Positions 1 through 64,000 of a DNA stretch of 64,000 bases are shown here, one piece after another (position 1 is the stretch's first letter; every line of letters begins with the position of its first letter). The notes under the pieces are model-generated. The model searched no databases. It saw only the letters and a list, made by a program, of their open reading frames with translations, and was not told the origin of the DNA. The translations under genes were made by a program, and so were the position numbers. The DNA comes from Candidatus Palauibacter scopulicola. Lineage in GTDB: Bacteria > Gemmatimonadota > Gemmatimonadetes > Palauibacterales > Palauibacteraceae. The stretch is taken from contig NZ_CANPWG010000039.1 of assembly GCF_947581915.1 (NCBI RefSeq), positions 1 to 64,000 of the forward strand, in the 5' to 3' direction.

Positions 1-485
<485 letters not shown>

Positions 486-527
486 GGGAGATGTCCTTTC
501 GATGAGAAAGGCACACCTGGACCTCCC
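486..527 (+). other. Hairpin-forming sequence just after 16S rRNA
   Basis: CCTTTC (495-500) and GAAAGG (506-511) form a perfect 6-bp stem with a 5-nt loop. An alternative long-range fold pairs GGGAG (486-490) with CTCCC (523-527) and GTCC (493-496) with GGAC (519-522). There is no run of T. It could be part of the pre-16S processing stem or a weak terminator before era. The rest of the 485-596 spacer shows no tRNA and no clear promoter. Confidence 0.4.
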
Positions 528-596
528 GCAAGTCACTCACCTTCTTGTTCAACCTTCCGGCATCGTCGCCGGCCTGCTCCAGCCCGTGGTTCGCCC

Positions 597-1493
597 ATGA
601 CGTTCAGGGCCGGTTTCGTCGCCATCGTCGGGCTTCCCAACGTCGGGAAGTCCACGCTGCTCAACGCGTTCCTCGGAGAACGGCTCGCGGCCGTCACGCC
701 GCGGGCGCAGACGACGCAGCGGCGCCTCCTCGGGATTTACTCGGACGAAGCCGCGCAGGCCGTGTTCATCGACACGCCCGGCCTCCTGGAGCCCCGCTAC
801 ACCCTGCATCGGTCGATGAGGGAAGAGGCGCTCTCGGCGCTGGAAGACGCGGATCTCGTGCTCGCCGTGACCGACGCGGGGTTCGAGCCGAGCCTCGACT
901 GGGCCGTCGAGTTCGCGGATTCGGTGAGCGTTCCGAAGATCCTCTGCCTCAACAAGATCGACCGCCTCGCGGCACCGGGCATCGAGGAGATGCGGGCCCG
1001 ATTCGCGGGTGGCGACTGGGACGGGGTATACGAGACGTGCGCCACGAGCGGCGAGGGGGTGCCGGAGTTGCTCGAAGCCCTGTCGGCGCGCCTTCCGGAG
1101 TCCCCGCCCCTGTACCCCGTGGATGAGCTCTCCGATGCGCCGGTCCGGCACTTCGTCGCAGAGATGATCCGGGAGACCTGTCTCGAGGAGTTGGCGGATG
1201 AGGTCCCTTACGCGGTGGCCGTCCGGATCGAGGAGTTCCGCGACCGCGAGGGGGGAAGGCCCACGTACATCGAGGCGCTGATCCACGTGGAGAAGGAGTC
1301 GCAGAAGGGCATCGTCGTGGGCGCCGGCGGAAGGACGATCCGCAAGCTCGGGACCCGCTCGCGCGTGAAGATCGAACGCTTCCTCGGGCGGCGGATCTAT
1401 CTCCGGCTCCGGGTCAAGGTCCTCCCGAACTGGCGGAAGAAAACGCACCATCTTAGGGTGCTCGGTTTCCGGGTTCCGGCGCAGGAGAACTGA
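597..1493 (+). CDS. era: GTPase Era, 16S rRNA maturation / 30S assembly
   Basis: 298 residues, normal length for Era. The GTPase domain comes first: P-loop GLPNVGKS at residues 12-19, DTPG at 59-62 and NKID at 119-122. A C-terminal KH domain follows, with the GxxG-type core GIVVGAGGRTIRKLG near residue 240. The family binds the 3' end of 16S rRNA during 30S maturation, so its position 112 nt after the 16S 3' end is functionally apt. The stop TGA (1491-1493) shares its final A with the ATG of the next gene. Confidence 0.97.
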   Translation: MTFRAGFVAIVGLPNVGKSTLLNAFLGERLAAVTPRAQTTQRRLLGIYSDEAAQAVFIDTPGLLEPRYTLHRSMREEALSALEDADLVLAVTDAGFEPSLDWAVEFADSVSVPKILCLNKIDRLAAPGIEEMRARFAGGDWDGVYETCATSGEGVPELLEALSARLPESPPLYPVDELSDAPVRHFVAEMIRETCLEELADEVPYAVAVRIEEFRDREGGRPTYIEALIHVEKESQKGIVVGAGGRTIRKLGTRSRVKIERFLGRRIYLRLRVKVLPNWRKKTHHLRVLGFRVPAQEN

Positions 1494-1666
1494 TGCCCCT
1501 CGACGACAGACTGCTTGAGATCCTGGCGTGCCCGAAGTGCAAGGGCGAACTGGAGTACCGCGCCGGGGAGGGAGAGGAAGCCCTGCTCTGTCACCCCTGC
1601 CGCCTGAAGTTCGAGGTCGACGAGGGGATCCCGATCATGCTCATCGACGAGGCGAAGCCTCTCTGA
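1493..1666 (+). CDS. Trm112/YcaR-family small zinc protein
   Basis: 57 residues, starting MPLDDRLLEILACPKCKGEL and overlapping era by one base (TGATG). Two CxxC pairs (Cys13/Cys16 and Cys33/Cys36) make the zinc ribbon typical of the UPF0434/Trm112 family (E. coli YcaR). Eukaryotic Trm112 activates methyltransferases, but the role of the free-standing bacterial protein is not settled. The segment 'EVDEGIPIML' near the C-terminus is the family signature. Its last bases 'ctctga' also hold the proposed CTG start of rnr. Confidence 0.9.
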   Translation: MPLDDRLLEILACPKCKGELEYRAGEGEEALLCHPCRLKFEVDEGIPIMLIDEAKPL

Positions 1667-3651
1667 CCCCCGGAGAACGCAACCGAGGCCGCGGACGCTC
1701 GCGGCACCGCGGACGATCCGGGGGGCGCGAACGGTCCCGGGGCCGCGGGCGGATCAGCGGACGGCTGCAGCGGATCGAGAGCGGCGCGGGTTTCGTCATC
1801 CCGGACGAGGGGGGCGAGGACGTTTTCGTACGCGCCCGCGATCTCGGCACGGCCGTGGACGGCGACCTCGTCGCGGTGCGGATCGAAGACCGCGGACGGC
1901 GCGGGCCCCGCGGCACCATCGTCGAAGTGCTCGACCGGGCCCATCGTCGTGTCGTCGGCGTCTTCCGCGGCGAGCGCGGCCACGGCTGGCTCGCCGCCAC
2001 CCGGCCGAAGCTCGGGATCGACGTGTTCATCCCGGCGCGCGACCGCGGAGAGGCCGAGTCCGGCGACCTCGCGCTCGTCGAGGTCACGGACTGGGGGGAA
2101 GAGGGTCCGGGCCCGGCGGGCCGCGTCGAACGCGTGCTCGGCCCCTCCGAAGATCCCGGCGTGGAGGTGCTCGCGATCCAGGTCGGGTACGGGATCCGCG
2201 ATGCGTTCCCCGAAGCCGTCGAGGCAGCGGCGGCGGCCTTGGCCGCGCGCGGGATCCGGCCGGCGGATCTCAAGGGCCGGGAGGATTGCCGGAGCGACCG
2301 CGTGCTCACGATCGACCCCGTGGACGCCCGCGACCACGACGATGCCATCTCCATCGCGCGGCTCGCCGGGGGCGGGGCGCGGATCGGCATCCACATCGCG
2401 GACGTATCGCACTACGTGCGCGAGGGAGACCGGCTCGACGCGGAAGCCCGGGAGCGCGGCACGAGCGTATACCTGGTGGATCGGGTGCTCCCCATGCTCC
2501 CGCACGCGCTGTCGAGCGACGTCTGCTCGCTCGTGCCCGGCGAAGACCGGCTGACGCTCGCCGCCTTCCTCACCGTCGACCGCGGTGGAACGCTCTGCGG
2601 GACGCGCTTCGCACGGGCCGTCATCCGGAGCGCGCACCGGCTCTCCTACGAGGAGGCGCAGGAAGCGCTGGACGGCGAGCGTACGCCGGCGACGGAGCGG
2701 GATCCGGGCCTGCGCGGGGACCTTCGGGCGTTGCTCGAGGCGAGCCGTAGCTTCCGTCAGCGGCGCAGGGCGCGCGGGAGCCTCGACTTCGATCTGCCCG
2801 AGTCCCGGATCGTACTTGACGAGGAGGGGGCTCCCGTCGACGTGCGGCGGCGCGAGCGGCTCGACTCGCACCGGCTCATCGAGGACCTGATGATCGCGGC
2901 GAACGAAGCAGCGGCGAACTGGGCGATCGAGAAGGGGGTGCCCGTCCTCTACCGCATCCACGAGGAACCGAACCCCGAGAAGCTTGACGCGCTGCGCCTC
3001 CTGGCGGTCGAGTTCGGACTCTCCTTCCCGCAGCGGAAGCCGCGCCCGCGCGACTTCCAGCGCCTCCTCGACGCGGTGAAGGGCAGGGTAGAGGAGCCGG
3101 TCATCTCCGTTCAGGTGCTCCGGAGCCTCGCGAAGGCACGCTACGAGACGGACAACGAGGGCCATTTCGGGCTCGCATCGCCGGCGTACCTCCACTTCAC
3201 CTCGCCCATCCGCCGCTACCCGGACCTCGTCGTCCATCGGCAGATGGCCCGATGGCTGGCGGAGCCGCGCAGCGCCCGCGACATCGACCGGGAATGGCTC
3301 TCGGCGACGGCCCGGCACGCTTCGGCGCGCGAAGAGAACGCGGCCCGGGCGGAGCGGGATTCGGTGGAACTCAAGAAGGTCGAGTTCATGGGCCGGCGCG
3401 TGGGCGACCACTTCGAGGGCACGATCAGCGCCACGGCCCGCTTCGGCTTCTTCGTCCGGCTCGACGCGTACGACATCGAGGGGCTCGTCCATGTGAGCCG
3501 CCTCGCGGGGGACCGCTACGTCCACGACCGGGCGAAGCATGCCCTCCGGGGCCGCCGCACGCGGAAGAGCTACCGGCTGGGGGATCCCGTGGAGGTGCAG
3601 GTCGCCCGCGTGGATCGCGGCGCCCGGCGGATCGATTTCGACCTCGTCTAG
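1663..3651 (+). CDS. rnr: Ribonuclease R (RNB-family 3'-5' exoribonuclease)
   Basis: About 662 residues from the chosen start. An arginine/glycine-rich basic tail (residues ~3-32) leads into a cold-shock domain with GAGFVIPDEGGEDVFV, then the RNB catalytic domain with the metal-binding DPVDARDHDDAIS near 220-230, and a C-terminal S1 domain from ~580 (FEGTISATARFGFFV). The usual N-terminal winged helix is absent. No ATG, GTG or TTG lies in frame between 1529 and the cold-shock domain. CTG at 1663 overlaps the preceding stop (CTGA) and has GAGG 10 nt upstream, so I prefer it. GTG at 1528 is the alternative but would run through nearly all of the preceding gene. Function certain; start uncertain. 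Confidence 0.93.
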   Translation: MTPGERNRGRGRSRHRGRSGGRERSRGRGRISGRLQRIESGAGFVIPDEGGEDVFVRARDLGTAVDGDLVAVRIEDRGRRGPRGTIVEVLDRAHRRVVGVFRGERGHGWLAATRPKLGIDVFIPARDRGEAESGDLALVEVTDWGEEGPGPAGRVERVLGPSEDPGVEVLAIQVGYGIRDAFPEAVEAAAAALAARGIRPADLKGREDCRSDRVLTIDPVDARDHDDAISIARLAGGGARIGIHIADVSHYVREGDRLDAEARERGTSVYLVDRVLPMLPHALSSDVCSLVPGEDRLTLAAFLTVDRGGTLCGTRFARAVIRSAHRLSYEEAQEALDGERTPATERDPGLRGDLRALLEASRSFRQRRRARGSLDFDLPESRIVLDEEGAPVDVRRRERLDSHRLIEDLMIAANEAAANWAIEKGVPVLYRIHEEPNPEKLDALRLLAVEFGLSFPQRKPRPRDFQRLLDAVKGRVEEPVISVQVLRSLAKARYETDNEGHFGLASPAYLHFTSPIRRYPDLVVHRQMARWLAEPRSARDIDREWLSATARHASAREENAARAERDSVELKKVEFMGRRVGDHFEGTISATARFGFFVRLDAYDIEGLVHVSRLAGDRYVHDRAKHALRGRRTRKSYRLGDPVEVQVARVDRGARRIDFDLV

Positions 3652-3798
3652 AAGCCCCGGCAAGGCCCCGCCGCCCGGCTCGGAAAGTTCGCCTTCCGGG
3701 GGGAAACGTGGTCTATTACCGCCGGTGCGGTTCCGAGACGGCACACGTCTCGCACGCCACGCAAACCTGACGCTCGAGCGAAGGGACGGGAGCCGGAA
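3652..3798. other. Intergenic region rnr-prfB with one small inverted repeat
   Basis: 147 bp without a gene. GAGACG (3735-3740) and CGTCTC (3746-3751) form a perfect 6-bp stem around 'gcaca', extendable by GTGC/GCAC across a bulge. There is no T tract, so a terminator role is only possible. I see no convincing promoter. Confidence 0.4.
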
Positions 3799-4912
3799 AT
3801 GACGGAGTTGGCGAGACGGAAGGAACGCGCGGAGGCGCTGCGCAGCCGGCTCGATGAGCTACGGGGGTATCTTTGAGATCCCCGGGAAGCTGATCCGCAT
3901 CGCGGAGCTCGAGAAGAGGATGGCGGCCCCCGACTTCTGGAACGACCGCGACGGCGCGAAAGAGGTCATCGACGAGGCGAACCTTCTCAAGAGCTGGACC
4001 CGTCCCTGGGCCGACGGGTCCGCCCGCGTGGACGACCTGCTCGAGATGGCGCTGCTGCTCGAGGGGGAAGACGACGCCGAGTTGGAGGCGGAACTCGAAG
4101 CGGGGCTCGCTCGGGCGGAAACGGAAGCCTCCCGCCTGGAGTCGCGGAACATGCTGCGGGGGGAGGACGCCCACCGCAGCGCGCTCGTCACGATCAACCC
4201 GGGCGCCGGCGGGACGGAGTCGCAGGACTGGGCGGAGATGCTCATGCGCATGTACCTGCGCTGGGCGGAGCAGCACGACTACGATGTCGAGGTCATGGAC
4301 CTCCTCCCGGCCGAGGAAGCGGGCATCAAGTCGGCCACGCTCGATGTGGATGGCCAGTTCGCCTACGGGTACCTCTCCGCCGAACGGGGCGTCCACCGGC
4401 TCGTGCGCATCTCTCCGTTCGACTCGCAGGGACGCCGTCACACCTCGTTCGCCTCGGTCTTTGTCTATCCCGTCGTGGATGAGGACATCGAGGTCGCGGT
4501 CAACGATGAGGATCTCAGGGTCGACACCTTCCGCGCCTCCGGGGCGGGAGGCCAGCACGTGAACAAGACGGACTCGGCGGTGCGCATCACGCACCTCCCG
4601 ACGGGCATCGTCGTCTCGTGCCAGCAGGAGCGCAGCCAGCACAAGAACAAGTCCAAGGCGATGAAGATGCTGCAGGCCGCCCTCTACCAGCGGGCCGTCG
4701 AGGAGCGGGAAGCGCGCCGGGCCGAATTGGAGGGGGCGAAGACGCGGATCGAGTGGGGCCGGCAGATCCGGTCGTACGTCCTGCAGCCCTACAAGATGGT
4801 CAAGGACCACCGGACGAACCTCGAGGTCGGCAACGTCGACGCCGTGCTCGACGGCGAGATCGACGGCTTCATCCAGGCGTTTCTCCAGGAATCCGGCAAG
4901 ACGGACGCATGA
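3799..4912 (+). CDS. prfB: Peptide chain release factor 2, with programmed +1 frameshift
   Basis: Read 3799-3873, skip T3874, then continue 3875-4912 (about 370 residues). The first frame ends LRGYL then TGA at 3874-3876. The site 'cgg ggg tat ctt tga' carries the Shine-Dalgarno-like AGGGGG-type element and the slippery CTT before the stop, as in classical prfB autoregulation: low RF2 lets the ribosome shift +1 and finish the protein. RF2 identity comes from the SPF anticodon-like tripeptide near residue 204. The catalytic GGQ sits in GAGGQHVNKTDSAVRITH near 250. The N-terminal coiled domain spans ~1-110. It overlaps lysS by ATGA. Confidence 0.97.
3862..3876 (+). promoter_or_regulatory. prfB recoding (programmed +1 frameshift) site
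   Basis: In the upstream frame the codons are CGG GGG TAT CTT TGA. This matches the conserved RF2 frameshift cassette: an internal SD-like purine block, a 3-nt spacer, the CTT slip codon and an in-frame UGA recognised by RF2 itself. After the shift the next codon is GAG (Glu), where E. coli has GAC. It should make RF2 production self-limiting. Confidence 0.95.
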
Positions 4913-4931
4913 CGGGAATCCGGCAAGACGG
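4888..4931 (+). repeat. 17-bp direct repeat, 27-nt period, across prfB/lysS junction
   Basis: GGAATCCGGCAAGACGG occurs perfectly at 4888-4904 and again at 4915-4931. The first copy encodes the last residues of RF2 (ESGKTD). The second encodes the first residues of LysS (GIRQDG) in another frame. The ATGA stop/start overlap lies between the copies. It looks like a local tandem duplication that built the lysS start. Confidence 0.9.
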
Positions 4932-6567
4932 GCTGGTGATCTGCCCCCCCTGCGGCTCCGCCTTCCCGGGACTCCGCGACGGCCTCTGTACCGACTGCTG
5001 GTACGCGTCGCGCGAGCGGCCGAAGCCCGTAAGGGACCGTTTCGCGAAACTCGCCCGGCTGCGCGAACTCGGCGTCGAGCCCTACGGCCAGGCCTTCGAC
5101 CGGTCCCACGAGCTGCGCGAGGCCTTCGCGGCGTTCGAGGAGATGGAGACGGCGGACGACGGGGCGGCGGCCAATGGGGCGGCGGACGACGGGGACTCTC
5201 CAGAACTCGAGGGGGTCCGGGTGGCGGGCCGCATCCTCTCCTACCGCGATCTCGGAGGGAGCGCCTTCGCGCATGTCGGCGACCGCGACGGGAGGCTGCA
5301 GATCCACCTGCGGCGCAACCTCCTCGGCGATGAGGGCTCCGCGCTCATGGACCTGCTCGACCTCGGCGACTGGATCGGGGTCGAGGGGGCCGTCTTCCGG
5401 ACCCGGCGCGGCGAAGTCACGGTGCGCGCGGAATCGCTCACCCTCCTGACCAAGACCCTCCGCCCGCTCCCGTTCGGCAAGGAGGAGGTCGGCGAGGATG
5501 GGGGGCGCGTCGTGCACAGCGGGTTCAGCGACCAGGCCTCGCGCTACCGGCAGCGGTACGCGGACCTGGCGGTGAACCCGGACGTCCGCGAGGTGTTCCG
5601 GATCCGGGGCAGAGTCGTCACGGAACTCCGCCGCTGGCTCGACGCACGCGGCTTCCTCGAGGTGGAGACGCCGATCCTGCAGCCGCTCTACGGGGGCGCG
5701 CTCGCCCGGCCCTTCTCCACGCACCACCACCGGCTCGACCGGAAGATGTACCTGCGGATCGCCGATGAACTCTACCTGAAGCGGCTCATCGTCGGGAATC
5801 TCGACCGCGTGTACGAGATCGGCCACGACTTCCGCAACGAGGGGATCGACCGCACGCACAACCCCGAGTTCACGATGCTCGAGCTGTACTTCGCGTTCGC
5901 CGATTACGAGGACGTGATGAGGCTCACGGAGACGATGATCGGCGATGTCGCGCGGGAGGTAATGGGGACGACGCGCTTCGCGTACGACGGGACGGAGGTC
6001 GATCTGGCCGCTCCCTGGCCGCGGGTCCGCTGGGATGAGGCGTTCTCGGAGGCCACCGGAGTCGATCCGCGGGAGGCGGGAGACGAAGATCTCCGCGCAC
6101 TCGCTCGAAAGACCGGGCGCGCCGACGCGGACGAACTCTCGCGGGTGCAACTGCTGGACGCGCTGTTCTCGGATCTCGTTGAAGGCCGGATCACGAACCC
6201 GGTCTTCGTGTACGGTCACCCGATCGAGATGAGCCCGCTCGCGAAACCGAAGCGGGAAGAGCCGGCGTTTGCGGAGCGTTTCGAGGTCATCGCGTGCGGC
6301 TTCGAACTCGTGAACGCGTTCAGCGAACTCAACGACCCGGCGGACCAGTGGAACCGGTTCGCGGCGCAGCAACGGCTGAGGGAAGCGGGCGACCAGGAGG
6401 CGATGGAGATCGACGAGGACTACGTGCGGGCGCTGGAATACGGGCTGCCTCCCACGGGCGGGTTCGGGCTCGGGGTCGACCGCCTCGTGATGCTGATGAC
6501 GGGACAGACGTCGATTCGCGACGTCGTCCTCTTCCCCATCCTCCGTCCGGAGGAGGGACGCCCGTGA
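4909..6567 (+). CDS. lysS: Lysyl-tRNA synthetase, class II, with N-terminal zinc-ribbon-like extension
   Basis: 552 residues from the ATG that overlaps the prfB stop (ATGA). It charges tRNA-Lys. Residues ~40-200 carry the OB-fold anticodon-binding domain, with an acidic/Ala-rich insertion near 80-100. The class II core has motif 2 at ~302-325 (YEIGHDFRNEG, then NPEFTMLE) and motif 3 at ~512-532 (GGFGLGVDRLVMLMTG). Before the family's usual start ('RFAKLARLRELG') lies an unusual segment with Cys12, Cys15, Cys27 and Cys30, spaced like a zinc ribbon. Length is above the usual ~500 because of this and the insertion. Confidence 0.96.
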   Translation: MTGIRQDGLVICPPCGSAFPGLRDGLCTDCWYASRERPKPVRDRFAKLARLRELGVEPYGQAFDRSHELREAFAAFEEMETADDGAAANGAADDGDSPELEGVRVAGRILSYRDLGGSAFAHVGDRDGRLQIHLRRNLLGDEGSALMDLLDLGDWIGVEGAVFRTRRGEVTVRAESLTLLTKTLRPLPFGKEEVGEDGGRVVHSGFSDQASRYRQRYADLAVNPDVREVFRIRGRVVTELRRWLDARGFLEVETPILQPLYGGALARPFSTHHHRLDRKMYLRIADELYLKRLIVGNLDRVYEIGHDFRNEGIDRTHNPEFTMLELYFAFADYEDVMRLTETMIGDVAREVMGTTRFAYDGTEVDLAAPWPRVRWDEAFSEATGVDPREAGDEDLRALARKTGRADADELSRVQLLDALFSDLVEGRITNPVFVYGHPIEMSPLAKPKREEPAFAERFEVIACGFELVNAFSELNDPADQWNRFAAQQRLREAGDQEAMEIDEDYVRALEYGLPPTGGFGLGVDRLVMLMTGQTSIRDVVLFPILRPEEGRP

Positions 6568-7916
6568 GCGGGGGGCGGGGGCGCTTCGAGCGTTTCGTCG
6601 CCCGACGCTACCTGCGGGGGACCGGGCGCCGCATGTCGGTCTTCGGGGGCTTCCGGGCCCTCGGCCGCTTCCTCCGCCGGCCGTGGCGGCCCCTCGCCAG
6701 CGCCGGCACCGTGGACGAAAAGGACTCGAGGCTTGTCGCCTTCATCTCGAGTCTCGCCGTGGGTGGCGTGGCCGTCGGCGTGATGGCCCTCATCGTCGTC
6801 ATCGGCGTCCTGAACGGCCTCCAGGAGAGCCTGAGGGACCGCATCCTCAGCGGCGGTCCGCACGCGCACGTGATGGAACTCGACAGCGGCTTCCAGATGG
6901 CCGACTGGGAGACGGTCCTCGACCGGGTCCGGGAGGATGACGATGTGGTCGCGGCCTCCCCGTTCGCCTTCAACAACGTCATCCTCACGCAGCAGGGCGA
7001 CCGCTACAACGAATCCGTCGTCCTGCGCGGGATCCCGGACGACCCGGACGGGATGCGCATCGCCGGGCTCATGGAGCACCTCATCATCGGGGAACCGCCC
7101 TTCGGGGCGACCGAATCCGGCAATCCGGGCATCGTGGTGGGGCGGGGTCTCGCCCAGAGGATGGGCCTCTACCAGGGCAAGGTCATCGTCGCGGCCTCCA
7201 CCCGCGACGCGACGCTTTCCGCCGCGGGGCTCTCGACCTCGCTGAGACGCTTCGAGGTCACGGGGATCTTCCAGACGGGCCTCTACCAGTACGACGACGA
7301 GCTTGCGATGGCCCCGCTCGCCGAGGCGCAGGCGCTGTTCGGACTCGGCGATGCCGTGACCGGGATCGAGTTCGACGTGAGCGACCCGTGGCGGGCGACG
7401 GAAGTGTCCGCGCGGCTGGAGGAGGCCCTCGGCTGGCCCTACCGGGTGGAGGGCTGGCAGGAACTCAACCGGAGCCTCTTCTCCGCGCTCCGGCTCGAGA
7501 AGCTCGGCATGGCCGTCGTCCTCATCCTCATCGTCCTCGTCGCTTCGTTCAACATCGTCTCGACGCTGGTGATGATGGTCGCGGACCGCACGCGCGAGAT
7601 CGGCATTCTCCGTTCGATGGGGGTGAGCGCCGGCAGCGTCGGCAGGGTGTTCACGAACATGGGGCTCTTCATCGGCGTCGTCGGTACGACCCTCGGCGCC
7701 ACGCTCGGCGCTATCCTGGCCTGGGCCCTGTCCCGCTACGAGTTCATCTCCCTGCCGAGCGACGTGTACTTCATCGACCGGCTGCCGATCTCGCTCGCGC
7801 CGATCGACGTCACCCTGATCATCCTCGGATCGCTGCTCATCTCCTACCTGGCCACCATTTATCCGGCGCGAAAGGCCGCGGCGCTCGCGCCGGTCGACGC
7901 CATCCGGCACGAATGA
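6564..7916 (+). CDS. lolC: LolC/LolE-type lipoprotein-releasing ABC permease
   Basis: 450 residues from GTG 6564, which overlaps the lysS stop (GTGA) and has AGGAGGGA at 6551-6558. The layout is that of LolC/E: a membrane helix near residues 59-84 (VGGVAVGVMALIVVIGVLNG), a periplasmic MacB-like domain (~85-300), then three C-terminal helices within the FtsX domain, ending ARKAAALAPVDAIRHE. The N-terminus is longer than usual by a basic ~35-residue segment. Only one permease gene is present beside lolD, so it probably works as a homodimer or its partner lies elsewhere. Confidence 0.9.
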   Translation: MSGGRGRFERFVARRYLRGTGRRMSVFGGFRALGRFLRRPWRPLASAGTVDEKDSRLVAFISSLAVGGVAVGVMALIVVIGVLNGLQESLRDRILSGGPHAHVMELDSGFQMADWETVLDRVREDDDVVAASPFAFNNVILTQQGDRYNESVVLRGIPDDPDGMRIAGLMEHLIIGEPPFGATESGNPGIVVGRGLAQRMGLYQGKVIVAASTRDATLSAAGLSTSLRRFEVTGIFQTGLYQYDDELAMAPLAEAQALFGLGDAVTGIEFDVSDPWRATEVSARLEEALGWPYRVEGWQELNRSLFSALRLEKLGMAVVLILIVLVASFNIVSTLVMMVADRTREIGILRSMGVSAGSVGRVFTNMGLFIGVVGTTLGATLGAILAWALSRYEFISLPSDVYFIDRLPISLAPIDVTLIILGSLLISYLATIYPARKAAALAPVDAIRHE

Positions 7917-8617
7917 CCGCGGATCGGGAGGGAGGGGAGACGGCCGCCGTGCGGGCGGCGGGACTCGAGCGGACCTTCCCGAGCCCGGATGGCGGCCTCC
8001 TCCCCGTCCTGAAGGGAATCGACCTCACCGTGGACCCGGGGGACGCCCTCGCGATCGTGGGTCCGAGTGGGTCCGGGAAGTCCACGCTGCTACATTTGCT
8101 TGGCGCCCTCGACCGGCCGACGGCGGGAGACGTCTGGCTCGGGGGCGAACGGGTGTCGGAACTCGGCGGAGAGCGGCTCGCCGAACTCAGGAACCGGTTC
8201 GTCGGCTTCGTCTTCCAGTTCCATCACCTGCTGCGCGACTTTACGGCGCTGGAGAACGTCATGCTGCCGCGGCTGATCGCGGGGGCGTCGCGGGAGGAAG
8301 CCCGCGACCGGGCGGCCGAACTGCTGGCCCAGGTGGGGTTGGCGGAACGGGCGAGCCACCGGCCGCGCCGGCTCTCCGGCGGAGAGCAGCAGCGGGTCGC
8401 GGTGGCACGGGCGCTGGCGAACGCGCCCCCGCTCGTGCTGGCGGACGAGCCGTCCGGGAACCTCGACGCCGAGGCGACGCTGCGCCTGCACGACCTGCTG
8501 TTCGAGCTGGTGGACGGACACGGCGCGGCGCTGGTCGTCGTGACACACAGCCGTGAGCTGGCGGGGCGTGCGGGTCGGGTGCTGCGCATCGAGAGCGGGG
8601 CACTCGTCGCCGCGTGA
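7913..8617 (+). CDS. lolD: LolD-type ABC transporter ATPase
   Basis: 234 residues, starting with ATG in an ATGA overlap with the permease gene. Walker A GPSGSGKS is near 50-57, the Q-loop in FVFQFHHLL near 100, signature LSGGEQQ near 153-159, and Walker B LVLADEPSG near 175. It powers extraction of lipoproteins from the inner membrane with the LolC/E-like permease. The close link with bamA and lpx genes supports the Lol assignment over a MacB or FtsE-like role. Confidence 0.92.
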   Translation: MTADREGGETAAVRAAGLERTFPSPDGGLLPVLKGIDLTVDPGDALAIVGPSGSGKSTLLHLLGALDRPTAGDVWLGGERVSELGGERLAELRNRFVGFVFQFHHLLRDFTALENVMLPRLIAGASREEARDRAAELLAQVGLAERASHRPRRLSGGEQQRVAVARALANAPPLVLADEPSGNLDAEATLRLHDLLFELVDGHGAALVVVTHSRELAGRAGRVLRIESGALVAA

Positions 8618-8648
8618 CGGCGCGCCGGGCGACGTAACGGAGAAACGG

Positions 8649-9143
8649 ATGGACTGCGAGAACTGCGGGGAGCGCAAGGCGACGATCACCCTCACGGAGA
8701 TTGAGAACAACGAGATGCGTACGCTCAATCTCTGTTCGACCTGCGCGACGCTGAAGGGGGTGTCGGCCGGCAGCGGATCCGCGCCCATGGCGGACCTGCT
8801 GGCGCACCTCGGCGGGAGCGCCGGCGAGACGCTGTTCGACGAGGCCGGCGAGGCGTGCGAGTACTGCGGCACCGGAGCCGGCGACTTCCGCAAGTCCGGG
8901 AGACTGGGCTGTCCGCAGTGCTACGCGCAGTTCGACCGCCAGCTCCGTGCGCTCCTCCGCCGCGTGCATGGCTCCTCGCAGCACATGGGGAAGGTGTACG
9001 TGAGCACGGCTCCGGACGCGGATCCGGAGCAGGTCCGCCTCTCCACCCTCCGCCGACGGCTCGAGCGGGCGGTGGAGATCGAAGACTTCGAGTCCGCGGC
9101 GGACCTCAGGGACGCGATCCACGCGCTGACGGAAGTGTCGTGA
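8649..9143 (+). CDS. mcsA: McsA-like zinc protein, activator of McsB arginine kinase
   Basis: 164 residues. Three CxxC pairs are visible (Cys3/6, Cys29/32, Cys70/73), plus Cys88/91, and a C-terminal UVR motif (~128-163, 'LERAVEIEDFESAADLRDAI'). This is the McsA architecture. In Firmicutes McsA binds zinc and activates McsB. The gene overlaps mcsB by GTGA and sits directly before mcsB-clpC, the standard order. No CtsR repressor gene precedes it; lolD ends 32 nt upstream. Confidence 0.9.
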   Translation: MDCENCGERKATITLTEIENNEMRTLNLCSTCATLKGVSAGSGSAPMADLLAHLGGSAGETLFDEAGEACEYCGTGAGDFRKSGRLGCPQCYAQFDRQLRALLRRVHGSSQHMGKVYVSTAPDADPEQVRLSTLRRRLERAVEIEDFESAADLRDAIHALTEVS

Positions 9144-10216
9144 CGGACGGGCCCGCGGCCGCGCCGCCCATCGGGACCCACGGTCTCGACTGGCTCGATG
9201 AAGAAGGGCCGGACGGCGACATCGTCGTCTCGAGTCGCGTACGCCTCGCCCGCAACCTCCAGGGATATTCGTTCTCGGCCCACGCGACGGGAGAAGAGCG
9301 CGAAGCCCTGCTCGAGAAGGCGCGGGTGGCGACGGAGGCCGCGGGCGTGCTCGAACAGGTCGACTTCTGGGAGATCTCGCGCCTCGACCCGGTGGACCGC
9401 CTCCTCCTGCTCGAGCGGCGTCTCGTGAGCAAGGAACTCATCGGCAAACCCCAAACGGGCCCGCGTCGCGGCTCGGGCCTCGCCCTGTCCCGGACGCGGG
9501 CCCTCGGGATGATGGTGAACGAAGAGGATCACCTCCGGCTGCAGACGCTGCGGGGGGGCTTTCAGCTCGCGGCGGCGTGGCGCGACCTCGACCAGCTCGA
9601 CGAGGAGATCGGCGCCCGTCTTCCGTACGCCTTCCACCAGGAGTTCGGCTTCCTCACCTCCTGTCCGACCAACGTGGGGACCGGGCTGCGGGCCTCCGTC
9701 TTCATTCATCTGCCCGGCCTCGTCCTCACCCGGCAGATCCGCAAGGTGCTCGAAGGGATGGGGCAACTCGGCGTGACCTACCGGGGTCTATACGGAGAGG
9801 GTTCGAGGATCGTCGGGAACCTGTTCCAGATTTCGAACCAGACGACGCTGGGCAAGACCGAGGAGGACCTGATCGACCAGCTCGAACGCCTGGTGGGCCG
9901 CGTGATCGGATACGAGAAGCAGGCGCGAGCCGTCCTGCTGCGCGAGGCGCCGAACGTGCTCGAGGACAAGGTGTGGCGGGCCTACGGCATCCTGTGTCAC
10001 GCAAGAAGCCTGCCCTTCGAGGAGATGATGAACCTCCTCTCCGGAGTCCGGCTCGGCATCTCGCTGAAACTTCTGAAAACGCCTCGGGTAGATGTGATCA
10101 GCCGCATGATGATCCATGCCCAGACCGCACATCTCGCGCGCGCCGCCGGGCGCCGGCTCGACGAGGCGGATGCGGACGCGTTCCGCGCCAGCTACGTTCG
10201 AAGAGCCCTTGCGTAG
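9140..10216 (+). CDS. mcsB: Protein arginine kinase McsB
   Basis: 358 residues (B. subtilis McsB is about 363). It phosphorylates arginines on proteins, marking them for ClpC. The guanido-kinase fold shows SSRVRLARN at 31-39, NEEDH at 127-131 (catalytic Glu region), and the conserved Cys175 in SCPTNVGTGLRASV. The C-terminal helical domain, which carries the phosphoarginine-sensing surface in the family, appears complete. GTG start in a GTGA overlap with mcsA. clpC follows after 59 bp. Confidence 0.95.
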   Translation: MTDGPAAAPPIGTHGLDWLDEEGPDGDIVVSSRVRLARNLQGYSFSAHATGEEREALLEKARVATEAAGVLEQVDFWEISRLDPVDRLLLLERRLVSKELIGKPQTGPRRGSGLALSRTRALGMMVNEEDHLRLQTLRGGFQLAAAWRDLDQLDEEIGARLPYAFHQEFGFLTSCPTNVGTGLRASVFIHLPGLVLTRQIRKVLEGMGQLGVTYRGLYGEGSRIVGNLFQISNQTTLGKTEEDLIDQLERLVGRVIGYEKQARAVLLREAPNVLEDKVWRAYGILCHARSLPFEEMMNLLSGVRLGISLKLLKTPRVDVISRMMIHAQTAHLARAAGRRLDEADADAFRASYVRRALA

Positions 10217-10275
10217 TGGGGGGATCGGACTGAGTCACGCCGCCGGCCGTTACGTCGACGCCACATGAGGCGCGG

Positions 10276-12765
10276 ATGAACTACAACTTCACGGATCGGG
10301 TTCGGAAGGTGCTCGCCATGGCGCGCGAGGAGGCCATCCGCCTCAAGCACGACTACGTGGGCACGGAGCACATCCTCCTCGGCCTGATCCGGGAGGGCGA
10401 GGGCGTCGCCGCCGCGGTTCTGGCCAACCTGTCCGCCGACCTCGACGAGTTGAAGCGGCTCGTGGAAGGGAACATCCGGACGGGGAAGAGCAGCTCGTCG
10501 ATCGGTGAACTCCCCTACACGACGCAGGCCAAGAACGTGCTCGAGCACGCGATGGCCGAAACGGAGGAGCTCAACCACACCTACGTGGGGACGGAGCACC
10601 TCCTGCTCGGTCTCCTCCGCCAGGAGAAGGGGCTCGCGGCAAAGGTGCTCGGAGAGGCCGGCATCGGGCTCGACGGCGCGCGGGCGGAGACGCTGAAGCT
10701 GCTCGGAACGGACATGCCGGCCGGCGGCACGCCCGCCACGGCCTCCGTTTCCGACCCCGCGAGTTCGTCCGGCAAGAAGGGCGACAAGAAGTCGAAGACC
10801 CCGGCGCTGGACCATTTCTGCCGCGACCTCACGCAGCTCGCGAGGCAGGGAAAGCTCGATCCGACGATCGGGCGGCTGGGCGAGATCGAGCGCATGATGG
10901 AGGTCCTCTCGCGCCGCAAGAAGAACAACCCGGTGCTCATCGGCGAGCCGGGAGTGGGCAAGACGGCGATCGTCGAAGGGCTCGCCCAGGCCATCCAGCG
11001 GGGCGACGTGCCGGACAGCCTGAAGCGGCACCGCGTCCTCGCGCTCGACATGGCGGCGGTCATCGCCGGCACGAAGTACCGGGGTCAGTTCGAGGAGCGC
11101 CTCAAGGCGATCGTCAACGAGACCTCGCAGGCGAAGGGCGTCATCCTCTTCATCGACGAGCTGCACACGCTCGTCGGCGCGGGCGCGGCGGAAGGCGCGA
11201 TCGACGCGTCGAACATGCTCAAGCCGGCCCTCTCGCGGGGGGAGCTGCAGTGCGTGGGCGCCTCCACGCTGAACGAGTACCGCAAGTACATCGAGAAGGA
11301 CGGGGCGCTCGAACGCCGCTTCCAGACCGTGATCGTCGAAGCCCCGACGATCGACGAAACCGTCGAGATCCTTCAGGGCCTGCGGAAGTACTACGAGGAC
11401 CACCACAACGTGGAGATCCCGGATGCGTCGCTTTCCGCCGCCGCCCGGCTGGCGGAGCGCTACATCACGGACCGCTTTCTCCCGGACAAGGCCATCGACG
11501 TGATCGATGAGGCGGGTGCCCGGTCGAGGCTCGCCGCGCAGGTGCCGCCCGCCGAGGTGCAGGAGTTTCATACGAAGCTCGAGGAACTCGCGGAGTGGAA
11601 GGACGCCGCGATCAGCGACCAGGACTTCGAGCGCGCCGCCTACCTCAGGGACCGCGAGAAGGAGGTTCAGGAGGAAATCAAGCGCCGGCGCGACGAGTGG
11701 GAACGCGCGCGGGCCGAGTACCGCCCCACGGTAGACGAGGACGATATCGCCTTCATCGTCGGTCGCTGGACCGGGATTCCGGTGACCCGGCTGCGCGAGG
11801 CGGAAACGGACCGCCTGCTCCGCATGGAGGACGAACTGCACGAGAGCGTCGTCGGACAGGACGAGGCCATCGAGGCGGTGAGTCGCGCCATCCGCCGCGG
11901 TAGGGCGGGGCTGAAGGATCCCAACCGGCCGATCGGGAGCTTCATCTTCTGCGGGCCGACCGGGGTTGGGAAGACCGAACTCGCGCGGGCCCTGGCACGC
12001 TTCCTGTTCGCGGAGGAAAGCGCACTCGTGCGCGTGGACATGTCGGAGTACATGGAGAAGTTCTCCGTGAGCCGTCTCATCGGCGCGCCGCCGGGCTACG
12101 TCGGCTACGAGGATTCCGGCGCGCTCACGAAGGCCATCCGGCGACGACCCTACAGCGTCGTCCTGCTCGACGAGATCGAAAAGGCGCATCCGGATGTCTT
12201 CAACATCCTCCTCCAGGTTCTCGACGAGGGCCGGCTCACGGACAACTACGGGCGGGTCATCGATTTCAAGAACACCGTCGTCATCATGACCTCCAACGTC
12301 GGAAGCCGTGACATTGGCAGCTCGACGCGTGTCGGGTTCACGGAAGATACGGGCGGGATCGACTATGAGCGGATCCGGGAACGAGTCTCGGACGAGATCG
12401 ACCGCGTGTTCACGCCCGAATTCCTGAACAGGGTCGAAGAGACGATCGTCTTCCATCCGTTGTCGAAGGAGCAGCTGGGAGAGATCGTGCACATCCAGCT
12501 CAGGGAAGTGCAGAAGCGACTTGCGGAGGAGAGTCTCGAGCTGGAGCTGACCGATGCGGCGATCCGTTTCCTCGTGGACCGTGGCTATGACGAGAAGTTC
12601 GGGGCGCGCCCGCTCAAGCGGACGATTCAGCGGCATGTCGAGGATGCGCTCTCCGAGCGGATCCTGATGGCCGATTTCGAGCCCGGCGACCGGATCCGGG
12701 TGGACATCGCCGAAGACGAGGACAGCCTGGTGTTCGCCACGCCCACGACGTCCTCGGCGAAATGA
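10276..12765 (+). CDS. clpC: AAA+ unfoldase ClpC
   Basis: 829 residues. Two N-terminal Clp repeats contain the GTEHILLGL and GTEHLLLGL motifs; their glutamates (Glu31, Glu107) correspond to the phosphoarginine pocket residues of B. subtilis ClpC. D1 has Walker A GEPGVGKT near 223 and [10 protein letters not shown] near 290. The middle domain contains a UVR-like helix pair ([16 protein letters not shown], ~446-460), typical of ClpC and used by McsA-type adaptors. D2 has GPTGVGKT near 561 and [11 protein letters not shown] near 629. It delivers substrates to ClpP, whose gene is not in the window. It ends in an ATGA overlap with bamA. Confidence 0.96.
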
Positions 12766-15191
12766 ACCGCCGACGGCCGCCTGCCGGCGCGGCGGGCGGA
12801 CTGTGGCTGGCGGGCCTGATCTTCGGGCTCGCCGCGGCAGAGCCCGCGGCGGCGCAGCTTCAGCTCGACCAGTCCTCCGTCCGTGTCGATTCGGTCGTGG
12901 TGGTGGGGAACCAGCGCCACTCCGCGAACATCATCGTCACCCGGAGCGGGCTCCGCGCCGGCAACGTCGTGCGGCAGCCCCAGATCCAGGACGCGATCCG
13001 CCGCCTCTTCAGCTCCGGGGACTTCTCGGATGTCGAGGTCGGCGTGGTGGAGTCGGAGGATCCCGAGCGCGGCGTGTTCTACATCCGCGTGGAGGAACGG
13101 CCCTACATCACGCAGTACGCGTTCCGTGGACTGGAACGGGTCGACGAAGATGTCATCCGCGACACCATCGGCCTCGCGAGCAACAGTCCGCTCGACCCCA
13201 GCCGAATCGGGCGCGCGAGGGTCACGCTCCTCGAACTGCTGTCGAACGAGGGCTTTCCGACCGCGAGCGTGGATACGCTCATCCGCCCGGACCCCGCGTT
13301 TCCTCCCGACCTGCTCGTCGTGTTCGACGTGGACGAGGGGCCCCGGCTCGGGGTCACGGCGATCACGTTCGAGGGGAACGCAGCCTTCACGGACGCGGAA
13401 CTGCGGGCGGCGATGGGCACGGACGAGGAGGGGTTCTTCTGGTTCGATTCCGGCGAGCTCAAGAAGGATGAGTTCCGGCGCGACCTGACGGAGCGGCTCC
13501 CGGAATTCTACCGCGCGAACGGTTATCTCGACTTCGAGGTCCTCGGGGATACGGTCATATCGGACCGCCTCACCGGGAAGGGCCGCATCGAGATCCGCGT
13601 CGAGGAGGGCGCCCGCTATCTGCTCGAGGACCTGAGGATCACGGGCAACCGCGCGTTCCCGCTCGCGACGATCGAGCCCATCGTCCGCCGCGGCCAGCAC
13701 GAGGCCGAAGGGGACGAGGAGTATCCGCCCTTCAACTTCACCGCCTTCTACGCGTCGCCGGCGGACCTCGGCGACCTGTACCGGAACAACGGATACCTGG
13801 GGTCCCGCGTCACGCCGGACGTGCGGCGCGTGGACGTCCCCGAGGGCGAGTCGCCGCGCGTCACGGCCCACCTCGTCATCCAGGAAGGCCCGCGGAGCTA
13901 CATCCGCGAGATCGCGATCGAGGGGAACACGGCCACGCACGACCGCGTGATCCGGAACCGCCTGCTCATCTTCCCCGGAGACGTGTACTCGCAGGAACGC
14001 CTGATCCAGTCGTTCCAGAATATCCAGGGGCTGAACTTCTTCGAGCCCCTGCCGCCGGACGAGGCGATCGACATCCGCCCGCGTCCGGACGGGGATATCG
14101 ACATCTCGCTGCGCGTGCAGGAGAAGCAGACGGGGACGCTGAACTTCGGGATCACAGCCTCCGGCTACACGGGGCTCGCGGGGTTCATCGGCTATACGCA
14201 GCCGAACCTCTTCGGACTCGCGAAGACGGGGAGCTTCCGCTGGATCTTCGGCCGCCGGCAGCGCGACCTCGACATCAGCTATTCCGATCCGGAACTCCTC
14301 GGAAGCCACTACTCCGCCAACGTCTCGCTCCGGGATTCGCGCGATCAGTTCACCGGTTTCAGCCTCGGGGACCGCCGCCAGAGGGGCGGCCTGACCGAGC
14401 TCGGCGTCCCCATCTTCGGGATACGAAACACGCGCGTGTTCGTGGGCTACTCGCTCTTCGACGACGATGTGCGGGGGCTGGACACGACGAACGTGATCGG
14501 GCGGCGCTTTTCGCTCTTCTCCGGTCTGCGGTCCACGCTTTCCGGGCGCCTGGTCCAGGACAGCAGGAACAATCCCCTGTTCGCGACGGCTGGCGCCCGC
14601 AACCAGATCGCGTTCCGGCAGACGGGCGGCTTTCTGGGGGGCGACGGGAACTACCAGAAGCTCGACCTGACGAGTGAGTGGTTCGTGCCGGTGGGCCGGC
14701 TCGGCGGGGGCCCGGGGAGCACGAGCCCGCCCATCGAACTCACCTTCGGCCTCAGCTTCGAGGCGGGGCTCATCCTCGGCCGGAATCCGTTCTTCACCGA
14801 ACGCTACTACGCGGGCGGCACGCAGGCGGGGATCCAGTTACGAGGGTACGACGAGGCCTCGATCACACCGTCGGGGCACATCCCGGACAACGCGCCCTTC
14901 AGCGACCTCGACCGCGTGGGCGAATCGTTCTTCCGCACGGGGGTGACTTTCGGGATCAAGCTGACGAGCAGCATCTTCATGAGCGCCTTCATGGACGCGG
15001 GGAACGTCTGGCTGGACGCAAGCCAGCTCAACCCGACGGACCTCCTGGTGGGGGCAGGGATCGGCGCGAGTCTCGTGACGCCGTTCGGTCCGCTGGGTCT
15101 CGACTACGCATACGGCTTCGATCGGCGCGACGTCCTGGGCCGGCCGGATCCGGGTTGGCAGTTGCACTTCAAGTTCGGACGCGTGTTCTGA
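12762..15191 (+). CDS. bamA: Outer membrane protein assembly factor BamA
   Basis: 809 residues, ATG overlapping the clpC stop. An N-terminal signal peptide (~1-33, cleaved around 'AAEPAAAQ') leads to about five POTRA repeats (~35-430; e.g. [45 protein letters not shown]). The C-terminal Omp85 barrel ends in phenylalanine ('FKFGRVF'), with the barrel motif 'QFGLAKTG'-like turns and [12 protein letters not shown] near the end. It is the central insertase for outer-membrane beta-barrels. The following skp-like gene is its classic partner. Confidence 0.96.
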
Positions 15192-15209
15192 ACCGAGAGG
15201 GATACCGAC

Positions 15210-15818
15210 ATGAACTGGATCCACAGGGGCGCGGGGTCGGCGGCGATGTGCGCGCTCGCGCTTGGCGCGCTGCTCGCGGGCCCTCTGGCCGGGCAGGAGC
15301 CGGCGGGGGCGCCACCGGTGCTGGAGCTCGTCCCGCTGCCCCCCGAGGGGACGCCGATCGTCTACGTGAACACGCAGGCGATCCTCCCCGTCGCGCCCGG
15401 CGCCGATTCGGCCGGCGTCGCGTTCCAGCGCGTTTCCGACGAGTTCGAGAGTGAGTTGGACTCGCTCGCTGTCGAGATCAATTCTCTGATCGAGACGTAT
15501 CAACAGCAGCAGTCCCTGCTCGACCCGTCGGGACGCCAGCAGAGGGAGCAGGAGATCCGCGACAGGCAGCAGCAGGCCACAACGAGACAGCAGGAACTGA
15601 TGGGGGAACTGGATCGGCGTCGCGCGGCACTGCTCGAACCGATCGTGGTCCGCGTGAACGAGGTGATCGAGGAGATCCGGGCGGAACGCGGCTACTCGAT
15701 CGTCCTCGACGTCGCCGCGGGCCTGGTGGCGGCGGACACTTCGCTCGACATCACCACCTCCGTGCTCGAGCGTCTCGGGGTCGATCTCGCCGCTCTCTCG
15801 GCCACGCCCGGCGGCTAG
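15210..15818 (+). CDS. skp: OmpH/Skp-family periplasmic chaperone
   Basis: 202 residues with a signal peptide (~1-29, ending at 'AGPLAGQE'). The mature protein begins with the OmpH strand 'TPIVYVNTQAIL', then a long Gln/Glu-rich coiled coil (~85-150), then a C-terminal 'ERGYSIVLDVAAGLVAADTSLDIT' strand typical of the family. Skp trimers carry unfolded outer-membrane proteins to BamA. The ribosome binding site GAGAGGG lies ~8 nt upstream, and the gene sits 18 bp after bamA in the usual bamA-skp-lpxD order. Confidence 0.9.
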   Translation: MNWIHRGAGSAAMCALALGALLAGPLAGQEPAGAPPVLELVPLPPEGTPIVYVNTQAILPVAPGADSAGVAFQRVSDEFESELDSLAVEINSLIETYQQQQSLLDPSGRQQREQEIRDRQQQATTRQQELMGELDRRRAALLEPIVVRVNEVIEEIRAERGYSIVLDVAAGLVAADTSLDITTSVLERLGVDLAALSATPGG

Positions 15819-15850
15819 CGGCCCGGCGCAGCTCCGGCTCCGTTCCCCGA

Positions 15851-16909
15851 ATGCCGGCGTTCACGGTCGCCGACCTCGCGCATCGCGTGGGCGCGGATGT
15901 ACTGGGGGATCCCGACCGCCGGTTGACCGGAGTGGCCTCGCTCGACGTAGCCGGTCCGGAGGATCTCTCATTCTTCGCCCGCGAAGCGATGCGGGAGGCC
16001 GTCCGCGGGACGCGGGCCGGGGCCGTGTTGACCCCGCGCGGCTTCCAGCCGGGCGGCGTCCGGTTCAGCGTCCTGAAGGTCGACGATCCCCAGCTGTCCT
16101 TCGCCAGGATCGTGCGTCTGTTCCATCCGGAGCCGGCGCCTCCGCCGGCGATCCATCCCTCCGCCCGGGTCGACGAGGGGGCGCGAATCGGCGAGGAGGT
16201 ATCGCTGGGCCCGGGGGCGGTGGTGGAGGCTGGGGCCCGGATCGGGCGCGGGACGTGGGTGGGACCCGGGACGCTCATCGGACGCGGAGCCCGGATCGGA
16301 GCGGACTGCCGGCTCGGACACGCAGTCTCCATCCTGCACGGCGTGGAGCTGGGCGACCGCGTGCGCGTGCACGCCGGCGCCCGCGTCGGGACGGATGGTT
16401 TCGGGTACGTGCCGGGGCCGGATGGGGCGCACAAGGTGCCGCAGATCGGCGGCTGCGTGATCGGCGCCGACGTCGAGATCGGCGCGAACTGCACGATCGA
16501 CCGCGGCGCGCTCGACGACACGCGGATCGGGGACCGGACCAAGCTGGACAACCTCGTACACGTGGCACACAACGTGCGGATCGGGAGTGACTGCCTCATC
16601 GCCGCCCACGTCGGCATCGCGGGAAGCTGCGTGATCGGCGCCGGAACGGAGTTCGGCGGGCAGGCGGGCGTGGCCGGCCACCTGACGATCGGAGCCGGGG
16701 CGCGCATCGCGGGGCAGACGGGCGTGGTTCAGGATGTGCCGCCGGGCGCGGAGGTGGGCGGGACGCCGGCCCGCCCGCAGCGGTCGTGGCTGAAGGAGGC
16801 CGCACACCTGAGCCGGCTGCCGGAGCTCTTCCATCGTGTCGCGCGGCTCGAGCGGCGGTCCGGGGCCGGTCGGGACGGGCGGCGCAGGCCGCGCGACGGA
16901 AGCGCTTGA
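15851..16909 (+). CDS. lpxD: UDP-3-O-acylglucosamine N-acyltransferase LpxD
   Basis: 352 residues. It performs the third lipid A step, N-acylation of UDP-3-O-acyl-glucosamine. The N-terminal uridine-binding domain (~1-100, 'LSFFAREA') precedes a left-handed beta-helix of hexapeptide repeats (~105-315). Catalytic-type histidines lie in NLVHVAHNVRIG (His237/His240). A basic C-terminal helix follows. Its stop overlaps the TTG start of lpxC (TTGA). Confidence 0.96.
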   Translation: MPAFTVADLAHRVGADVLGDPDRRLTGVASLDVAGPEDLSFFAREAMREAVRGTRAGAVLTPRGFQPGGVRFSVLKVDDPQLSFARIVRLFHPEPAPPPAIHPSARVDEGARIGEEVSLGPGAVVEAGARIGRGTWVGPGTLIGRGARIGADCRLGHAVSILHGVELGDRVRVHAGARVGTDGFGYVPGPDGAHKVPQIGGCVIGADVEIGANCTIDRGALDDTRIGDRTKLDNLVHVAHNVRIGSDCLIAAHVGIAGSCVIGAGTEFGGQAGVAGHLTIGAGARIAGQTGVVQDVPPGAEVGGTPARPQRSWLKEAAHLSRLPELFHRVARLERRSGAGRDGRRRPRDGSA

Positions 16910-17781
16910 CGCCGAAGCAGCGCACGATCGCGAGGGCCGTGGAGGTCGGCGGGCAAGGAATACACACCGGCGAGCGCTCGGTCGTGAGACTGCGCCCCGC
17001 TCCCGAACACGGCGGTCTACGCTTCCGCCGCACGGATCTCCCCGGCGCTCCGGAGATACCCGCCACGGTGGAGTCCGTGCACTCCGCGTACCGCGAAACC
17101 GCCCTCAGGAAGGGCGAAGCCATCGTTCGCACCGCCGAACACGTGCTTGCCGCCGCGCACGGACTGGCGCTCGACAACCTCTGGATCGACGTCTCGGGGC
17201 CGGAACCTCCCGCGCTCGACGGGAGCGCCGGAGCGTGGTGCGACCGGCTGCTGGAAGCCGGACCCGTCGCACAGGACGCAGACGCGCCCCGCCTCCGGAT
17301 CGACCGCCCGCTGCGCCTGCGGATCGGAGGGACCCGGTACGATGTCCTGCCCGCGGAGGCTGGCCGGATTTCGGCAACGATCGACTTCGACCACCCGCTC
17401 ATCGGGCGGCAGTCGGCGAGCGCCCGGCTGGACCCCGCGGAGTTCGCCCGGGAGATCGCGCCGGCGCGCACCTTCGGCCTGTCCGCGTGGGCGGAGGCGC
17501 TGGGGGAGCGCGGACTCGCCCTCGGAGCGAACCGTGAGAATACGCTCGTCCTTTCCGAAGACGGGCTTGAGGCCGGACAGGAACTCCGTTTTCCGGATGA
17601 GTTCGTGCGCCACAAGATCCTGGACATCATCGGCGACCTCGCACTCGTGGGCGCGAGGCTGCAATGTCATGTGGTCGCGGATCGGCCGGGACATCACGGC
17701 AACCTGGAACTCGCCCGCCGGCTCGTATCGCGTCATCGGGGAGCCGGAGCGAGGGAGAACGAGACGAACGAGGAAGGGTGA
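16906..17781 (+). CDS. lpxC: UDP-3-O-acyl-GlcNAc deacetylase LpxC
   Basis: 291 residues from TTG 16906 (TTGA overlap with lpxD), which places 'QRTIARAVEVGGQGIHTGE' at the correct N-terminal position; upstream in-frame starts would add only lpxD shadow sequence. It is the zinc-dependent committed step of lipid A synthesis. Zinc ligands are in AEHVLAAAHG (His ~79) and HKILDIIGDLAL (His ~236, Asp ~240); the catalytic His is in PGHHGNLELA (~264). It is separate from fabZ, unlike the fused lpxC-fabZ of Bacteroidota. Confidence 0.96.
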   Translation: MTPKQRTIARAVEVGGQGIHTGERSVVRLRPAPEHGGLRFRRTDLPGAPEIPATVESVHSAYRETALRKGEAIVRTAEHVLAAAHGLALDNLWIDVSGPEPPALDGSAGAWCDRLLEAGPVAQDADAPRLRIDRPLRLRIGGTRYDVLPAEAGRISATIDFDHPLIGRQSASARLDPAEFAREIAPARTFGLSAWAEALGERGLALGANRENTLVLSEDGLEAGQELRFPDEFVRHKILDIIGDLALVGARLQCHVVADRPGHHGNLELARRLVSRHRGAGARENETNEEG

Positions 17782-18209
17782 TGGACGTCACCGAGATTCT
17801 GAACATCCTCCCGCACCGGTATCCGATGCTCCTGGTGGACCGCGTGCTCGAGATCGAGCCGGGGCAACGGATCGTCGGCCTGAAGAACGTGAGCGCGAAC
17901 GAGCCGTTCTTCGCCGGACATTTTCCGGGCCGTCCAGTGATGCCGGGGGTGCTCATCATCGAGGCGCTCGCCCAGTGCGGGGGGGTCCTGCTGATGAGCG
18001 GCCTGCAGAACCCCGAGGACAAGGTCATCTACTTCCTGTCGGTGGACGGCGTGAAGTTCCGGCGGCCCGTCATCCCCGGCGACCAGTTGATCCTCGAACT
18101 CGATCTCGTCCAGGGACGGGCAAGGCGCGGAAAGCTGAAGGGGATCGCGCGGGTCGACGGCCGGATCGCGGCGGAGGCCACGATTCTCGGGCAGGTCATG
18201 GACCGGTGA
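17781..18209 (+). CDS. fabZ: 3-hydroxyacyl-ACP dehydratase FabZ
   Basis: 142 residues, starting one base into the lpxC stop (TGATG). The hot-dog fold has catalytic His47 in FFAGHFPGRPVMPG and Glu61 in LIIEALAQ. It dehydrates 3-hydroxyacyl-ACP and so competes with LpxA/LpxD for the same acyl-ACP. Its place between lpxC and lpxA therefore balances phospholipid and lipid A synthesis. Confidence 0.97.
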   Translation: MDVTEILNILPHRYPMLLVDRVLEIEPGQRIVGLKNVSANEPFFAGHFPGRPVMPGVLIIEALAQCGGVLLMSGLQNPEDKVIYFLSVDGVKFRRPVIPGDQLILELDLVQGRARRGKLKGIARVDGRIAAEATILGQVMDR

Positions 18210-19060
18210 CCTCGGCGGGCTACGCTCCGGGGCGCCACGCGACGGCCGTCGTCGATGCGTCGGCGAGCGTCGCATCCAGCGCCACGGTGGGTCCGTACAC
18301 CGTGATCGGCCCCGGCGTGGAGATCGGCGAACGGGTCCGAATCGGCCCGCACGTGCTCATCGAGCGGGATACGCGCGTGGCCGAGGATGTGCGCATCGCG
18401 AAGGGCGCCGTCCTGGGTTCGGACCCGCAGGATCTCAAATACGCCGGGGAACGCACTTTCCTGGAGATCGGACCCCGCACCGTCGTGCGTGAATTCACGA
18501 CGCTGAACCGGGGGACGGCCGCGAGCGGCCTGACCGCGGTCGGGGCGGACGCGCTCGTGATGGCCTACGTGCACATCGCGCACGACTGCCTCATCGGAGA
18601 TCACGTCGTGCTCGCGAACGGCGTGACGATGGGAGGACACGTCGAGATCGGGGACTGGGGGATCGTGGGCGGGCTGACGGGCATCCACCAGTTCACGCGC
18701 ATCGGCCGGCACGCGATGGTCGGAGGCGGTGCGCGCGTCTCGCGCGACGTCGCACCGTACACACTGGTCGGGGGAGGCCGGACCCGCACGTACGGCGTCA
18801 ACCGCATCGGCCTCGAGCGCCGGGGCTTCGAGCCGGACGCGATCCGCGCCCTCCAAGCCGCCTACCGGACGATCTTCCGGTCGGGCGAACCCCTCCGCGC
18901 GAGTCTCGATCGCGTCCGGCGGGGGGACATGACGCCTGAAGTGCGAGAACTCGTGGAGTTCATCCTCGATTCCGAGCGCGGCGTGACCCCCACCCGCGTC
19001 GGGCCGGACGACGACCTGCCGCCGGAGCCGCGCGAGGCGAAGACCCGGTCGCCCGTGTGA
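18206..19060 (+). CDS. lpxA: UDP-GlcNAc O-acyltransferase LpxA
   Basis: 284 residues, GTG start in a GTGA overlap with fabZ. It performs the first lipid A step. Hexapeptide-repeat beta-helix (~15-190), then a helical C-terminal domain. The catalytic histidine is His126 in AYVHIAHDCLIGD, equivalent to E. coli His125. 'GSDPQDLKYAGE' and 'REFTTLNRGT' are family signatures. The C-terminal ~25 residues are an acidic/Pro-rich tail. It is followed without a gap by an oxidoreductase. Confidence 0.96.
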   Translation: MTSAGYAPGRHATAVVDASASVASSATVGPYTVIGPGVEIGERVRIGPHVLIERDTRVAEDVRIAKGAVLGSDPQDLKYAGERTFLEIGPRTVVREFTTLNRGTAASGLTAVGADALVMAYVHIAHDCLIGDHVVLANGVTMGGHVEIGDWGIVGGLTGIHQFTRIGRHAMVGGGARVSRDVAPYTLVGGGRTRTYGVNRIGLERRGFEPDAIRALQAAYRTIFRSGEPLRASLDRVRRGDMTPEVRELVEFILDSERGVTPTRVGPDDDLPPEPREAKTRSPV

Positions 19061-20031
19061 GCCGGATTCCGGCCGGCGTCGTCGGCGTCGGGAGGCTGGG
19101 CGCCGAGCACGCCCGGCTCCTGGCGCAGAGCGACGCGTTCGAGTTGGCGGGGATCCACGACCGGTCGGCCGCACGGGGGAAGGAGGTCGCGGACGCGCTG
19201 TCCGTGCCGGCCTTCGCGGAGGCGGAGGCGCTGCTCGACCGGGTCGAAGCCGTCGTCATCGCGGTGCCCACCGTGGCGCACCACGAGGCCGCGACGGCCG
19301 CGCTCCGGGCGGGGTGCCACACGCTGGTCGAGAAACCGCTGGCCTCGAGCCTCGCGGAGGCCGACGAGATTCTCGCGCTCGCGGAGGAAGAGGGCGTCGT
19401 CCTCGGAGTGGGACACGTCGAGCGCTTCAACGGCATCCTCCTCGCCGCGGATCCGTGGCTGGACCGGCCGCGGTTCATCGAGTCGCTGCGCATGGCGCCG
19501 TTTCGGGCCCGCGGGGCGGATACCACGGTCATCCTGGATCTCATGATCCACGACATCGACCTCGTCCTCACGCTGACGGAGGCGCCGCTGGAGGACGTGC
19601 GTGCGGTGGGCGTGCCCGTCATTACCCCCCGGATCGACCTCGCCAACGCGCGCCTCTCGTTCGAGGACGGCACCGTGGCGAACATCACCGCGAGCCGCGT
19701 GGCGTTGAAGGCGTTGCGCAAGCTGCGGTTGTTCCAGCGCTCCGGGTACTTCAGCTTGGACCTGGCGGCCGGAACGGGACAACACTACCGGCGGCGCGAT
19801 CCAGGGGCCGGGACCGCGATCGCGGGGGTGGAGGCCATGGTGGAGCGTATCCCGCTGAAGGGGGGCGGCGGCGAGGCGCTCGCGCGGGAACTCGAGGCCT
19901 TCGCCGACGCGATCGCAGGACGTCCGAGCCGCCTGGTATCGGGTCGCGCGGGCAGGGAAGCGCTGGAAGTCGCGATCCGGATCACCCGCGAAATCGAGGA
20001 GTTCGTACATGTCGTTGCTCAAGATCCGTGA
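19057..20031 (+). CDS. Gfo/Idh/MocA-family NAD(P)-dependent oxidoreductase (possibly GnnA-like)
   Basis: 324 residues, GTG start overlapping lpxA. The N-terminal Rossmann fold has GVVGVGRLGAEHA (residues ~6-18); 'EKPLA' near 93 carries the family lysine, and the C-terminal domain includes 'DLMIHDIDLVLTL'. Its place between lpxA and lpxB, in the lipid A operon, resembles gnnA, whose product oxidises the 3-OH of UDP-GlcNAc so that lipid A receives a 3-amino sugar. The partner transaminase gnnB is not in the window. The substrate is therefore inferred from position only. Confidence 0.8.
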   Translation: MSRIPAGVVGVGRLGAEHARLLAQSDAFELAGIHDRSAARGKEVADALSVPAFAEAEALLDRVEAVVIAVPTVAHHEAATAALRAGCHTLVEKPLASSLAEADEILALAEEEGVVLGVGHVERFNGILLAADPWLDRPRFIESLRMAPFRARGADTTVILDLMIHDIDLVLTLTEAPLEDVRAVGVPVITPRIDLANARLSFEDGTVANITASRVALKALRKLRLFQRSGYFSLDLAAGTGQHYRRRDPGAGTAIAGVEAMVERIPLKGGGGEALARELEAFADAIAGRPSRLVSGRAGREALEVAIRITREIEEFVHVVAQDP

Positions 20032-20143
20032 GGAGCGGAAGAAGCTCGGAGGGGCGGTCAAGCGGGGACCCCGGACCCTGGTCCTCCTCATTCTCCTTGC
20101 GCTCGTCCTCATGCTGATGGCCTACCTCGGCCGGGTGTCCTGA
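20009..20143 (+). CDS. 44-residue single-pass membrane peptide in the lpx operon
   Basis: ATG 20009 to TGA 20141-20143, overlapping the end of the oxidoreductase gene by 23 nt. A basic N-terminus (MSLLKIREERKKLGG) is followed by one hydrophobic helix (~24-40, LVLLILLALVLMLMAYL). Positive-inside predicts a cytosolic N-terminus. It fills exactly the space between two lpx-operon genes, and its stop overlaps the lpxB start. I do not recognise a family. It could be a small membrane anchor or regulator of a lipid A enzyme. Confidence 0.7.
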   Translation: MSLLKIREERKKLGGAVKRGPRTLVLLILLALVLMLMAYLGRVS

Positions 20144-21306
20144 CCCCACGTCCACGGCCGGCCCTCTTCATCTCCGCCGGCGAATCGTCGGGGGACCGCC
20201 ACGGCGCCGCGGTTGCGCGGGAGATCCTGCGCAAGTTGCCCGGGGCGAGGCTGTTCGGGATCGGCGGCCGCGAGATGGAGGCGGCCGGAGTGTCGAGGCT
20301 CGCCGGGCTTGACGAGTTGTCGGTCATGGGGGGGACGGAGGTGCTGCGTCGCCTGCCGGGTTTCCTCCGGCTGGAGCGCAGGATCCGGCGCCTCTTCACG
20401 ACAGAGGATGTGCGGCTGTTTCTTCCGATCGACTACCCGGGGCTCAACCTGCGGCTTGCCCGCGCCGCGCGGCGGCAGGGGCGGGGCGTCCTCTATTACA
20501 TCGCGCCTCAGGTGTGGGCCTGGCGGGAAGGCCGGGCCCGGAAGCTCCGACGTGACTGCGACCGCGTCCTCACCGTGCTCCCGTTCGAAGCGGCACTCCT
20601 TGAGCGGTATGGCGTCCGGACGGAGTTCGTCGGCCACCCTCTCCTCGATGAAACGCGCGCTCCCCGGAGCGGCGCCGCGGCTCGCGCGGCCGCGGGGCGG
20701 CGCCCGTCCGGCGCGAGGAGGGTGGTGGGACTCTTCCCGGGATCGCGGGCCCAGGAGGTTCGGTGCATGCTGCCGGTCTTCGCGGAAGCCGCGCGCCGAC
20801 TCGCGCGGCGGCATCGGGATCTCGACTTCATCATCGCGCGCCCGCCGCATCTCCCGGAAGCGCTCTACGCGGAAGCCGGCTTCCCGACCACGGGAGCGCG
20901 TGAGGCAACTGAACGGTCCTGGGCCGCCCTCACGAAGTCGGGCACGATCACGCTCGAGCTCGCGCTCGCGGGCGTGCCGATGGTCGTGGGCTACCGCATG
21001 AGCCGAGTTGAGTGGGCCATCGGCCGCCGGCTCGTACGCGTTCCCTCCATCGTGCTCGTCAACCTCGTGGCCGAGGCCCCAGTCGTCCCGGAGCTCCTGC
21101 AGGACCGGCTGACGGCCGCCCGCGCGGCGGAGGCCATCGAGGGGCTCCTCGCCGAAGAAGCGCCGGCGCGTCGCGACATGCTGCGCGGCTTCGATGTCGT
21201 TCGTGAACGACTCGGGGAACCGGGGTGCGCGGCCCGCGTCGCGAGGCACGCGATCCAACTCCTTGCGGAACCGGATTCCGAGGATCCGCCCGGCGCGGCA
21301 TGCTGA
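20140..21306 (+). CDS. lpxB: Lipid A disaccharide synthase LpxB
   Basis: 388 residues from CTG 20140 (E. coli LpxB is 382). The N-terminal signature ALFISAGESSGDRHGA begins seven codons after this CTG. No in-frame ATG, GTG or TTG lies upstream of it that could serve; the next possible start (TTG 20236) would delete this conserved glycosyltransferase motif. CTG overlaps the preceding stop as CTGA. The GT19 fold shows 'YYIAPQVWAW' near 120, 'LPFEAALLERYG' and 'GLFPGSRAQEV' mid-protein, and 'KSGTITLELALAGVPMVVGYR' near 270-290 (part of the donor site). Function certain; non-ATG start inferred. Confidence 0.94.
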   Translation: MTPRPRPALFISAGESSGDRHGAAVAREILRKLPGARLFGIGGREMEAAGVSRLAGLDELSVMGGTEVLRRLPGFLRLERRIRRLFTTEDVRLFLPIDYPGLNLRLARAARRQGRGVLYYIAPQVWAWREGRARKLRRDCDRVLTVLPFEAALLERYGVRTEFVGHPLLDETRAPRSGAAARAAAGRRPSGARRVVGLFPGSRAQEVRCMLPVFAEAARRLARRHRDLDFIIARPPHLPEALYAEAGFPTTGAREATERSWAALTKSGTITLELALAGVPMVVGYRMSRVEWAIGRRLVRVPSIVLVNLVAEAPVVPELLQDRLTAARAAEAIEGLLAEEAPARRDMLRGFDVVRERLGEPGCAARVARHAIQLLAEPDSEDPPGAAC

Positions 21307-23057
21307 GCGCCCGCCGCATCCCGTTGGGCATCGCCGTCCGGCTCGTGCGGACGGTCCTTCCCATCAGCCGGACGTGGCGCTTCCGGCACCCCGACGACCC
21401 CGGCCGGCCGTATCGGCCTCTGCTGGAGCGAGAAGTCTACGCGTGCTGGCACGAGCACCTTCTCCCGCTCACGTGCCTCCTCGCGGGCCAGGAACTCGTG
21501 ACGCTCGCGAGCCGCGACCGCGATGGCGAGATCATCTCGCGGGTCCTCCGGCATCTCGGTTATGACGTGGCCCGGGGCTCGAGCACCCGCGGCGGTTCGG
21601 CCGGCTTCCGGCAGCTGGCCCGCTCCTTCGCGGCGGGACGCGGGGTGATCCTCACGGGGGATGGACCGCGCGGCCCGCGACGGTCGTTGAAGGAAGGCAC
21701 GGCGCGGATCGCGAAGCTGACGGACAGCGCCGTGAGCGTGGTGGGCGTCGCGGCCTCTTCGGGCCGGCGGCTATCGAGCTGGGATCGCTTCCTCGTCCCC
21801 GCCCCCGGGGCCACCGTGTTCGTGTCGCTCGCGCCGGTCCTCGGCGAGAACGCGCCGGGCACGGGGGACGTACAGGCGGCGCTCCGGCGCGAGGTGGCGC
21901 GCTGTGAGCAGGCTGCCCGCGAGGCCTGCTGGTCCCGCCCCCCGGGAGTCGTGCGGAGCGGGAGGCGAGCCGGGCGGGACCCCTTGCCACGGTCCGGCCG
22001 CCGGACTCCGGCCCGGCGCTCGCTCGAACTCCGCCTCCGCGGCCAGTGGCGGCGTCCGCGCGCGGCGCTCCCGCTGAGGGGGCTGGCCCGCCTGTACGGC
22101 GGCGCCCACGATGCCCGGCGCCGACTCTACGATCTCAGGCTCCTCCGCACGCACTCCGCCGGCATCCCCGTGATATCGGTCGGCGGCGTCACGGTCGGGG
22201 GCAGCGGCAAGACGCCGCTCGCCGCCGGTATCGGCCGTCTGCTTCGCGAGGCCGGGCACCACCCGGCCATCCTGGCGCGGGGATACGCCGACGAACTCCA
22301 GCTCCTCGCGCACGAGGCGCCCGGAGCGTCGATCCGCGGCCACCCGGACCGGCTCCGGTCCGGGCGGCGGGCGGGGGCGGAGGGAGCGACGGTGGCGATC
22401 CTCGACGATGGCTTTCAGCACCACCGCCTCTTCCGCGACCTCGAACTCCTCGTCCTGGACCGGGACGCCCTTCGTCGCACGAACCGCGCGCGACTCCCGG
22501 CCGGCCCGTTTCGCGAGCGCTGGGAACGCGCCGTCCTCCGTGCGGACGCGATCATCAGCACGGGACGAGAGCCGTGGACGGCCGAATTGTCCCGTTTCGA
22601 CCGCGAGCTCCGGGCCCGCGTCGGGAGTCTGGCTCCCGGCGTGCCCATGGCGGCGGCCGCCTTCGGCTATGGAACCGTCGAGGCCGCCAACGCGGGAGCG
22701 CGCGGCTGGACCGGCTCCCCGGCCCCCCGTCTCGCCTTGACCGGGATCATGAAGCCCAATCTCTTCTTCGCGCAGGCCGACGCCGCGTGCGCGTCGGTCC
22801 GGGAGCGACTCGCGCTGAGCGATCACGGGATTCCATCGCCGCGGGAGCGGGCGGCCGCGATCCGTGCGGCGGGGCGGGGCGGCGTGCTCACCACACGCAA
22901 GGATCTCTTCCGGTTCCGCCCGCTCTTCGACGCGGGCCTGCCGATCTGGGTGCTCCCCGAGACTCTCGCATGGAAGGCCGGCTGGGAAAACGTGAGACGC
23001 CTGATTCTCGATACGGCATCGGGCCGGAGAGACCGTGATCCGGCGGCCGAAGGGTGA
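21300..23057 (+). CDS. lpxK: Fusion: DUF374 lysophospholipid-acyltransferase-like domain + LpxK tetraacyldisaccharide 4'-kinase
   Basis: 585 residues in one open frame from ATG 21300 (7-nt overlap with lpxB). Residues ~1-205 are a DUF374/LPLAT-like domain (CWHEHLLPLTC, SRDRDGEIISRVLRHLGYDVARG, GDGPRGPRRSLKEGTARIA). Residues ~245-580 are LpxK, with P-loop GGVTVGGSGKTPLA (~300), ILDDGFQHHRL (~372) and 'TRKDLFRFRPLFD'. LpxK phosphorylates the lipid A disaccharide. The DUF374 acyltransferase is often encoded beside lipid A or Kdo genes; here both are in one polypeptide joined by an Arg/Pro-rich linker. A sequencing error merging two genes cannot be excluded, but the frame is unbroken. Confidence 0.92.
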   Translation: MLSARRIPLGIAVRLVRTVLPISRTWRFRHPDDPGRPYRPLLEREVYACWHEHLLPLTCLLAGQELVTLASRDRDGEIISRVLRHLGYDVARGSSTRGGSAGFRQLARSFAAGRGVILTGDGPRGPRRSLKEGTARIAKLTDSAVSVVGVAASSGRRLSSWDRFLVPAPGATVFVSLAPVLGENAPGTGDVQAALRREVARCEQAAREACWSRPPGVVRSGRRAGRDPLPRSGRRTPARRSLELRLRGQWRRPRAALPLRGLARLYGGAHDARRRLYDLRLLRTHSAGIPVISVGGVTVGGSGKTPLAAGIGRLLREAGHHPAILARGYADELQLLAHEAPGASIRGHPDRLRSGRRAGAEGATVAILDDGFQHHRLFRDLELLVLDRDALRRTNRARLPAGPFRERWERAVLRADAIISTGREPWTAELSRFDRELRARVGSLAPGVPMAAAAFGYGTVEAANAGARGWTGSPAPRLALTGIMKPNLFFAQADAACASVRERLALSDHGIPSPRERAAAIRAAGRGGVLTTRKDLFRFRPLFDAGLPIWVLPETLAWKAGWENVRRLILDTASGRRDRDPAAEG

Positions 23058-23530
23058 CGCGGATCCTCGTGGCCTCGGTCGGACGGAAGCGGGCGACCCC
23101 TCTTCGAAGGGCGACCGAGGAGTACGAGGACCGCCTGCGGCGGTACATCCGGTACGACACCGTGGTCATCGGCCCGGCAAGACTCCCGGATGCCCGCGCC
23201 GCGGAGGCGCGGGAGCGGGAGGCGGCGGCCCTCGAGCGCCGGCTCCCCGAGGACCTGGACCTCATCGCGCTCACGCGCGAGGGCGAGTACTGGACCACGC
23301 GGGCGCTCGCGGACTACCTCGACGACCTGCGGACGTACGGACGGCCCGGAGCGGCGTTTGCGATCGGCGGGGCGCATGGACTGGCCCCGCGGCTGCTTGC
23401 CCGCGCGCGGGTGCGACTCGCGCTCTCGGCCATGACGCTCCCCCACGAGGTCGCCCGGCTCATCCTCACGGAACAACTCTACCGGGCGGCCACGATCCTC
23501 CGTGGCGAGCCGTACCACAAAGGCTCGTGA
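23054..23530 (+). CDS. rlmH: 23S rRNA pseudouridine-1915 N3-methyltransferase RlmH
   Basis: 158 residues, GTG start in GTGA overlap. SPOUT fold with the SAM-binding knot 'FAIGGAHGL' (~104-112) and C-terminal 'LPHEVARLILTEQLYRAATI' followed by 'RGEPYHKG', the hallmark of the family. It methylates the pseudouridine at position 1915 (E. coli numbering) of 23S rRNA helix 69 on 70S ribosomes. Confidence 0.97.
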   Translation: MTRILVASVGRKRATPLRRATEEYEDRLRRYIRYDTVVIGPARLPDARAAEAREREAAALERRLPEDLDLIALTREGEYWTTRALADYLDDLRTYGRPGAAFAIGGAHGLAPRLLARARVRLALSAMTLPHEVARLILTEQLYRAATILRGEPYHKGS

Positions 23531-24279
23531 GCGAACCGACGAGCGCTCCCGCCGAGTGGTTCAGGGAATGGTTCGGCCGAGCCTACCTCGAACTCTATCC
23601 GCATCGGGATGAGGAGGAGGCCGCCCGGGCCGTCGCGCTCTACCGGGAGCGTGCGGGACTCGGCGCGGGCGACCGCGTGCTCGACCTCGCCTGCGGTGCG
23701 GGACGGCACCTGCAGCGCCTCCGCGCGGTGGGCCTGCGGGCGGTCGGGATCGACCTTTCCGCGCCGCTCCTCGACGCGGCGCGAACGCGTCCGGGCGTGG
23801 ACGGAGCCCTCGTCCGGGCGGACATGCGGGGGCTCCCCTTCGCCGCCGGAGCGTTCGATGGTCTCGTGAACTTCTTCACCTCCTTCGGCTACTTTCTCAC
23901 GCCGGAAGAGGACATCGAGGTTCTGCGGGAAATCCGGCGCGTGCTGCGGCCCGGCGCCCCCTTCCTGATGGATTATCTGCACGCGGCCTGGGTCATCGAC
24001 CGCCTCGACCCCGAGTCCGTGGGCGAGATCAACGGAACTCCCGTGCGGCAGACGCGCTGGGTGGAGGGAGACCAGGTCTTCAAGCGAATCGAGATCGGCG
24101 GAACGGCGGGCCGGGCTCCGGAAGTCTATCACGAGCGGGTGCGACTCTATTCTCCGGAGGCCCTGCGCGCCCTCCTCCGCGAGCAGGGACTCGAAGCGAC
24201 GAACGCCTTCGGCGGCTATGACGGGACGCCGTTTCGGAGCGACTCGGCTCGCCTCCTCCTGCTGGGACGGACGCTTTGA
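23527..24279 (+). CDS. Class I SAM-dependent methyltransferase (candidate bacillithiol N-methyltransferase)
   Basis: 250 residues, GTG start in GTGA overlap with rlmH. SAM motif I is DRVLDLACGAGRHLQRL (~49-64), followed by 'GIDLSAPLLDAAR' and 'RADMRGLPFAAGAFDGLVNFFTSFGY', then 'VLREIRRVLRPGAPFLMDY'. The substrate cannot be read from sequence. It ends in a TTGA overlap with bshC, so the two are co-translated. In Chlorobiaceae a SAM methyltransferase (NmbA) makes N-methyl-bacillithiol; this neighbour may do the same. That is inference from context only. Confidence 0.85.
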   Translation: MSEPTSAPAEWFREWFGRAYLELYPHRDEEEAARAVALYRERAGLGAGDRVLDLACGAGRHLQRLRAVGLRAVGIDLSAPLLDAARTRPGVDGALVRADMRGLPFAAGAFDGLVNFFTSFGYFLTPEEDIEVLREIRRVLRPGAPFLMDYLHAAWVIDRLDPESVGEINGTPVRQTRWVEGDQVFKRIEIGGTAGRAPEVYHERVRLYSPEALRALLREQGLEATNAFGGYDGTPFRSDSARLLLLGRTL

Positions 24280-25850
24280 ATCCGCCGGAGAACCCGGCGA
24301 TCCTCTCCCGGCCTCTGGGTGCCCCGGGCTCCATCGCGCACGCACTGCTGGGAGCCGACGACCCCGGTTTTCTTCCGCTCGCCAGACACCTTGCCGCGAC
24401 CCCGCCTCCGCCCTCGCGCCGCTCCCGGCTCGGACCCGATGCCTTCGGCGTGTCCGGCCCCGGTGTCCGCGCGCGTCTCGAGTCCGTCCTCCGAGGGCAG
24501 GGAACCTTCGTCACGACGGGGCACCAGCCCGTCCTCCTCCTCGGACCCCTCTACGTCCTCTACAAAGCGCTCACCGCCATCTCGCTCGCCGCCCGCCTCG
24601 AGCGGGCGGTCGGCGCGCCCGTCGTCCCGCTCTTCTGGATCGCCTCGGACGACCACGACTGGGCCGAGGTGGGGAGCGCGACGCTCCTCGACCGTGCCGA
24701 CGCGCCGCGGACGCTCGCCCTTCCGGTGCCCTCCGGTGGCGAGCGTCGATCCGTTGGATCCCACGTCCTGCGCGGTCCCGAAATGGAGGTCCTCGACGCC
24801 CTGTCGGAAATCGTTCCTGAATCGGAGTTTACGGCGCACTACCTCGAGTTGGTGCGAGATGCGTGCGCCGAGGGACGTCCGGTGTCCGCGGCCTTCGCCC
24901 GGCTCCTCCTGGGCGTCCTCGGCGATCGCGGATACGCCTGGATCGATTCCGCGCGACCCGAGGTCCGCCGCGCCGCGGCCCCCCTCTACCGGCAGCTCCT
25001 TGCCGACTGGGACGGAACGGTCGAGGCGGAGGCGGCGGGGGCGCACGCGCTGCGGGCTTCGGGCTTCGAACCGCCGATCCCGCCCGTCGACGATGCCCTG
25101 CCGCTGTTCTTCGACGAGGGCGCCGGCCGGCATCGCGTCCGGCGCGACGGGACCGCGCCCCCGGAGATCTGGCTCGAACGGCTGGACGCCGCGCCCGAGG
25201 GCTTTTCGCCGAACGTCGCGTCCCGCCCCGCGCTCGAGTCCCACCTCTTTCCCGTGGCCGCGACGGTACTGGGACCCGGCGAGATCGCCTACTGGAGCCA
25301 GCTCGGGCCGCTGTTCGATGCACTCGATGTTCCCCTGCCGTCCATCCAGCCGCGGGCGGCATGGACGCTGGTCGAGGCGCGCACGCGACGGATCCTCGAG
25401 CGGACCGGGCTCTCACCGCAGGATCTCGCCACGGGGGCGGAGCCGGTCGTGGAACGCCTCACGCGGGAAGCGCGGCCGGAAGGGGTGGAGCGGGCCCTCG
25501 ACCGTTTCAGCGAGGAGGCGGAGGCCGGCATGGCCGCGATCGAAGCGGCCGTGGCCGAAGACGTGCCGGGACTGCGGGGGGCGGCGGGGAAGATGCGGAA
25601 GGGCATCTTCGACGCGGCCTCCGAACTGTCCCGCCAGGTGGACCGTGCGACCCGGGAACGGCTCGACGTCCGCCTGGGCCAGGTGCGCCGCGCGGCGGCG
25701 AACCTCTTTCCGCGGCGGCGCCCTCAGGAACGCGTGCTGAACCCGCTCAGCTTCCTCTGCCGCTACGGCCCGGGACTCGTGGAGCGGCTGGCCCGCGAGA
25801 CCGATCGCCAGGTCGCGTCCTTCTTGGCGGGTCGCGCGGAAGATGGATAG
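24276..25850 (+). CDS. bshC: Putative bacillithiol synthase BshC (cysteine-adding enzyme)
   Basis: 524 residues, TTG start in TTGA overlap with the methyltransferase gene. Family signatures include 'TFVTTGHQPVLLLGPLYVLYKALTAISLA' split around residues 80-110, 'VPLFWIASDDHDWAEV' (~121-136), 'GEIAYWSQLGPLFDAL' (~330) and the C-terminal coiled coil ending 'RRRPQERVLNPLSFLCRYG'. BshC joins cysteine to glucosaminyl-malate in the last step of bacillithiol synthesis. bshA and bshB are not in the window. The stop TAG is also the start of a promoter-like TAGCTTTC. Confidence 0.92.
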   Translation: MNPPENPAILSRPLGAPGSIAHALLGADDPGFLPLARHLAATPPPPSRRSRLGPDAFGVSGPGVRARLESVLRGQGTFVTTGHQPVLLLGPLYVLYKALTAISLAARLERAVGAPVVPLFWIASDDHDWAEVGSATLLDRADAPRTLALPVPSGGERRSVGSHVLRGPEMEVLDALSEIVPESEFTAHYLELVRDACAEGRPVSAAFARLLLGVLGDRGYAWIDSARPEVRRAAAPLYRQLLADWDGTVEAEAAGAHALRASGFEPPIPPVDDALPLFFDEGAGRHRVRRDGTAPPEIWLERLDAAPEGFSPNVASRPALESHLFPVAATVLGPGEIAYWSQLGPLFDALDVPLPSIQPRAAWTLVEARTRRILERTGLSPQDLATGAEPVVERLTREARPEGVERALDRFSEEAEAGMAAIEAAVAEDVPGLRGAAGKMRKGIFDAASELSRQVDRATRERLDVRLGQVRRAAANLFPRRRPQERVLNPLSFLCRYGPGLVERLARETDRQVASFLAGRAEDG

Positions 25851-25855
25851 CTTTC
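25823..25855 (+). promoter_or_regulatory. Candidate promoter, CTTG-N21-TAGCTTTC
   Basis: CTTG at 25823-25826 and TAGCTTTC at 25848-25855 resemble the Bacteroidota-type promoter (TTTG, 19-21 nt, TAnnTTTG) with one mismatch in each box. It lies at the end of bshC, just ahead of the 105-bp gap before the next gene, where a new transcript would be expected. Confidence 0.45.
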
Positions 25856-25955
25856 GGCGTTCGCGGGTACATCGTCCCGAAGCCGGCGGCAGGTACACCG
25901 CGAGCGGACGTTCTTCCACGGAGGGCGCGACAATGAGCGGCACGGGAGATCCGAG

Positions 25956-26255
25956 ATGACCTTCGCCTTCATGGTCGTCCTCGGGCTGATCGTCCTCATC
26001 CCGGTGCTCGCCATCGTGATCGACTCTCCCCTCTCCGAAGCCCTGGCGCGCCGGATCGGGAACACCGACTCGGGCACGAACCAGTCCGCGCGGATCGACG
26101 CGCTGGAGCAGGAGGTCCAGTACCTGACGCAGGCGGTGGAAGGCATCCGGGAAGAGACCGCCTTCGTGCGCGCGCTCGTGGAAGGTGACGAAGCGCTCCC
26201 GGCCCTCCCCGGCCGGGACGCGGGGCAGCCGTCCGGAAACGACGGGGAGCATTGA
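25956..26255 (+). CDS. Small membrane protein with coiled coil
   Basis: 99 residues. One N-terminal membrane helix (~3-22, FAFMVVLGLIVLIPVLAIVI), then a short linker and a predicted coiled coil ('RIDALEQEVQYLTQAVEGIREETAFVRALVEG', two blocks, ~46-77). The acidic tail is probably disordered. This layout recalls small envelope-stress/PspB-like or FtsB/L-like proteins, but I recognise no family signature. Start ATG 25956 follows 'gggagatccgag'. It lies between bshC and murJ and ends just before the murJ start. Confidence 0.75.
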   Translation: MTFAFMVVLGLIVLIPVLAIVIDSPLSEALARRIGNTDSGTNQSARIDALEQEVQYLTQAVEGIREETAFVRALVEGDEALPALPGRDAGQPSGNDGEH

Positions 26256-26271
26256 TCTGACCGAGGGGAAG

Positions 26272-27834
26272 GTGCCGGGGCAGGGCCGCTCCGCGACGCG
26301 CGTCGCCGCCGGTATTCTCGCCAGCCGCATCACCGGGTTTCTGCGAGACGTCATCATCGCCGCCACCTTCGGGGTCGGGCCGGTCACTGACGCCTACGCG
26401 GCCGCGCTGAAGATCCCGAACGCCTTTCGCAACCTCCTCAGCGAAGGCGCCCTCTCCGCCTCCTTCGTGCCGGTGTTCTCCTCGTTGACGGAGCGGGGCG
26501 ACACGGTCGCGGCGCGGAGGCTCGCGCAGGGCGTGCTGGGCGGCCTCCTCGTCCTCTCCGCCCTCGTCGTGGCCGCCGCCGTTGCCACCGCGCCCTGGCT
26601 CCTGTGGATCCTCGCGCCCGGCTACGACGCGGAGCTGAGCGAGCTCACGACGCGCCTCGTGCGCATCCTCTTCCCGATGTCCGGGGTCATGATCGTCGGT
26701 GCGTGGTGTCTCGGCATCCTCACGAGCCACCGCCGCTTCTTCCTCCCCTTCTTCGCGCCCGTCGTCTGGAACCTGTCCCAGATCGCCGGCCTCGTGCTCG
26801 GGGCGCGGCTGGGTTGGGCGCCGCTCATCGTCGTGCTCACCTGGTCCACCCTCGTCGGGAGTGTGCTACAGGTCGCGATCCAGCTGCCCGCCGTGTACCG
26901 CCTGCTCGGAACGCTCCGGCCGCGGGTCGACCTCCGCTTCGAACCCGTGCGCCGCGTCGCGCGCAACGCGATGCCGGTCGCGGCGGGGCAGGGGATCTTC
27001 CAGCTCTCGAGCCTGACCGACGTCTTCGTCGCCAGCCTCCTCGCCGAGGGCGCACTCACGGGCATCTACTTCGCGCAGCGCATCGCGATGGTGCCGATGG
27101 CCCTGTTCGGCGCCTCCGTGGCGGTGGCGGCACTGCCGGAGATGTCCCGGGAGAAGGGGGTCGAGGCCCTGCGCTCCCATCTCTCCACCGGTGTGCGCCG
27201 GGTTGCCTACTTCATCCTTCCGTCGGTCGCCGTGCTCCTCCTGCTCGGGGACGTCGTAACGTCGCTCATCTACGAACGGGGCGAGTTCCGGGCCGAACAC
27301 GTTCCGGTCGTGCGGTGGGGTCTGGGCGCCTACGCGCTGGGACTCATCGCGACGGGCCTCACGAAGCTGTTCGCGAGCGCGTTCCACGCCCTCCAGGACA
27401 CGCGGACGCCGGTGAAGTACGCCATGGCCGGCGTGGGGACCGGCATTCTCATCGGGGCGGCGACCGCGCTGTGGATGGAGGACCGCGGGTTCGGGCTGCG
27501 CGCCGCCGCCGGCCTCGTCTTCGGGAGTTCGGTCGGGGCCTGGGTGAACCTCATCCTCCTCGTGCGCGGGCTTGGGCGGCGGGGCGCGGGGGGCTGGTTC
27601 CTCCCGGTGCGGCGTTCGCTCGGCCGCATGGCGGCTGGCGCCGGCCTCGCGAGCGCCGCCTTCCTGGCGGTTCGCTTCCTCCTCGGGGTCCGCGTCCCGG
27701 ACGGATTCTTCGGCGACGCCGCCCTCCTCGCGGTCGCGCTCATCGCGGGCGGGCTCTGCTATGTCGGCTGCGCCGGCCTCCCGACCGGGCTCCGCACCGT
27801 CGGGGCGCCCCCACCGGCGCAGGGAAGGGAATGA
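26272..27834 (+). CDS. murJ: Lipid II flippase MurJ
   Basis: About 520 residues from GTG 26272, preceded by GAGGGGAAG. It is a 14-helix MATE-like flippase that moves lipid II across the inner membrane. The N-terminal 'GILASRITGFLRDVIIAATFG' (two blocks) contains the conserved Ser-Arg and Arg-Asp of helix 1; 'NAFRNLLSEGALSASFVPVF' follows. Mid-protein 'DVFVASLLAEGALTGIYFAQRI' and 'YERGEFRAEH' are typical. An alternative GTG at 26185 would overlap the previous gene by 71 nt and add a non-conserved tail. It ends in an ATGA overlap with uvrC. Confidence 0.94.
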   Translation: MPGQGRSATRVAAGILASRITGFLRDVIIAATFGVGPVTDAYAAALKIPNAFRNLLSEGALSASFVPVFSSLTERGDTVAARRLAQGVLGGLLVLSALVVAAAVATAPWLLWILAPGYDAELSELTTRLVRILFPMSGVMIVGAWCLGILTSHRRFFLPFFAPVVWNLSQIAGLVLGARLGWAPLIVVLTWSTLVGSVLQVAIQLPAVYRLLGTLRPRVDLRFEPVRRVARNAMPVAAGQGIFQLSSLTDVFVASLLAEGALTGIYFAQRIAMVPMALFGASVAVAALPEMSREKGVEALRSHLSTGVRRVAYFILPSVAVLLLLGDVVTSLIYERGEFRAEHVPVVRWGLGAYALGLIATGLTKLFASAFHALQDTRTPVKYAMAGVGTGILIGAATALWMEDRGFGLRAAAGLVFGSSVGAWVNLILLVRGLGRRGAGGWFLPVRRSLGRMAAGAGLASAAFLAVRFLLGVRVPDGFFGDAALLAVALIAGGLCYVGCAGLPTGLRTVGAPPPAQGRE

Positions 27835-29735
27835 GCGGCCAGCGGTCGTCGCGCGGGCCGGACCTTGACGCGCTGCGCGAGCAGGCGCGGGGGCTGGGTC
27901 ACGAGCCGGGCGTGTACCTGTTTCGGGATGCCGCGGGGGAGGTCCTCTACGTCGGAAAGGCGAAATCGCTCCGCTCGCGCGTCGCCTCCTATTTCGGCGC
28001 CGAGGCGAGCCGTTCCGTAAAGCTCGTCCGCCTCGTGCGGGAGATCGACAGTATCGAGACCTTCCCGGTGCGCTCGGAAGCCGAAGCCCTCCTCCTCGAA
28101 TGGAATCTCATCCGCGAGTTCGGGCCGCGGTTCAACATCCAGCTCCGCGACGACAAGAGCTATCCGTACATCAAGATCACGATCGGGGAGCCCTTCCCGC
28201 GGATCTTCGTGACGCGCCGGCTGCGGGATGACGGATCGCGGTATCTGGGGCCCTTCACCGACGTCGGGGCGATGCGGCGGGCGCTGCGCACGATCAAGCA
28301 GATGTACACCGTGCGATCGTGCCACTACCGGATGCCGGCGGAGCTTCCGCCCCGGCCCTGTCTCGACTATCACATCGGGCGCTGCAAGGCGCCGTGCGCG
28401 GGCCTCCAGTCCGAAGCGGACTATCGGATGATGATCGACGAGATCCTCGAGATCCTCGGAGGGCGGACGGGGGCCGTGAGGCGCTCGGTGGAGAGCCGGA
28501 TGGCGGAGGCCGCCGAAGCGCTGGACTACGAACGGGCGGGGGAGTTGAGGGACGTATTGCGCGGCCTCGACCAGCTCGAGAGCCGGCAAGCGGCGATCGA
28601 CCCCCGAGGCGGGAGCCACGATGCGATCGGCTTCGCGCGCCAGCCGGCGGGCGGGTCGGTGTGCGGCATCGTGCTGAGGGTGCGGGAGGGAAGGCTCGTC
28701 GGTCGGCGGGTCCACTATCTCGCGAACGTCGGCGACGAACCGGACGAAGCCGTGCTCGGGGCCCTCGTGAAGGGGTACTATCTGCGCCAGGCGGACGATG
28801 TCCCGTCGGAACTGCTCGTCCCGGACCCGTTCGACGAGCACGATCTCGTGGAGGAGTACCTCTCGGGCGTCGCCGGACACCGCTTCCGCATCCGGGTGCC
28901 GGCGCGCGGCCCCGGGCTGGAACTGACCCGGGCCGCGAGCCGGAACGCGGCGCACGTGCTGGAACGGGACCGGGTGGAGCGGGGGGACGAGGCGGGGGCG
29001 GGGGTCGAAGCGGCGGGACCCTCGCCCGCCGCGGCGCGGCTGGCGGAGGCGCTCGGGCTGGAGGCCCCGGCGCGGGACATCGTCTGCTTCGACGTGTCGA
29101 CGCTCGCGGGCCGGGAGTCGGTCGGCAGCTGCGTGTGGCTCCGGGACGGCCGGCCGCACAAGGATGAATACCGCAGGTTCCGAATCCGGGACTCGGAAGA
29201 GGGACGGACCGATGACTACGCCATGATGCAGGAGATCGTCTCGCGCTACTTCGACCGGCGCGTCCGGGAGGGACGGGGGCTGCCCGACCTCGTGGTCGTG
29301 GACGGGGGGAGGGGACAGCTGTCGGCGGCGCGACAGGCCATGGATGGCGCCGGCGTCTCGGACCTGCCCACCGTGGCCCTCGCGAAGCGCGAAGAAGAGG
29401 TGTTCCGGCCCGGAACCCCGACGCCGCTGCGGCTTCCACGCGCGGATCCGGGTCTGCACTGGCTGCAGCGGGCGCGCGATGAGGCCCACCGTTTCGCGCT
29501 CCGGTACAACCGGACGCTGCGCCGCCGCCGGGCCCTGCGGTCGAGGCTGAGCGAGATCCCGGGGGTGGGACCGGAGCGCGAGCAGCGTCTGCTGGAGCGG
29601 TTCGGCAGTCTCGACCTCATCCGGCGGGCCACGCCCGCGCAGCTCGCGCGGACGCCGGGGATCGGTCCGGCGACCGCCACCTCGATCCTCACCGCGCTCG
29701 GCGAGGACGACCCGGCCCGGGGCGCCGCGCCGTGA
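27831..29735 (+). CDS. uvrC: Excinuclease ABC subunit C
   Basis: 634 residues, ATG in ATGA overlap with murJ. It makes both incisions in nucleotide excision repair. The N-terminal GIY-YIG nuclease is at ~25-105 (PGVYLFRDAAGEVLYVGKAKSLRSR in two blocks). A four-Cys-like segment near 160-185 (CHYRM, CLDYHIGRCKAPC) fits the known Fe-S-binding UvrC cysteines. UVR motif near 210-245. The RNase H-like C-terminal nuclease has 'IVCFDVSTLAGRESVGS' and 'LVVVDGGRGQLSAA'. Two helix-hairpin-helix motifs close the protein. Confidence 0.97.
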   Translation: MSGQRSSRGPDLDALREQARGLGHEPGVYLFRDAAGEVLYVGKAKSLRSRVASYFGAEASRSVKLVRLVREIDSIETFPVRSEAEALLLEWNLIREFGPRFNIQLRDDKSYPYIKITIGEPFPRIFVTRRLRDDGSRYLGPFTDVGAMRRALRTIKQMYTVRSCHYRMPAELPPRPCLDYHIGRCKAPCAGLQSEADYRMMIDEILEILGGRTGAVRRSVESRMAEAAEALDYERAGELRDVLRGLDQLESRQAAIDPRGGSHDAIGFARQPAGGSVCGIVLRVREGRLVGRRVHYLANVGDEPDEAVLGALVKGYYLRQADDVPSELLVPDPFDEHDLVEEYLSGVAGHRFRIRVPARGPGLELTRAASRNAAHVLERDRVERGDEAGAGVEAAGPSPAAARLAEALGLEAPARDIVCFDVSTLAGRESVGSCVWLRDGRPHKDEYRRFRIRDSEEGRTDDYAMMQEIVSRYFDRRVREGRGLPDLVVVDGGRGQLSAARQAMDGAGVSDLPTVALAKREEEVFRPGTPTPLRLPRADPGLHWLQRARDEAHRFALRYNRTLRRRRALRSRLSEIPGVGPEREQRLLERFGSLDLIRRATPAQLARTPGIGPATATSILTALGEDDPARGAAP

Positions 29736-29923
29736 CGCGCGGTGGACGTCCCCCCGCGGGCCTGTGCGCGCGCTGCCGTCACCGCCGCTGGATCCGGAGC
29801 GACCGCGGCTCCGCCTTCCTCCTCTGCCGGCTGTCGCGCACGGACGCGCGCTTCCGGCGCTATCCGACGCTGCCGGTGCTGCGTTGCGCCGGCTTCGAGG
29901 CGGAAGAGGAAGGACCTCCGTGA
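29732..29923 (+). CDS. Small conserved four-cysteine protein of unknown function
   Basis: 63 residues between uvrC and gltX, with a GTGA overlap at each end. Cysteines are at 12 and 15 (CARC), 32 (LLCRLS) and 52 (LRCAGFE), spaced as a likely zinc knuckle. The pattern 'RSDRGSAFLLCRLSRTD' then 'YPTLPVLRCAGFE' resembles small uncharacterised proteins I associate with several high-GC phyla. No function is known to me. Translational coupling on both sides supports a real gene. Confidence 0.75.
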   Translation: MTRGGRPPAGLCARCRHRRWIRSDRGSAFLLCRLSRTDARFRRYPTLPVLRCAGFEAEEEGPP

Positions 29924-31380
29924 CGCCTTCGACCGCGGCGAAGGCGCGCGTCCGGACCCGTTTCGCGCCGAGCCCGACCGGTGCCCTCCACCTGGGCAAC
30001 GCGCGCACCGCGATCCTGAACTGGCTCTTCGCGCGGCGGCACGGCGGCGCCTTCGTGCTCCGCCTCGAGGATACGGACACCGAGCGCGCGGTACCGGGGG
30101 GGGAGGAGATGATCTACGAGGCCCTCGACTGGCTCGGCATCGCCCCCGACGAAGGGCCGCGGGAGGGGGGACCGTTCGCGCCGTACCGCCAGTTGGCGCG
30201 CGCCGACCGGCACCGGGCCCGCGCGGCGGAGCTGCTGGAATCGGGGAGGGCCTTCCGCTGCTACTGCCGGCCGGACGAACTGGAGGCGCGGCGACAGGCG
30301 GCGATCGCCGCGGGGGAACCCACCGGACGCGATGCGCGCTGCCGCAACCTTCCCGCCGGACGGGCGCGCCGGCATGAGGCCGCGGGGCGGGAGGCCGCGA
30401 TCCGGCTCCGCGTGGAATCCGGACCCATCGAGTTCACCGATCTCCTGAAGGGCACCCTCGCCATCGACGGCGATGACCTGGGGGACCTCGTGCTCGTGCG
30501 CAGCGACGGACGGCCCACGTACAACTTCGCGGTCGCCGTGGACGACATCGAGATGGAGATCAGCCACGTGATCCGGGGGGTGGGCCATCTCTCGAACACG
30601 CCCAAGCAGGTGCTCCTGTACCGGGCGTTCGGGGTGCGGCCGCCGGAGTTCGTCCACATCCCGACCATCCTCGCCCCCGGGGGCGGGAAGCTCTCCAAGC
30701 GGCGCGGGGCGGCCGGGGTCCTCGACTACCGGGAGCGGGGATTCCATCCGGACGCGGTGCTCAACTACCTGTCGCTCCTCTCGTGGTCCTCGGAGGACGG
30801 GGAGGAGTTCCTGAGCCGGGAGGTGCTCGTGGAACGGATCGACCTCGACCGGCTGGGGGCGGCCGACGCCGAGGTGGACGAGGAGAAGATGGCTTGGCTT
30901 TCCGGGCGACACCTGCGGGCGGAACCGGCCGGACGGCTGGCCGGCGAGTGGGCGGGGCGGCTCGACATGGAAGGGCTGGGGCTGAACGACGCCGATCTCC
31001 GCCGCGCGGCGCAGGTGTTCGCCAAGCGCACGCGTCTCCTCTCCGACGTCTCGTCCGAGGTCGAGCCGATCTACCGCGCGCCGGAGACCGGCGGATCCGC
31101 CGCGCGGGAGTCGCTCTCCGGCCCCGCGGCAGCGACCGCGATCCGCCTCGCCCGCGCGGCATGGGCGGACACGGCGTGGCGACCCGAACCCCTCGCCACG
31201 GCGCTTCGCGGCGCGATGCGCGACGCCGGTCTCGCGGGACGTACCTTTTTTCCGCCCGTCCGGGTCGCCCTGACCGGGCAGCTTCACGGCCCCGACCTCG
31301 GCGAGGTCGCCTACGCGCTCGGACGCGAACGCACCCTCGCACGACTCGCGGCAGCGACAGAAAAGGAGCGAAGCGTATGA
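29920..31380 (+). CDS. gltX: Glutamyl-tRNA synthetase
   Basis: 486 residues, GTG start in GTGA overlap with AGGAAGGA ~10 nt upstream. Class I signatures: HIGH-type 'FAPSPTGALHLGNARTA' (~14-30) and KMSKS-type 'GGGKLSKRRGAAG' (~252). A zinc-binding-type CYC...C segment lies near 108-135. It charges tRNA-Glu, and possibly tRNA-Gln if a GatCAB pathway exists; no glnS is seen here. It ends in an ATGA overlap with thrC. Confidence 0.96.
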   Translation: MTPSTAAKARVRTRFAPSPTGALHLGNARTAILNWLFARRHGGAFVLRLEDTDTERAVPGGEEMIYEALDWLGIAPDEGPREGGPFAPYRQLARADRHRARAAELLESGRAFRCYCRPDELEARRQAAIAAGEPTGRDARCRNLPAGRARRHEAAGREAAIRLRVESGPIEFTDLLKGTLAIDGDDLGDLVLVRSDGRPTYNFAVAVDDIEMEISHVIRGVGHLSNTPKQVLLYRAFGVRPPEFVHIPTILAPGGGKLSKRRGAAGVLDYRERGFHPDAVLNYLSLLSWSSEDGEEFLSREVLVERIDLDRLGAADAEVDEEKMAWLSGRHLRAEPAGRLAGEWAGRLDMEGLGLNDADLRRAAQVFAKRTRLLSDVSSEVEPIYRAPETGGSAARESLSGPAAATAIRLARAAWADTAWRPEPLATALRGAMRDAGLAGRTFFPPVRVALTGQLHGPDLGEVAYALGRERTLARLAAATEKERSV

Positions 31381-32516
31381 GCTGGCGCCTCGAATGCGGC
31401 CTCTGCGAGCGACCCGTCGCCCGGGGGCTGGCCACCGTGTGCCCGGACCCGGACTGCGGGAAGCCCCTGCTGGCCCGGTACGACCTCGGAGCCCTGGACG
31501 GCGAAGCGCTGCGGCGGGCCTGGACCGGGCGACAGGGGGGCATGTGGCGTTTTCGGGAGATTATGCCCGTCGAGCCGAACGAGGATCCGGTAACGCTCGG
31601 GGAGGGCGGCACGCCCCTGCTCGAGATCGAGATCGGAGGGGAGTTCGAGGGCCTCAGGCTCATGGTGAAGGACGAGGGCCTCAACCCCACGGGGAGCTTC
31701 AAGGACCGCGGGCTGTGCGCCGCCGTCACGCGGGCGGTGCACGAGGGGGCGAGGGACCTCGTCATTCCGAGCGCCGGAAACGCGGGGGCGGCCCTCGCGG
31801 CCTACGCGGCGCGCGCCGGCGTGCCCTCTCGCCTCTTCATCCCCGAGGACACGCCGGAGGGCGTCGCTCGGCGCTGCGAGCACTACGGCGCCGATATCGT
31901 CCGGGTCGATGGACTCATCGACGAGTGCGGCCGCCTCTCCGCCGAATACGGGGCGGAGACGGGCGCGTTCAACATCTCCACGCTGAAGGAGCCCTACCGG
32001 ATCGAGGGGAAGAAGACGATGATGCTCGAGATCGTCGAAGCGCTCGGCTGGCGGGCGCCCGACGCCATCGTCTATCCCACGGGCGGCGGCACCGGCCTCA
32101 TCGGCAGCGCCAAGACGCTGGCGGAACTGCGGGAATTGGGCCTGATCGACGGCGACACGCGCCTCTACGCGGTGCAGGGCACGGGGTGCGCGCCCATCGT
32201 GCGCGCGCACGCCGCAGGCGAGGCGTACGCCGAGCCATGGCGGAATGCCTCGACCGAAGCCTGGGGGCTCCGCGTCCCGGGTGCGCTCGGAGACTTCCTG
32301 ATGCTCGAAGCCATCCGGGAATCGGGCGGAGGCGGCGTCGCCGTTTCCGACGATGCGATGAAGGTCGGGGCCCTCGAGCTCGGCGCCGCCGGCGTGGGGG
32401 CCGCGATCGAGGGCGGGGCCACCCTCGCCGGGGCACGCGAACTTCGGCGATCCGGAGAACTGCGCGACGGCGAGACGGTTGTCCTCTTCAACACCGGGAA
32501 CCTGCTCACGTACTAG
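31377..32516 (+). CDS. thrC: Threonine synthase
   Basis: 379 residues. A zinc-ribbon N-terminus (Cys7, Cys10, Cys22, Cys27) is followed by the PLP fold type II domain. PLP lysine is Lys109 in NPTGSFKDRG; the phosphate-binding loop is 'YPTGGGTGLIGS' near 227. It converts O-phosphohomoserine to threonine. The zinc-ribbon form is the one shared with plants and many bacteria. Other thr genes are not nearby. A small GC hairpin follows the stop. Confidence 0.93.
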   Translation: MSWRLECGLCERPVARGLATVCPDPDCGKPLLARYDLGALDGEALRRAWTGRQGGMWRFREIMPVEPNEDPVTLGEGGTPLLEIEIGGEFEGLRLMVKDEGLNPTGSFKDRGLCAAVTRAVHEGARDLVIPSAGNAGAALAAYAARAGVPSRLFIPEDTPEGVARRCEHYGADIVRVDGLIDECGRLSAEYGAETGAFNISTLKEPYRIEGKKTMMLEIVEALGWRAPDAIVYPTGGGTGLIGSAKTLAELRELGLIDGDTRLYAVQGTGCAPIVRAHAAGEAYAEPWRNASTEAWGLRVPGALGDFLMLEAIRESGGGGVAVSDDAMKVGALELGAAGVGAAIEGGATLAGARELRRSGELRDGETVVLFNTGNLLTY

Positions 32517-32540
32517 CGCGGGCCGTGGGAAACCCCCGCG
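32517..32540 (+). terminator. Possible terminator hairpin after thrC
   Basis: CGCGGG (32517-32522) pairs with CCCGCG (32535-32540) around a 12-nt loop. There is no T-tract, so it is only a candidate. It coincides with the end of the long overlapping gene chain and lies just before a promoter-like motif. Confidence 0.35.
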
Positions 32541-32570
32541 GGGCTCCGTGCGCTACCGAGGCCTTCCGGC

Positions 32571-32578
32571 TACCTTGA
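32571..32578 (+). promoter_or_regulatory. Weak candidate promoter box TACCTTGA
   Basis: TACCTTGA shares the TAnnTT core with the stronger promoter at 52065. It lies 41 nt before the start of the TPR gene, with a poor CGTG 20 nt upstream in the -33 place. An unrelated TTGACC hexamer overlaps it without a matching -10. Confidence 0.3.
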
Positions 32579-32618
32579 CCGTGGCTGCGACTCAAAACAG
32601 AAACAGGGGTTCAGAGCG

Positions 32619-33947
32619 ATGTCGAACATGGTGCGTACTGGCGCGAGAGCGGCGACCGCCGCCACCCTCGCGTCGATCTTCACTTCCGCGGGACTCTTCG
32701 GGCAGGAATGCGAGTTCGACGCGAACAGCGCGGCCTCCACGGCTTCCGAGGCGATCCAGAGACTGGCCGAGGCCGCAACGGCCGCGGACAGCCTGGACAT
32801 CTTCATGGACGCCTGGGAGGCGCTCGGATCGGATCTCGACAGCGACAACCCGGTGGTTCCCCTGCTGGGCGCCCAGATCCAGATCGGTCTCGGAAACTTT
32901 CCGGATGCCGTCGCGTTTCTCGACCGCTACGACGCTACCGCGGCGCCCGAGTGCATGATGCACGGCGAGGCACAGCGCTACAACGGCTGGGTCCGGCTCT
33001 ACAACCAGGGCGTCACGGCCTACGGCGCATCCGACTACGAGACGGCGCTCGACGCCTTCATGCTTGCGAACGATTTCAATCCCGACCTCCGCACGTACAG
33101 CAACGCGGCCCTCCTGCAGTCGCAGTTGGGAGACAACGCCGGTGCGATCGAGACGTATCGGGCCGCGCTCGCCGCGGACATTCCCGACGCGGACGCGGAG
33201 TCACTGCGCGGCATCGTCCGCGGACTCGGCGATATGCTGGGGGCGGAAGGCAGAGGGGATGAAGCCCTCCAGGCCTACAGCGACTACCTCGCCGGGAATC
33301 CGGACGATGTCGTGATCCAGATCCGGTATGCGGGAGTCCTGGCCGATCAGGGGCAGACCGAGGAGTCGGCGGCGATCTATTCCGCGACGCTCGAGCGCAC
33401 GGACCTGACGTACCAGCAGTGGCTCGAAGTCGGGGTGGGATTCTACAACGCTCAGAACTTCCCGGACGCGGCCACCGCGTTCGGGAAGGCTCGCGAGGGG
33501 AACCCCTATAACAAGGAAGCGATGGAGAACTACGTTAACGCTTCCATCCAGTCCGACCGTCCCGGGCCCGTCATCGCGCTCGCGGACACCCTCACGCAGT
33601 GGTATCCGTACGACGCGCTCGCTCACCAGCTCCGCTTTCAGTCGCTGGGCCGCGCCGCAATGAACGAGCAGGCGATGGAGGCCATGGGCGAGGAGCAGGC
33701 GTTGCCGCTCTCCGTCACGTTCGCGCAGATGGCCGCGGCCGCGAACGGCCGGTACATCGTGCAGCTCGCGTTCACGAACCGCACCGCGTCCGGCACGCTG
33801 CAGATGACGTTCGAGTTCGTCGATGCCGGCGGGCAGGTCGTCACGGAACATACGCAGAGCTTCGGGGCCGATTCCGGCAGCTTCACCTTCGAGATCCAGT
33901 CCGACGTGCCGCTGGCCGGGTTCCGGTACGGAACGATCGGCGGCTGA
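32619..33947 (+). CDS. Secreted tetratricopeptide-repeat protein
   Basis: 442 residues. Signal peptide (~1-28, cleaved near 'AGLFGQE'). The mature part is a chain of TPR-like helical pairs (e.g. 'VTAYGASDYETALDAFMLAN', 'LGDNAGAIETYRAALAAD', 'EGRGDEALQAYSDYLAG'; about residues 120-330). The C-terminal ~90 residues form a beta-rich domain ('YIVQLAFTNRTASGTLQMTF'). Likely a periplasmic or surface scaffold protein. No enzyme motif is visible. It has its own upstream spacer and is followed by a strong hairpin, so it is probably a single-gene transcript. Confidence 0.82.
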   Translation: MSNMVRTGARAATAATLASIFTSAGLFGQECEFDANSAASTASEAIQRLAEAATAADSLDIFMDAWEALGSDLDSDNPVVPLLGAQIQIGLGNFPDAVAFLDRYDATAAPECMMHGEAQRYNGWVRLYNQGVTAYGASDYETALDAFMLANDFNPDLRTYSNAALLQSQLGDNAGAIETYRAALAADIPDADAESLRGIVRGLGDMLGAEGRGDEALQAYSDYLAGNPDDVVIQIRYAGVLADQGQTEESAAIYSATLERTDLTYQQWLEVGVGFYNAQNFPDAATAFGKAREGNPYNKEAMENYVNASIQSDRPGPVIALADTLTQWYPYDALAHQLRFQSLGRAAMNEQAMEAMGEEQALPLSVTFAQMAAAANGRYIVQLAFTNRTASGTLQMTFEFVDAGGQVVTEHTQSFGADSGSFTFEIQSDVPLAGFRYGTIGG

Positions 33948-33989
33948 CCGCTCGGCAGGCCTGCCCTGCCGGGCCGCGGGTCCGGGTGC

Positions 33990-34018
33990 GGGCCGCTCCC
34001 GGGACGTCGGAGCGGCCC
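33990..34018 (+). terminator. Strong hairpin, probable terminator after the TPR gene
   Basis: GGGCCGCTCC (33990-33999) and GGAGCGGCCC (34009-34018) are a perfect 10-bp inverted repeat with a 9-nt loop. No T-tract follows, which is common in very GC-rich genomes. It sits between two same-strand genes in an 88-bp gap. Confidence 0.6.
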
Positions 34019-34035
34019 GACACCAGCGCCAGATC

Positions 34036-35313
34036 ATGATTCGAATCGCCAGCGTCGAGCCGGGGTCAATCGCCGCAGATCTCGAGTTGCCGGCGGGCCT
34101 CGCCGTGCTCGAGATCAACGGCAAGCCCATCCGGGACGGCCTGGACCTTCTCTTCCACCAGGCGGAGCCCGCGCTCCGGGTGCTCGCGGAGCAGCGGACG
34201 GGCGAGCGGCTCCTGTTCGAGATCGAGAAACCGGCGGACGAACCCCTCGGCATCGTCCCGGAGCCCGACAAGATTCGCCGCTGCACGAACGCGTGCCCGT
34301 TCTGCTTCGTGAAGGGAAACCCGAAATCCGACAAGCTGCGGGCGCCGCTGTATGTGAAGGATGACGACTATCGGCTGTCCTTCCTGCACGGCCACTACAT
34401 CACGCTGACGAACCTGCGTCCGGATGACTGGGACCGCATCTTCGAACAGCGACTGTCCCCCCTCTATGTGAGCGTCCACTCCACGGACCCCGAGGTCCGC
34501 CTGGGGATGCTGAAGAACCCCCGGAGCGCGCATATCGGGCAGGATCTCGACCGGCTGGCCGAGGGCCGCATCGCCGTGCACGCGCAGGTCGTCCTCTGTC
34601 CGGAGGTGAACGACGGCGAACACCTGAGACGGACGATCGAAGACCTCTATCGCCGCGGGGACGCAATCCGGTCGCTCTCCATCGTCCCCGTGGGCCTGAC
34701 CTCGTGGAACGCGGCGTTGGGCGGGCGGACGCTCGAACCGGCGGAATGTGGCGCGGCGCTCGACGCCGTCGACGCGATCCGCGAGCGGGCCCTGGCGGAG
34801 CGGGGGCAGGGGTGGTGCTACGCCGCCGACGAGATGTACCTGCAGGCGGGACTCGAACCGCCCGGCGCCGCGTACTTCGACGACCACGAACTCGAGAGCA
34901 ACGGCGTGGGGGCGATCTCCACGCTGACGGATCGCGTGACCGGACAGTTGGAGGCGCTCCGCCCGCTGGAAGGGCGCCGGGTCGTCGCGGTCACGGGGAC
35001 CTCGATGGGGCCGACGCTGACCCGCCTCGCGGGCCGCATCGCCCGGCGCACCGGCGCGGAGGTTTCGACGGTCGCGGTCGAGAACACGCTGTACGGGCCG
35101 ATGGTCACGACGGCCGGCCTCCTGCCGGGCACGGATCACCGGAGCGCACTGCAGGGTGCGGGAGACTTCGACGTGGCCCTCTTCTCGGCGCAGGCGCTGA
35201 ACGACCGAGACCTCTTCCTCGACGACGTGAGCCTCGCCGAGTTGCAGGCCGGTTTTCCCGGCCGCCGGGTCGAGCCTTCGCACGACCTCGTCGACGTCCT
35301 CTCGCGGCTCTAG
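34036..35313 (+). CDS. DUF512 family protein with PDZ-like and Cys-rich (radical-SAM-like) domain
   Basis: 425 residues from ATG 34036; upstream in-frame codons are shadow of the TPR gene. An N-terminal PDZ-like segment (~1-65, 'VEPGSIAADLELPAGLAVLEI' in two blocks) precedes a cluster Cys83-x3-Cys87-x2-Cys90 (RRCTNACPFCFVKG) of radical-SAM/Fe-S type, then a TIM-barrel-like region and the C-terminal DUF512 domain ('VVAVTGTSMGPTLTRLAG', 'NTLYGPMVTTAGLLPG'). The family is widespread in cyanobacteria and clostridia and often sits beside der, as here. Its reaction is unknown. Confidence 0.88.
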   Translation: MIRIASVEPGSIAADLELPAGLAVLEINGKPIRDGLDLLFHQAEPALRVLAEQRTGERLLFEIEKPADEPLGIVPEPDKIRRCTNACPFCFVKGNPKSDKLRAPLYVKDDDYRLSFLHGHYITLTNLRPDDWDRIFEQRLSPLYVSVHSTDPEVRLGMLKNPRSAHIGQDLDRLAEGRIAVHAQVVLCPEVNDGEHLRRTIEDLYRRGDAIRSLSIVPVGLTSWNAALGGRTLEPAECGAALDAVDAIRERALAERGQGWCYAADEMYLQAGLEPPGAAYFDDHELESNGVGAISTLTDRVTGQLEALRPLEGRRVVAVTGTSMGPTLTRLAGRIARRTGAEVSTVAVENTLYGPMVTTAGLLPGTDHRSALQGAGDFDVALFSAQALNDRDLFLDDVSLAELQAGFPGRRVEPSHDLVDVLSRL

Positions 35314-35329
35314 TGTGGTGTCGACACTG

Positions 35330-36655
35330 ATGGCTCTCCGCACCGTCGCCATCGTGGGCCGCCCCAACGTGGGCAAATCGACCCTCTTCAACCGGATCCT
35401 GAGGCGGCGCGTCGCGATCGTGGCCGAGCGGCCCGGCGTGACGCGGGACCGGCAGTTCGCGGAGGCGGAATGGTCCGGGCGGCGCTTCCTCCTCGTCGAT
35501 ACCGGCGGCCTCGTCGTCCGGCCGGATGAACACATCGACCTCGAGGTGCGCCGGCAAGCCGAGACCGCGATCGGCCACGCGGACGTCGTCGTCTTCGTCG
35601 TGGACGGCCGCGACGGCGTCCAGCCCGTGGACCGCCACGTCGCGCAGCTCCTGCGCCGCTCGGGCCTGCCCGTGATCGTCGCGGCGAACAAGCTCGACGA
35701 GCTCGGCGACGCGATCGGGCACGTCGACTTCTACGAACTCGGCCTCGGGGACCCCACGCCCCTCGCGGCCCTCAGCGGCAAGGGGTCGGGGGATCTCCTC
35801 GACCGCGTGGTGGCGGCCCTCCCGGAGTCGGCGGAGACGGAGGAGGACGAAGCCGACATCGGGATCGCGGTCATCGGGCGCCCCAACGTGGGCAAGTCGA
35901 GCTTCGTGAACCGGCTTCTCGGAGAGGATCGCGTCATCGTCCACGAGGAGGCGGGGACCACCCGCGACGCGATCGACACGGATCTCGTCCTGGACGGGCG
36001 CCGCGTCCGCCTCATCGACACTGCGGGCCTCCGGCGTCGCGCCCGTATCGTGGATGACCTCGAATTCCTCGGACGGCTGCGGGCGGCCTCGGCCATCGAC
36101 CGGGCCGATGTCTGCCTCCTCCTCGTGGATACCAGGGCGGGCGCGGCGAACCAGGACTTCCGCATCGGACACCAGGCGTGGGACGAGGGGAAAGGCCTCG
36201 TATTCGTGGCGAACAAGTGGGACCTGATCGAGGACCGCGGACCCTCGGCGCTGGCCGGCTTCGAACGCGAACTCCGCGAGCGCGCGCACTACCTTCGCTG
36301 GGTGCCCATCATCACCTGCTCGGCGTTGACCGGGAAGCGGGTGCGGAAGGCCATCGACCTCGCGTTCGAGGTGCAGGTGGCGCGGGCACGGCGGGTGCCG
36401 ACGGCGGAGGTGAACGAAGTCCTTCAACGGCTTGTCGCGCGCCGGCAGCCTCCCCAGGGCGGACGGGGGGACGTGCGCCTGCTGTACGGCAGCCAGGTGG
36501 CGGCCTCCCCGCCGCAGTTCGTACTCTGGTCCAACCGGCCGCACGACCTCAAGGAGCACTACGTGAGATACCTCGTCGCCGGCTTCCGGGAGGCCTGGGG
36601 ATTCGAGGGATCTCCCATCCGGATCAAGCTGAAGAAGCGCTCGGGGCGCGAATGA
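35330..36655 (+). CDS. der: Ribosome-assembly GTPase Der (EngA)
   Basis: 441 residues from ATG 35330; a GTG 15 nt earlier is possible but less likely. Two tandem GTPase domains: G1 'GRPNVGKSTLF' near 10 and 'GRPNVGKSSFV' near 184; G3 DTGG and DTAG; G4 NKLD and NKWD. The C-terminal KH-like domain includes 'VRYLVAGFREAWGFEGSPI'. It is required for 50S subunit assembly. It ends in an ATGA overlap with plsY. Confidence 0.97.
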   Translation: MALRTVAIVGRPNVGKSTLFNRILRRRVAIVAERPGVTRDRQFAEAEWSGRRFLLVDTGGLVVRPDEHIDLEVRRQAETAIGHADVVVFVVDGRDGVQPVDRHVAQLLRRSGLPVIVAANKLDELGDAIGHVDFYELGLGDPTPLAALSGKGSGDLLDRVVAALPESAETEEDEADIGIAVIGRPNVGKSSFVNRLLGEDRVIVHEEAGTTRDAIDTDLVLDGRRVRLIDTAGLRRRARIVDDLEFLGRLRAASAIDRADVCLLLVDTRAGAANQDFRIGHQAWDEGKGLVFVANKWDLIEDRGPSALAGFERELRERAHYLRWVPIITCSALTGKRVRKAIDLAFEVQVARARRVPTAEVNEVLQRLVARRQPPQGGRGDVRLLYGSQVAASPPQFVLWSNRPHDLKEHYVRYLVAGFREAWGFEGSPIRIKLKKRSGRE

Positions 36656-37296
36656 CCGCACCCCTCCTGACCCTTGCCGCCTATCTCATCGGGGCCTTCC
36701 CCACCAGCTACCTCGTCGGGCGCGCCTACGGGTACGACCTGCGGCGGGAGGGGAGCGGTAACCTCGGGTCGACGAACGCCTACCGGGTCCTCGGGTTCTT
36801 CCCGGCCGTGGGCGTGCTCATCGTGGATCTGCTGAAGGGGTTCGTGCCCGTCTGGCTCTTCCCGATGTGGGACGGGCGTGCCGGCGCCTGGGCGCTCGCC
36901 TACGGGCTCGCGGCCATTTCCGGCCACGTGTGGCCCGTGTATACGAGATTCAGGGGAGGGAAGGGGGTCGCGACCGCCGCCGGAACGATGGCCGCGCTGG
37001 TTCCGGTGGCCGTGATCGTCGCCTTCTTCGTGTGGGTCGTGACGGTGATCCTCACGCGGACGGCTTCCATGGCGTCGCTCGTCTCGGCGGCCCTCGTACC
37101 CATCATGGCGCGCGGCTCGGCGGCGCCGCGCTCCGTCGTGTTCTATGCGCTCCTCCTGGCGATCACGGTCTGGTGGACCCACCGCTCGAACCTCGCGCGG
37201 ATCGTGAGACGCGAGGAATTCCAGGTGGATTGGCGCCGCGGCCGGCTCCCGCGCCGGGAGAGGGTGGCGCGGAAGCCCCCGAAGGACGACGCGTGA
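36652..37296 (+). CDS. plsY: Glycerol-3-phosphate acyltransferase PlsY
   Basis: 214 residues, integral membrane. The three cytosolic motifs are present: 'REGSGNLGSTNAYRVLG' near 35-50, 'FRGGKGVATAAG' near 100-110, and a less conserved third loop. It moves an acyl group from acyl-phosphate to glycerol-3-phosphate, the first step of phospholipid synthesis. The substrate is made by GpsA, the very next gene (GTGA overlap). A basic tail of ~30 residues closes the protein. Confidence 0.95.
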   Translation: MTAPLLTLAAYLIGAFPTSYLVGRAYGYDLRREGSGNLGSTNAYRVLGFFPAVGVLIVDLLKGFVPVWLFPMWDGRAGAWALAYGLAAISGHVWPVYTRFRGGKGVATAAGTMAALVPVAVIVAFFVWVVTVILTRTASMASLVSAALVPIMARGSAAPRSVVFYALLLAITVWWTHRSNLARIVRREEFQVDWRRGRLPRRERVARKPPKDDA

Positions 37297-38303
37297 GCGC
37301 GCAGAGGGTCGCCGTACTCGGGGCGGGCAGCTGGGGCACGGCGCTGGCCGATGTCCTCGTCCGGAACGGCCACGACGTGCGGCTGTGGGCGCGGGACGCC
37401 GCTCACGCCGCCGCGATGCGCGCGACCGGGACGAACGAGCGGTATCTGCCCGGGATCGAACTGGGCCGTCCGCTCACCGTGACGTCGGACCTCGCGGAGG
37501 CGATGGACGACACCGGTTTCGTGCTCTCCGTGTGCCCATCGCACGCCGTGCGCGAGGTGCTGCGACAAGCCGCGCCCCATCTCGAGGATCAGATCCTGGT
37601 CTCGGCCTCCAAGGGGATCGAACTCGGGACGCACCGGAGGATGTCGGAGGTCATCGTGGAGACGCTGGGCGAGGCCGCGGGGAGACGTACGGTCGTCCTC
37701 TCGGGACCCAGCTTCGCGGAGGAACTCCTCCGCGGGCTCCCGACGGCGGTGGTCGCCGCAAGCCGTAGCGAAGCTCACGCGCTCGCCGTGCAGAGCCTGT
37801 TCCGGAACGGGTACTTTCGCGTGTACACGCAGCCGGATGTGGACGGCGTGGAGCTCGGCGGCGCGCTCAAGAACGTGATCGCGCTCGCGGCCGGGATATC
37901 GGACGGACTGGAACTGGGGTCGAACGCGCGCGCGGCGCTCATCAACCGCGGACTGGCGGAGATCGCCCGGCTCGCCCGGCACTTCGGGGCGCGGGAAACG
38001 ACGCTCGGGGGCCTCGCCGGGCTCGGAGACCTCGTTCTCACCTGCACGGGACGGCTGAGCCGGAATCGCTCCGCCGGACTCGCCATTGGCGCGGGCCGCC
38101 GGCCTTCGGAAGTGATCGGTGAGATGGACCAGGTCGTGGAAGGCGCGCGAACGGCGCGCGCGGCATACGAACTGAGCCGGGATCTGGACGTGGAGATGCC
38201 GATCACAAGCAGTGTATATTCGATCCTGTACGAAGATGTTGCGCCCCGAGAGGTGCTGGCGCGGCTGATGGCCCGGGAACCGAAACCCGAACGCTGGGGC
38301 TAG
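37293..38303 (+). CDS. gpsA: NAD(P)H-dependent glycerol-3-phosphate dehydrogenase GpsA
   Basis: 336 residues. N-terminal Rossmann motif AVLGAGSWGTALA (~7-19). Catalytic region 'ELGGALKNVIALAAGISDG' near 188-206, with the conserved lysine, and 'LAGLGDLVLTCTGRLSRNR' near 250. It supplies glycerol-3-phosphate for PlsY, encoded just upstream. GTG start in GTGA overlap. Confidence 0.97.
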   Translation: MSAQRVAVLGAGSWGTALADVLVRNGHDVRLWARDAAHAAAMRATGTNERYLPGIELGRPLTVTSDLAEAMDDTGFVLSVCPSHAVREVLRQAAPHLEDQILVSASKGIELGTHRRMSEVIVETLGEAAGRRTVVLSGPSFAEELLRGLPTAVVAASRSEAHALAVQSLFRNGYFRVYTQPDVDGVELGGALKNVIALAAGISDGLELGSNARAALINRGLAEIARLARHFGARETTLGGLAGLGDLVLTCTGRLSRNRSAGLAIGAGRRPSEVIGEMDQVVEGARTARAAYELSRDLDVEMPITSSVYSILYEDVAPREVLARLMAREPKPERWG

Positions 38304-38320
38304 CAAGGGAAGGGGAAAGC

Positions 38321-38683
38321 GTGTCCGACCGCATCGCCCCGAAGGAGTACTACTCGATCGGGGAAGTGTGCGAGATCGCGGATCTCAAGCCGCACGTTCT
38401 GCGCTATTGGGAAACGCAATTCTCGGCGCTTCGCCCCACGAAGAACCGGGCGGGGAACCGGGTGTACCGCCCGAAGCAGATCCAGCTCGTGCAGCTCCTG
38501 CGCCACCTCCTCTACACGGAGCGGTACACGATCGAGGGCGCGAGGCGGAAGCTCGACCAGCTGCGCGCGGGCGGGGAACTCGCGGCGGAGGCGCGCGTGG
38601 CCTGGGACCGGGAGACGATCCGCGACCTCCGGAGGGAGGCCGACGAACTGGTCCGGCTTCTAGAGGACGGCGAGGCCGGGTGA
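38321..38683 (+). CDS. MerR-family transcriptional regulator
   Basis: 120 residues. The winged helix-turn-helix spans residues ~10-80: 'YYSIGEVCEIADLKPHVLRYWETQF', 'RVYRPKQIQLVQLLRHLLY' (read as separate blocks). A short coiled coil follows ('RETIRDLRREADELVRLLED'). There is no ligand-binding cysteine set. GTG start after GGGAAGGGG. This compact MerR type is commonly encoded near housekeeping genes; its target is unknown. It overlaps surE by GTGA. Confidence 0.9.
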   Translation: MSDRIAPKEYYSIGEVCEIADLKPHVLRYWETQFSALRPTKNRAGNRVYRPKQIQLVQLLRHLLYTERYTIEGARRKLDQLRAGGELAAEARVAWDRETIRDLRREADELVRLLEDGEAG

Positions 38684-39447
38684 CCGAAGCGGAAAAACCC
38701 GTCCTCCTGTGCACGAACGACGACGGCGTGAAGTCGACCGGACTCGCGTTGCTCGCCCGCGTGGCGGACGCGTTCGGCGACGTGTGGACGGTGGCGCCGG
38801 ACCGGGAGCAGAGCGCCACGAGCCATGCGCTCTCGCTGTTCCGCCCCCTCCGGCTGACGCGGCTCGGACCGCGACGCTACATGGTGGACGGGACCCCGAC
38901 CGATTGCGTCCTCCTCGCGCTGAAGGAGATCCTCGATGCACGGCCCCGCTTCGTCCTCTCGGGCGTCAATCACGGCCCCAACATGGGAGAGGACGTGCTC
39001 TACTCCGGCACCGTGGCGGCGGCGATGGAGGCGACGATCCTCGGCGTGCCCGCGATCGCCTTCTCGTTCACCGGGAGCGACGACCGCGTCCTCGAGACCT
39101 ACGAGGCGCTGCTCGGTCGGATCATCGCCGCCTGTCTCGACCGGGAGTCCTTTCCGGATGAGACGTTTTTCAACGTCAACCTTCCGGACCGCCCGGCGGG
39201 CCAGGTGAAGGGGATCACGGTGACGGCGCTCGGGCGCCGCGTGTACCACGACTCGCTCCGCCGGATCCACGATGAGGAGGGAACCGAGTACTTCAAGATC
39301 GGAGGAGGACATTCGGCCTGGCGCGGCCGCGAGGATTCCGACTTCCGCGCCGTGCGGGCCGGCTTCGTCTCGGTGACGCCGCTCCACCTGGACCTGACGA
39401 ATTTCGAACTGCTGAACGAGGTGAGGTCGTGGCGGCTGGGAGGCTGA
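38680..39447 (+). CDS. surE: 5'/3'-nucleotidase SurE
   Basis: 255 residues. The N-terminal metal site 'LLCTNDDGVKSTGL' (Asp13/Asp14-type pair) and 'SGVNHGPNMGEDVLYSGTVAAA' (two blocks, ~95-115) are diagnostic, as is 'APDREQSATSHALSL'. It dephosphorylates nucleoside monophosphates. It pairs with pcm downstream, as in E. coli, where the two are linked to stationary-phase survival. Confidence 0.96.
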   Translation: MTEAEKPVLLCTNDDGVKSTGLALLARVADAFGDVWTVAPDREQSATSHALSLFRPLRLTRLGPRRYMVDGTPTDCVLLALKEILDARPRFVLSGVNHGPNMGEDVLYSGTVAAAMEATILGVPAIAFSFTGSDDRVLETYEALLGRIIAACLDRESFPDETFFNVNLPDRPAGQVKGITVTALGRRVYHDSLRRIHDEEGTEYFKIGGGHSAWRGREDSDFRAVRAGFVSVTPLHLDLTNFELLNEVRSWRLGG

Positions 39448-40118
39448 CGGAGCGGGACCCCGCGGCGGACTACCGGCGCGACCGCCGTCGCCTCGTGGAA
39501 CGGCTCCGCGATGGGGGGGTGAGCGACCTGGCCGTCCTGCACGCCTTCGACAGCGTGCCGCGGCACGCGTTCATTCCCGACGTGATGCGCGCCCGCGCCT
39601 ACGAGGATGTGCCGCTCCCCATCGGCCGGGGGCAGACCATTTCGAGCCCCACAATCCACGCCCTCAGCCTCGAATACGCGGAAATCCGGCCCGGTCACCG
39701 CGTCCTGGAAGTGGGGACGGGGGCCGGGTTTCAGACGGCGCTCCTCGCAGCGCTCGGGGCGAGGGTGTACTCCATCGAGCGGATCGCTTCGCTCTACGAG
39801 GCCGCGGCGCGCACGCTGGACCGCCTGGGCGTGGACGCGCGTCTCATGCACGGGGACGGTACCCGGGGCTGGCCGCGTCACGCTCCCTTCCGGGCGATCA
39901 TCGTGGGCGCGGCGGCCGCCGCCCGCCCGCCGGAAGCGCTCTTCAGACAGCTGGCCGATGGAGGCCGCCTGATCGTACCCGTGGGCACGCGACGACAGGA
40001 ACTGCGGCGCTACACGCGACGCGGAGACGATTACGAGAGGGAGACGATCACCGGCGCCCGCTTCGTCCCCCTCATCGAGGATGGACAGCGGGGCGGGCGG
40101 GCCGGGAGGAACCCGTGA
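39429..40118 (+). CDS. pcm: Protein-L-isoaspartate O-methyltransferase
   Basis: 229 residues from GTG 39429, which has GAGG 7 nt upstream and overlaps surE by 19 nt. SAM motif I 'HRVLEVGTGAGFQTALLAAL' near 76-95; family block 'PIGRGQTISSPTIHAL' near 55-70; 'VYSIERIASLYEAA' follows. It repairs isoaspartyl residues in aged proteins. A CTG at 39444 in a CTGA overlap is an alternative start, but a purine block touches it directly, so I prefer the GTG. Confidence 0.94.
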   Translation: MAAGRLTERDPAADYRRDRRRLVERLRDGGVSDLAVLHAFDSVPRHAFIPDVMRARAYEDVPLPIGRGQTISSPTIHALSLEYAEIRPGHRVLEVGTGAGFQTALLAALGARVYSIERIASLYEAAARTLDRLGVDARLMHGDGTRGWPRHAPFRAIIVGAAAAARPPEALFRQLADGGRLIVPVGTRRQELRRYTRRGDDYERETITGARFVPLIEDGQRGGRAGRNP

Positions 40119-41026
40119 GAGCCTGGGCCGGGGTGTACGCGAAGGGCCTCGCCATGGGGCTGGCGGATCTCGTGCCCGGCGTTTCCGGCGGGACGATCGC
40201 CTTCATCTCGGGCATCTACGACGAACTCGTCGCCACGATTGCGGGTCTCGACCGCCGCCTGCTCGGAGCGTTCCGGGAGCGGGGGGTGCGCGGCGCCTGG
40301 CAGGCGGGCAACCTGGGCTTCCTCGCCGTCCTGCTCGCCGGCATCGGCACGAGCGTGTTCGCCTTCGCCGGATTGCTGCACTGGCTGCTCGCGAACCGGC
40401 CCGTGGAGCTGTGGGCCTTCTTCTTCGGCCTCGTGGCGGCGTCGGTCCCGCTCGTCGGCCGGCGGGTCACGGATCGCCGGGCCGGCACCTGGACCCTTGC
40501 CGCCGCCGGGGCCGTACTGGCCGCCGTCGTCACGTCGCTGCCTCCGCTCATCCGCTCCGACGCGCCCCTCTTTCTCGCGGCGGCCGCGGCCGTGGCGGCG
40601 TGCGCGATGATCCTGCCCGGCATCTCCGGCAGCTTCATCCTGCTCATCCTGGGCGCGTACGCTCCCGTGATCGCGGCCCTCGACAGCCTGGATTCCTCAC
40701 GGATCGGGGCCGTGGGCCTCGGGGTCGTCGTCGGCCTGCTCGCGTTCAGCCGCGCCCTGCGCCGCCTCCTCGCGCGCCACCGGAATCCCACGCTGGCCGT
40801 GCTCACGGGGTTTCTCCTCGGCTCGCTCAACGCGCTGTGGCCGTGGAAGGCGCAGATCCGCGAGCTGTACACGCACAGCGATGGCCGCATCGAGTGGCTG
40901 TTGGCGAACCGCTGGCCCGAGGGCGCCGGCGAGATCTGGCCGGCGGCGGCGCTCGCGCTCCTCGGGGCGGCGGCCGTCCTTGCCATCGACCGCATCGCCG
41001 GCGAGCGCGGCCCCGACCGCCCGTGA
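40115..41026 (+). CDS. DUF368 membrane protein, PopT-type undecaprenyl-phosphate translocase
   Basis: 303 residues with about eight membrane helices. Two DUF368 repeats begin with the matching motifs 'LADLVPGVSGGTIAFISG' (~16-33) and 'CAMILPGISGSFILLILG' (~165-182). The family was recently shown to recycle undecaprenyl phosphate across the inner membrane (PopT). Such a role would serve the peptidoglycan and O-glycan genes of this window. GTG start in GTGA overlap with pcm. Confidence 0.9.
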   Translation: MRAWAGVYAKGLAMGLADLVPGVSGGTIAFISGIYDELVATIAGLDRRLLGAFRERGVRGAWQAGNLGFLAVLLAGIGTSVFAFAGLLHWLLANRPVELWAFFFGLVAASVPLVGRRVTDRRAGTWTLAAAGAVLAAVVTSLPPLIRSDAPLFLAAAAAVAACAMILPGISGSFILLILGAYAPVIAALDSLDSSRIGAVGLGVVVGLLAFSRALRRLLARHRNPTLAVLTGFLLGSLNALWPWKAQIRELYTHSDGRIEWLLANRWPEGAGEIWPAAALALLGAAAVLAIDRIAGERGPDRP

Positions 41027-41055
41027 TACTGGTAGCGGCGATCCGCCGTGCCGGG

Positions 41056-41063
41056 TAGCTTCA
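41056..41063 (+). promoter_or_regulatory. Weak candidate promoter box TAGCTTCA
   Basis: TAGCTTCA, sharing TAGCTT with the boxes at 25848 and 52065, lies 49 nt before the preferred ATG of the next gene in a short intergenic gap. The matching upstream TTTG box is poor (CTGG at 41029). Confidence 0.3.
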
Positions 41064-41104
41064 CGCCGTTCGACACCGAGCAGGAAACGAGGAGGGGACG
41101 GCAG

Positions 41105-41800
41105 ATGGCGGACGCGCTCGCCAGCGGAAAACGACCGGACGACGAAGGCGGACGGCAGGATGCCTTCGTGCGGTCCACCTTCCGCCTGGCCACCTGGGTC
41201 AACAGGAACATGCGGGCGGTGCTGGTGGGGGCCGCCGGCATCGCGATGGTCGTCGTGGGTTTCGTGTACTACACGAACTTCCAGGCCTCGGTGCGCGAGC
41301 AGGCGGCGTCCGAACTCGCGACGCTGCGGATGGCCGCCACCGACCCCCAACTCCTCATCGCCGATCTCGAAACCTACGTCGAGCGCTTCGATAACGTCGC
41401 GGCGGCGAACGAAGGCCGGCTTCTCCTTGCGCGGACCTATCTCGACCAGGGGCGGTCCGTGGAGGCCGCACAGGTTGCGAGCACAATCTCGGAGGCGCCG
41501 GACCGTCCGGTCGGACTCGCCGCACGCACGCTCCTCGCGGCGGCACAGGAAGCGTCCGGCGACGCGGAGACCGCGCTCGCCACGTGGGAATCGCTGGGTG
41601 AGACGGCGCGTTTCGCCTTCCAGCGCCGCGAGGCTCGCGCCGCCGCCGCGAGAATCCTCGCGTCCCTCGGCCGTCTCGAGGAAGCCGAGACGATCTTCGC
41701 CGCCATCGCCGAGGAAGCCGCGCGGGAGGACCCGGTGGAGGCCGGCGTCTACCGGCTCCGACTCGGAGAGATCAAGGCCCGCCGCGCCGGCAGCGGGTAA
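41105..41800 (+). CDS. YfgM-like membrane-anchored TPR protein
   Basis: 231 residues from ATG 41105, preceded by AGGAGGGG at 41090-41097 (7-nt spacing). An upstream GTG (41048) lacks such a site and precedes the candidate promoter box. One membrane helix (~40-58, 'VLVGAAGIAMVVVGFVYY') is followed by a TPR domain (~75-225, 'NEGRLLLARTYLDQGRSVEAA', read as two blocks; 'ILASLGRLEEAETIFAAIAE'). The topology, short cytosolic tail and large periplasmic TPR match YfgM-like helpers of the Sec translocon. No family-specific residue proves it. It is the last + strand gene before the terminus site. Confidence 0.75.
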   Translation: MADALASGKRPDDEGGRQDAFVRSTFRLATWVNRNMRAVLVGAAGIAMVVVGFVYYTNFQASVREQAASELATLRMAATDPQLLIADLETYVERFDNVAAANEGRLLLARTYLDQGRSVEAAQVASTISEAPDRPVGLAARTLLAAAQEASGDAETALATWESLGETARFAFQRREARAAAARILASLGRLEEAETIFAAIAEEAAREDPVEAGVYRLRLGEIKARRAGSG

Positions 41801-41947
41801 TCGCCGAACACCTGGCCGGATCCCCGAACATCCGTGGACAGTACTGGGGCTGCCGCACGACCCCCGTAATGGCGCATAAGATATATTATGTAAACTTACA
41901 GGAGGTATCACCTGCCCGCGTATCGTTCTCTCCGTCCTCGTCCCCGC
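41801..41947. other. Convergent intergenic region containing the dif site
   Basis: 147 bp between a + strand gene and a - strand gene. It holds a small inverted repeat (CGGAT 41817-41821 / ATCCG 41830-41834) and an AT-rich island from about 41868 to 41900, unlike the rest of this GC-rich window. The island is the dif site described separately. Downstream 'aggaggtatcacct' is SD-like but no start codon or ORF follows. Confidence 0.8.
41869..41896 (+). other. dif: dif site (XerC/XerD chromosome-dimer resolution site)
   Basis: 28 bp: XerC-type arm ATGGCGCATAA (41869-41879), 6-bp centre GATATA (41880-41885), XerD-type arm TTATGTAAACT (41886-41896). The right arm is identical to the B. subtilis dif XerD arm and matches 9 of 11 bases of the E. 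coli arm. The left arm shares GCGCATAA with E. coli dif. Gene orientation flips exactly here, and GGGNAGGG motifs noticed on each side point toward it. In known bacteria such a site marks the replication terminus, where FtsK-driven Xer recombination separates joined sister chromosomes. Confidence 0.93.
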
Positions 41948-44230
41948 CTAGAAGGTGAAGGTGTGGGAGTATTTCACCATGAGCGCGCGCCCGGACGAGA
42001 ACGGGAGGCGCGGGTCGACGCCGCCGTTGGTGCGGTCCATGAAGTAGCCCTCGTTGTAGACCACCCACAGATCCACGCCCTCGCGGAAGTGGTAGCGGAA
42101 GCGCGCGTTGACGCTCACCTGGTCCGTCGTCGAGTTGTACTGGGCGAGCGTGCTCAGCGAGAGGTGCGTGTCGAGCGCGAAATCCAGGTTGAGTCTCGCG
42201 AGGTGCGTCGTCAGGAAGTCCCGGTTCGGCAACTCGAAGCGGTTGACGTCGTAGCTCGGGCGGATCTCGAAGTGCCGGGAGAGATTCAGCGCCGGACTCA
42301 GGCGGAGACTCACGCGGCGACCGTCGTAGAAGCTGCCGGCCGAACCGCCGATTTCCCCCCGCACGAGGCCGCCGCGCGAGAGCCGGAGGGAGGCATCGGC
42401 TTCGTGGAACCAGTATTCCCCCGGGTCGATCGTCAGGCCCGCGATCCCGAACGGGTTCCGGATGCTCTCGAAGCTCGAACGGGACGTGAGCATCAGGAAC
42501 GTTCCCGACTTCATGCCGATCATCACCTGAGGAGCGATAACTCGTGATTCCGGCGTGAGATCCACGTTCCTGTAGTAGTGCTGTGTGTCGCCGCTGAGCG
42601 TCACGGCGCGGAGCGCCGAGTTGGCGCCCATGAACCAGGAATAGCCAGCCGATCCGCCGAACAGCGTGAACTCGTTCCGCAGCTGGAAGCCCAGGCGCGG
42701 CAGATAGTCCCCTCCCACGCGGCGATACTGGGCGCTGTAGGCGAACCCCTCCTGCCTCCTCCGCTCGAACTGCGCGAAGAAGGACCCCGCGTCGAGCGGG
42801 TTCCGCTCCGCGACATCGTCATCGAAGGACTGGGCCCAGCGCAGCGTCAGGTATTCGTCCCCGAACACCCGCACCTCGCTGTCCGCCCCGTACGCCACGT
42901 TCGTCTTGCCGTACGCATCGACGCGCGTGGTGACGATGCCGCCGACGGAAGAATTCTGGTTGAAGACCTGCTGCTTGAGCCGCAGCACGCCCATGTTCTC
43001 GCCCGGCCGCCCGACTGCGGGGGCCGTCTGCATGTTCAGCAGGCCGAAGTCGAGCCCGCCGGCCCGGCCCACCACGCGCGCACCCCCGTAGATGCGGACG
43101 AGTTCGCCGCGGTCCAGCCCGATCCGGCGGCTGAAGAAGACGCGGTCGGTGACGCCGCCGGTGGCAAAGTCGAAGGTCGCCGAGCGTTCCTGGAAGAACT
43201 GCCGTTTCTCCGGGAAGAAGAGGGGGAACCGCGTGACATTGATCTGCTGGTCGTCCGCCTCCACCTGGGCGAAGTCGGTGTTCGCCGTGAGGTCGATCGA
43301 CAGGTTCGACGAGGGCGAGTACTTGAAGTCGAGGCCCGGTTCCCCGGTGGGGTCGTCCATCGTCTCCCAGTACGCCCGCACGTCCGGCGGTTCTCGCAGC
43401 GTCGGGATCTGCGTCATCCCTCCGAGGACGTACGGCGTCACGTAGATCGGGTTCGCGCGATTCACGCCCCGGAAGGTGACCCGTTGCGCCAGCGACGGTT
43501 TGCCGAAGCCGAAAAAGCCGTACTCGGGCGAGATGTCGGGGTAGACGTGGCGCTCGTTCTTCCGCGAAATCGAGCGGTAGACGGTGAGCCCCATCGTCAC
43601 TTCCCCGCCCGTATTCTGGAACCCGAGCGTCGAGAACGGGATCCGCATCTCCGCCGACCAGCCGTCGTTCGTCCGCTGGACGGCGCCGTCCCAGTGCGCG
43701 TTCCAGTCGCTGTTGAAGGGCCGGGTGCCCGCCGTCCACTCCGCATCGCCCCAAACCGCGCGGTCGGACCGCGCGCCGTTGGGGTTCACCACGAAGGACA
43801 CGGCCGTCTCGTGGTCGTTGTAGCTGTCGATCACGACCGAGAACTGGTCGTCGCCGCTGAACCCGTCGCGAGCGAAGCTGTTCGCCCGGATCCCGCCGAG
43901 GTCCGAATCGAACAGCTGCCCCGAGACATACAGGTACGCGTCATCGTACGCGATCCGGATCCGCGTCTCCTCGGTAGGGGCCTGGCCGTAAGTGGGCGAA
44001 TACACCACGAGCGGCACGGGGTCGATGTCCAGCCACGCGGGTTCGTCGACGAAGCCGTCGATGTCGATCTGCCCCTGCCCGTCGAGCCGGTGGAGAGGCA
44101 CCGGGGGCTTCCCGCGCCCGCCGTCCTGCGCGGCCGCGGCGACCGGCGCCAGCGCCGTGAGCATGGCGCACAGCCACAGCGCCGTCCGCGCGGAGGATCC
44201 CGCTTCCCTGCCCGTCGCGCGCAGCTTCAC
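41948..44230 (-). CDS. DUF5916 outer-membrane protein, paralogue 1
   Basis: 760 residues from GTG 44230 (GTGA overlap with paralogue 2). The signal peptide then begins MKLRATG and ends near 'APVAAAAQ'. An N-terminal CBM9-like beta-sandwich (~30-235; 'QIDIDGFVDEPAW', 'LYVSGQLFDSDLGGIRAN', 'WSAEMRIPFSTLGFQ') precedes a DUF5916 beta-barrel (~260-760) ending in phenylalanine ('VKYSHTFTF'), the usual outer-membrane signature. Shared block 'NTDFAQVEADDQQINVTRF' is near residue 325. The family's function is unknown; carbohydrate binding or uptake is plausible. It is the gene next to dif. Confidence 0.88.
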   Translation of the reverse strand: MKLRATGREAGSSARTALWLCAMLTALAPVAAAAQDGGRGKPPVPLHRLDGQGQIDIDGFVDEPAWLDIDPVPLVVYSPTYGQAPTEETRIRIAYDDAYLYVSGQLFDSDLGGIRANSFARDGFSGDDQFSVVIDSYNDHETAVSFVVNPNGARSDRAVWGDAEWTAGTRPFNSDWNAHWDGAVQRTNDGWSAEMRIPFSTLGFQNTGGEVTMGLTVYRSISRKNERHVYPDISPEYGFFGFGKPSLAQRVTFRGVNRANPIYVTPYVLGGMTQIPTLREPPDVRAYWETMDDPTGEPGLDFKYSPSSNLSIDLTANTDFAQVEADDQQINVTRFPLFFPEKRQFFQERSATFDFATGGVTDRVFFSRRIGLDRGELVRIYGGARVVGRAGGLDFGLLNMQTAPAVGRPGENMGVLRLKQQVFNQNSSVGGIVTTRVDAYGKTNVAYGADSEVRVFGDEYLTLRWAQSFDDDVAERNPLDAGSFFAQFERRRQEGFAYSAQYRRVGGDYLPRLGFQLRNEFTLFGGSAGYSWFMGANSALRAVTLSGDTQHYYRNVDLTPESRVIAPQVMIGMKSGTFLMLTSRSSFESIRNPFGIAGLTIDPGEYWFHEADASLRLSRGGLVRGEIGGSAGSFYDGRRVSLRLSPALNLSRHFEIRPSYDVNRFELPNRDFLTTHLARLNLDFALDTHLSLSTLAQYNSTTDQVSVNARFRYHFREGVDLWVVYNEGYFMDRTNGGVDPRLPFSSGRALMVKYSHTFTF

Positions 44231-46527
44231 CAGATGAAGGTGTGGGAGTATTTGATCATGATGTTTCGCCCCGCCGACCACGGCAGCCTCGGATCGAGCC
44301 CCCGGTCCCGTTCGAAGTTGAACCCTTCATTATACACAATCCAGAGGTCCGTGCCCTCCCTGAAGTGATAGCGGAAGCGCGCGTTGACGCTCGTCCGCTC
44401 GTCGAGGTTGTTGTACTGCGCGAAGGCGCTGAACGAGATGTGCGTGTTGAAGGCGAAGTTCAGCCGCAGCCGGCCCAGGTGCGTCGTCGTCGCTTCGCCC
44501 CGGTCGGGGAACTCGAGCCGGTTCACCTCGTAGCCCCCGACGACCTCCAGGTAGCGGGAGACGGTCCACGTGGGGTTGAAGATGAGACCCACGCGCCGCC
44601 CATCGTAGAAGCTCCCCGCCGTCGTCCGGATGTCACCGCGGAAGATCGTGCTGCGCGGCAGCTGCCAGTCGATCCCGGCCTCCGTGAACCGGTGTTCCCC
44701 CGGCACGATGGACACCGCGCCGACCGAAAACGGCCTCCGGATGTCCTCGATCTGGCTGTTCGCGTAGGCCGTGATCATCGCGGTCGACTTGAATTCGAGC
44801 CGCACCTCGGGACGGACCGAGCGGGACTCGAGGGTGAGGTCGACGTTGCGCTGGTAGTTCTCGCCCACCAGCGCCAGGGTGATGGCGTTCAGCGTCGCGT
44901 CGGCCCCGCGGAGCCAGGTATGGGCCAACTCGCCGCCGAACAGCGTGAAGTCGTTCCGGAGCTGAAAGCCGAGGCGCGGCAGGTAGTCCGGGCCCACGCG
45001 CCGGTAGAAGAGATTGTAGGAGACGCCGCGATCCGTCCGCCGCTCCCAGCGCGCCCGCACAAGGCTCGCGTCGAGCACGTTGCGCTCCCTGACCACCTCG
45101 TCCTGCGTCTGCGCCCAGGTGAGCGTCAGGTATTCGTCCCCGAACAGGCGCAGTTGCGAATCCAGGCCGTAGGCGACGTTGTTCCGGCCGTTGGAGCCGT
45201 AGCGGGTCGTGAGGATCCCGCCGACGAACGAATACGGATTGAGCACCTGCTGCTTGAGGCGCATGACGCCCATGTTCTCGCCCGACCGCCCCGCGGTCGG
45301 CGCCGTCTGCATGTTGAGGATCCCGAAGTCCAGGCCCGCCAGCCGGCCGACGAGCCTCGCGCCGCCGTAGATGCGGACGAGTTCGCCCGCTTCGAGCCCA
45401 ATACGGCGGCTGAAGAACACGCGGTCGGTGAACCCTCCCGTCCCGAAATCGAAGGTCGAGGAGCGTTCCTGGAAAAACTGCCGTTTCTCGGGGAAGAAGA
45501 GCGAGAACCGGGTGAGGTTCACCTGCTGGTCGTCCGCCTCCACCTGCGCGAAGTCCGTGTTGACGGTGAGGTCGATCGCCAGATTCGACGAGGGGGAGTA
45601 CTTGAGGTCGACGCCCGGCTCCGCCACCCGATCCCGCTCCGTCCCCCAGAAGGAGGCGGCGTCCGACGGTTTCCTGAGCACCGGCGTCCGGCTCAAGCCC
45701 CCGAGCACGTACGGGGTCACGTAGGCCGGCGTCGTGGGCCGCACGCCGCGCAGCGTCATGCGCTGGCCCTGCGACGGCTTCAGGAAGCCCCCCTGCCCCC
45801 ATTCGCGGCCGATGAACGGGAAGACGTGGCGCTCGTTCTTCCGGGCGATGAAGCGGTAGACGATGATCCCCATCGTCACCTCGTCCCCCTGCGCCTGGAA
45901 GCCGAGCGTGGAGAACGGGACCCGGTATTCCGCGAACCAGCCCTCGTCGTTCCGCGACGTGACGACCTGCCAGTGGGCGTTCCAGTCCACGTTGAACGGC
46001 ATCACGTCGCCCGTGAAGTCGCCGTCGTTGGAGAGCGAGCGATCCTGGCGGACGCCGGCGGGCGTGGTCCCGAGCCAGGCCCCGGTCTCGTAGTCGTTGT
46101 AGCTGTCGACCACGAACGAGAGGAGATCGTCGCCGCTGAACGCATCCCGGAGGTAGGTGTTCGCCCGAATGCCCTCGGGGTTCGAGTCGTACATCCGTCC
46201 GGAGAGGTAGAGGTATTCGTCATCGTGGGCGATCCGTACCTCGGTCTGCTCCGTCATCTCGCCCCCGTGGTTGGGGGCCCACATGAACATCGGGAGCGGC
46301 TCGATCGCATCCCAGGCCGGCTCGTCGACGACGCCGTCAACGTCGATCTCCCCCGCGAGCCGGGGGATGGGAACGGGAACGGGCGAGCGGAATCCCGCCG
46401 CATCGATCTGGCCGGAGGTTCCGGTTTGCGCGGAGAGCGCGGGCGCCGCCGGCAGGCAGACCGCCACGATCCACGCGCACCGCGTCGCGAGTTGCCGAGA
46501 TGGACGGCCGATGTGGGTCAACGGCAT
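44227..46527 (-). CDS. DUF5916 outer-membrane protein, paralogue 2
   Basis: 766 residues. Signal peptide ~1-33 ('CLPAAPALSAQ'). Same architecture as its neighbours: CBM9-like domain ('EIDVDGVVDEPAWDAIEPLP', 'LYLSGRMYDSNPEGIRAN') and a C-terminal barrel ending in tryptophan ('IKYSHTFIW'). It is visibly closer to paralogue 3 than to paralogue 1, e.g. 'TTPAGVRQDRS' and 'ERRTDRGVSYNL' occur in both 2 and 3. A 124-bp gap separates it from paralogue 3, and it is coupled to paralogue 1. Confidence 0.9.
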   Translation of the reverse strand: MPLTHIGRPSRQLATRCAWIVAVCLPAAPALSAQTGTSGQIDAAGFRSPVPVPIPRLAGEIDVDGVVDEPAWDAIEPLPMFMWAPNHGGEMTEQTEVRIAHDDEYLYLSGRMYDSNPEGIRANTYLRDAFSGDDLLSFVVDSYNDYETGAWLGTTPAGVRQDRSLSNDGDFTGDVMPFNVDWNAHWQVVTSRNDEGWFAEYRVPFSTLGFQAQGDEVTMGIIVYRFIARKNERHVFPFIGREWGQGGFLKPSQGQRMTLRGVRPTTPAYVTPYVLGGLSRTPVLRKPSDAASFWGTERDRVAEPGVDLKYSPSSNLAIDLTVNTDFAQVEADDQQVNLTRFSLFFPEKRQFFQERSSTFDFGTGGFTDRVFFSRRIGLEAGELVRIYGGARLVGRLAGLDFGILNMQTAPTAGRSGENMGVMRLKQQVLNPYSFVGGILTTRYGSNGRNNVAYGLDSQLRLFGDEYLTLTWAQTQDEVVRERNVLDASLVRARWERRTDRGVSYNLFYRRVGPDYLPRLGFQLRNDFTLFGGELAHTWLRGADATLNAITLALVGENYQRNVDLTLESRSVRPEVRLEFKSTAMITAYANSQIEDIRRPFSVGAVSIVPGEHRFTEAGIDWQLPRSTIFRGDIRTTAGSFYDGRRVGLIFNPTWTVSRYLEVVGGYEVNRLEFPDRGEATTTHLGRLRLNFAFNTHISFSAFAQYNNLDERTSVNARFRYHFREGTDLWIVYNEGFNFERDRGLDPRLPWSAGRNIMIKYSHTFIW

Positions 46528-46651
46528 GTCCCCAGGGTCGGGGGTGGCACCGGGAAGGTCTGCTCGCCGAAGAGAACACCCCGGCGAGTCCGGGGGTTCA
46601 ATCCCGGCGGCGGAGGGCGCGTCGGCCGCCGAGTGGCCGGCGCCCCCCAGG
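46528..46651. other. Intergenic region between DUF5916 paralogues 2 and 3
   Basis: 124 bp. CCGGG (46590-46594 region) and CCCGG around 'ggttcaat' give a short GC hairpin. I see no ORF and no convincing promoter for paralogue 2. Co-transcription from paralogue 3 is possible. Confidence 0.5.
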
Positions 46652-48970
46652 CTACCAGCTGAAGGTGTGCGAGTACTTGATCATGACGTTGCGCCCGGCC
46701 GACCAGGGCAGCCTCGGATCGAATCCCCGTTCGCGGTCGAAGTTCAGCCCCTCGTTGTACACGATCCAGAGGTCCGTTCCCTCCCGGAAGTGATAGCGGA
46801 AGCGGGCGTTGATGCTCATGCGCTCGTCGAGGTTGTTGTACTGCGCGAAGGTGCTGAACGAGACCTGCGGATTGAGGGCGAAGGCGAGTCGCACCCGGGC
46901 GAGTTGCGCGGTCGCCGCCTCGCCCCGGTTCGGAAACTCGATCCGGTTAACCTCGTAGCCACCGCCGACCTCCAGGTAACGGGACACGCTCCACATCGGG
47001 TTGAAGATCAGGCCCGCCCGCCGGCCGTCGTAGAAGCTCCCCACGGTGGTCCTGATGTCTCCGCGGAAGATCGCGGTGCGCGGCAGCATCCAGTCGATAC
47101 CCACTTCCCGGAACCAGTACTCCCCCGCAGGGATCGAGAGGCCGGTGACGCGAAACGGCGTCCGGATGTCCTCGAACTGCGTGTTCGAATACGCCGCAAT
47201 CCGCGACCCCGACTTGAAGGCGAGTTCCAGTTCGGGGCGGATCGATTGGGACTCCGGCGTGACGTCGGCGTTCCGATAGTAGCTCTCGCCCATGACCGAC
47301 AGCGTGACGGTGTTCAGCGAAGCGCTCGGACCCCGAAGCCAGGTGTGGCCGACCTCGCCGCCGAAGAGCGTGAAGTCGCTCCGCAACTGGAAGCCGAGCC
47401 GCGGCGTGTAGTCGGGGCCCACGCGCCGGTAGTAGAGGTTGTACGACACGCCGCGGTCCGTTCTCCGCTCCCACCGCACGCGGAACAGCCCCGCGTCGAG
47501 CGGATTCCGCTCGTTCACCGCCTCGTCGAACGTCTGCGCCCAGGTGAGCGTCACCCACTCGTTGCCGAGGGGGCGGATCTGCGTGTCCACGCCGTAGGCG
47601 ACGTTGTCCTGGCCGTTCCCCCCGAGCCGGGTCGCCACGATCCCCCCGACGAAGGAGTACGGATTGAACACCTGCTGCTTTACCCGCATCACGCCGACGT
47701 TTTCTCCCGAGCGCCCTCCCGCGGGAGCCGTCTGCATGTTCAGGAGCCCGTAGTCCAGTCCGCCCATGCGGCCAACGACCCGCGCGCCTCCATAGATCCG
47801 CACCAGTTCCCCGCCTTCGAGGCCGACCCTCCGGCTGAAGAAGACGCGGTCCGTGAAGCCGCCGGTCCCGAAGTCGAAGGTCGACGACCGTTCCTGAAAG
47901 AACTGCCGTTTCTCCGGGAAGAATAGCGAGAAGCGGGTGAGGTTCACCTGCTGCTCGTCCGCCTCCACCTGGGCGAAGTCGGTGTTGACCGTGAGATCGA
48001 TGGCCAGGTTGGACGATGGCGAATACTTGAGATCGACGCCCGGTTCCGTGGTCCGGTCCTGTTCCGTCGCCCAGTAGGCGGCCGCGTCCGCGGGCTCGCG
48101 CAGCACCGGCGTCCGGCGCAGGCCGCCGAGCGCGTACGGGGTCACGTAGACCGGCGCGGTGGGCCGGACTTCGCGCAGCGTCACGCGCTGCGTCTGCGAC
48201 GGCTTCATGAAGGCGAGCCGGCCCCACTCGCGCGCGATCGGGGGGTATACCTGGCGTTCGTTCTTCCGGCCGATGTAGCGATAGATGGTGATCCCCATCG
48301 TCACCTCATCGCCCTCCGCCTGGAATCCCAGCGTCGAGAACGGGATGCGGAACTCCGCGAACCACCCTTCCCCGTTGCGGGTCGTCTGGACGTCCCAGTG
48401 CGCGTTCCAGTCCTCGTTGAAGGGCGGGAGGTCGCCGCTGAACTCGGCGTCGTTGGAAATCGAGCGGTCCTGCCGGACTCCGGCCGGGGTCGTGCCGAAC
48501 CAGAGCGCCGTCTCGTAGTCGTTGTAGCTGTCGATCACGAACGAGAACAGGTCGTCGCCGCTGTAACTATCACGATAGAAGGTGTTTACGCGGATTCCGT
48601 CCGGGTTCGAATCGTACATCCGTCCGGAGACGTAGAGGTACCGGTCATCGTGCGCTAGACGGATCTCCGTCCGTTCCGTCTGCTCGCCGCCGTGGGTGGG
48701 CGACATGATGAAGAGGGGAAGCGGGTCGATCGTCTCCCACACGGGTTCGTTCACGACCCCGTCCACGTCGATCGTCTCGGAGATGCGGGGGATGGGTATC
48801 GGAGCGCCGGGCCGGAGCACCGCAACGTCCACCTCATCGGCGGCGTTGGCCTGGGCCGCGAGCCCCGACGCCGTACACACGGCCGCCAGGACGACGCCGA
48901 ACAGGGCCTTCGCGAGCCGGTCGCCGCGCACGGACAGCCTCCTCCGCATATCTCGCCGCGGTTGGGTCAT
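46652..48970 (-). CDS. DUF5916 outer-membrane protein, paralogue 3
   Basis: 772 residues from ATG 48970, in an ATGA overlap with the ion channel gene; an internal ATG seven codons later would give a tighter signal peptide (cleaved near 'ASGLAAQ'). CBM9-like domain ('TIDVDGVVNEPVWETIDPLP', 'LYVSGRMYDSNPDGIRVN') followed by the DUF5916 barrel ending 'IKYSHTFSW'. It shares the block 'LTVNTDFAQVEADEQQVN' with its neighbours. It is the first of the three in transcription order. Confidence 0.9.
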   Translation of the reverse strand: MTQPRRDMRRRLSVRGDRLAKALFGVVLAAVCTASGLAAQANAADEVDVAVLRPGAPIPIPRISETIDVDGVVNEPVWETIDPLPLFIMSPTHGGEQTERTEIRLAHDDRYLYVSGRMYDSNPDGIRVNTFYRDSYSGDDLFSFVIDSYNDYETALWFGTTPAGVRQDRSISNDAEFSGDLPPFNEDWNAHWDVQTTRNGEGWFAEFRIPFSTLGFQAEGDEVTMGITIYRYIGRKNERQVYPPIAREWGRLAFMKPSQTQRVTLREVRPTAPVYVTPYALGGLRRTPVLREPADAAAYWATEQDRTTEPGVDLKYSPSSNLAIDLTVNTDFAQVEADEQQVNLTRFSLFFPEKRQFFQERSSTFDFGTGGFTDRVFFSRRVGLEGGELVRIYGGARVVGRMGGLDYGLLNMQTAPAGGRSGENVGVMRVKQQVFNPYSFVGGIVATRLGGNGQDNVAYGVDTQIRPLGNEWVTLTWAQTFDEAVNERNPLDAGLFRVRWERRTDRGVSYNLYYRRVGPDYTPRLGFQLRSDFTLFGGEVGHTWLRGPSASLNTVTLSVMGESYYRNADVTPESQSIRPELELAFKSGSRIAAYSNTQFEDIRTPFRVTGLSIPAGEYWFREVGIDWMLPRTAIFRGDIRTTVGSFYDGRRAGLIFNPMWSVSRYLEVGGGYEVNRIEFPNRGEAATAQLARVRLAFALNPQVSFSTFAQYNNLDERMSINARFRYHFREGTDLWIVYNEGLNFDRERGFDPRLPWSAGRNVMIKYSHTFSW

Positions 48971-49875
48971 TCGAGCAGTTCGGTGCCGCAGTGCTTGCAG
49001 TGGCGCGCATCCGGATCGTGGCCGGACCTGGCGCAGCGCAGGCAGACCCGCTCCATGGCGGCGCGCATTCTCGCGTCACGGCCGCCCGTGATCTCGGCCG
49101 TCACGATGCCCGTCGGGACTGCGATCACGCCGTACCCCAGGATCATGAGGAGCGCGGCGAGCATCTGTCCCGTCGTGGTCTGCGGCGTGATGTCGCCGAA
49201 GCCCACCGTCGTCACGGTCACAATGGCCCAGTAGACGCCCCGGGGGATGCTGCTGAAGCCCGAGTCGGCGCCCTCGATCACGTACATCGCCGCGCCCACG
49301 AGCGTCACCACGACGAGCACCGCGACGATGAAGACGGCGACCTTGTAGGCGCTGGAGCGCAGCGCGTTGATCAGGAGTCGCTCTCCCCCCACGAACTGGG
49401 CGAGCTTCAGGACCCGGAACACGCGCAGCACCCGCAGCAGGCGGATGACGGCGAGCGCCTGTCCTCCCGGGATCAGCAACCCCACGAAGTTGGGCAGAAC
49501 GGCGAGCAGGTCGATGACCCCGAAAAAGGAACGGGCGTATTGGCCGGCCCGCTCCGCCGCGACGAGGCGGAGTATGTACTCGGCCGTGAACAGCGCCGTG
49601 AACACCCATTCGAGCGTCCACAGCAGGCTCCGAGCGCGAACGTTGAAATCCTGCACGCTCTCGAGCATCACGACGACCACGCTGGCCAGGATGACGCCGA
49701 TGAGGCTGAGGTCGAAGAGCCGGCCGCCGCGAGTCAGGTTGCCGAAGATGATGCGGTGGGTCTCGCACCTCCACTGCGGTCGCTTCGAGAAGACCGGATG
49801 GTTGTCGTAGTCGATCGCCGGACGCGCGGGTTCCCGCCGGGACGGGAAGTACGACATCGTCCGGTTTCTGGCCAT
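48967..49875 (-). CDS. Voltage-gated-type potassium channel with C-terminal zinc ribbon
   Basis: 302 residues from ATG 49875 (TGATG overlap with the glycosyltransferase). Six membrane helices; S4 has regularly spaced arginines (RLLRVLRVFRVLKLAQF, ~145-161). Selectivity filter TVTTVGFGDI near 232. After S6 comes a short cytosolic tail ending with CxxC...CxxC (CLRCARSGHD and CKHCGTELLE, ~279-302), a zinc-ribbon-like module in place of an RCK domain. Likely K+ conduction. The ribbon's role is unknown. An upstream extension of the frame is shadow sequence. Confidence 0.92.
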   Translation of the reverse strand: MARNRTMSYFPSRREPARPAIDYDNHPVFSKRPQWRCETHRIIFGNLTRGGRLFDLSLIGVILASVVVVMLESVQDFNVRARSLLWTLEWVFTALFTAEYILRLVAAERAGQYARSFFGVIDLLAVLPNFVGLLIPGGQALAVIRLLRVLRVFRVLKLAQFVGGERLLINALRSSAYKVAVFIVAVLVVVTLVGAAMYVIEGADSGFSSIPRGVYWAIVTVTTVGFGDITPQTTTGQMLAALLMILGYGVIAVPTGIVTAEITGGRDARMRAAMERVCLRCARSGHDPDARHCKHCGTELLE

Positions 49876-50663
49876 CACAGCCTCCCGATGAGGGACCGCA
49901 GCCGCAGCGCCCACACCCGCCACACCGCCTCGCGCACGATGGCCCCCGACATCTTGCTCTGTCCGAGGCGGCGGTCCGTGAACACGATGGGGACTTCCCC
50001 GACCCGGAACCCCTTCTTCCATGCCCGGAAGTTCATCTCGATCTGGAACGTGTACCCGGTCGATCCTACGCGGTCGAGGTCGATCGCCTCCAGTACGCGG
50101 CGCGTGAAGCACTTGAAGCCGCTCGTGGAGTCGGCGAGGCGCAGTCCCGTGGCGATGCGCGCGTACTTGTTCGCGTAGTAGCTGAGGAGCAGGCGCGACA
50201 TCGGCCAGTTGATGACGTTCACCCCCGCGGTATAGCGGGAGCCGACGACGACATCGAAGCGGCCGGTCGCGGCGATCATATCGGGAATATAGCGCGCGTC
50301 ATGCGATCCGTCGGCGTCCATCTCGAAGATCCACTCGAAATCCCGCTCGAGCGCCCAGCGGAAACCGGCGATGTAGGCGGTCCCGAGCCCCAGCTTCCCC
50401 TCCCGGTGCAGCACGTTCACGCGCGGTTCCGCCGCGGCGAGCGAGTCGACGAGAGCACCGGTCCCGTCGGGCGACGCATCGTCGACGACGAGGACCGAGA
50501 GCCGGCGGTCCTGCGCCAGCACGCCCTCGACGATCCCGGCGATGGAATCGACCTCGTTGTACGTGGGCAGGATGACGAGACCCCGCTCGCTGCCTGTGGG
50601 GACGGCGGCGATCAGGTCCTCGTCGGAATCCGCCGAGGGAGTGGGGGACGTGTCCGGGCTCAT
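49875..50663 (-). CDS. GT2 family polyprenol-phosphate sugar transferase (DPM1-like)
   Basis: 262 residues. A disordered acidic N-terminus (~1-25) precedes the GT-A fold: 'LVILPTYNEVDSIAGIVEGV', 'VLVVDDASPDGTGALVD' (~56-72), the metal-binding 'FEMDADGSHD' (~112-121), 'VVGSRYTAGV', and 'DSTSGFKCFTRRVLEAI'. This pattern is that of single-domain polyprenol-monophosphomannose synthases without membrane helices. It would load a sugar, probably mannose, on a lipid carrier for GT39-type enzymes such as the one at 58789. Confidence 0.92.
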   Translation of the reverse strand: MSPDTSPTPSADSDEDLIAAVPTGSERGLVILPTYNEVDSIAGIVEGVLAQDRRLSVLVVDDASPDGTGALVDSLAAAEPRVNVLHREGKLGLGTAYIAGFRWALERDFEWIFEMDADGSHDARYIPDMIAATGRFDVVVGSRYTAGVNVINWPMSRLLLSYYANKYARIATGLRLADSTSGFKCFTRRVLEAIDLDRVGSTGYTFQIEMNFRAWKKGFRVGEVPIVFTDRRLGQSKMSGAIVREAVWRVWALRLRSLIGRL

Positions 50664-50685
50664 GGCAGCCGGAATTTACGTCGGC

Positions 50686-52017
50686 TCAGGAATCGCAGAA
50701 ACCAACGGCAGTGTTTTCGATTACCGACCGAATTCCCTCCACGCCGAGCGCGCGCCCGAAGAACATCGCTTCGTCGATCTCTCCCTCGAACTCCACCTCC
50801 AATGCGTCGTCCGAGAACCCCTCCTCGCTTCGCGATCCGATGCCGACGGGCCCGTCGGTCGGGTTGATGCTCCCGGCGCGGTGCGTCCCCTGCGCTTCTC
50901 CGTTGACGTAGAACGTGAGGCGCTGGCCGTCCCAGGTCATGGCCAGGTGGGTCCACTCGCCGGCGACAAGGCGCGGTCCGTAGACCCTCGCGTCTCCGCC
51001 GAAGCCGGGCCGCACTCTGAGGACCGACCTCCACCGGCCGTTGTGGTTGTCGAGCAGCCACGACTCCTGCCAGGGGTGTCCCTTTCCGAGGGCGGTGCCG
51101 CTGCCGCTGGCCTCGTCCGGTCCCGGTTTGGCCCACGCCATGACGGAGAACGGCCCCGCCGGCTTGAGGGTGGGCGCGTTCGGCACGAGCGCGATCGCAT
51201 CCACGCCATCGAAGGAGAAGGCCTCCCCGGCGCCGGGAACGCCCTCGGCGTAGCCCGCTCCGTGCATGAGCGTCGCGTCCACGCCCCCGATACGGTCGGC
51301 GCCGCTGCCTTCGCCCGACCACCAGTGCAGGATGCCTCCCGGAACCGCGCAGACCGCCAGTTCGAAGCTCTGCCGGGCTTCGGCTTCTTCGTGGTCCCGC
51401 GCCGTCACCGTCGCCTCCGCCGTGCCCCGCGAGAGCCCGACCATGGTCAACTCGCTCCCGGCAACGGAGACCCCCGCTACGAGCGGGTCGGATGAGGCAG
51501 CACTGTAGGTCAGGGCATCGCCTTCCGGATCGGTGAAGTAACCGGAGACATCGATGGTCTCCGTACCGCCCGTGACCAGCGTCCGTGAGGCGATCTCGCT
51601 CACGGGCGTCGGCGCCAGGTTCGGAACCGTCACGGAGAACGACAGACTGGCCTCCCCACCCCTCCCGTCGCTCGCGGTGACGGTGGCCGATGCCGCACCC
51701 CGGGACACGGCGATGAGGATCAACCGCGCGCCGGACACCGCGGCCTCCGCGACGAGCGTGTCGGACGATGCGGCGCCGTATGTCAGTGCGTCGCCATCCG
51801 GATCCCGGAAGAACTGCGAGAGGTCCACTGTGGCGTTCGTGCCGGCGACAATGGATTGCGCCGGAATGGCACCCGTGGCCTCGGGCGCCCGGTTCTCCGG
51901 GGGCGCCGGGGGTGCCGGGTCGGGATCCACGACGAGACTGTCCCCTCCCCCGCAACCGACAACCACGGCAAGGGTCAGAAGGCGCGGAGGCGCGATACGC
52001 GACACTGGACGGGCCAT
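50686..52017 (-). CDS. Putative lipoprotein with two cadherin-like repeats and a LamG domain
   Basis: 443 residues from ATG 52017 (GTG 52023 is an alternative; GAGGAGG lies upstream). The N-terminal signal 'LLTLAVVVGCGGG' has a lipobox-like VVGC, so a lipoprotein is likely. A Pro-rich linker is followed by two matching ~90-residue Ig/cadherin-like repeats ('SQFFRDPDGDALTYGAASSD' and 'SGYFTDPEGDALTYSAASSD'). A C-terminal laminin-G/concanavalin domain (~225-440: 'FSVMAWAKPG', 'EWTHLAMTWDGQRLTFYVNG', 'GEIDEAMFFGRAL') closes it. Surface carbohydrate or protein binding is plausible. First gene of the - strand cluster. Confidence 0.88.
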   Translation of the reverse strand: MARPVSRIAPPRLLTLAVVVGCGGGDSLVVDPDPAPPAPPENRAPEATGAIPAQSIVAGTNATVDLSQFFRDPDGDALTYGAASSDTLVAEAAVSGARLILIAVSRGAASATVTASDGRGGEASLSFSVTVPNLAPTPVSEIASRTLVTGGTETIDVSGYFTDPEGDALTYSAASSDPLVAGVSVAGSELTMVGLSRGTAEATVTARDHEEAEARQSFELAVCAVPGGILHWWSGEGSGADRIGGVDATLMHGAGYAEGVPGAGEAFSFDGVDAIALVPNAPTLKPAGPFSVMAWAKPGPDEASGSGTALGKGHPWQESWLLDNHNGRWRSVLRVRPGFGGDARVYGPRLVAGEWTHLAMTWDGQRLTFYVNGEAQGTHRAGSINPTDGPVGIGSRSEEGFSDDALEVEFEGEIDEAMFFGRALGVEGIRSVIENTAVGFCDS

Positions 52018-52040
52018 GGCCACCCTCCCCTCCTCGGACG

Positions 52041-52072
52041 TTTGGCAGCCTGTCGGTCGCTGCGTAGCTTTG
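52041..52072 (+). promoter_or_regulatory. Bacteroidota-type promoter, TTTG-N20-TAGCTTTG
   Basis: TTTG at 52041-52044 and TAGCTTTG at 52065-52072 match the Bacteroidota housekeeping consensus (TTTG, 19-21 nt, TAnnTTTG) at every defined base. It lies in the divergent gap before the + strand methyltransferase-wecB-GT4 unit. Transcription would begin near 52079, giving a leader of about 138 nt. Confidence 0.7.
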
Positions 52073-52130
52073 GGGTTCGTATCCTCAAACCAGCATCAGG
52101 TTCCCCGCCCGCGACTCGGCCGGCGGCCCA

Positions 52131-52155
52131 GGTCGCCTCGGCATTCCAGGCGACC
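52131..52155 (+). other. Perfect hairpin in the 5' leader of the methyltransferase-wecB unit
   Basis: GGTCGCCT (52131-52138) and AGGCGACC (52148-52155) form a perfect 8-bp stem with a 9-nt loop, midway between the promoter and the start codon. It could be an attenuator or protein-binding element. No known riboswitch pattern is recognised. Confidence 0.5.
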
Positions 52156-52216
52156 CCGCCGGTTCCGCCGTCCCCACACATTTCGGGCGCGGAGTCGTGC
52201 GAGAAAGGAATAGTCG

Positions 52217-52999
52217 GTGGCATCCCCGCTCCGCAAATCGTCCCCCGAGGCTGGACCCGCCGAGGGCGACGTGCGCCGGGCGGGGTTGCTCGCCTCGCTC
52301 GTCCGCGCCCTCCACCGCCGCCTGCCCGGCCTCGTGGGCGGGGCCAGGCGCATCGTGTACCGGACCCCGCTGCTGCGGAACGTCATGCTGCCGACGTATC
52401 CGTACTGGGTGGATCCGGGGGTACTGGCAGCGATGGTGGGCCTCATCGAAGCCACGCGAGGGACGGGAGGGGCCGTGGTGGAGATCGGCGTCGGCCGCGG
52501 CGACAGTTCGGTGTTCATCCTCGAACATCTGTCGACGACCGGCGATCCGCGCGACCTGGTGCTGGTGGACACGTTCGACGGCTTCACGCCGGAGAGCATC
52601 GCGCATGAGACCGGCGAGCGGGGCAAGACGAGGTCGGAGATCTCGGACTATACCTACCTGGACCGCCGGGTGTACGAACACGGTCTCTCGCGCCTGGGCT
52701 ACTCGAATTTCCGCATCGTCGAGGGCGACTGCGCGCAGGTGGACTGGGCGGACGTCACGGGCCCGGTCGGCGCGGTGCTGCTGGACGTGGACCTCTACAT
52801 GCCCACTCGGCACGTGCTCGATGCGATCTGGCCCCTCGTCGTCCCCGGCGGCGGATTCGTCCTCGATGACTGCATCGAACCGAACTGGGCGGACGGCGCC
52901 CTCCAGGCCTACTCCGAATTCACGGACCGCCACGGCTTGCCGTTCACCAGGGTCGGGCGCAGCGGCGGGCTCATCGTTAAGCAGGCCGACGAAGAATGA
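52217..52999 (+). CDS. TylF/MycF-family SAM methyltransferase
   Basis: 260 residues from GTG 52217 with AAAGGAA ~7 nt upstream. SAM motif I 'GAVVEIGVGRGDSSVFILE' (~86-104), 'LVLVDTFDGF' (~113-122), and a metal/acid region 'VGAVLLDVDLYMPTRHVLD' then 'GGGFVLDDC', as in macrocin O-methyltransferases. It probably methylates a sugar hydroxyl. Co-encoded with wecB and a GT4 (ATGA overlap), so the target is likely a surface glycan. Confidence 0.88.
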   Translation: MASPLRKSSPEAGPAEGDVRRAGLLASLVRALHRRLPGLVGGARRIVYRTPLLRNVMLPTYPYWVDPGVLAAMVGLIEATRGTGGAVVEIGVGRGDSSVFILEHLSTTGDPRDLVLVDTFDGFTPESIAHETGERGKTRSEISDYTYLDRRVYEHGLSRLGYSNFRIVEGDCAQVDWADVTGPVGAVLLDVDLYMPTRHVLDAIWPLVVPGGGFVLDDCIEPNWADGALQAYSEFTDRHGLPFTRVGRSGGLIVKQADEE

Positions 53000-54156
53000 C
53001 CACGGTGCCGCGAATCCTGATCGTGATCGGGACCCGTCCGGAGGCGATCAAGATGGCGCCGGTCCATGAAGCGCTTTGTCGCCTCGCACCGGCGCTGGAA
53101 ACGAAGGTCGCGCTGAGCGGGCAACACCTGGACCTCGTGGAGCCGGCCATCGACGTCTTCGGCATCGTGCCGGACTACCGGCTGAACGTGATGCGGGAAG
53201 GCCAGGACGTGGCGGATGTCGTGAGCCGCGTGCTCCGGGACCTGCGTACCATCCTGCGCGAAGCCGCGCCGGACGTCCTCCTCGTGCAGGGCGACACGGC
53301 GACGGTGTTCGCCGCTTCGCTGGCCGGGTTCCTCGAGAAGGTGAAGGTGGGGCACGTGGAGGCGGGACTCCGGAGTCACGACCGCTACGCGCCCTTCCCC
53401 GAGGAGATCCTGCGCCGCCTCACGGATGTCGCATCCGAGTACCATTTCGCCCCGACGATCCGGGCGCGTGACGAGTTGCTGCGAGAGAACACCTCGCCGG
53501 ACACGGTGTTCGTCACCGGGAATACGGTGGTCGACGCCCTGCTCTCCGTCGCCCGGCGCGAACGACCTGTAAGGGATCCTTCCCTGGCGGAGATCCGGTC
53601 GCGGGTCCGGGGCGGCGAGGCGCGGCTCGTGCTCTTGACCGCGCATCGCCGCGAGGCTTTCGGCCCTCCTCTCACCGAGATCTTTCGGGCCGTGCGGGAC
53701 GTGGCCGATGCACACCTCGATGTGTGCGTGCTCTATCCCGTCCATCCCAACCCGAACGTGCTCGTGCCGGCGCGTGAGTCGCTGGCGGACCACCCGCGCA
53801 TCCACCTCACGGAGCCGCTCGACTACCTGGACCTCGTAGCGGCGCTGGAATCCGCGGCGCTCGTGATGACCGATTCCGGCGGCATTCAGGAGGAGGCGCC
53901 GACGTTCGCCACGCCGGTCCTCGTATTGCGGGATGTCACGGAGCGTCCGGAGGGAGTGGAGGCCGGCGTCGCCGAACTCGTCGGCACGGATCGCCGGCTC
54001 ATCGCGGAGCGTGCCCGTGCGGCCCTGTCTCGTGAGCCCGGCCGTGAACCGCCCCGCAATCCATACGGGGACGGGCGAGCGGGCGAGCGGATCGCGGACA
54101 TCCTGGCCGCGGACCTGCTCGGACGGACGCGCCGACTCGAGGATTGGACCGGATGA
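52996..54156 (+). CDS. wecB: UDP-N-acetylglucosamine 2-epimerase (non-hydrolysing)
   Basis: 386 residues. It converts UDP-GlcNAc to UDP-ManNAc. The N-terminal 'ILIVIGTRPEAIKMAPV' (~7-23), 'VQGDTATVFAASLAGFLEKVKVGHVEAGLRS' (in blocks, ~97-125), 'VTGNTVVDAL' and 'LTAHRREAFGPPL' (~210) are diagnostic; 'VMTDSGGIQEEAPTF' near 290 closes the active site. WecC, the following dehydrogenase, is not in the window, so ManNAc itself may be the product used. Confidence 0.95.
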   Translation: MTTVPRILIVIGTRPEAIKMAPVHEALCRLAPALETKVALSGQHLDLVEPAIDVFGIVPDYRLNVMREGQDVADVVSRVLRDLRTILREAAPDVLLVQGDTATVFAASLAGFLEKVKVGHVEAGLRSHDRYAPFPEEILRRLTDVASEYHFAPTIRARDELLRENTSPDTVFVTGNTVVDALLSVARRERPVRDPSLAEIRSRVRGGEARLVLLTAHRREAFGPPLTEIFRAVRDVADAHLDVCVLYPVHPNPNVLVPARESLADHPRIHLTEPLDYLDLVAALESAALVMTDSGGIQEEAPTFATPVLVLRDVTERPEGVEAGVAELVGTDRRLIAERARAALSREPGREPPRNPYGDGRAGERIADILAADLLGRTRRLEDWTG

Positions 54157-55277
54157 ACATCCTCATGCACACCGTCTACTATGCGCCCGAGGTCGGAGGG
54201 CTGGAGAGTCACGTGCACTTTCTCTGCCGCGCACTGGCGGCACGAGGGCACACGGTGCGCGTGGTGACGTCCGCTTCGCTGCCCGGCCTCCCGCCGTTCG
54301 AGACCATGGACGGCGTGGAGCTTCGCAGGACATGGCTCCCGGCACGAAACACGCCAGGCTGGGCCGCACACGCGCTGGGGTCGCTGCCGAGCTTCATCGA
54401 GTGGGCCGGGGAGGCGGATATCCTCCACGCGCAGGATATTGCGGCGGTCCCGCCCTGCCTCGTGGCGCGCGGCACGAGCGGGACTCCGATCGTCACCACC
54501 TACCACACGAGCCATTTCCTCCGACGTGCGGAATCCCGTTTCTGGCGTCCGGTTTTCCGCGGGTTCCTGCGGGCGGCGGACCACAATCTCGCGGCGAGCA
54601 GGGAGATCGCGGACGTCGGCGAGTCTATCGCTCCCGGCGCGCACGTGGAGCCGCTGACGAACGGCGTGGACACCGAGACGTTCCGGCGCACAGGCGCGCC
54701 GGAGCCGAGCCGCGGTACGGAGCGACCCGCCCGCCTCATCGCCCCGCGACGCCTGTTCGAGAAGAACGGCGTCGAGTACTTCGTGCGGGCGCTCCCGCTC
54801 ATCGCCGAACATGTCGGCGTGGAAGCGCTCATCGTGGGCGACGGCCCGGAACGGGATCGGCTCGAGGCGCTGGCACGCGAGCTCGGGGTCTCGGACCGGG
54901 TGAGCTTCCTCGGGGCCCGGCCGCACGCCGAGATGCCTCGACTGCTGTCCTCGTGCGACCTCGCCGTCTTCCCTTCCCTCATGGAAGCAACATCCGTGGC
55001 CGCGCTCGAGGCGATGGCGTGCGAACTTCCGGTGGCGGCGACGAACGTCGGAGGTCTCCCGGAGATTGTCGACGACGGCGTCGGAGGTCTCTGTGAGCCC
55101 GCCGACCCGGTGAGCCTGGCACGGCTGGTCACAGGGCTGCTGGAGGGTGGTCGATTGCCGGATCTGGGGGCCGAGGCCCGCCGGCGGGTGGTCTCGCAGT
55201 GGAGCAACGAACGCCTGGCGGACCGCCACGAGGAGATCTACGCGGAGCTTCTCTCCGAGCGCGCGCGCCGGAACTGA
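54153..55277 (+). CDS. GT4-family glycosyltransferase
   Basis: 374 residues from ATG 54153 (ATGA overlap with wecB). The N-domain has 'YYAPEVGGLESHVHFLCRAL' (~8-27), with the GG loop typical of GT-B enzymes. The C-domain has 'ALIVGDGPERDRLEALA' and the E-x7-E motif 'EATSVAALEAMACELPVAATNVGGLPEIV' (in blocks, ~275-303). It transfers a nucleotide-sugar residue to a lipid-linked glycan, presumably using the methylated or ManNAc sugars made by its neighbours. Its 3' end overlaps the convergent YfhO gene by 40 bp. Confidence 0.92.
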   Translation: MNILMHTVYYAPEVGGLESHVHFLCRALAARGHTVRVVTSASLPGLPPFETMDGVELRRTWLPARNTPGWAAHALGSLPSFIEWAGEADILHAQDIAAVPPCLVARGTSGTPIVTTYHTSHFLRRAESRFWRPVFRGFLRAADHNLAASREIADVGESIAPGAHVEPLTNGVDTETFRRTGAPEPSRGTERPARLIAPRRLFEKNGVEYFVRALPLIAEHVGVEALIVGDGPERDRLEALARELGVSDRVSFLGARPHAEMPRLLSSCDLAVFPSLMEATSVAALEAMACELPVAATNVGGLPEIVDDGVGGLCEPADPVSLARLVTGLLEGGRLPDLGAEARRRVVSQWSNERLADRHEEIYAELLSERARRN

Positions 55278-57724
55278 ACGCCGTTGGCAGCCAGCAGGGC
55301 AAGCAACACCGCGACTCCCAGCCAGAACGACCACATCAACAGACCGGATTCGTAGTACATCTCCACCTGTGCCCGTCCGGCCGGCACCGGCACTGCCCGC
55401 AGCGTGTGGTACGCACGCATGACCGGCACGCTCTCCCCGTTCACGCGAGCCTTCCACGCGGGATACCAGTTGTCCGCGACCACGAGGAGGGCGGGCCGCT
55501 CGGCGGATACCTCGAGCCGAAGCCGATCCGGTCCGCGCTCGAGCCATGTCACCTCCCCACTCACCGAACCCCCGTCTAGCTCCAGCGACGGCGCGTCGGC
55601 CAGGACCACTTCCCTTTCCGGATCGAAGTCCGGAGACAGCATGTAGGGCACGGCCTCCTCGTCGGTTTTGACGACGGCGGAGCCCACGAGGCGGGCGCGA
55701 GGCAACCCCGCCTCCTCGAACACGGACTCCACGGTCCGACCGTCCGGCGTTTGCGTGCGGCTGAGGACCGGACCGGCGGGAGACTGCCCCATGGCAAGAT
55801 CGGGCCAGAGGATGTAGCGCACGTTGAGCAGGGCCCGGATGTTGCCGGACTGCAGGAGGTTGAGCGGAAGCCCGGAACCCGCCATCCCGATCAGTTCGCG
55901 GTACCGGGCGAGGTCGTTCGGATGGTGGCCGGCCGCCATTTCGATCCCGCTCAGGACCGGATCGAGATCCTGCCCCGCCCTCCGCAGGGACAGCATGCGG
56001 TAGGGCTCCTCGCTCCCCCTCTCGCGTTCCAGCACCGCCTGGATGTTCGGATCCGGGGCGGCCCATTGGTGGAAGTCCATCGTCTGAACGAAGATCCGGT
56101 CCACCCGCAGCGCGTCCGTGGCCACCAGGGCGACGAGTCCGAGAACGAACAGGGCCGGCCGGAGGCGGGACCCGCGGTAGGCCCACGCCAGGATCACGAG
56201 GACTCCCGCCAGCACGAACGCGAGCCAGGCCCCCTCTGTGATGTGCGGCGCGGCTGCGGCCAGCGCGGCCTGGCGCCCTTCGTCGATCCCGAAGACCGCC
56301 GTCCACGTGGACGTCAAACGCCCGACCGAGGCGAGTAGCGCCACACCCCCCAGGATGGCGGCGCCCCAGAGGAGCACGCGCTCCGGCTTGTCCGACGCCG
56401 GCGCCTCCCGCCGCGCGGCGCGAAGGCGGTCGACGCCCAGGGCAGCCAGCGTCGCCACGGAGAATGCGAACAGAAACATCGCCGTGGACGGAGCCCGGAA
56501 CATTCGGATGCCGGGCACGACTTCGTAGGCGACGCGCCATACAGGCGTATGCGCGCCGAGCGCGAACAGGAGGACGGCGCCGGCCAGTCCGGCGAAGAAC
56601 CAGCGCGTGCCACGTCTGGCGCCGCCGGCAAAGGACACCGCCGCCAGCAGCAGCAGCACCAGTCCCGCGTACTCGGAATTGAGCTTGAACGGATTGCGGC
56701 CCCAGTAGGTGCCCGCGGCCCACGCGGCGGATCCGTTCACGCTGCTGCCGACGAACTGCGGGATCACGAGCGAGGCCACCTCCTCTGGGTGGAGCGACCA
56801 CGAACTCGACCATGCCTCGCCGGTTTCCCCCGCGAGTTCACCGGACGTGGCCGTGCGGCGGGAGAACTCGGACACGTAGTCGACAGCGGGGATGAGCTGT
56901 CCCCCGGCGATGATCGCGCCCGCGACCGAAGCCAGCAGAAAAAACCCGAACCGGCCCAGCGCACGGCGGCTCCGCACGCCGGACAGACTTCTGGACCCCC
57001 GCCGCAGGAGGCGGATCGTCCTGAAGATTGCGAACGCTCCGGCGGCCGCGAACAGGAAGTACGCCAACTGGAAGTGCGGCGTCAGGATGACCGCCGCTAC
57101 AACGAGCGCGATGCCGGTGAACGAACTCAACCGGGGGCGCAGGAAGAAGCGCTCCGTACAGAGAAACAGAAGGGGCGCAAGGGCGGTCACGAACAGCTTC
57201 CCGTCCTGCCCTCCGTAGACGAGACTCACCATCACCGGGGCCAGCATGTAACCGACGCCGGACACCAGTGCCGCACTCCGCGAGACGCCGAGGGCCCGGG
57301 TCCAGCCAAACATGAAGAATCCCGCGGCGATCACGTGCAGGATGAGTTTCCAGCCCAACGACCGATACGTCTCGGTGAGGAGCAGAAGGAGCAACGACGG
57401 GGGATAGAGCGCATCGCCCGCGCTCAGCCCGTCAATGTACGGAGTGCCTCCCAGAACCTCGGGCTGCCAGAGCGGCACCCGGCCAAGTTCCCTGATGTCC
57501 TCCGCGTAGAGGGCGCGGGCGTGATATCCCCCGGAGAGTGTATCGGTGCCCACCAGCATCGCATCGCTGAATATGAAGGATGCGAAGAGCACGATCCCGA
57601 GGGCGGGGAACAAGACCCACGGAGCCCAGCGCGGCACGACAGCCGCAGGTCCGGGATTCGCCCCGTCGTTTCCCCGCTCGAGCGCCGGCTCGGGGCCGCG
57701 CCGCCGTTTATCCTTCGAACGCAT
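55238..57724 (-). CDS. YfhO-family membrane glycosyltransferase-like protein
   Basis: 828 residues from ATG 57724 (TTG 57739 also possible). About twelve or more membrane helices: an N-terminal block with 'LGTDTLSGGYHARALYAEDIRELGRVPLW' (in blocks, ~60-90), the acidic loop after helix 1 that carries catalytic acids in GT-C enzymes, then 'HPEEVASLVIPQF' and a soluble C-terminal domain ending in one last helix. YfhO of B. subtilis glycosylates lipoteichoic acid. In a Gram-negative the acceptor must differ, probably a surface glycan. Convergent with the GT4 gene. Confidence 0.85.
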   Translation of the reverse strand: MRSKDKRRRGPEPALERGNDGANPGPAAVVPRWAPWVLFPALGIVLFASFIFSDAMLVGTDTLSGGYHARALYAEDIRELGRVPLWQPEVLGGTPYIDGLSAGDALYPPSLLLLLLTETYRSLGWKLILHVIAAGFFMFGWTRALGVSRSAALVSGVGYMLAPVMVSLVYGGQDGKLFVTALAPLLFLCTERFFLRPRLSSFTGIALVVAAVILTPHFQLAYFLFAAAGAFAIFRTIRLLRRGSRSLSGVRSRRALGRFGFFLLASVAGAIIAGGQLIPAVDYVSEFSRRTATSGELAGETGEAWSSSWSLHPEEVASLVIPQFVGSSVNGSAAWAAGTYWGRNPFKLNSEYAGLVLLLLAAVSFAGGARRGTRWFFAGLAGAVLLFALGAHTPVWRVAYEVVPGIRMFRAPSTAMFLFAFSVATLAALGVDRLRAARREAPASDKPERVLLWGAAILGGVALLASVGRLTSTWTAVFGIDEGRQAALAAAAPHITEGAWLAFVLAGVLVILAWAYRGSRLRPALFVLGLVALVATDALRVDRIFVQTMDFHQWAAPDPNIQAVLERERGSEEPYRMLSLRRAGQDLDPVLSGIEMAAGHHPNDLARYRELIGMAGSGLPLNLLQSGNIRALLNVRYILWPDLAMGQSPAGPVLSRTQTPDGRTVESVFEEAGLPRARLVGSAVVKTDEEAVPYMLSPDFDPEREVVLADAPSLELDGGSVSGEVTWLERGPDRLRLEVSAERPALLVVADNWYPAWKARVNGESVPVMRAYHTLRAVPVPAGRAQVEMYYESGLLMWSFWLGVAVLLALLAANGVQFRRARSERSSA

Positions 57725-57823
57725 GCATGGCACCGCCAATCATCGCCTTACCTCAGGCCTGTTCACACTGCGCCCAACGTACCTGCCAGCCCGGGGCAAC
57801 TCCACTGCGCTTCGGCTTCGCGA

Positions 57824-58792
57824 TTACCTCCGGCGAGCACCCAACCCGATCAGCGCGGCGATCGCGAACCCGACGATTTCGGCCAGCGTGGACCAGAGCC
57901 TGGCGGCCAGGGCCAGCGCGGCCGCGGGCCCGATCGGAAGGCCCCCCGCAACGCCGAGCAGGCTCGCCAGGGCCGCCTCGCGCACGATCATGCCGGCGGG
58001 GGCCAGGATGACCAGGTATCCGGCCACGTAGGCGACGGCGAACACTCCGATCGCCTCGAGCGGGCCCAGAGGGTTCGACACGAGCATCCCTTCGAGCAGC
58101 AGCCAGAAACCGAGGCCGTGCGGCAGCCACAGCACGAGGCGCGCCAGCGTGGCCCGCAGGAGGAGGCCTCCCCTCACCTCGGGAGGCTCGGAATCGGGCG
58201 GTTCCCGCAACAGCCGGCGGCCCAGGCGGATCATGGCGCGAAGCGCGGGCGGCGCGAGGGCGGCGCCGATGGCGAGCACGCCGAACGCTGCCGACCACGG
58301 TCCGATGGCGCCGAAGACGCCCGGGCCGAGCACGGCCGCCCCGATGCCCGCGCCGGTGGCGAGCGTGCCCGCCTGGAGGACGAGCGCCACCGTGAGCGCG
58401 ACCACGCCGGAATCGCCGCGCGCGCGGACGTAGGCGACGAGACCCGTGGCCTGCCAGATCCTGCCCGGCAGGTATCGGGCGAGTTGCGACCCGAGCCACA
58501 CGGAGACGCCTTCCCGCACGCCCATGCGGGCGCCGCAGGCGCGGAACACGAAAGCCCAGAGGGCGGCGCCGGCCAACAGGGCCAGGACTTCGCAGGCCAC
58601 CGCGCCGACCAGCCACGGCGCGCGGAGCCGCCAACCTACGCCCTCCGCCCCGGCCACCGCCGCCCAGGCGTCCCAGCGGCCGGACAGGGCCACGGCAACC
58701 GCAACGAGTGCGGCCACCAGGAAGACGAACGCACCGATGACGACGGCGGGACGCGGCCGCCCCGCCGCCCCGGCACCGGGAGCGCGCATCAC
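57824..58792 (-). CDS. UPF0104 / LPG-synthase-like flippase-domain membrane protein
   Basis: 322 residues, eight or so membrane helices. The motif 'ARYLPGRIWQATGLVAYVRARGDSG' (in blocks, ~105-130), with the R-Y-x-P-G-x-I-W core, marks the family of lysylphosphatidylglycerol-synthase transmembrane regions and AglD-like proteins. 'APAGMIVREAALASLLG' near 265-280 is the second family block. Such proteins accompany lipid-linked sugar pathways. Start GTG 58792 (GTGA) or ATG 58789 immediately after it; both are coupled to the upstream gene's stop. Confidence 0.85.
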   Translation of the reverse strand: MMRAPGAGAAGRPRPAVVIGAFVFLVAALVAVAVALSGRWDAWAAVAGAEGVGWRLRAPWLVGAVACEVLALLAGAALWAFVFRACGARMGVREGVSVWLGSQLARYLPGRIWQATGLVAYVRARGDSGVVALTVALVLQAGTLATGAGIGAAVLGPGVFGAIGPWSAAFGVLAIGAALAPPALRAMIRLGRRLLREPPDSEPPEVRGGLLLRATLARLVLWLPHGLGFWLLLEGMLVSNPLGPLEAIGVFAVAYVAGYLVILAPAGMIVREAALASLLGVAGGLPIGPAAALALAARLWSTLAEIVGFAIAALIGLGARRR

Positions 58793-60366
58793 GGACGCTC
58801 TTCGTTTCGGACGCCCAGGACGTGGGTCGTAGGCTCCCCCGTCTCATGAACCGGGAAGAAGGCTTCCGGTGCCTGTTGAATGCCCGGAAGCAGATACCGG
58901 ACGTTCGTCCCGTGGATCGGATCCAAAACTACGAAGTCGGTCGACCGCACCACGGCCAGCACCGAATCCGGGGTGCTGAGGGGATACATCCGCACCCGCC
59001 GCCCCGTAAGTGCGTGAAACAGGCGCGGCTTTCGCACCGTGACGACCGCATCGCCGGGCGTGTTCTCCTCCACCCATGCCGCAGCCTCGAAGAAGTTGCG
59101 CCATGCGGGATGATATCCCGCGTAGGGGTCGCCGGCCCCGTATCGTCGGATCATGTCGGTATTCGCGGGCGCCCGCGCCGCTGCGGACCACAGCCCCACG
59201 CCGGCCAGAGCGATCATCGCGGCGGCCGGGGCGGAGAATCCGAAGGGCCGTCGCCGTACTTGGCGGGTCAGCAGACCCACCGTATCGAATACGTAGACCA
59301 GCACCAGCGGCAACAGGGGCACCAAGTAGCGAACATCGTTTACGCTTTCCTGGAACAGCAGGATCGCCAGGCCCATGAACACCGCGTAGAACTCCGCCGC
59401 GCCCGGCTTGCGGAAGGCCAGCGTCAGGCCCAACAGCGCGAGTACGCACACGGCAATGCCCGCGAGGCTCACGATGGGAAGCTGGGCCCACGGACTGTCC
59501 GAACCCACCAGCGCCCTCGGCATTTCACGCGAGGCATAGAGCCAGAGGTTCTCCAGGAAGCGGCCCGCAAACCCGGCAAGATCGAGGTAGCCGGCTTCCG
59601 GAGTGTACACGTTCGCCAGGCGGAACTGTGCGAAATACGGGCTGGCGCTGTCCGCGACGTACCGGTTCCTCAGGAGCCACGGAATCGTGAGCGCGCTCCC
59701 GACCAGTCCATGTACGATCAGCCGGGGCCACCTTCGATGGACCAGGTACGCGATCGAGGTCCCGGCGAGGAGGAGGGCGCCGATGGAGCGCACATAGAAG
59801 CTCGCGACGGACGCGAGCAGGGCGACGACGAACACCGGTCCCATTCGGTCGGCCTTCCCGTCTTCGCGTAGCGCCCACAGTGCGACAAGGGTAAAGAGCA
59901 GGAACGGGGCTTCGCTCAGGATCCATCGCGAGTAATCGATCACGCCCGGGTTGACGGCAAAGGCCAAGCCGATACACCACCACGGCGCCCGCTCACGGCC
60001 GCCTCGCGCGTAGAGGCAGAAGATGACCACCGACGCCGTCGTGAACAGGACGGACAGGAGCTTGAGTACGACGAAGTTCCGGCCGAACAGGGCGACGGCG
60101 GGGGCGAGGAGAATCGGGTAGCCCGGAGGGTAGTGGGTATGTGCTTCGGGCGCCCCCGGAGCCATCGAGAGCGCAAAGCCGTCTCCCGCCCGCAGGATGC
60201 TCTCCGCCAGGAGGACGTACGTGGCGCTATCCCCTCCCGTATGGATCTTGGGATCGAACAGGACCGCACAAAGCAGGAGGTGCAGGGCCGCCAGCGCGCC
60301 GATGGTTCGCACGGTGCGGCTGCTCAACACACCCCGGATTCGGTCCCGGCTCCAGCTCTCGCTCAC
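58789..60366 (-). CDS. GT39/ArnT-like membrane glycosyltransferase
   Basis: 525 residues from GTG 60366 (GTGA overlap with the methyltransferase gene). Multi-helix GT-C fold. After helix 1 is the loop 'HTGGDSATYVLLAESILRAGDGF' (in blocks, ~45-67), with the Asp typical of polyprenyl-phosphate-sugar-dependent transferases, and 'HYPPGYPILLAPAVALFG' near 85. A soluble C-terminal domain with 'WVEENTPGDAVVTVRKPR' follows the last helices. Donor probably made by one of the two DPM-like GT2 enzymes here. Confidence 0.88.
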   Translation of the reverse strand: MSESWSRDRIRGVLSSRTVRTIGALAALHLLLCAVLFDPKIHTGGDSATYVLLAESILRAGDGFALSMAPGAPEAHTHYPPGYPILLAPAVALFGRNFVVLKLLSVLFTTASVVIFCLYARGGRERAPWWCIGLAFAVNPGVIDYSRWILSEAPFLLFTLVALWALREDGKADRMGPVFVVALLASVASFYVRSIGALLLAGTSIAYLVHRRWPRLIVHGLVGSALTIPWLLRNRYVADSASPYFAQFRLANVYTPEAGYLDLAGFAGRFLENLWLYASREMPRALVGSDSPWAQLPIVSLAGIAVCVLALLGLTLAFRKPGAAEFYAVFMGLAILLFQESVNDVRYLVPLLPLVLVYVFDTVGLLTRQVRRRPFGFSAPAAAMIALAGVGLWSAAARAPANTDMIRRYGAGDPYAGYHPAWRNFFEAAAWVEENTPGDAVVTVRKPRLFHALTGRRVRMYPLSTPDSVLAVVRSTDFVVLDPIHGTNVRYLLPGIQQAPEAFFPVHETGEPTTHVLGVRNEERP

Positions 60367-61325
60367 GCGCCGCCTCCCGCCTCCTCGGCGGACGATCCCG
60401 GAGTCCGGCGGATCCGGCGCGCATACACGATCATCTTCGTACGTGGGTCGAATCGAAACCGCACGTTCGCGAGGCGGCCCCAACGAACCAGGCGCTCAAG
60501 CGCTGCCCCGACCACCGGAAAGGCCAGCCGCGCGCGCGCCGCCAGAAAATCCATCTGAATGGTCAACCCGTACGACTCTATCCTCAACACCTCGAAACCG
60601 GCCCGCTCCAGTGCGCCAGTGATCGTCTTTCGGTTGAAGAAGTAGAGATGTTCCCTCGTCCGGCGAAAATCCTCAAGCCGCTTTCCGATGAGGCGGGACA
60701 CGAGGGAATCCGAATCCATCGTTGACAGGACGAACACGCCGCCGGGCGCCACCAGAGCGGCGACCCGGCGAAGAGCCTCAAGCGGCTGCGGAAGATGTTC
60801 GATGACGTCGAGCATCGCGACGGCGTCAAAACCCTCTCCGTCGTACTTCATGAAGTCGCCGCAATAGACGGGGAACCTGTACTTGGCCGTGATCCACTTC
60901 ACGGCCTCCGGATTGTATTCCACTCCTTCAACCGCGAACCCGCCATCGTGCGCGACATCCAGCAGGTAGCCCAGGCCGCAGCCGATGTCGAGAAACCGCG
61001 GGGCTTCGCCCGGTGCGCCGCCGCTCATCTCGGCGAGGCGGTCGACGATCCGCCGGTGATCGTGCTGCTTGATGAAGCGCTCCGAGAAATAGTCGTAGTA
61101 GCCGTATAGGGTCTCGTTTCCGTGGGCGAAGAAGGCGTCGTTCCGGTAATAGTCGAACCCGTAGATCTCGTGCAGTTCCTCTTCGGTGGGCCGGGGCGTC
61201 AGCCACATGAAGGTGCAGTTCACACAGCGAACGATCCGCTGCGGACCGAAGTCGTACTTCGTCTTGATCGAGGTCCCGCCACAGAACTCGCACGGATCTT
61301 CCGCGGGAGCGTCGCGGGTCTTCAC
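60363..61325 (-). CDS. Class I SAM-dependent methyltransferase with N-terminal zinc-binding motif
   Basis: 320 residues. An N-terminal CxxC...CxxC pair (Cys12/Cys15 and Cys34/Cys37) is followed by the SAM domain: 'RFLDIGCGLGYLLDVAHDGG' (~109-128), 'VEGVEYNPEAVKWI', 'DAVAMLDVIEHLPQPLEAL' (~167-185). This layout is common among sugar and lipid-glycan methyltransferases encoded in surface-polysaccharide loci. It lies 3' of the GT2 gene, with 61322-61325 overlapping it by ATGA. Confidence 0.9.
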   Translation of the reverse strand: MKTRDAPAEDPCEFCGGTSIKTKYDFGPQRIVRCVNCTFMWLTPRPTEEELHEIYGFDYYRNDAFFAHGNETLYGYYDYFSERFIKQHDHRRIVDRLAEMSGGAPGEAPRFLDIGCGLGYLLDVAHDGGFAVEGVEYNPEAVKWITAKYRFPVYCGDFMKYDGEGFDAVAMLDVIEHLPQPLEALRRVAALVAPGGVFVLSTMDSDSLVSRLIGKRLEDFRRTREHLYFFNRKTITGALERAGFEVLRIESYGLTIQMDFLAARARLAFPVVGAALERLVRWGRLANVRFRFDPRTKMIVYARRIRRTPGSSAEEAGGGA

Positions 61326-62254
61326 GGGCCGTCGTCGCGGTCGCGCTTGAGGTCTTCGATCTCGTCCCTTAGTTGGGCCATCGTCTCTGCGAGGAAGCCG
61401 AGGATGAAGAGGAGGAGGCCTCCCACGACGAGAAGAACCACGAGCGTGAGGAGAGGGCGGTATCCGAGGCCGAACCCGAAGCGCAGTACCAGCGCGGTCA
61501 GCCCCGTGACGCAGCCCGCCGCAATCAGCGCGAGGCCGCTCGTGCCGAAGAAGAGCAGCGGCTTGCGCCCGAACACGAGCTGGAACCAGACGGACGCCAT
61601 GTCCAGCACGCCAATCAGGATTCGCCGGCGGCCCGAGAACTTGGGTTCGCCATGCCGTCGCGGGAGGAGGTCGATGTCCAGTTCGCCGAGCCGGTAACCC
61701 CGGGCGTGGGCGAGCACGACGAAATAGCGATGCCAGTCGTCCCGGAGCCGGAGACCCTTGAGGACATCGGCCCGGAAGGCCTTCATCGAGTTGAGGTCGC
61801 GCACGGGCACCTTGAAGATGGCGCGCGCGAGCCGGTTGTAAATGGAGGACGTGAAGCGCTTCTCGTAGCGCCCCACCTTGCGGCCGGCGACGAGGTCGTA
61901 CCCCTCATCCAGCTTCGCCGCGAAACGCGGGATCTCCTCCGTTGAATGCTGCAGATCCGCGTCGAAGAGGACGAGATACCCGCCCCGGGCCGCCGCCGCG
62001 GCCGTGAGCATCGCCTCCGTCTTGCCCCGGTTCGCCCGGTGCCGGAGCACGACGGCCCTGCCCTCCAGTCCCGCCCGCGCGGCCGCCTCCTCGGCGGCTT
62101 CGGCGGTCCCGTCGGCGGAACCGTCGTCGACGAGGACGACCTCCGCTGCGAGTTCGTACTTCGCGAACGTCGCCGCGAGTTCCGCGAACAGCTCGGGCAT
62201 GTTCTCGGCTTCGTCGTACGCCGGGACGAGGACGGAGATTCCCGGATCGCTCAT
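61322..62254 (-). CDS. GT2 polyprenyl-phosphate glycosyltransferase with two membrane helices
   Basis: 310 residues from ATG 62254 (ATGA overlap with rpoN). GT-A fold: 'ISVLVPAYDEAENMPELFAE' (~5-24), 'VVLVDDGSADGTAEAAE', DxD-type 'VLFDADLQHS' (~95-104), 'VRDLNSMKAFRADVLKGL'. Two C-terminal membrane helices (~230-255 and 262-288) as in ArnC/GtrB proteins, then a charged coiled tail. It makes polyprenyl-phosphate sugars for the GT-C enzymes nearby. A long upstream extension of the frame is rpoN shadow. Confidence 0.92.
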   Translation of the reverse strand: MSDPGISVLVPAYDEAENMPELFAELAATFAKYELAAEVVLVDDGSADGTAEAAEEAAARAGLEGRAVVLRHRANRGKTEAMLTAAAAARGGYLVLFDADLQHSTEEIPRFAAKLDEGYDLVAGRKVGRYEKRFTSSIYNRLARAIFKVPVRDLNSMKAFRADVLKGLRLRDDWHRYFVVLAHARGYRLGELDIDLLPRRHGEPKFSGRRRILIGVLDMASVWFQLVFGRKPLLFFGTSGLALIAAGCVTGLTALVLRFGFGLGYRPLLTLVVLLVVGGLLLFILGFLAETMAQLRDEIEDLKRDRDDGP

Positions 62255-63678
62255 ACGCGCCTGCGCAGCCGCGCCGAGAGGATCCCGAGCCCGTCCCGGT
62301 ACTTCGCCACCGTGCGGCGCGCGATCCGAACGCCGGCATCCTGGAGGCGGGCGGTGATCTCGTGGTCGCTGAGCGGCGCCGTGGGGTCCTCCTCCGCCAC
62401 CAGCTTGCGGATTCGGGCCCGCACGCCCTCCGACGACAGGTCTTCCCCCCCGCGCGTCGCATAGCCGCCCGAGAAGAAGAACTTGAGCGGATAGAGTCCG
62501 CGCGGCGTCTGCGCGTACTTGCCGTTCGTCACGCGAGAGACGGTGGATTCGTGCATCTCGATGTGTCGGGCCACGTCGCGAAGCGTGAGCGGCCGCAGGT
62601 GTTCGACCCCCTTCTCGAAGAAGTCGTGCTGCCGCTCGACGATGAAGTCCATCACCTTCAGCATGGTCCGCCGGCGCTGCTCGATCGCCTGGATCAGCCA
62701 CCGCGCGCTGTTGAGCCGTTCCGAGATGAACGCCCTGCTCTCCCCCTCGAACCGGGCGCGGTCCGCAGCCACGTCACGATAGACGGGCGAGAGCTTCAGC
62801 CGCGGCAGCGACGTGTCGGCGTGCGAGACGCGATATCGCCCCTCGACCTTCTCCACCGTGAGATCCGGGATTACGTAGGATTCCGAGGCATCCGCGTACC
62901 TGAGACCGGGCTTGGGATCCAGCTTCGCGATCTCGTCCGCCGCCGCCTGCACCTCGCGCGGCTCGATCCCGAACGCTTCCGCCAGTTCCGACCACCGGCG
63001 GTTCGCAAGGTCATCGAAGTGTCCGTCGACGATCCGGTGCGCCAGCGACCCCTCCCCCCCACGGTCCCGCAACTGCAGCATGAGCGTTTCGCGCAGATCC
63101 CGCGCCGCGATGCCGCTCGGTTCGAAGGACTGTATCCGGGCGAGCATCTCCTCCACCTCCGCCCGCGACACCTGGTCCAGCGCCTCGACGATCCGGTCGA
63201 GCGGGCACGAGAGGAACCCGTCGCGGTCGACGTTGCCGATGATCTCCTCGCCGATCCGCACCTGACGCTCGCCGAGACGGAGCAGGTTCAACTGCTCGTG
63301 AAGGTGATCCCAGAGCGTCTGCGCCGCGGCCGCCGTGGGCGCGTAGTACTCCCGGTCCCCGTATTCCTCGCGCCGCCCGCCCGCATCGAAGTCGTCGAGG
63401 AGAATGTCCTCCCAGTCCACCTCCTCGGCCTCATCCGCAGGGTTGTCTCCCGCGTCATCGGCGATGGACTCGGACAGTTCGTCGACGGCGTCGTCCGGCT
63501 CGTCCCCCGGTTCCACGAGGTCGAGGAACGGGTTGTCGACGAGCGCCTCCCTCAGGTGGCTCTGAAGGTCGAGCAGCGGCATGTGCAGAAGGTCCATCGC
63601 CTGGTAGAGGCGAGGTTGCGCCTTCTGTTCCTGCCGCAGGTGGAGGCCCGCGGCGAGACTCGGCCGTCCCGATGCCAT
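62251..63678 (-). CDS. rpoN: RNA polymerase sigma-54 factor RpoN
   Basis: 475 residues. N-terminal Gln/Leu-rich activator region ('LHLRQEQKAQPRLYQAMDLL'), an acidic linker (~60-105), core-binding domain (~110-280), DNA-binding helix-turn-helix 'TLRDVARHIEMHESTVSRV' near 365-383, and the RpoN box 'ARRTVAKYRD' near 455-464. It directs -24/-12 promoters with AAA+ enhancer proteins. It lies 2 bp after lptB, the classic lptB-rpoN arrangement. Confidence 0.97.
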   Translation of the reverse strand: MASGRPSLAAGLHLRQEQKAQPRLYQAMDLLHMPLLDLQSHLREALVDNPFLDLVEPGDEPDDAVDELSESIADDAGDNPADEAEEVDWEDILLDDFDAGGRREEYGDREYYAPTAAAAQTLWDHLHEQLNLLRLGERQVRIGEEIIGNVDRDGFLSCPLDRIVEALDQVSRAEVEEMLARIQSFEPSGIAARDLRETLMLQLRDRGGEGSLAHRIVDGHFDDLANRRWSELAEAFGIEPREVQAAADEIAKLDPKPGLRYADASESYVIPDLTVEKVEGRYRVSHADTSLPRLKLSPVYRDVAADRARFEGESRAFISERLNSARWLIQAIEQRRRTMLKVMDFIVERQHDFFEKGVEHLRPLTLRDVARHIEMHESTVSRVTNGKYAQTPRGLYPLKFFFSGGYATRGGEDLSSEGVRARIRKLVAEEDPTAPLSDHEITARLQDAGVRIARRTVAKYRDGLGILSARLRRRV

Positions 63679-63680
63679 GT

Positions 63681-64000
63681 TCAGAGCCTGAAGTCCTCCC
63701 CGAGGTACAGTTGCCGGGCTTCCGGGTCGTTCACGAGGTGGTCCGCCTCGCCCTGCACCAGGATCTTGCCTTCGAACAGGAGGTAGGCGCGATCCGTGAT
63801 CGACAGCGTCTCGCGCACGTTGTGATCGGTGATGAGAACCCCCAGACCCTTTTCCCTGAGGCCGCGCACAATCCGCTGAATGTCGTCGATCGCGATGGGA
63901 TCGACCCCGGTGAAGGGTTCATCGAGCAGGAGGAACTTGGGCCGGGTCGCCAACGCCCGGGTGATCTCCAGCCGCCGCCGCTCTCCCCCGGAGAGCGAAT
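63681..64000 (-). CDS. lptB: LptB, LPS-export ABC ATPase (5' part outside window)
   Basis: The C-terminal ~105 residues are present; the gene runs off the right edge. Visible: signature '[20 protein letters not shown]' at the edge, Walker B '[15 protein letters not shown]', '[21 protein letters not shown]' (switch His, in two blocks), and ending '[12 protein letters not shown]', the typical LptB C-terminus. It energises lipopolysaccharide transport to the outer membrane, matching the lpx genes at the other end of the window. Confidence 0.95.

Follow-up and report, generated by a model that had tools for sequence, protein, structure and literature searches.

The 28-mer at 41869-41896 of the DNA analysed here is very probably dif, the XerC/XerD chromosome dimer-resolution site. 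Taking all of the evidence as a whole, the best explanation, to which we assign a probability of about 0.96, is that a Gemmatimonadota bacterium of the genus Candidatus Palauibacter has its chromosomal dif here, with dimers resolved via XerC/XerD and FtsK/KOPS. The window examined comprises bases 1-64000 of a contig (C39) of 124,291 bases, from a genome (G000) assembled in 79 contigs. Dif is a common, standard bacterial feature, and what is described here is an ordinary, well-supported dif in a little-studied group. The first-pass annotation had named it correctly, and none of the three findings that it named as speaking against this reading (no skew switch near the site, KOPS equally mixed on the two sides, or a better dif elsewhere) was obtained. 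The site is made up as follows.

41869-41896, + strand: dif, 28-bp XerCD recombination site, single copy in the genome, conserved over its 28 bp in an alignment of 30 family loci.
41869-41879, + strand: XerC-type arm ATGGCGCATAA, from the sequence; hardly any variation at positions 3-11 within the family.
41880-41885, + strand: 6-bp central region GATATA, from the sequence; where the 28 bp vary most.
41886-41896, + strand: XerD-type arm TTATGTAAACT, from the sequence; nearly invariant in the family.

The two 11-bp arms have CATAA/TTATG in common, inverted around GATATA, giving the inner inverted repeats and 6-bp centre of a dif site; the letters and coordinates originally read for the arms and centre match the sequence exactly. 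With 8/28 G+C the site alone is the lowest in G+C of all 28-mers in this GC-rich window. The core CGCATAAN6TTATGTNAA, allowing up to three mismatches, is matched once in the window against 0.02 matches expected by chance. The full 28-mer, also with up to three mismatches, is matched once in the 3.6-Mb genome, and there is thus no better dif elsewhere in the assembly; the reversed 28-mer, used as a control under the same conditions, gave no match in the genome.

A search for the 28-mer in related genomes, as had been proposed at the outset, shows the core in 31 of the 35 family genomes, 30 of which have exactly one site with at most two mismatches. Two additional weak matches are seen in G029 in the same search. 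When 30 family loci are aligned on dif, the 28 bp carry 1.67 bits of information per position, as against 0.19 and 0.21 for the 40 bases flanking them, and the conservation begins and ends with the 28 bp, as for a unit conserved in its own right. Outside the 28 bp, [AT]GCG, four bases after the XerD arm, is weakly conserved among the family loci (L120-L149). Two dif-like sites, at 777056-777078 and 3732204-3732226, are found on one gapped 4.1-Mb contig of another genome (G307:C1), with xerD adjoining the second only.

The proteins that would act at the site are all encoded in the genome; locating their genes had been suggested in the first reading. Among five tyrosine recombinases, XerD matches TIGR02225 with 334.7 bits, above the cut-off of 329.6, and XerC has TIGR02224 as its best-matching family with 309.4 bits, below the cut-off of 335.2. 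The R-K-HxxR-H-Y residues are visible in both. The xerC gene directly adjoins a gene with a product resembling the C-terminus of topoisomerase I (the neighbour was read by eye), and in one-contig genomes it lies 0.3-1 Mb from dif. FtsK is encoded with its DNA-reading gamma domain (FtsK_gamma, E 4.7e-29).

Dif lies in a convergent intergenic gap, 68 bases after the end of a + strand gene at 41800 and 51 bases before the end of a - strand gene at 41948. The genes of the window to which we refer are:

38368-39447, + strand: SurE-family gene of the left block (Pfam PF01975); G115 has its ortholog 4.6 kb to the left of dif.
39429-40118, + strand: protein-L-isoaspartate methyltransferase gene of the left block (Pfam PF01135); G115 and G307 have orthologs to the left of dif.
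40115-41026, + strand: undecaprenyl-phosphate translocase-like gene (Pfam PF04018).
41048-41800, + strand: TPR protein gene, the last of the left arm (Pfam PF09976).
41948-44281, - strand: DUF5916/CBM9 gene, the first of the right arm (Pfam).
62251-63678, - strand: rpoN (sigma-54), in the conserved right-arm block (Pfam); collinear in six families.

In the window the GC-frame gene caller places 22 + ORFs and one - ORF left of dif, the latter (8090-8893) being a doubtful call that overlaps + candidates. To the right all calls are on the - strand up to 52023, followed by three + genes at 52217-55277, after which the - strand resumes. The flip in gene orientation reported at the site is therefore real, although the - orientation does not extend throughout the right arm. 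Three consecutive large - strand DUF5916/CBM9 genes (41948-48970) lie between dif and the block conserved across the class, and among the genomes compared this run is found in genus members only. At the other end of the window, where the contig itself ends, positions 1-482 belong to the 3' part of a 16S rRNA gene. The sibling assemblies G023, G025, G026 and G034 likewise start some 41.7-42.2 kb to the left of dif, which is what breakage of assemblies at an rRNA operon would produce.

The cumulative GC skew, computed over the whole 124,291-base contig, reaches its maximum 1,575 bases left of dif, so that the switch anticipated near the site does occur. One-contig relatives were sampled in addition. 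The maximum lies less than 3 kb from dif in G000 itself and in G008, G016, G026, G027 and G030, and 7-11 kb from it in G025 and G031, and in G010 it falls at the edge of the sampled stretch; a change of sign across dif is seen in G113, G115, G228, G229, G306 and G307. As the source genome is split into 79 pieces, the position of dif relative to dnaA comes from relatives. The distance from dnaA to dif is 45%, 42% and 51% of the chromosome in G115, G113 and G229, respectively, which are gapless, with no N in the stretches read. The one-contig assemblies of G010 and G307 give dnaA-dif distances of only about 15% and 19%, but both contain gap-sized runs of N, making the order unreliable, and G010 was rejected as a complete-genome test on account of the N gaps in its samples. 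The site marks the terminus region; calling it the replication terminus, as was done initially, goes too far as regards the exact endpoint. 'Terminus region' is the safer wording because forks have been argued to end near dif rather than exactly there (PMC3025954). Besides an ordinary dnaA, a second protein of 587-624 aa with two Bac_DnaA domains in one frame is encoded in G113 (C1:1693244-1694866), G114 (C1:1714214-1715791) and G115 (C1:1881586-1883166).

KOPS-type octamers in the window, from a full count, are distributed as follows.

1565-38314, + strand: 16 copies of GGGNAGGG in the left arm, directed toward dif, starting at 1565, 3081, 13575, 15052, 19950, 24495, 26278, 26986, 27822, 29306, 30243, 31599, 34804, 36953, 36958 and 38307.
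26203 and 28191: two left-arm octamers in the wrong orientation.
44073-63057, - strand: ten octamers in the right arm (CCCTNCCC on the + strand), directed toward dif, starting at 44073, 44206, 45791, 48365, 51943, 52023, 53392, 54971, 62056 and 63050.

All 16 forward octamers in the window are thus left of dif, with the 12 reverse ones divided into 10 on the right and 2 on the left, and within the window the right arm has no KOPS-type octamer pointing away from dif. The 11 GGGNAGGG and 5 CCCTNCCC positions listed from the initial inspection are all real. Over the whole contig the forward to reverse counts are 16:2 left and 4:34 right of dif; with 50 of 56 octamers pointing toward the site and 6 away, the two orientations are far from equally mixed. 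Nine family contigs have 265 copies of GGGNAGGG directed toward dif and 42 away, and ten genomes of other families 155 and 23. Much octamer bias follows gene direction, however, and inside co-directional genes many other G-rich and codon-derived octamers are as polar as GGGNAGGG, the codon-derived ones even more so. This could mean that the polarity of GGGNAGGG is a by-product of the G bias of coding or leading strands, with FtsK using another guide or none at a site that would still be dif, and the octamer is also rarer in the source genome than the same pattern read backwards (882 versus 1319 occurrences). For this reason the polarity was recounted, using approximate gene calls, in intergenic DNA and in genes transcribed against the direction of replication. 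Here GGGNAGGG keeps a ratio of 80:12 (87% polarity), rank 3 of 21,684 one-gap octamers, whereas the order-swapped control GGGANGGG falls to 86:36 (70%), rank 404; Fisher's test gives p 0.005 for the difference, although the pooled genomes are related and the counts are not independent. The octamers therefore converge on dif from both arms, as KOPS do, independently of gene direction, and a mere by-product of G bias would seem unlikely. The recount supports KOPS-type guidance toward dif by the predicted GGGNAGGG octamers. Another candidate, GAGNAGGG, was rejected as a guide octamer, having hardly any polarity (157:134).

The same observations bear on two other readings of the site. An AT-rich palindrome arising by chance, such as a terminator, might be expected between convergent genes, which is where the 28-mer lies, but only 0.02 core matches are expected by chance, no terminator pattern was found at the locus, and the footprint, a 28-bp block conserved within diverged flanks, refutes such an origin, leaving it a negligible probability. 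Mobile elements that exploit Xer (IMEX, pdif modules) use dif-like 28-mers and could leave an attachment or pdif-type site that is not the chromosomal dif; the two dif-like sites on one contig of G307 might be viewed in this light. In the source genome the 28-mer is a single copy with no flanking second site. Its gene neighbours on both sides are the same across the genus, many having orthologs in other families, and both skew and KOPS converge on it, making a mobile-element origin very improbable. The chromosomal dif remains the reading that we adopt.

The single-copy site, its 28-bp conservation, the genes for XerC, XerD and FtsK-gamma, the skew switch and the octamers that converge on the site whatever the gene direction are direct observations; recombinase binding, activation and strand exchange at dif are modelled on E. 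coli. By that analogy XerC would bind the left arm and XerD the right arm. Where recombination between sister chromosomes leaves a dimer, septal FtsK would load on the GGGNAGGG octamers and translocate from both arms toward dif, where its gamma domain would activate XerD. XerD and then XerC would exchange strands across the 6-bp centre, resolving the dimer.

The E. coli dif shares with this site the 6-bp centre, GCGCATAA in the XerC arm and TTATGT in the XerD arm, with the outer bases differing, and the KOPS of E. coli are likewise GGGNAGGG octamers converging on dif. The B. subtilis dif, the target of CodV/RipX, has the same XerD arm TTATGTAAACT but another left arm, and the guide consensus of B. 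subtilis, GAGAAGGG, falls outside GGGNAGGG. Kono et al (2011; PMC3025954) have already predicted a dif in one Gemmatimonadetes genome, with the same result from Proteobacteria as from Chlorobi profiles. That site is in the same phylum and is also a 28-bp XerCD-type dif, but comes from another genus; added here are dozens of relatives, the footprint, the KOPS polarity and the neighbourhood of xerD.

The xerD gene itself lies on the same contig, beyond the window:

73483-74346 of C39 (G000): xerD, 31.6 kb right of dif.

It is found 16-37 kb from dif in 61 Gemmatimonadota genomes of six families (f1, f2, f3, f4, f7 and f9), always on the side of the XerD arm and transcribed toward dif (distances computed by hand). 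In G060 xerD (C1:517181-518044) is on the other side of dif (572770-572792), 55.6 kb away and still pointing at it, a placement that suggests a local inversion. In G010, which is gapped, the two are 338 kb apart on the same contig, and in G198 xerD is on another contig though the dif contig extends about 105 kb in either direction from the site. The many genomes with xerD and dif on different short contigs are uninformative for linkage. In E. coli, unlike here, xerD is far from dif. Of the genomes from other groups (mostly Proteobacteria), 27 are informative, with 36 kb or more of contig on either side of dif. None of these has xerD as close to dif, and no relevant report of xerD-dif linkage in Gemmatimonadota was found in open-access papers.

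The right arm is collinear in the six families, with rpoN, an ABC ATPase gene, a DAHP-synthetase-family gene (kdsA-like), pyrG and xerD, followed by ispF, a purE-like gene, fabF, acpP, fabG and a plsX-like gene. This housekeeping block, from rpoN to the plsX-like gene, occupies about 54000-82000 of C39, within 40 kb of dif and partly in the window. On the left arm the SurE and isoaspartate methyltransferase genes are common to other families. In pairwise comparisons of four genomes, the 40 kb to the right of dif contain 27-37 genes, of which 11-24 are reciprocal best hits, as compared with 6-12 in 40 kb at xerC and 4-8 in 40 kb at dnaA. In these four genomes and against these two control loci, the terminus side is more collinear than the neighbourhoods of dnaA or xerC, which we regard as a lead.

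Dif thus lies where two old gene blocks converge, with xerD one of many genes kept there; the proximity of xerD to dif across the class is probably due to the collinear housekeeping block that contains it. Alternatively, selection for Xer function could maintain the linkage, for instance because XerD is made close to its target or because its gene is duplicated late, in which case, in most of the Gemmatimonadetes families tested, dif would border an unusually stable terminus block with xerD held near by selection. The constant side and direction of xerD in 61 genomes of six families, its orientation in G060 even from the opposite side, and the lack of such closeness in the 27 outside genomes would fit this. 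Yet rpoN, the ABC ATPase, kdsA-like gene, pyrG, ispF, fabF, acpP, fabG and the plsX-like gene are conserved alongside xerD, and in G198 the gene is away from dif altogether. Selection on the linkage is therefore doubtful, both as the cause of the proximity and as a description of these families, and a functional module of xerD and dif was set aside, the collinear block sufficing as an explanation. The XerS/difSL and XerH/difH modules also have the recombinase gene near its site, and a review gives such closeness as a possible hallmark of single-recombinase systems (PMC5357621). They use one recombinase, XerS being encoded immediately adjacent to its site, whereas here there are both XerC and XerD, with xerD 16-37 kb away in a housekeeping block; at 31.6 kb in the source genome, a single-recombinase Xer module was discarded as a description of this locus. 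Were selection on the linkage to hold, a gene-near-site layout described as a single-recombinase hallmark would occur in a two-recombinase system.

Identification of dif fixes the terminus region of a Palauibacter-type chromosome that is known from fragments, and the dif, skew and KOPS signals together can be used for orienting and checking assemblies. The proximity of xerD to dif across the class, and a terminus neighbourhood conserved at least as well as that of dnaA (four genomes), are small questions that can now be tested. The layout of dif, XerCD and FtsK-KOPS worked out in Proteobacteria also holds in Gemmatimonadota.
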